A stretch of DNA of 15,312 nt, taken from Acanthamoeba castellanii str. Neff. Its lineage: Eukaryota > Discosea > Longamoebia > Acanthamoebidae. Made by a program: the position numbers and the translations under genes. The stretch spans positions 5,538-20,849 of the forward strand of contig NW_004457440.1 of assembly GCF_000313135.1 (NCBI RefSeq), in the 5' to 3' direction. Below the pieces are notes generated by a model. That model was not told the DNA's origin. It did no database searches and saw nothing but the letters and a program-made list of their open reading frames with translations. Below, piece by piece: positions 1 through 15,312 of this stretch; position 1 is the stretch's first letter; each line of letters begins with the position of its first letter.

Positions 1-1490
1 CGCTCGGCGATGAACATCGAGTAGCGGCCGATGATGTGTCCGAGGTAGGGGCGTTGCTCCGGGGCCAGCATGCGCTGCAACAGGACATCCGGCTCGAGCT
101 CGGGGTGGAGGATGAAGAGGTGGTAGAAGAGGTAAGCCCACGCAGCACACGTTCCGTCCTCATGTCCGAGCAACGTCGTCCGGTTGCCCTGCAGTCCCTG
201 CGGCCCCTGTCCCCGGATGCTATCTCCCGACACCATATCGGTCACAAAGCTTGTCGTGTGCCACTCTGATGGCGTGAGGTTGCCGCTGGAAACGAGATGC
301 TCGTATATGGCGGAAAGCGCGATCAGGGCGTGGGTGACTCGGAACGCGCCTTCGTTGTCGGGGTCGAAGCCGTTGGACTCGAACAGGTACGCGTGTCCGG
401 TGCCGCGGTTGATCAGCAAAAACAGCGCGTGGCTATCCATCCTGGTGTAGCCGACACCGACTGCAATGGGCAGCCACGGTCGCTCGGTGCCGCACTTTAC
501 GATGCCGTGGGATTTGAGCCAGCTGCCTTCCTTGGAGGTTGTATGGAAGGGCCCATCGCTGAACAGTTGCGTGGTGTTCACCCGGAACATTCCGGGCGGT
601 TGGCGGAGCGTGTGCATGACGCCATCCATGACACGCTGTCGAATGTTGGCAATGTCCGTGTTGTTCGCCCGTGCGAAAGCCGCCAGGATTTCGTCGTCGC
701 TCATTGTGAATCCGTTGACGAGTCGATTCCAGATACCTCGCTCGACGTTGAGCGTCAGCGGCCGGCCGTACGGATTGACGGAGCACAGATCGCGCACGCG
801 TTCGTGCGTGGCGAGCGCGCTGGTGAAGTCGGACCAGTAGAAATACTGGAGGGAGGTCCCGTGGAGCTCGTGTTGCGATAGGAACCTGCGATCCTTAGCG
901 CTGCCGACCTCGTACGGATAGAGGGAATGGCTCACGCTGGCGAAGATGCCCAGCTGCTGGTCTGTCAATCGCGGCGTCGCCAGGAATGCCTCCAGCTGCG
1001 GTTTCTTGGCGTTCGGGCATGGGACGTGGATGTTGGAGCGGCCGTAACTCCTCCAACCGAGGCGGAGGAGCTCCGAATAACTGGGCTTGGGTTTGGGTCG
1101 TTTGAGTACGACCGCCTTCGTTCCTGGCAGCGGCTGCGGCTGCGGCTGCTCCGCCGGTTTCGGGGGCGCGACGGTGGCGGCGCGCGATCCCGCGTTCGTG
1201 CGTTTGGCCAGCCGTGGAGGCTTTGCTTCCAGGAGTCGGATGATGTCGGCCTTGAGCGCTTTGGGCGGAATGGCAATGTTCATCTGCTTGGCCTTTGCGC
1301 GCAGCTGTGCGATGGTCAGTGGTTTCGCCGCGGCTGCCGGCTTTCGTATGGGGGCCTTTGCCGGAGCAAGCGCCGCGATGAGGTCGGCCTTGCGCATGCG
1401 GCTGTAGCCGGCGATGCGCGCCGCCGATGCCAGCTTGAGCAGCTCTGTCACGGTTTTGGTTTCCAGCGCATTGGCGGATGGTTTCGGCAT
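1..1490 (-). CDS. Ulp1/papain-like cysteine protease candidate with N-terminal SAP-like motifs (partial, runs off left edge)
   Basis: The frame is open for 496 codons from the ATG at 1488-1490 to the left edge, so the C-terminus lies outside the window. Two SAP/Rho-N-like helix pairs appear at about residues 12-42 and 59-91 (the second contains 'LRAKAKQMNIAIPPKALKAD'); such motifs usually bind nucleic acid. A Pro/Lys/Gln-rich linker follows, to about residue 135. The C-terminal half has the order of a C48/adenain-type protease: His354 (in SHALFLLI), Glu371/Asn373 (in YLFESNG), Gln428/431/434, and a probable nucleophile Cys448 in GTCAAWAYLFY. That cysteine-tryptophan arrangement recurs in giant-virus Ulp1-like proteins, which process virion proteins or remove ubiquitin-like tags. 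Codon use is GC- and CpG-rich and undamaged. The domain order and open frame are seen; the protease assignment is inferred from motif order. The His/Cys pair could also belong to another papain-fold family. Confidence 0.72.
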   Translation of the reverse strand, partial: MPKPSANALETKTVTELLKLASAARIAGYSRMRKADLIAALAPAKAPIRKPAAAAKPLTIAQLRAKAKQMNIAIPPKALKADIIRLLEAKPPRLAKRTNAGSRAATVAPPKPAEQPQPQPLPGTKAVVLKRPKPKPSYSELLRLGWRSYGRSNIHVPCPNAKKPQLEAFLATPRLTDQQLGIFASVSHSLYPYEVGSAKDRRFLSQHELHGTSLQYFYWSDFTSALATHERVRDLCSVNPYGRPLTLNVERGIWNRLVNGFTMSDDEILAAFARANNTDIANIRQRVMDGVMHTLRQPPGMFRVNTTQLFSDGPFHTTSKEGSWLKSHGIVKCGTERPWLPIAVGVGYTRMDSHALFLLINRGTGHAYLFESNGFDPDNEGAFRVTHALIALSAIYEHLVSSGNLTPSEWHTTSFVTDMVSGDSIRGQGPQGLQGNRTTLLGHEDGTCAAWAYLFYHLFILHPELEPDVLLQRMLAPEQRPYLGHIIGRYSMFIAE

Positions 1491-1510
1491 CGCGATTTGC
1501 AAGGATCCGA

Positions 1511-1520
1511 GATTATTTAT
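1511..1520 (-). promoter_or_regulatory. TATA-like box of the protease gene
   Basis: On the minus strand the bases read ATAAATAATC, ending about 20 nt before the ATG at 1490. They lie between the TGA of the upstream PAN-like gene (1521-1523) and the protease start. The ATAAATA core recurs upstream of genes in the CpG-poor half (9483, 13871), which supports a promoter role. Confidence 0.45.
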
Positions 1521-1901
1521 TCACGATGTTGCCGTGATTTTGTATCCCATATCCCATCCGGGCAGCGATTCGGCCGACGAGGGCACCAACGGCGACAAAT
1601 ACTTGACCCAACAGTTGGGTCCCGATCCGTTGCTCAGACGATCGTACAGCCACCCGTTGCATTCGCTGGTGGTATCGCACACGGACTGGCACTGCTGATC
1701 GCTGGTGACGTGCACGCCGCCCTGCACGAGATCGCACGATCCGCTCAGATTGCCGCATGGGATCTGCTGATCCTTCAATACGATGTATGTCGAGTTCTTC
1801 TTTTTAAAGTCGAGGTAGATGCCGATGAACACGGCGGCGATGACGACGATCATGCCCAGGCCGATCAGCGTGGCCATGCCGCGGCCTTCGGGTGTCGACA
1901 T
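1521..1901 (-). CDS. N-anchored membrane protein with PAN/Apple-like domain
   Basis: This is a 126-residue protein. I chose the ATG at 1899-1901 because it places a hydrophobic segment (about residues 9-30, GMATLIGLGMIVVIAAVFIG) right after a short polar N-terminus; an upstream in-frame ATG at 1982 would add 27 residues across the promoter-like region. After the membrane segment and a KKK stop-transfer cluster, the ectodomain has the cysteine and aromatic spacing of small PAN/Apple domains: C-x6-C, then C-x3-C-x6-C-NGWLYD, then NCWVKYL near the end. PAN domains bind protein or carbohydrate, so a virion-surface or adhesion role is possible, but that is inference. The coding DNA is CpG-rich and intact. 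The next gene downstream, the protease, starts 31 nt after this one ends on the same strand. Confidence 0.7.
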   Translation of the reverse strand: MSTPEGRGMATLIGLGMIVVIAAVFIGIYLDFKKKNSTYIVLKDQQIPCGNLSGSCDLVQGGVHVTSDQQCQSVCDTTSECNGWLYDRLSNGSGPNCWVKYLSPLVPSSAESLPGWDMGYKITATS

Positions 1902-1954
1902 TTGGGATCGGCATTGGCAAACAATCACGGGCGAACTGGACGCGCCAAAACACA

Positions 1955-1963
1955 AATATAAGG
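1955..1963. promoter_or_regulatory. Shared TATA-like element between divergent genes
   Basis: The plus strand reads AATATAAGG about 34 nt before the ATG at 1997; the minus strand reads CTTATATT about 55 nt before the ATG at 1901. A run of nine G residues (1962-1970) follows directly. It lies in the gap between two divergent genes and could serve both. Confidence 0.4.
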
Positions 1964-1996
1964 GGGGGGGCGTCGCTTGCATTTTGCGACAACACG

Positions 1997-2214
1997 ATGG
2001 ACACCGACGATTACCTCGATTACATCAGCAAGAGATCCGAGCACATGCTACTATGCGCTCAACGAGGAAGACAAGGAGGCCAATCGCGGCGGCTTCTGAG
2101 GGCCGGTTGGACATCACACCGTTCATCAAATGGCTCGTGGAGCTTGGATTCGATGCGCACCACCTCCAATCGGAGCATAAAAAGTCGTACGGATGGTTGA
2201 TTGAAACAAAATAG
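1997..2214 (+). pseudogene. Small unrecognised gene with two apparent +1 frameshifts
   Basis: Three short blocks in three successive plus frames look like one small protein of about 72 residues. The first begins at ATG 1997 (MDTDDYLDYISKRSEH), the second is near 2046-2095 (CYYALNEEDKEANRGG), and the third runs to the TAG at 2212-2214 (LDITPFIKWLVELGFDAHHL follows EGR). Each join needs one extra base, near 2045 and near 2095. A TATA-like box lies about 34 nt upstream, and the stop is one base from the stop of the convergent gene, a normal compact layout. The family is not recognised. The breaks may be real decay or single-base assembly errors; the sequence alone cannot decide. Confidence 0.45.
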
Positions 2215-2215
2215 C

Positions 2216-3391
2216 TCATTGATGTTGGGCGATTCTGCCGTTTGTCACGCGAGCCGGTGCCGTGCCGGGAAACACGGTGCCCATGGTCATGGATGCCAGC
2301 GCAATGAGCGCATTCTGAGGCACCACGTCGACCTTGAGGTTGACTGGCATGTTGCGCATGGACTTGTTGGTCATGCCGATTGCGGTGCATGCCAGCAGGC
2401 TGCTTAGGTTTGGTGATCCATAGACAGGCTGCATGTCGCTGGCGCAGGTCTGAATGCCATCCGAGTTTGGCGAGCACGTCGAGGCCACGTTGGAAAAGGT
2501 GCCGCAAGTGCCTGGAGCCAGATACACACCCGATCCGTCTGGGTAGCTGAGCGAAAAGTGGGGAGTCGTCGCGGCGGGCAGATTTTCGATGATCGCGCTG
2601 GCGTTGAGCGCGTAGGCGCCGTCGTTGGCCGACGATGCCACCCACCTGGCACTGACACTGCGCACCGCAAGCTTGGCGATGTTTGTCGATCCGGTGATGG
2701 TCGCGTTGTCACTGTACTCGTTCTTGGCGTAGAGATCGAGCTGGTATCGCCCGCTGACGATCGGCTGCGGCAGCCCGATCCTGGTGGCGGCGCTCTCGCT
2801 GTGGTACTGCTTGCCCGATGGATCGGTGATCGTGCTCACGTACGACACGGAGGCCATCGCGTCCTCGCTGGTGGGCACCGCGTCCCGCTCAAAGTAGTAG
2901 CCCGTGGTCGGGTGGCTGACGCTGCCGCCGGGTGGTACGTACCGGATGGCGTTGGCGGGGAAGGGTTGGGGCTTCAAGTCAAGCGTCCCATTGAATGTCG
3001 CCGACGGTCCCGTGCCAAACTGATTGCTGGCCGCGATGGTGATCGCGTAGGTGCCGTCCTTGAGCGGCGTCGGCAGGAAAGCCACGTTGCTGCCAACGGT
3101 GGCTTGGGGCGTCTTGTCGCCCGAAGGATCCGTGATGGAGTAGCTGTAGCTCATGGAGTATCCGGCGCCAGATCCGTTGGTCGGTGGATCCCAGGTGAAC
3201 ACGAATCCAGCGGTGTGCGGCTGCCCGTAGAACGCGCTGACGAAGGCGTCATGTGGCTCGAGGCGCACGTTGCGTACCGATCCGATCAGCGTGTCGGATT
3301 GTGATGACTTGCCATGGGTCCTCTTGTAGATCACCCACCCGATGACCGCAAACACGATAACGACAACGATGATGGCAACGGCACCCCACAT
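2216..3391 (-). CDS. N-anchored membrane protein with Ig/FN3-like beta modules
   Basis: This is an intact protein of about 391 residues if the start is ATG 3389-3391, or 397 from ATG 3409. I prefer 3391 because the TATA-like element at 3415-3423 would sit only 6 nt from the other ATG but 24 nt from this one. The N-terminus is a strong membrane segment (MWGAVAIIVVVIVFAVIGWV) followed by YKRTHGK. The rest is Ser/Thr/Gly-rich and beta-like, with an internal duplication: 'ITDPSG' then 'LPTPLKDGTYAITIAASNQF' in the first module, 'ITDPSG' then 'LPQPIVSGRYQLDLYAKNEY' in the second. The C-terminal third has four Cys between 'GTCGTF' and 'LLACTA'. The layout suggests an anchored surface or virion protein. 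The exact fold is not certain from sequence. A damaged paralogue lies directly upstream (3433-4083). Confidence 0.75.
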   Translation of the reverse strand: MWGAVAIIVVVIVFAVIGWVIYKRTHGKSSQSDTLIGSVRNVRLEPHDAFVSAFYGQPHTAGFVFTWDPPTNGSGAGYSMSYSYSITDPSGDKTPQATVGSNVAFLPTPLKDGTYAITIAASNQFGTGPSATFNGTLDLKPQPFPANAIRYVPPGGSVSHPTTGYYFERDAVPTSEDAMASVSYVSTITDPSGKQYHSESAATRIGLPQPIVSGRYQLDLYAKNEYSDNATITGSTNIAKLAVRSVSARWVASSANDGAYALNASAIIENLPAATTPHFSLSYPDGSGVYLAPGTCGTFSNVASTCSPNSDGIQTCASDMQPVYGSPNLSSLLACTAIGMTNKSMRNMPVNLKVDVVPQNALIALASMTMGTVFPGTAPARVTNGRIAQHQ

Positions 3392-3414
3392 GTTTGCTGA
3401 GTGGCACATCCGGG

Positions 3415-3423
3415 CATATATTT
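3415..3423 (-). promoter_or_regulatory. TATA-like box of the Ig/FN3-like gene
   Basis: The minus strand reads AAATATATG, 24-32 nt upstream of ATG 3391. It helps choose that start over ATG 3409. Confidence 0.4.
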
Positions 3424-3432
3424 GATTCGCCA

Positions 3433-4083
3433 TTACTGGCTCATGTGGATGTTGGACATGGATGCCGGGGTCGACGATCTGGGGAACTTTGACGCGACGG
3501 TGGCGGGCGTGGGCTGTGACGATCCGGCCATTGGAGAGAGCGCGCGGAAGACCAGATTGAGTGCCTTGCCGTGGGACGCGCGATTGGTGGTCGAACGCCA
3601 AGCAGGCGGGAACCTTGCTTGGATCGACACCGTAGGTGGGCGCAGTCGCGGCCACGCACCGACTGGTGCCGCTGCCCATGGAGGTGCACGTGGTGGAGAG
3701 GGGCAAGGCGCTGCATCCGCCCTGCATGATCACGGGGCTGCCGTCGGGATACTGCGGCTCGACGGTGATCCGATCGCCGCTCTCGTACCCAGTCACGTCA
3801 GCCGACAGCTGGAGCGTGTAGGCGCCGGGCGACTCGAGTTGGCCACCCAGTTGGCGCTGGTGCCGGTGATGCTGAACACCACCACCGCGCCCTGGCCGGT
3901 GGCGCTCGGACCCTGGCCGTACTTGTTGCTTGGGGTGATCTGGATGGCGTAGGTGCCGTTCATGGCGGGTTGCGGGATGGGCCACGCCGGACCCTGCGTC
4001 TGGCCCGTGGTGGACACACCCTTGGGATCGGTGAGCTTGACGGTGTAGCTGACCGGCGCATCCGAGTCGAGTCCGGCTTTTTG
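3433..4083 (-). pseudogene. Truncated, frameshifted paralogue of the neighbouring Ig/FN3-like membrane protein
   Basis: Three blocks in different minus frames align in order with the C-terminal half of the intact neighbour. Block 1 (about 4080-3838) has LTDPKG and then 'MNGTYAIQITPSNKYGQGPS', matching ITDPSG and 'KDGTYAITIAASNQFGTGPS'. Block 2 (about 3835-3585) has GAYTLQLSADV, a YPDGSP motif and the Cys pattern, matching GAYALNASAII and YPDGSG. Block 3 ends at the TGA at 3433-3435 with SMSNIHMSQ. The joins are frameshifts near 3838 and 3585. The N-terminal membrane segment and first module are missing; upstream of about 4080 the sequence becomes unrelated. CpG content is still high and no CGA-to-TGA stops were noticed, so this break differs in kind from the damage further right. 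Confidence 0.65.
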
Positions 4084-4219
4084 TGTTTGAGATGATAACG
4101 CTCGCTTTGCTCAATCAGCAGGAAGTGATCGGATGGTACACGGTACTCGATCTCGCACTGGGAGTCGCGCGATATCCAACGGCGGTCGACGAGACGCTCG
4201 CGGTGCATGCAGTCGAGCC

Positions 4220-4750
4220 CTAAGCCATCGTAGTACCCGAGCTTGACGGTGAACACGGATCTAGGCCTCGGATTCGGTCAGATGGGGGCGGCAGTGTCTC
4301 CTTGGGCATCTGCGAAACTTTACTGGCGCACGCCACGTTTTTCAAATCCTTGGGATGGATGAAGCCCGGATCAGGCCACGAGCCGTCGTCGATTTCTGAG
4401 ACAACATTGCGTTGCGTGGGCTTCGTTTCACGGTTGTTTTTTTTATGCCTGCTGGCGTGTTCTTTACAAAGGGACCAACATACCGGATTCGATACGCCCC
4501 GAATCCGATTGCCTGTAGTCTTACGATCTCGGCGAGGGATTAGTTATTGCCATCGCGTTCTGTAATCATCGGCACTCCACCCGTCGATGGTCGGGAAGGC
4601 ACGTGTGGTAAAATGCGTGCTGTAACCCGAAAAATGCCTCTTTTGTTTCAGCAAAGGGAGCTGACACAAACCAGGGCAGTATGTTTCCGGAAATTCGTAT
4701 TTCCTTTGGAATTTCAAAGAAACTGGGGAGCCCTTATAACACTGTAATTT
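4220..4750 (-). other. Unrecognised open frame with one TAA and C-x3-C/His clusters
   Basis: One minus-strand frame stays open from 4750 to a TAG at 4220-4222 except for a single TAA at 4544-4546. Before the TAA it reads protein-like, with YCPGLC followed by two His (HFSGYSTH) and an end in ADDYRTRWQ. After it comes NPVCWSLCKEHASRHKK, a second C-x3-C plus His cluster, then a Pro/Asp stretch (DDGSWPDPGFIHPKDLK). From about 4256 a different frame (VFTVKLGYYDG, then DCMHRERLVDRRWISRDSQC) looks like the continuation, which implies a frameshift. No convincing start codon was found. CpG is present at ordinary density. It may be a remnant of a zinc-binding protein, a mobile-element gene or a host exon. 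I do not recognise the family; it could also be chance. Confidence 0.3.
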
Positions 4751-4790
4751 TTATTTTTTTTATCAGTTCTTCCATTACCCAACGCGCACC

Positions 4791-4961
4791 ATGAACAGCA
4801 CCAAGAGGCACTATTCACAGAGGAGCATCAAGAAAGCCGCCAAGATTATTGGCCTGGCAGCACAGCAGCCCGAGCCAGTAAAGCAGGCAGTACAGCAAGC
4901 TGTCACTCAAGCTCTTGCTCATGTCATCTATGATGACGTCTTCAGTATGACATCAACTTGA
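4791..4961 (+). CDS. Small hypothetical protein, 56 aa
   Basis: The ATG at 4791 opens a 56-residue frame ending in TGA at 4959-4961. The N-terminus is basic (STKRHYSQRSIKKAAKII), the middle is Ala/Gln-rich and probably helical, and the end is HVIYDDVFSMTST. An AT-rich tract and TATAA (4735-4739) lie about 52 nt upstream. A short inverted repeat, ACTCAA-CC-TTGAGT (4982-4995), follows 20 nt after the stop. It lies at the boundary between CpG-normal and CpG-poor DNA and still has a few CpGs. The short length and lack of a family match keep confidence moderate. Confidence 0.42.
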   Translation: MNSTKRHYSQRSIKKAAKIIGLAAQQPEPVKQAVQQAVTQALAHVIYDDVFSMTST

Positions 4962-5147
4962 TCAAAGATTGAATGCCACCGACTCAACCTTGAGTTTTGA
5001 CATCCGCCTGTCAACCTTCCATCCCCCTCTACTGTCTTTTTATACACTTTTAATGGAAATGTTCCACCCCAAGCCCAGGATGCAACACACCAGATCATTG
5101 TACATATTCGCCATCGTGCGATGTGGATGTTGGGTGTGATGGCCTTA

Positions 5148-5774
5148 TTAAACAGCCAAGGAGAATTTTATTGATGTCTGTGGGTGGTAGCCCTCCAGCG
5201 TGAAATACTTGCTGCACACATCGTCCAGTGTTGGTTTGCGATTGATGATGAGTCGTGGGGGATTGGATGGTGTGTGTGAGATCTGCTCTTTCATTCTGTT
5301 GACGTGGTGTTTGTAGATGTGTGCGTCGCCCATTGTGAAGATGAGTGATCCCAGATTCTTGTCTGTGATCCATGTGATGAGGCACAGCAGCGTGGCAAAT
5401 GATGTGATGTTGAATGGCAATGTGAGTGCAACATTGATGCTGTGCATGTTGAGTAGCAGATTCATGGTCATGTGATTGGGGCTCATGTTGAACTGCATAA
5501 AGTTGTGGCAAGGCAGAAGTGCCATCTTGTTGAGATCCAACAAGTTCCATGCCAAGATGATGTTCCAGCGGCTGCCTGGATCCTCAATGATGAGCTGAAT
5601 TGCCTTGGCCATCTGATCAATGCTGTTTTCTTCACAGGTATGTCATGACTCAACCCCCAACATGGACAAGTGATATAGGAGCATGTCACTGTCACACTCA
5701 TGTTGTGCTGCCAGTTCAACATCTATTGGATGATGTGCGCCCCATTGCCTCCACTGATGGCTGTACAGTGCACA
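5148..5774 (-). pseudogene. thyA-like: Thymidylate synthase remnant (dUMP methylation), C-terminal about three quarters
   Basis: Read from 5774 down to the TAA at 5148-5150, the frame follows ThyA-type thymidylate synthase: YSHQWRQWGA (family YGxQWR), IDQMAKAI, DPGSRWNIILAWN, LLPCHNF with the catalytic Cys at 5508-5510, LPFNI, then MGDAHIYKHHVNRMKEQI and a C-terminus in EGYHPQTSIKFSLAV. The enzyme makes dTMP from dUMP. Two in-frame TGAs break it (5643-5645; 5775-5777 just before the motif block). Key residues are lost in the CpG-decay pattern: SRR reads SRW, LPPCH reads LLPCH, and the phosphate-binding RS-x-D motif reads HSIN. About 30 extra residues separate QWR and IDQ compared with E. coli. 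The N-terminal 70-80 residues are absent or hidden under the divergent kinase gene, whose first codons overlap this one. Inactive. Confidence 0.88.
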
Positions 5775-8488
5775 TCAGCGGTCAAGCCCACCAGTGCCAC
5801 TGCAAGCACCAATGGCAATTTGGAGCTGCATCTTGGGCTTGGTCTTGGCATTGGCCTTGGCATTGGCGTCATCTTGCTCCTACTCTTCACATTTGTCTGT
5901 GTTCTGGCTGCACTCAGCGTGGGCATCATGCAGCACAAGCATGAGTGACCCACATGGGACACATTGATATCTGACATCAAGTTTGGCAATCTGATCAGCA
6001 CCAGCAGCAACAGCAACATCCACAAGGCCAAGTGGCGCAGCACTGAAGTCGCCATCAAGATGTTCACCACCCACCACACCCATTTCTCCTGCAACAAGCT
6101 GCATAAACTGCGTGGAGAGGTTGACATCATGAACTCCATGCGCCATCCAAATGTGATCACGTTCTACGCCACATGCACCAAGCCTCTGGATCTGTGCATC
6201 ATCATGGAGCACATGGAGCTGGGCTTGCTGTTAGATCTCCTCAAGAACAAGCTCATGGAGTACCTGCCACTGGCACTTCACATCAAGCTTGCACTCAGGA
6301 TCACCAAGGGCATGCACTACATCCACTCACAGGGCATCGTCCACCGCAATCTCAAGTCGCCCAATGTGCTCATTGACTCCAAGTGGAACGCCAAGGTCGC
6401 TGACTTTGGTCTCAGCACAGCGCAACGCGCCATGGGGAACGAACAGGCGGGCCTCAGCATCCCCTGGGCGGCGCCCGAGATCCTCAGCGATTCAACCATG
6501 GCTGATGGCGTGTTGGCCAACATCTACTTGTTTGGTATCATATTGTGGGAGATCATCACATGCAAGAAGCTGTCATCTGTGACCAGAAGTGACCTGTGTT
6601 TGTTGATGATGTGGTGCCCTTGCTGTATCTCAACGCCCAGGACCTTGTTTATGAGAAGGAGATTGCTGAGATGCAAGATCTCATGTGTTGCTGTTGGGCC
6701 CAGGATGTTGTTGAATGACTGACGCTGCTGGAGATCATCAATGCCCTCAACATCATTGTGGGTGTGTGTGCCCCCAAGAAGTGCATTGACGACTCAGGCG
6801 ACAACTCTGGCAGCATGATGTGTGGATTGTTGTCCAGATCCAACGTGTTGTCCATGTGATCCATCTATGGCAACGTCCAGCTGACTGCCCATGGGTATGG
6901 CATGACCCAACCACCACTGCACAATGGTGATGTCTACATCATCATCAGTGACATCTCCACAGCCAATCAGCTGTGGGAGCTCAACCACTCAGCAGCATGC
7001 AAGGCCACCATGATCCACAATGCACTCATGTGCAATCTCATGATGACCCACAATGGCTATGAGGTGCACATGTCTGGCCTCAAGGCAAGCATGGGCACTG
7101 GCACCTTCTGCATCACCTTCCACCAGGCCATTGACACTGTGGCCTGGTGCTCCAGCACACAGCACACCCTTGTCATCACCAACTGGCCTGCAGGGTTGCT
7201 GTGCATCAACAGCACACACACCAAGTATGGCAACTTGTCCAACAAACACTTTGTCTACCACGGACTGCGTGTGTGCATGGGCGTGCACATTGGCCTGGTG
7301 TGTCACATCATGGACCCCAAGACACACCACATCAAGTACATTGGTCCAGCGGTGAAGGGAGCCATGGCCATTGCACATGTGTCATCAGGCAGTCAGGTGC
7401 TCATGTCACCCAACGTCAAGGCCGAGCTCACTGACCTGCCCAATGAGATTGGGTGGATGTGTCCCCTTTGGATCCAACACATGGGCAATGTTGATCTCAA
7501 GCAAGCGGCGCCCAAGGGGATCCCCTACCAGCTGATCATGAACTCACTTGAGATGCACGCCAAGAATCATGTGTGGTTCAATGAAGACGATGACAGTGAT
7601 GACTGTGATGTGCTCCAGCTGCCCGCTGAGGACATGAGCCTGCTGGTGTCAGCCAACAAGTGCCAGTGGTTTATTGACCTGTGTGAGATTGAGACTGGCA
7701 AGGTGATTGGCTGTGGGATGAGCGCCATCATCTACAGGGGCCTGTGGAGCAAGTGGACACTGGTTGCTGTCAAGATCTTCAACCAGTTGAAAATGACTGA
7801 GGAGCAGACGCTCTGATTCTGTGTTGAGGTGGCCACTCTCACTGAGCTCTCACAGCCCAATGTCCTGCTCTTCATCAGCACCACCATTGGCGACAAGCAC
7901 CTCTTGCTTGTCACTGAGTTCGTGCCCTGTGGCAGCCTCGCCAGTGTGCTTGCCAACACCTCCAAGTACCCACTCATGTTCACCCAGCACATGCACATGG
8001 CCTATGGCACTGCACATGGCATGCACTACCTCCACTCACTTGATCTGCTGCTGCTCCACTGTGATCTCAAGTTGTTGAACCTGCTTGTGGATGACTGCCT
8101 CACTGTCAAGGTGGCTGACTTTGGCTTTGTGTGCATCAAGGAGAACAATGCCACCATGACCAACTGTGGCATGCCCACGTGGAGTGCGCCTGAGGTGATC
8201 CAGGGCCTTGACTATGGCATGTGGGCCAACATCTATTTGTTTGGTGTCATCCTGTGGGAGATTCTCATGTGCAAGGTGCTGTACACCAATGAGCTGTTCA
8301 TGTGTGTGGTCATGTCCATCATTGAAGGCAAGCACCCACACATCATGTTGGATTGTCCTGAAGCACTGCACTGACTCATCAAGTGATGTTGGCACACCAA
8401 GCCGGCCAAGAGGCCCTCCATGGAGAGTGTGTGTGAGCAACTGGTGGACATCATTGGTGCATGTGGTGATGCCATACTTGATGTGTAA
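5757..8488 (+). pseudogene. Decayed membrane-anchored Ser/Thr kinase - class III nucleotide cyclase - kinase protein
   Basis: One long gene of about 910 codons, broken by seven in-frame TGAs (5946, 6590, 6716, 6857, 7814, 8372, 8384) and one frameshift between about 6570 and 6590. Order: a membrane segment (about 5813-5925, LGIGLGIGVILLLLFTFVCV); kinase 1 (VAIK Lys at 6057, HRN at 6342-6350, ADFGLS, WAAPEI, NIYLFG at 6519); a cyclase domain (about 6905-7430, VYIIISDISTANQLWEL to GLRVCMGVHIG and YIGPAVKGAMAIAH); kinase 2 (VAVKIF, HCDLKLLN at 8057, ADFGF, WSAPEV, NIYLFG) to TAA 8486-8488. This matches receptor kinase-cyclase proteins abundant in Acanthamoeba and present in its large viruses; there the ectodomain is large, here almost nothing precedes the membrane segment. 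Catalytic Asp of kinase 1 is Asn, and the second metal Asp of the cyclase is not visible, so it is inactive. The start is uncertain (ATG 5757 or 5700). Confidence 0.88.
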
Positions 8489-8745
8489 AACTTGTCATCA
8501 CCAACAGCAACAATGTCTTTGCTTTTTTTGGCACACTTTCTGGCAATGTGAACGATGGACAGGCCCTTGGACAGTTTCAGATCATCACAACGCCACAAGT
8601 CATAAAGATTGAAAAGGATCATCAGTTCGTCCTGTTTGAGGATCTGGAACAAAAACAAGATCTGCGTGAAATGCAGCAATCAGCACACTGGCATCTACTA
8701 TTACATTATCAAAGCTTCATTTGGTCCCTCCAATTGAGAATAAAC
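8489..8745 (+). other. Probable gene remnant of uncertain strand
   Basis: Several frames look partly coding. On the plus strand one frame has NNVFAFFGTLSGN then QIITTPQVIKIEKDHQFVLF, and another ends in CSNQHTGIYYYIIKASFGPS before a TGA, with AATAAA at 8739-8744 just after; a frameshift between them would make one small protein. On the minus strand (8680-8480) a frame reads QILFLFQILKQDELMILFNL then LYDLWRC, which resembles the helix spacing of an F-box. I favour the plus strand because of the AATAAA, but cannot settle it. Confidence 0.3.
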
Positions 8746-8804
8746 ATTAAACAACAGCAAGGATCCAATGCACTTTTCCTTAATCATTCAGGGTGGTGGG
8801 TGTG

Positions 8805-8810
8805 TTTATT
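8805..8810 (-). terminator. AATAAA signal downstream of the 8832-9364 gene
   Basis: The minus strand reads AATAAA 22 nt beyond the TGA at 8832, the expected place for a 3'-end signal. It supports that TGA as the true end of the gene. Confidence 0.4.
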
Positions 8811-8831
8811 GATCAAACAAAGTCCTTTGCC

Positions 8832-9364
8832 TCAGATCCTTGATGGATTTGATCTGGATCTGGAGTGCTGCCTTACTACAGCATCATCAACATCCCTCTT
8901 CAGATCCTCTTCAATATCATGCAATTTTATGGCATACCCCTCATAGATCACATGTTTCTCCTTGGCACAATTGACAGCCTCACCTTTGCACTGCTCAGTT
9001 GATTCAATTCTCTTCACCTTGTCATGTGAGATGATACAGGTCATGTAGACATGCAAGTGCAACTCTCTTCAACACACACAGGCCAAACACAGTCCAGATA
9101 GTCCCAACCATCAAGGTATTTGATCAGCACAGGCACATACTCACCCAAACATCCCAGCTGTGCAATGGCCAGTCAGAACTCATTCACAATGTCATCATGA
9201 TCACAGATCATTTCAAACACAATCAGACACTCACCAGCTGTAGGTTTCCCTCCATCAACAAATCTGGGCAGTTTGCTGATTAAGTCATACTCAACAAGTG
9301 CATTGGTTACAGATCACACAGTGACAATACTGCCCAGAGCACATTTACATGGGTTGCTCTGCAT
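8832..9364 (-). pseudogene. Unrecognised protein gene with two TGA stops and a frameshift
   Basis: From ATG 9362-9364 (MQSNPCKCALGSIVTV) one frame runs to about 9070, interrupted by TGA at 9314-9316 and 9173-9175. It includes ALVEYDLISKLPRFVDGGKP and VPVLIKYLDGWDYLDCVWPV. Near 9065 the reading shifts frame and continues as HVYMTCIISHDKVKRIEST and KLHDIEEDLKRDVDDAVV to the TGA at 8832. The total is about 177 codons, mixed hydrophobic and charged, with no membrane segment or motif I can name. Both internal TGAs are consistent with former CGA (Arg). A TATA-like box on the minus strand (9401-9409) and the downstream AATAAA frame the gene. No CpG remains in it. Confidence 0.62.
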
Positions 9365-9381
9365 GGTGTTGGTGGTACTAT

Positions 9382-9400
9382 GGCAACAACCATGGTTGCC
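9382..9400. repeat. Inverted repeat GGCAAC...GTTGCC in the divergent promoter region
   Basis: GGCAAC (9382-9387) and GTTGCC (9395-9400) are perfect inverted arms around AACCATG, itself part of the palindrome AACCATGGTT. It sits 18 nt upstream of the ATG at 9364 and next to its TATA-like box, so it may be a leader hairpin or a protein-binding site. Confidence 0.35.
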
Positions 9401-9409
9401 TCTATAAGG
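9401..9409 (-). promoter_or_regulatory. TATA-like box for the 8832-9364 gene
   Basis: The minus strand reads CCTTATAGA about 37 nt upstream of ATG 9364. Confidence 0.35.
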
Positions 9410-9422
9410 TCTGACATGGCCA

Positions 9423-9436
9423 ATGTGAGCTCACAT
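9423..9436. repeat. Perfect 14-bp palindrome in a divergent intergenic region
   Basis: ATGTGAGCTCACAT is its own reverse complement. It lies between the divergent starts at 9364 and 9542, about 59 and 105 nt from each, where a dimeric DNA-binding protein could act on both. It contains no CpG, so it could persist despite the decay of the region. Confidence 0.4.
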
Positions 9437-9482
9437 GGACACCAGTTTGATTACACAGCCAATCACAGATCTGTTTGGCACC

Positions 9483-9490
9483 ATAAATAG
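9483..9490 (+). promoter_or_regulatory. TATA-like box of the secreted-protein gene
   Basis: ATAAATAG, 52 nt upstream of ATG 9542. The same octamer occurs on the minus strand at 13871-13878 before another gene start. Confidence 0.45.
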
Positions 9491-9541
9491 TCCAAATTTG
9501 GGCCTTGTGTCACTCTCCGCACCTCACTGCCACCAAGAGAC

Positions 9542-10066
9542 ATGCACACCCTCACTGTTCTGCTTTTGCTGGCCATGCTTGCCACCCTTGCCACCAGCCA
9601 GGGCTCGCCACTCTACTTTGGCACCACCATGTTCACCTTCCACACAGCCAGCTCACCCCTGGCCAACTGCATCCACGACACATCGGCGACTGCCAGCCCC
9701 CTCAAGTGCAACATCAGCAACTCAGACCTCACCTTGTGGACCCTCACTGGCCCCACTGTCACCCCTGGCGATGAGGCCCTCAGCCCCACCACGCCCGCCA
9801 TGCTCAACCCCTATGGAAGTGGATCATTGACCCAGTGGTGCATCCCCAAGAACTCAACCAGCTATTTGGACCAGAACACTGTTTTGTGCAACAGTGTGCC
9901 CATCCTTGGCTGGTTGATGTTCATCAAGACCTCAGGCTACTATGGCAATGGCATCTTCAGCAGTGACCAGTTCGCCATCCTCAATGTGTGCAATGGCAAG
10001 TTTTGCACCATGGGTGGTGTTGGCATGATCAGCTGCAACACTGAAGACATTGCCTTTGCCACCTGA
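9542..10066 (+). CDS. Secreted protein with signal peptide, 174 aa
   Basis: ATG 9542 starts a clear signal peptide (MHTLTVLLLLAMLATLATS, probable cleavage before QGSPLYF). The mature part is Ser/Thr/Asn-rich with about nine Cys (for example NCIHDTS, LKCNISNS, VLCNSVP, NVCNGKFCTM, ISCNTED) and several N-x-S/T sites, which fits an extracellular or lumenal disulphide-bonded protein. No known domain is recognised. No internal stop is present. The terminal TGA (10064-10066) could be a former CGA, since the frame continues six codons to a TAA at 10085, but a hairpin starts exactly at this TGA, so I take it as the end. It is expressed divergently from the 8832-9364 gene. Confidence 0.72.
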   Translation: MHTLTVLLLLAMLATLATSQGSPLYFGTTMFTFHTASSPLANCIHDTSATASPLKCNISNSDLTLWTLTGPTVTPGDEALSPTTPAMLNPYGSGSLTQWCIPKNSTSYLDQNTVLCNSVPILGWLMFIKTSGYYGNGIFSSDQFAILNVCNGKFCTMGGVGMISCNTEDIAFAT

Positions 10067-10092
10067 TACACTATCATGTTTGCATAAATAAA
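10064..10092 (+). terminator. 3'-end hairpin and AATAAA of the secreted-protein gene
   Basis: TGATA-CAC-TATCA (10064-10076) starts at the stop codon and forms a short perfect stem. AATAAA follows at 10087-10092. Short hairpins at gene ends are known transcription-end signals in several giant viruses; the stem here is only 5 bp. Confidence 0.35.
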
Positions 10093-10164
10093 ACCCATGC
10101 TTCCACAAACCTTCAGACGCCACTCTTTGTTCCATATGAACAAAAACAATAACCACAAGCCACC

Positions 10165-10734
10165 ATGAACACAAATGCAGAGGTCACACTGCTGTACATT
10201 TTGTCAATCATCAGGATTGTGGCGTTCCACACCCTGGCACCTCAGCTTTGGCCCACTGAGCACACAGGCAACTATGCGTTTGTGGCGCTAGCATATGCCA
10301 CCTGCATCCTGCAAGCCATCCATGAACACAAGACTGAGTCCAATGGCAATCTTCTGTGCTGGCTCACCTCCAACGTCATTGCTGCCATCACAGCCACCCA
10401 TACAGCTATCTTCTTTGCCATGGCATGGAACGCCCACACCATGGAGATCATGCTTGCTGGAGTGGGTGTGTTTATCCTCATGGTTGTGTTCCTTGAGTGT
10501 GAATGTGTGGAGTGTGATGATGATGATGACGACAGATCCAATGAAGAAGAATCTGAAGAGGAATTGTGATCACCAAGTGATGAGGAGGAACCTGACAACA
10601 GCACTGATGATGAGGAGCAACATGAGATCACATCCACTGATCGACCCAACCATCACATCTACTTTGAGGATTCAAGTGAGGAGGAAAAGGAAGAGGATGA
10701 TGATGAGGAGGCATTTGTGGCGATCTGCGAATGA
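10165..10734 (+). pseudogene. Four-helix membrane protein with long acidic tail, split by one TGA
   Basis: ATG 10165 opens a 134-codon frame to TGA 10567-10569; the same frame then stays open to TGA 10732-10734, giving 189 codons if the first TGA is a former CGA. Four hydrophobic segments are visible: about residues 8-27 (VTLLYILSIIRIVAF), 36-54 (YAFVALAYATCILQ), 66-92 (LLCWLTSNVIAAITATHTAI) and 94-112 (IMLAGVGVFILMVVF). The tail is strongly acidic, with a run of Asp codons, then DRSNEEESEEEL before the TGA and SPSDEEEPDNSTDDEE after it, ending in EEAFVAICE. Continuity of the acidic tail across the TGA is the main evidence that it is a nonsense mutation. Acidic cytosolic tails often bind basic proteins; the function is unknown. 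Confidence 0.65.
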
Positions 10735-10753
10735 TGCATGGGGCTGGATCTGT

Positions 10754-10761
10754 GTATATTT
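10754..10761 (+). promoter_or_regulatory. TATA-like box of the tail-fibre-like gene
   Basis: TATATTTT, 29 nt upstream of ATG 10790. Confidence 0.4.
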
Positions 10762-10789
10762 TTCCAATGTGTTTGGGTGAGAGCCTTTA

Positions 10790-11908
10790 ATGAGCAACAA
10801 CAATCACATTTACAGCCTGGTGACACCTGTGCTTGGTTTGGTGTTCCTCCCTGATGTGACTGCTCTGACTGGTGTGAGTGCCGTGCAGGTGGATCACTCC
10901 ACCCTGCTCAACAAAGGCATCAATACACACATGCAAATAGATGTGTTTGTCACGTCCAAGGGTCAACCCAACAGGCTCATGGTGCTTGATGGCACTGGAA
11001 ACATCCCTGGTTCTCAGCTTGGCAACGCCTATGCGCCACTGGTGACCAAGGGCGCCCTCATCATGGGCAACAGCACCACCTTGACCATTCTCCCACTGGG
11101 CACCATGAACCAGCTGCTCACCGCTGACACCAATGCCACAAATGGCATCAAGTGGGCGCAGGGCGACCACACCACTCTGAACAATGTTGGCACCAACACC
11201 CACGCACAGATTGACACCTTCATTGGATCCAAGGGCGCAGCATCTGGACTTGCATTGCTTGATGCGTTGAGCTTTGTGCTGGTGGTGCAGTTGGGCAATA
11301 TGGGCAGCACCATGCCTGTCGCCATGCTGCTCACCATTGTGTGCCCATGGACTGAGGCCAGATGGGCTGGTGATCTCAATGTGCTCAAGACCACTGGTAC
11401 ACTTGTGCCCATGTACTTGGGTGCAATCAATGGTGGCGCCAACAACACCTACTTTGTCAACCTCACTGACCACACCCAGCAGCCCCATGCCATTGAGATC
11501 ATGCTCAAGAACACATGCACTGTGTTGCTCATTGTTGACCCTGGCAACAGCGCACAGCTGCTGCTCAACGGAGGCTACTACTTGGAGCTGGGTACACACA
11601 CCTTCATGGTCCTGGCGCTGGCCTTCATGCTGTGCAGCATCACCATGGGCACCTACATGGACAAGTGGAGTGGTGGCAACAGCATCACCTATGTGGAGGC
11701 CACCAGTGCCCTGTGCATGTACATTGGCGTTGGGTGCCCTGGAGGCCCCATGGCTTACCCGCCAGGCAGTCCTTTCAGCATCAGGTACATGCTCACTGGA
11801 AGCCCCTATCTGGACAACACTGTTGATGTGCAAGTGCAGGGATGGACCACCAGAAAACGTGGCATGTCATGTAAGGCAGGACATGGCGCCATATATATTC
11901 TTCATTAA
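10790..11908 (+). CDS. Tail-fibre/adhesin-like structural protein, 372 aa
   Basis: An intact frame from ATG 10790 to TAA 11906-11908. Two copies of a repeat typical of phage and giant-virus fibre proteins are visible: residues about 34-58 (VDHSTLLNKGINTHMQIDVF) and 125-149 (GDHTTLNNVGTNTHAQIDTF). Between them lies the module 'KGALIMGNSTTLTILPLGTM' followed by LLTADTNATNGIKWAQ, also common in phage structural proteins. The C-terminal half is Gly/Asn/Thr-rich beta-type sequence (NLTDHTQQPHAIEIML, DPGNSAQLLLNGGYY) like a trimeric fibre tip. Likely role: virion surface or host attachment, inferred from the repeats. Some repeat positions show CpG-type change (the expected THAQID reads THMQID in copy 1, and A-to-M is not a single CpG step, so ordinary divergence also contributes). 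The last codons overlap a TATA-like element of the next ORF. Confidence 0.75.
   Translation: MSNNNHIYSLVTPVLGLVFLPDVTALTGVSAVQVDHSTLLNKGINTHMQIDVFVTSKGQPNRLMVLDGTGNIPGSQLGNAYAPLVTKGALIMGNSTTLTILPLGTMNQLLTADTNATNGIKWAQGDHTTLNNVGTNTHAQIDTFIGSKGAASGLALLDALSFVLVVQLGNMGSTMPVAMLLTIVCPWTEARWAGDLNVLKTTGTLVPMYLGAINGGANNTYFVNLTDHTQQPHAIEIMLKNTCTVLLIVDPGNSAQLLLNGGYYLELGTHTFMVLALAFMLCSITMGTYMDKWSGGNSITYVEATSALCMYIGVGCPGGPMAYPPGSPFSIRYMLTGSPYLDNTVDVQVQGWTTRKRGMSCKAGHGAIYILH
11891..11899 (+). promoter_or_regulatory. TATA-like box inside the 3' end of the tail-fibre-like gene
   Basis: ATATATATT lies in the last codons of the upstream gene and 27 nt before ATG 11926. Confidence 0.35.
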
Positions 11909-11925
11909 ACACCAGCACCAGCACC

Positions 11926-12096
11926 ATGCAGACGACCACCAACACCAACAAGTGCCAGCACGCTGGGATCAGTGGAGCCCCTGAGACCTCTCTGGTACCT
12001 GTTGTGCACAAAGTTGAGCAATGCTGCATCTGGATTGTGAAATCCTGCCACTGGTGTTTGGCAACCAATGAGCACCATGATGTGTCACCACCATGA
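11926..12096 (+). CDS. Small Cys/His-rich hypothetical protein, 56 aa
   Basis: ATG 11926 in an ACC-ATG context opens 56 codons to TGA 12094-12096. The sequence has KCQHAGIS, VEQCCIWIVKSCHWC and NEHHD, so Cys/His pairs that could bind metal. The frame continues after the TGA for 13 codons to TAA 12136-12138, so the TGA may be a former CGA. A TATA-like box is well placed upstream. The opposite strand has a longer frame with a hydrophobic stretch (11793-12119), but with less gene-like context. Low to moderate confidence. Confidence 0.35.
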   Translation: MQTTTNTNKCQHAGISGAPETSLVPVVHKVEQCCIWIVKSCHWCLATNEHHDVSPP

Positions 12097-12163
12097 TGGT
12101 TGTTGCCAGGGACAAACATAGAAAGAACAGGATGTTAATGAACACTGAGGTTGGGGATATTTT

Positions 12164-12799
12164 TTATTGGCGTTGAAGTCTCACAAGCACCACCACCACA
12201 ACCATGAATCCAACACAGGCCAAGAGGAGGATGGTGGCCACTGGTATGGCCACACCCACTGCAATTTCCACAACGTGGTTGTCACCCATGGGCCTTGGCC
12301 ATGAAGATGGTGTGGAAGGGGGCATGCTTGATGGTGTCACCAATGGCGTGCTTGATGGGGTGTTTGTGAAAGAGGGTGTGCTTGACAGTGTGGAAGTGAT
12401 GGATGGGGTGGGCAAGTTGTAAATGTCCACCATGCTGACTGGCCCCCTGGTGCCACCAGCAAAGAGGGCCAGGTTGCTGATGGAAGTGGCTGCCAGTAAG
12501 TAATGGGCCTGGGAGAGTGTGGTGGTGGTCCATGTGTTGGATGACGCATTGTAGATGTCCACCATGCCAGAGTTCCCCCCCAAAGAGAAGCTGCCAGCAA
12601 AGAGGGCCAGGTTGCCAATGGAAGTGGCCACCAGTCAGCCACAGGCCTGGGAGAGTGCAGCAGTGGTCCACATGTTGGACAATGCATTGAAGATGTCCAC
12701 CATGCCAGAGAACCCCCCTGTAGCCCAGCTGCCAGTGAAGAGGGCCAGGTCACCAACGGAAGTGGCTGCCAGGTGATATTGAATCATGCAGTTTGGCAT
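12164..12799 (-). pseudogene. Kelch-repeat protein with Ser/Thr/Pro stalk and C-terminal membrane anchor, broken by one TGA
   Basis: The frame from ATG 12797-12799 to TAA 12164-12166 has one TGA (12635-12637). Three kelch-type blades follow each other: AATSVGDLALFTG...SGMVDIFNALSNMWTT, VATSIGNLALFAG...SGMVDIYNASSNTWTT, AATSISNLALFAGG...SMVDIYN. A Ser/Thr/Pro stalk of about 40 residues follows, then a membrane helix (EIAVGVAIPVATILLLACVG and beyond) and a short basic tail RLQRQ. Comparing blades shows CpG-type changes: NASSNTW against NALSNMW (TCG to TTG, ACG to ATG), SIGN against SISN (GGC to AGC after C), SQAR expected where SQAC and SQAH are found. Kelch blades normally number five to seven, so the N-terminal blades are missing; the start abuts or overlaps the end of the 12784-13336 gene. 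Probably a surface protein in origin. Confidence 0.75.
12423..12780. repeat. Tandem coding repeats of 132 and 138 bp (kelch blades)
   Basis: The 12-mer ATGTCCACCATG recurs at 12423, 12555 and 12693, giving periods of 132 and 138 bp (44 and 46 codons). 'AGAGGGCCAGGT' recurs with the same phase. These are the DNA image of the kelch blades on the minus strand. Confidence 0.7.
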
Positions 12800-13336
12800 C
12801 CACACAATGTGATGGTGCCACCCATGAAACAGACCTTGACCTTTTCAACCCTGTCATGTGTGCAGAGTGTGAGCTGGTTGGGCAAGGAGGTGGCGAGGGG
12901 CGTCTGTGGCAGAATGATGTGTGCTGCATGTTGCATGGGGCGATTGAAGTTTTCACATGTAGATGCACTGTGAGGAGAGTGTGCTGGTGTCTGATGACGC
13001 CATGAGAGCCTCTGATTTGGCGGTGAAGGTAGTGTTGTCTATCCTGAGATCAAAGTACAAACAATGTCCACAGAGGTTGCTCATCATGATGCCCATGTGC
13101 CCATGGTTTGGTGACCACATGTTACAGCACATGAGCACAAGGCCAGCTCTGTAGGTGCTGTCCTCATCACACCCAACTGGCAACCAATCAGACAGCAACC
13201 CAAAGCCAGTGGGCAGAGGGTGGACGTTGTTGTCATCAATGATGTGTTTTCAGTAGCGCCATTCCTCCTTTTTCATCAAGGCCAGCAACCACAATGGGCA
13301 AACAAACAGTGGAGTAGACACGCAGTGAGAACTCAT
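12784..13336 (-). pseudogene. Unrecognised protein gene with TGA and frameshift
   Basis: ATG 13334-13336 starts a frame (MSSHCVSTPLFVCPLWLLAL, then KKEEWRY) broken by TGA 13250-13252. It goes on as HPLPTGFGLLSDWLPVG and MWSPNHGHMGIMMSNLCGHC to TGA 12953-12955. Shifted by one base near 12960, reading continues as TCENFNRPMQHAAHIILP and LTLCTHDRVEKVKVCFMGG to TGA 12784-12786. The total is about 184 codons. Either the protein ended at 12953 and a second small gene follows, or a frameshift joins the two; the smooth join favours one gene. Cys is frequent, probably in part from Arg codons. A TATA-like AAAATACAAAGG lies 33-44 nt upstream (13369-13380). Family not recognised. Confidence 0.58.
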
Positions 13337-13368
13337 CTTGGTCGTTTTTTGTATGTGTTTGGATTTCC

Positions 13369-13380
13369 CTTTGTATTTTA
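13369..13380 (-). promoter_or_regulatory. TATA-like AT-rich box for the 12784-13336 gene
   Basis: The minus strand reads TAAAATACAAAG 33-44 nt before ATG 13336. Confidence 0.3.
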
Positions 13381-13402
13381 AGCAAGTGCCATGTGAATTC
13401 AC

Positions 13403-13852
13403 TCAAAATCCATTGGAAACTGCCAAACCCATCATTGTGAATGTGTGAGCAAAGTGCAGGATGTTGATGTCCTCATAGTTGTAGGGTTTGCTGTTGAGAT
13501 TGCAGAGTTGCTCACATCAGGTGGGTGCACCAAGCATGATGGAGATTGGGTCACACATGTCAACAGTGCCAGTGAGATGTTTCCACATCCAATTTGTGCC
13601 ATCCTTGGTCAGCAAATCCACAATCCAGTCATGATGCACAATGAGCATCCTTGCATTCCTGCACATCCCAATCAACACCACAATCACAGCACCAAGTGCA
13701 AGACAGGATGTCAAACACTGCAATCCCAAGATGAGACCACATGCAGTCATAACCACAGCTGAATCAGCAGCCACACACATGGCCATGTTGACACCAGCAA
13801 TCAGGTGTGGCCATGTGTCAAAGACAATGAAGTTTTGCATGTTGTTGGTCAC
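13403..13852 (-). pseudogene. Multi-pass membrane protein with one in-frame TGA
   Basis: ATG 13850-13852 opens a frame (MTNNMQNFIVFDTWPHLIAG) of 111 codons to TGA 13517-13519, and the same frame continues as CEQLCNLNSKPYNYEDINIL to TGA 13403-13405, 149 codons in total. Two or three hydrophobic segments occupy about residues 16-62 (including AVVMTACGLILGLQCLTSCL and GAVIVVLIGMC). The post-TGA part looks like normal coding sequence, so the internal TGA is probably a former CGA. The upstream TATA-like ATAAATAG (13871-13878) overlaps the stop of the preceding gene. A 10-bp palindrome GTGAATTCAC (13393-13402) sits directly after the final stop and may help end transcription. Function unknown. Confidence 0.6.
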
Positions 13853-13870
13853 ATGGCTTGTTTCAGCATC

Positions 13871-13878
13871 CTATTTAT
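13871..13878 (-). promoter_or_regulatory. TATA-like box of the 13403-13852 gene
   Basis: The minus strand reads ATAAATAG, 19-26 nt before ATG 13852, overlapping the TAA (13875-13877) of the upstream gene. Same octamer as at 9483. Confidence 0.42.
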
Positions 13879-14372
13879 TGGTTTGCAGTTCCAAATGCAC
13901 TCACAACAAGATCTTTGATGAACTGGGCTATGCCAGGTGAGGTGCACTCAGGCAGTCCTGAAAACATGATGTTTTGGTAGCCCATGCTATAGACCATGAT
14001 GTGCAGAAGATCTGCCAGGATGATCACTTTTTTGGGATTGAGATCCCACACAACAATGATGTCACCACACAATCCAGAGACACACATGTGCATCATGCCA
14101 TACAAGGGTGAGTTGCACTCCTTGGGCAAGCAGTCACCACAAGCATAGGCAATCATCACACAAGTGCAGATTCCACTTGATGGTTTGACAAGAAAGGCCA
14201 CCACAAGATCAGACATGTCAACATTCTCAATGTCACAGTCAGTGCAGCATTTGTCACCAGCACAAATGGACATGCATCCAGCAGTGGCAATTTCAAGCCT
14301 CATGGCACCACACAGGGCGCCCTGGTTGGTCCCATTCTGTCTGCCTGAAACAATAGTGATGTTGGTATGCAT
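13875..14372 (-). CDS. Cysteine-rich hypothetical protein, 165 aa
   Basis: ATG 14370-14372 (MHTNITIVSGRQNGTNQGAL) gives 165 residues to TAA 13875-13877; a GTG at 14405 would add 11 residues, but the TATA-like box at 14408-14415 argues for the ATG. About 14 Cys are present, many in pairs (SICAGDKCCTDCD, GICTC, YACGDCLPKEC). The second half has hydrophobic strands such as CGDIIVVWDLNPKKVIILAD and ends AFGTANQ. No membrane helix is obvious and no known domain is recognised. Some Cys may descend from Arg codons (CGC/CGT to TGC/TGT), so the Cys count may exaggerate the original. No internal stop. It is divergent from the DUF4326 gene, sharing a 61-bp gap. Confidence 0.65.
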   Translation of the reverse strand: MHTNITIVSGRQNGTNQGALCGAMRLEIATAGCMSICAGDKCCTDCDIENVDMSDLVVAFLVKPSSGICTCVMIAYACGDCLPKECNSPLYGMMHMCVSGLCGDIIVVWDLNPKKVIILADLLHIMVYSMGYQNIMFSGLPECTSPGIAQFIKDLVVSAFGTANQ

Positions 14373-14407
14373 GGTTGGTATGGATTGAACAGTGTGGCTT
14401 GTCACCC

Positions 14408-14415
14408 CCTTTTAT
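14408..14415 (-). promoter_or_regulatory. TATA-like box of the Cys-rich gene
   Basis: The minus strand reads ATAAAAGG, 36 nt before ATG 14372, in the short divergent gap with the DUF4326 gene. Confidence 0.42.
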
Positions 14416-14433
14416 TCTTCACCCCAGTTGCCA

Positions 14434-15195
14434 ATGAACACAAAGTGCAAGTGTGAGAACAAGGCAGTGCCAATGGCCAAAAAGCCATGCCCTTCTGACA
14501 GATTGGAAGTGGTGAGGATCACCCATGCAAACAAACACAAGGTGGTCTACATCAGGCATGAGTGGAAGAAGGGTGGGTATGACCTTGAGGAGAGCAAGTG
14601 GGCCAACCCCTACTTCCTCAAGAAGGGTGCAATGCCCAAGGAGCACAAGGAGTGCCTTGACAAGTACCACAGGCATATCATGTGTGACAAGTATCTCTAT
14701 CACGCCCTGCCTGAGTTGTGTGGCAAGATGGTTGGATGCTGGTGCAAGCTGCTGTTGTGTCATGGTGATGTGCTGGCTGAACTGCTCTGTGATTACAAGC
14801 CACTGACACCCAAGAAGCCGTGGCATTGCATCCTTGAAAATGGTTGTGTGCTTGTGGTGTTTGATGTGGATTGTGTTGTCATCAGCAATGAAGATGACTG
14901 CTGCTGTGGCAGCACTGAACTTGAAATTGACAATCTGTGTGAGGAGGATGTGAAGCATGTTGATGACCAAGTGTGCAGCCTCATTGGTGGCTTATTTGAG
15001 CATCTCAACCCCACATTGCTCACAGAGCCCTACTCCTATTCCACTAGCTTGGAGTGTGACATCCCCCAAGAGGGCAACTCAATCAAAGAGCTCATCAACA
15101 TGGTGCACTACATGTCCCAAGACAAGGGGTGGCAGTCAGATCTGCCACAACACAGCAATTGTATCAAAGTGCACACCAAGGCTGAAAGGCTATAA
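14434..15195 (+). CDS. DUF4326-domain protein, 253 aa
   Basis: I chose ATG 14434 (CCA-ATG) over the in-frame ATG 14392 because the latter lies inside the divergent promoter. Residues about 25-120 carry the DUF4326 pattern: VVRITHANKHKVVYIRHEW, then ESKWANPYFLKKG, a YHRHI stretch and the signature LCGKMVGCWCKLLLCHGDVL (C102, W103, C104, C109, H110, D112). The family usually has GCWC-x-P-x-P-CHGD; here both Pro are Leu, as CCG-to-CTG would give. Its function is not established in the literature I know. The C-terminal 130 residues are acidic and Cys-containing (DEDD-like patches such as SNEDDCCCG and CEEDVKHVDDQ) without a known domain. No internal stop. TAA 15193-15195 is followed by an overlapping AATAAA (15194-15199) and a hairpin. 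Confidence 0.8.
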   Translation: MNTKCKCENKAVPMAKKPCPSDRLEVVRITHANKHKVVYIRHEWKKGGYDLEESKWANPYFLKKGAMPKEHKECLDKYHRHIMCDKYLYHALPELCGKMVGCWCKLLLCHGDVLAELLCDYKPLTPKKPWHCILENGCVLVVFDVDCVVISNEDDCCCGSTELEIDNLCEEDVKHVDDQVCSLIGGLFEHLNPTLLTEPYSYSTSLECDIPQEGNSIKELINMVHYMSQDKGWQSDLPQHSNCIKVHTKAERL

Positions 15196-15205
15196 TAAAG
15201 TAGAG

Positions 15206-15225
15206 TTTCTGTCTAGAAACAGAAA
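15206..15225. terminator. 7-bp hairpin after the DUF4326 gene
   Basis: TTTCTGT (15206-15212) and ACAGAAA (15219-15225) are perfect arms around CTAGAA, 10 nt after the stop. Palindromic 3'-end signals of this kind are known from several giant viruses. A minus-strand frame entering from the right also ends here (TAG at 15213-15215), so it may serve convergent genes. Confidence 0.5.
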
Positions 15226-15312
15226 TGTCCTTTATCACAAGGAGCACAGCACTTGTGTGTACAATGCTGACTTCTTGTGGAGAAGTGGTGCCTGATGGTG
15301 TGACCATCAGGT
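15213..15312 (-). CDS. Possible C-terminus of a Cys/His-rich protein entering from the right edge
   Basis: A minus frame open from the right edge reads RHHFSTRSQHCTHKCCAPCD then KGHFCF to TAG 15213-15215, inside the hairpin loop. The C/H density (CTHKCCAPC, HFC) resembles a metal-binding tail. It is only 32 codons, and another minus frame is also open here, so this is weak. Confidence 0.22.
   Translation of the reverse strand, partial: PDGHTIRHHFSTRSQHCTHKCCAPCDKGHFCF
15291..15311. repeat. Perfect 9-bp inverted repeat at the right edge
   Basis: CCTGATGGT (15291-15299) and ACCATCAGG (15303-15311) flank GTG. It is the strongest short hairpin seen in the window and could be a second 3'-end signal or a protein-binding site. 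The window ends one base later, so its context is unknown. Confidence 0.55.

Follow-up and report, generated by a model that had tools for sequence, protein, structure and literature searches.

CpG decay, probably in strand-coordinated tracts, of a partly viral island in the genome of Acanthamoeba castellanii Neff

In the Neff strain of Acanthamoeba castellanii 5-methylcytosine (5mC) is described as confined to CpG, with DNMT1 and DNMT3 present, and the giant-virus islands of this strain are described as hypermethylated, enriched in 5mC and silent (available text of PMC12344493 and PMC12210455). These methylated giant endogenous viral elements (Blais et al. 2025, PMC12210455; Sarre et al. 2025, PMC12344493), as far as the accessible parts of the two papers describe them, resemble the island studied here in belonging to the same strain, carrying Medusavirus-type genes, occurring in several partial copies in an 85-95% identity range, and showing abrupt GC shifts, host elements within them and broken genes. 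CpG methylation and silencing of the Neff islands are therefore known already from these texts, while the CpG decay, its rate and its strand tracts are, relative to those parts, described only here, the strand-coordinated tracts of CpG loss being what is new. The text string 'deamin' occurs only in the reference list of PMC12344493 as available and is absent from the available text of PMC12210455, PMC11244446 and PMC12455990. In the literature searched, which did not extend to subscription papers and some preprints, we found no account of CpG decay in such islands or of its strand tracts.

The CpG-depleted island and its genes

The window, as we call the whole stretch of 15,312 nucleotides that was analysed, consists of two parts that differ sharply in dinucleotide composition. 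Positions 1-4962 have observed/expected ratios of 1.15 for CpG, 1.20 for TG and 1.18 for CA, whereas in 4963-15312 CpG falls to 0.19 and TG and CA rise to 1.97 and 1.89, almost twofold. The original prediction had placed a change of CpG to TpG/CpA at 4962 to 15312. The change is real, and the pattern is stronger than could be told at that stage, but the edge lies slightly further left, at about 4.65-4.8 kb, where the drop occurs abruptly between 4651 and 4800. GC content falls from 60% to 50% into the island, most of which can be explained by CpG loss. The TA ratio in the depleted part is 0.29, there is no excess of CpA to TpA change and CA/TA differences are few. The features of the window are as follows.

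1..4650, no strand: CpG-rich adjoining block (106.7 CpG/kb in 1-4600), duplicated on contig C124 and used as internal control; CpG retained in both copies
4700..15312, no strand: CpG-depleted island (12.3 CpG/kb in 4701-15312), reaching the contig end
5148..5612, minus: C-terminal part of a thymidylate synthase, decayed (Pfam PF00303, E 1.2e-39, profile 113-266/266)
5763..8791, plus: stretch shared with the decayed copy on C190, of which 6960-7986 and 8146-8647 are also common to C207
5949..6719, plus: kinase 1 segment, ending in the stop TGA (Pfam PF07714, E 2.1e-40)
7817..8371, plus: kinase 2 segment, ending in the stop TGA (Pfam PF00069, E 2.6e-28)
9029..10004, plus: second stretch shared with C190 (90.4% identity)
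9542..10066, plus: open reading frame with a weak DUF5888 match (E 1.3e-4; 22 bits, under the curated cut-off of 33.5)
10790..11908, plus: Medusavirus-like protein with residues altered by CpG decay (Medusavirus stheno T3, 70% identity over 90%)
11792..12772, minus: third stretch shared with C190 (88.8% identity), with Kelch repeats (Kelch_4, E 4.3e-6, in 12164-12631)
12778..12949, plus: genomic repeat, decayed here and CpG-rich on C143 and C59 (CpGs lost 15/19 and 15/20)
12954..13371, minus: segments 12954-13035 and 13230-13371, decayed here and CpG-rich on C124, with one-strand loss in each
14392..15195, plus: DUF4326 protein, frame open and nearly without CpG (Pfam PF14216, E 1.3e-12)

The contig, which belongs to the Neff assembly, has 20,849 bases and was analysed from 5,538 onward, carries host-type kinases and genomic repeats beside a giant-virus-type gene. 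Judged from the 70% identity of the Medusavirus-like gene, the island is in part of giant-virus origin; part of the depleted stretch, the kinases and repeats, is of host type. The Medusavirus-like protein had no match among solved structures, and on the viral contigs searched no relative was found for kinase 1, the DUF4326 protein or the Rho_N protein. Partial copies of the island are present on C190, C207 and C124, in differing order and orientation.

CpG loss in copies, relatives and free virus

The four alignments between the window and C190 cover 4,961 sites. CG is kept in both copies at 23, is CG in one and TG or CA in the other at 111, and is TG in one copy and CA in the other at 176, while the remaining 4,341 sites hold only 37 other transitions and 62 transversions. 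When substitutions were counted by dinucleotide context, as had been proposed, they were found to be concentrated at former CpGs in each of three copy pairs (463/562, 183/208 and 227/295, a range of 77-88%; 82% for the window against C190 and 88% against C207). Outside CpG the copies are 96-98% identical. The overall identity of 85-91% between the window and C190 therefore masks 98% outside CpG, and the copies are likely to be younger than they appear, which changes how the island would be dated. Under a simple two-strand model applied to the alignable stretches, CpG decay per copy is 0.86-0.88 and the rate of CpG transitions relative to other transitions is 238 (95% CI 182-338), 194 (104-438) and 125 (84-202) for the three pairs.

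The sites with TG in one copy and CA in the other (176, 71 and 89 in the three pairs) show that CpG loss was mostly independent in each copy. Both strands of the window are hit about equally (105/240 plus). More CpGs (23) survive in both copies than the few that the model predicts, which indicates that rates vary along the sequence, and by our estimate about 100 more shared TG/CA sites may have decayed ahead of copying. The control block behaves quite differently. Its long duplicates are 92.6% and 94.4% identical to C124; CpG is kept in both copies at 328/389 classed sites, 22 more CpGs are altered otherwise and there are no sites with TG opposed to CA.

Comparison with CpG-rich relatives within the genome shows that the loss is one-way. 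CpGs were changed to TG or CA in the window at 15/19 positions of the C143 repeat, 15/20 of the C59 copy and 15/20 of the C124 copy; against the kinase on C17, 30/41 were changed in this way, 10 were changed otherwise and 1 was kept. Between C184 and C9, both of them depleted, 3/3 CpGs were lost in C9, and three of the genomic element copies compared with C184 are uninformative, their aligned parts being without CpG.

The Medusavirus-like protein was also compared with free-virus proteins. There are 63 residues at which the window departs from a residue common to two Medusavirus proteins, and CpG decay alone is sufficient to explain 27 of these, against a mean of 9.1 and a maximum of 16 in 500 trials with shuffled residues; the other 36 are not due to CpG decay. 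With single viruses, 38/107 and 43/130 residue changes fit. Most of the individual residues proposed earlier as products of CpG loss are borne out, with at least one in-genome relative carrying CpG at each site: the HRD and D-to-N changes of kinase 1, both kinase S-to-L changes, and the HRD, D-to-N, V-to-I, R-to-C and T-to-M changes of kinase 2. HCD is native in 1 of 8 host kinases compared. The A-to-V change of kinase 2 agrees with one of three relatives compared, the other two having no CpG at that codon, and the V-to-I change of kinase 1 is ambiguous, as isoleucine is also found in C190 and two host kinases (C122 and C202). In the thymidylate synthase the arginine changes fit, two related proteins carrying SRR and QRS, but PPCH to LPCH does not, because LPCH is native to both. 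Both changes to leucine in the DUF4326 protein fit CpG loss, though the C172 relative has P-x-S rather than the supposed P-x-P before CHGD.

Together these results make it very likely that the CpGs decayed in place within the amoeba genome. That 5mC was the substrate is highly likely, given the methylation published for such islands; the host genome has a C5-methyltransferase gene, and the CpG methylation of the source organism that the original prediction called for is published for the strain in the available text (PMC12344493, PMC12210455).

Strand coordination and its possible causes

The losses are not distributed at random between the strands. Among opposite-sign sites within 200 bp of one another, the fraction of agreeing pairs is 0.615, 0.653 and 0.762 in the three comparisons, with P about 2e-4 in each, the lowest value possible with 5,000 trials; with strict sites only the signal is weaker (P 0.004, 0.042 and 0.019). 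The test was devised post hoc, and because sequences recur among the three copy pairs, these are not independent of one another. A two-state model gives tracts of 160-320 bp, which differ from copy to copy. For sites where only the window has decayed, just 227/413 pairs with opposite-sign sites nearby agree (0.55); for those where only C190 has decayed, the figure is 199/313 (0.64). Against C124, 9/11 CpGs were lost from one segment, all on one strand, and 6/9 from the other, all on the opposite strand. The C143 repeat and the C17 kinase comparison show a mixture of signs. C190 is strongly biased overall in the three-way stretch (74 plus, 28 minus), with no extra agreement between neighbours (P 0.69), and its signs in the C190-C207 pair give P 0.16. 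In the control block, where 19/40 and 5/17 neighbours are alike, coordination is absent. We rejected gene direction and sequence context as sources of the bias at opposite-sign sites, because a cause common to both copies would give random signs there. We are fairly confident that the strand-coordinated tracts are real.

These tracts suggest that most of the deamination probably took place during single-strand exposure. The reading we favour, with reasonable though not strong confidence, is that silenced island DNA has been worn by 5mC deamination largely in tracts exposed as single strands. The island, comprising Medusavirus-like genes, host-type kinases and repeats in the right two thirds of the window, would originally have been about as CpG-rich as the adjoining block. 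Partial copies would have reached other contigs, after which CpG would have changed to TpG/CpA largely separately in each, the rest of the copy sequence altering by only about 2-4% meanwhile. Given what is published on methylation in comparable islands, the chemistry was probably the deamination of methylated CpGs within silenced chromatin, most of it probably on one exposed strand, as the tracts suggest; R-loops, resected ends and recombination intermediates are candidate settings. Given the tracts, such exposure seems a somewhat better account than a dedicated enzyme.

That enzyme would be RIP-like, deaminating methylated or targeted CpGs processively on one strand in silenced foreign DNA, as a defence. 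It would account for tracts that share a strand, a very high ratio to other changes, a restriction to CpG and sharp island edges, and CpG-biased RIP-like mutation is described for basidiomycetes in the accessible part of PMC4014442. However, the long duplicates of the left block have been spared, so duplication alone is no trigger, and the preference for flanking bases is weak (5' neighbours of decayed and spared cytosines in the three pairs pooled: A 55/35, T 23/33, C 16/26, G 71/71). A genome search for APOBEC_N, run with no positive control, gave no match, and DNMT4/RID is stated to be confined to fungi (PMC12344493, available text). Classical RIP was rejected, as CpA to TpA change is lacking and duplicated CpG-rich DNA is spared. 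It is a tentative possibility that Acanthamoeba has an active, CpG-specific and strand-processive mutation system, a RIP-like defence outside fungi, addressed by methylated integrated giant-virus DNA and destroying it tract by tract; the enzyme itself is possible to a like degree.

Ordinary deamination that strikes 5mC one site at a time in double-stranded DNA, in an organism whose background mutation rate is low and whose T:G repair is poor, is rather unlikely. The limitation to CpG, the near-equality of the strands overall, the published host 5mC and the finding of just one UDG-family match, near a contig end, are all in its favour. Neighbouring losses nevertheless lie on the same strand far above chance in three copy pairs, and shared causes are excluded by the opposite-strand sites. 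The independence of neighbouring strands that goes with spontaneous 5mC deamination was not found, save for the C190 exceptions, and independent single-site deamination is thus not the whole story. The original prediction of CpG-methylated viral DNA in a eukaryotic genome is supported by the Neff contig, the Medusavirus-like gene, the one-way loss and the free-virus residues at many of the changed sites. Among the outcomes that would have spoken against it, none was found in the comparisons made: substitutions are unevenly spread over dinucleotide contexts, free-virus relatives differ at the 27 residues that CpG decay explains, and CpG methylation of the strain is published. UV damage needs a pyrimidine before the cytosine and was set aside, a pyrimidine preceding 39/165 decayed but 59/165 spared cytosines.

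It is very improbable that a CpG-poor donor virus, or protein or codon selection, made the island CpG-poor. Low CpG, down to 0.15, does occur on some of the viral contigs where the Medusavirus-like protein has a partial relative, but the 17 contigs are mostly weak partial matches ranging from 0.15 to 1.27. We rejected a CpG-poor donor on two grounds, the losses from opposite strands at the same site in recent copies and the decayed repeats that are CpG-rich elsewhere in the genome; in addition, the free-virus residues require CpG loss, and such a donor would require that the copies had integrated separately, from different virus strains whose sequence outside CpG was equal. Nanopore base calling may err at methylated sites. 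A sequencing or assembly artefact at such sites can be dismissed almost outright, since the 2013 Neff assembly is described as derived from Illumina, 454 and Sanger reads (PMC4053784, available part) and the same CpG is found in different states in different copies.

Implications and comparison with known systems

The findings suggest that ordinary ageing is not all that wears silenced viral DNA away, and that a fast process acting tract by tract is at work. If this is true, methylation in Acanthamoeba silences captured viruses and also goes along with their rapid destruction, a partial explanation for the short life of such viral insertions. An abrupt GC shift need not signal a different donor, and from sequence alone CpG loss would show where amoeba genomes were probably methylated in the past. 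The strand tracts make a testable claim about the mutation process, of which the literature searched gave no description.

Vertebrate methylated DNA loses CpG to TpG/CpA on both strands by 5mC deamination, and the island is like it in the change itself, in the involvement of both strands and, probably, in the methylation of the DNA concerned. Here, however, depletion is restricted to islands in an otherwise CpG-rich genome and has strand tracts, and the ratio of CpG to other transitions is far above the roughly tenfold of mammals. With AID/APOBEC-type hypermutation the island shares strand-coordinated clusters. The CpG-biased basidiomycete form of RIP (PMC4014442, accessible part) is similar in its C-to-T change over whole repeated or silenced stretches, protein decay and TGA stops, but the island differs from RIP in lacking the CpA to TpA excess and in the sparing of duplicated CpG-rich DNA in the window. 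Clustered mutation in single-stranded DNA, as described in the available text of PMC3521656 and PMC6786661, is tied to long single-stranded tracts and has strand-coordinated clusters like those seen here, and the island departs from it in being limited to CpG and built up within viral DNA.

Organisation of the locus

The window covers G000:C126:5538-20849, on the right-hand side of a 20,849-base contig in the Neff assembly (G000; 38.4 Mb in 250 contigs), and divides into two blocks with the following features.

Left block, 1 to ~4650: CpG-rich; contains a Rho_N-domain protein, an ORF with a PAN domain and a long ORF that matched no family significantly
Left block, 3-1502, minus strand: the Rho_N-domain protein
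Right block: thymidylate synthase, C-terminal part
Right block: two kinase segments, frames broken
Right block: Medusavirus-like protein, 70% identical to one from Medusavirus stheno T3
Right block: Kelch match and DUF4326
Right block: repeats also present elsewhere in the genome

The Rho_N-domain protein has three relatives in sequence collections with 43-48% identity, and a relative is recorded from A. castellanii Neff, probably on contig C124. By eye, the C-terminal part of the protein resembles a cysteine protease. A protein of the window itself is on record as ACA1_020520. The left block is itself mosaic, since over 3600-4613 its best match switches at ~4074 from C124 (97%) to C190:100010-100543 (87%), to the left of the CpG edge at ~4.65-4.8 kb. 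The right block is a mixture of viral and host-type DNA.

CpG observed/expected is 1.15 in the left block and 0.19 in the right, while the values for TG and CA rise from ~1.2 to 1.97 and 1.89, respectively. Host-kinase loci of the same assembly (L017-L038) lie at 0.98-1.25. Further CpG-depleted stretches were found on C190, C207, C17, C143, C68, C218, C184 and C94, among loci chosen by similarity search rather than as a random genome sample.

Loss of CpG between copies

Contigs C190 and C207 carry decayed partial copies of the right block, and these were compared with the window and with each other by dinucleotide context, with the left block and its C124 duplicate as control.

Table. Sites by context in pairs of copies (window/C190: four alignments above 84% identity).
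Pair; sites; CG in both; CG vs TG/CA; TG vs CA; remaining sites; other transitions; transversions
Window/C190; 4,961; 23; 111; 176; 4,341; 37; 62
Window/C207; 1,455; 6; 41; 71; 1,219; 13; 12
C190/C207; 2,053; 3; 49; 89; 1,771; 30; 38
Left block/C124 (control); 3,473; 328; 61; 0; 2,695; 40; 60

The original prediction held that protein decay here follows CpG-to-TpG/CpA change, and the counts bear this out: CpG-type changes make up 77-88% of all substitutions (82% for window/C190, 88% for window/C207 and 77% for C190/C207), and outside CpG the pairs are 97.8%, 98.0% and 96.2% identical. Under a simple model with loss of each CpG equally likely on the two strands, the loss per copy is 0.86-0.88, and the ratio of CpG to other transitions is estimated at 238 (182-338), 194 (104-438) and 125 (84-202) for the same pairs. 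A site with TG in one copy and CA in the other is a CpG struck on opposite strands after copying, so most of the decay is later than the copying. By our own arithmetic, setting shared TG/CA counts against the control, there is room for ~100 losses before it.

Compared with CpG-rich relatives the loss runs one way. CpGs have become TG or CA in the window at 15 of 19 positions relative to the C143 repeat, 15 of 20 relative to the C59 copy, 15 of 20 relative to the C124 copy (with 2 other changes over 180 sites) and 30 of 41 relative to the C17 kinase (10 otherwise changed). Against C190:101736-101915, window 5217-5397 has lost 15 of 22 CpGs; left of the edge, 4297-4613 has lost 3 of 25 relative to C190. 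The C218 island has lost 26 of 36 relative to C189, where the sole CpG remaining in C218 is TG/CA. For C184 and C9, both depleted, the direction is reversed (3/3).

Of 63 residue differences from free-virus proteins, CpG decay alone explains 27 (9.1 with shuffled residues) and fails to fit the remaining 36. Most of the residue changes first proposed are consistent with CpG loss. The kinase-1 V to I change is ambiguous, and PPCH to LPCH in the thymidylate synthase has to be dropped, two related thymidylate synthases being natively LPCH. All five frame-bounding stops inspected in the kinase region are TGA. As CpG decay can create a coding-strand stop only from CGA, which becomes TGA, long open frames in the island are no proof of selection.

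Some CpGs are kept. Fifteen lie at 6338-6509, within the catalytic portion of kinase 1, and 7 of these are common to C190. Since many CpG-rich host kinases match 6304-6417 at 80-86% identity, this pocket may possibly reflect conversion from host genes, or protection. The C207 equivalent of window 6960-7986 (L067) is a retained-CpG block inside a copy that has decayed elsewhere, and looks like a tract that escaped decay or was replaced. Between the window and the C190 copy (L066), retention varies with context: 38-39% of CpGs are kept with G before or C after and only 12-13% with C before or G after.

Strand coordination

Each loss is signed plus or minus by the strand that was hit. At 170 window/C190 sites struck on opposite strands (three alignments), neighbours were alike in orientation in 109 cases, with 85.4 expected (P 0.0002); at 6200-6449, for example, the window counts are 0 plus and 13 minus, those of C190 13 plus and 0 minus. 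Agreement within 200 bp was 0.615, 0.653 and 0.762 in the three pairs, each with P ~2e-4, the minimum attainable with 5,000 trials, and with strict flanks neighbours were alike in 55/84, 19/28 and 24/35 (P 0.004, 0.042 and 0.019). A two-state model gives mean tracts of 160 bp in the window and 320 bp in C190 and C207. In the three-way stretch of 115 sites neighbours agree in the window (P 0.011) and C207 (P 0.003), though not in C190 (P 0.69), whose signs are nonetheless skewed overall, at 74 to 28; C190 signs within the C190-C207 pair gave P 0.16.

Sites decayed in one copy only share the sign of nearby opposite-strand sites in 227 of 413 pairs for the window and 199 of 313 for C190. Relative to the C124 copy, 9/9 losses at 12954-13035 fall on one strand and 6/6 at 13230-13371 on the other; the ~194 bases between (13036-13229) have no counterpart in that copy, whose two flanking segments adjoin. 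Signs are mixed in the C143 repeat, and no coordination was found in the CpG-rich control (19/40 and 5/17). Codons, sequence context and gene direction were rejected as causes because, being common to both copies, they leave either outcome equally likely at opposite-strand sites and would give random signs.

Mechanism and published island comparisons

Neff has CpG-only methylation with DNMT1 and DNMT3, and enrichment for H3K9 methylation is described in its hypermethylated regions (PMC12344493); its viral regions are reported as hypermethylated and silent (PMC12210455). Together with a C5-methyltransferase gene in the assembly (C215:64255-65683), this makes 5-methylcytosine deamination the natural chemistry by which the CpGs would have been lost. 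The one-strand tracts could arise from exposure of single-stranded DNA or from a processive enzyme; given the tracts, we lean towards exposure, as flanking-base preference is weak and duplication by itself is not enough to set off decay.

Locus L063 (C94:879310-882486) has a DNA_methylase fragment match on the border of a CpG-depleted stretch, and an unexpressed Pithovirus-like DNMT is on record for Neff (PMC12344493). The sole UDG-family match among three candidates scored (G000:C124:12459-12935) is near a contig end, with one TGA inside. A palindromic element of ~244 bases (L047, C184:149-392) has many partial genome matches; three copies were compared, and their aligned parts contain no CpG.

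Under the model ~8% of window bases in the aligned part have changed from C/G to T/A, close to the fall in G+C from 60% to 50%. Blais et al. give 85-95% identity among Neff islands, set beside 85% between strains Neff and C3 (PMC12210455). The window and its C190 copy, at 85-91% identity with about four fifths of their substitutions CpG-type, fall inside that range.
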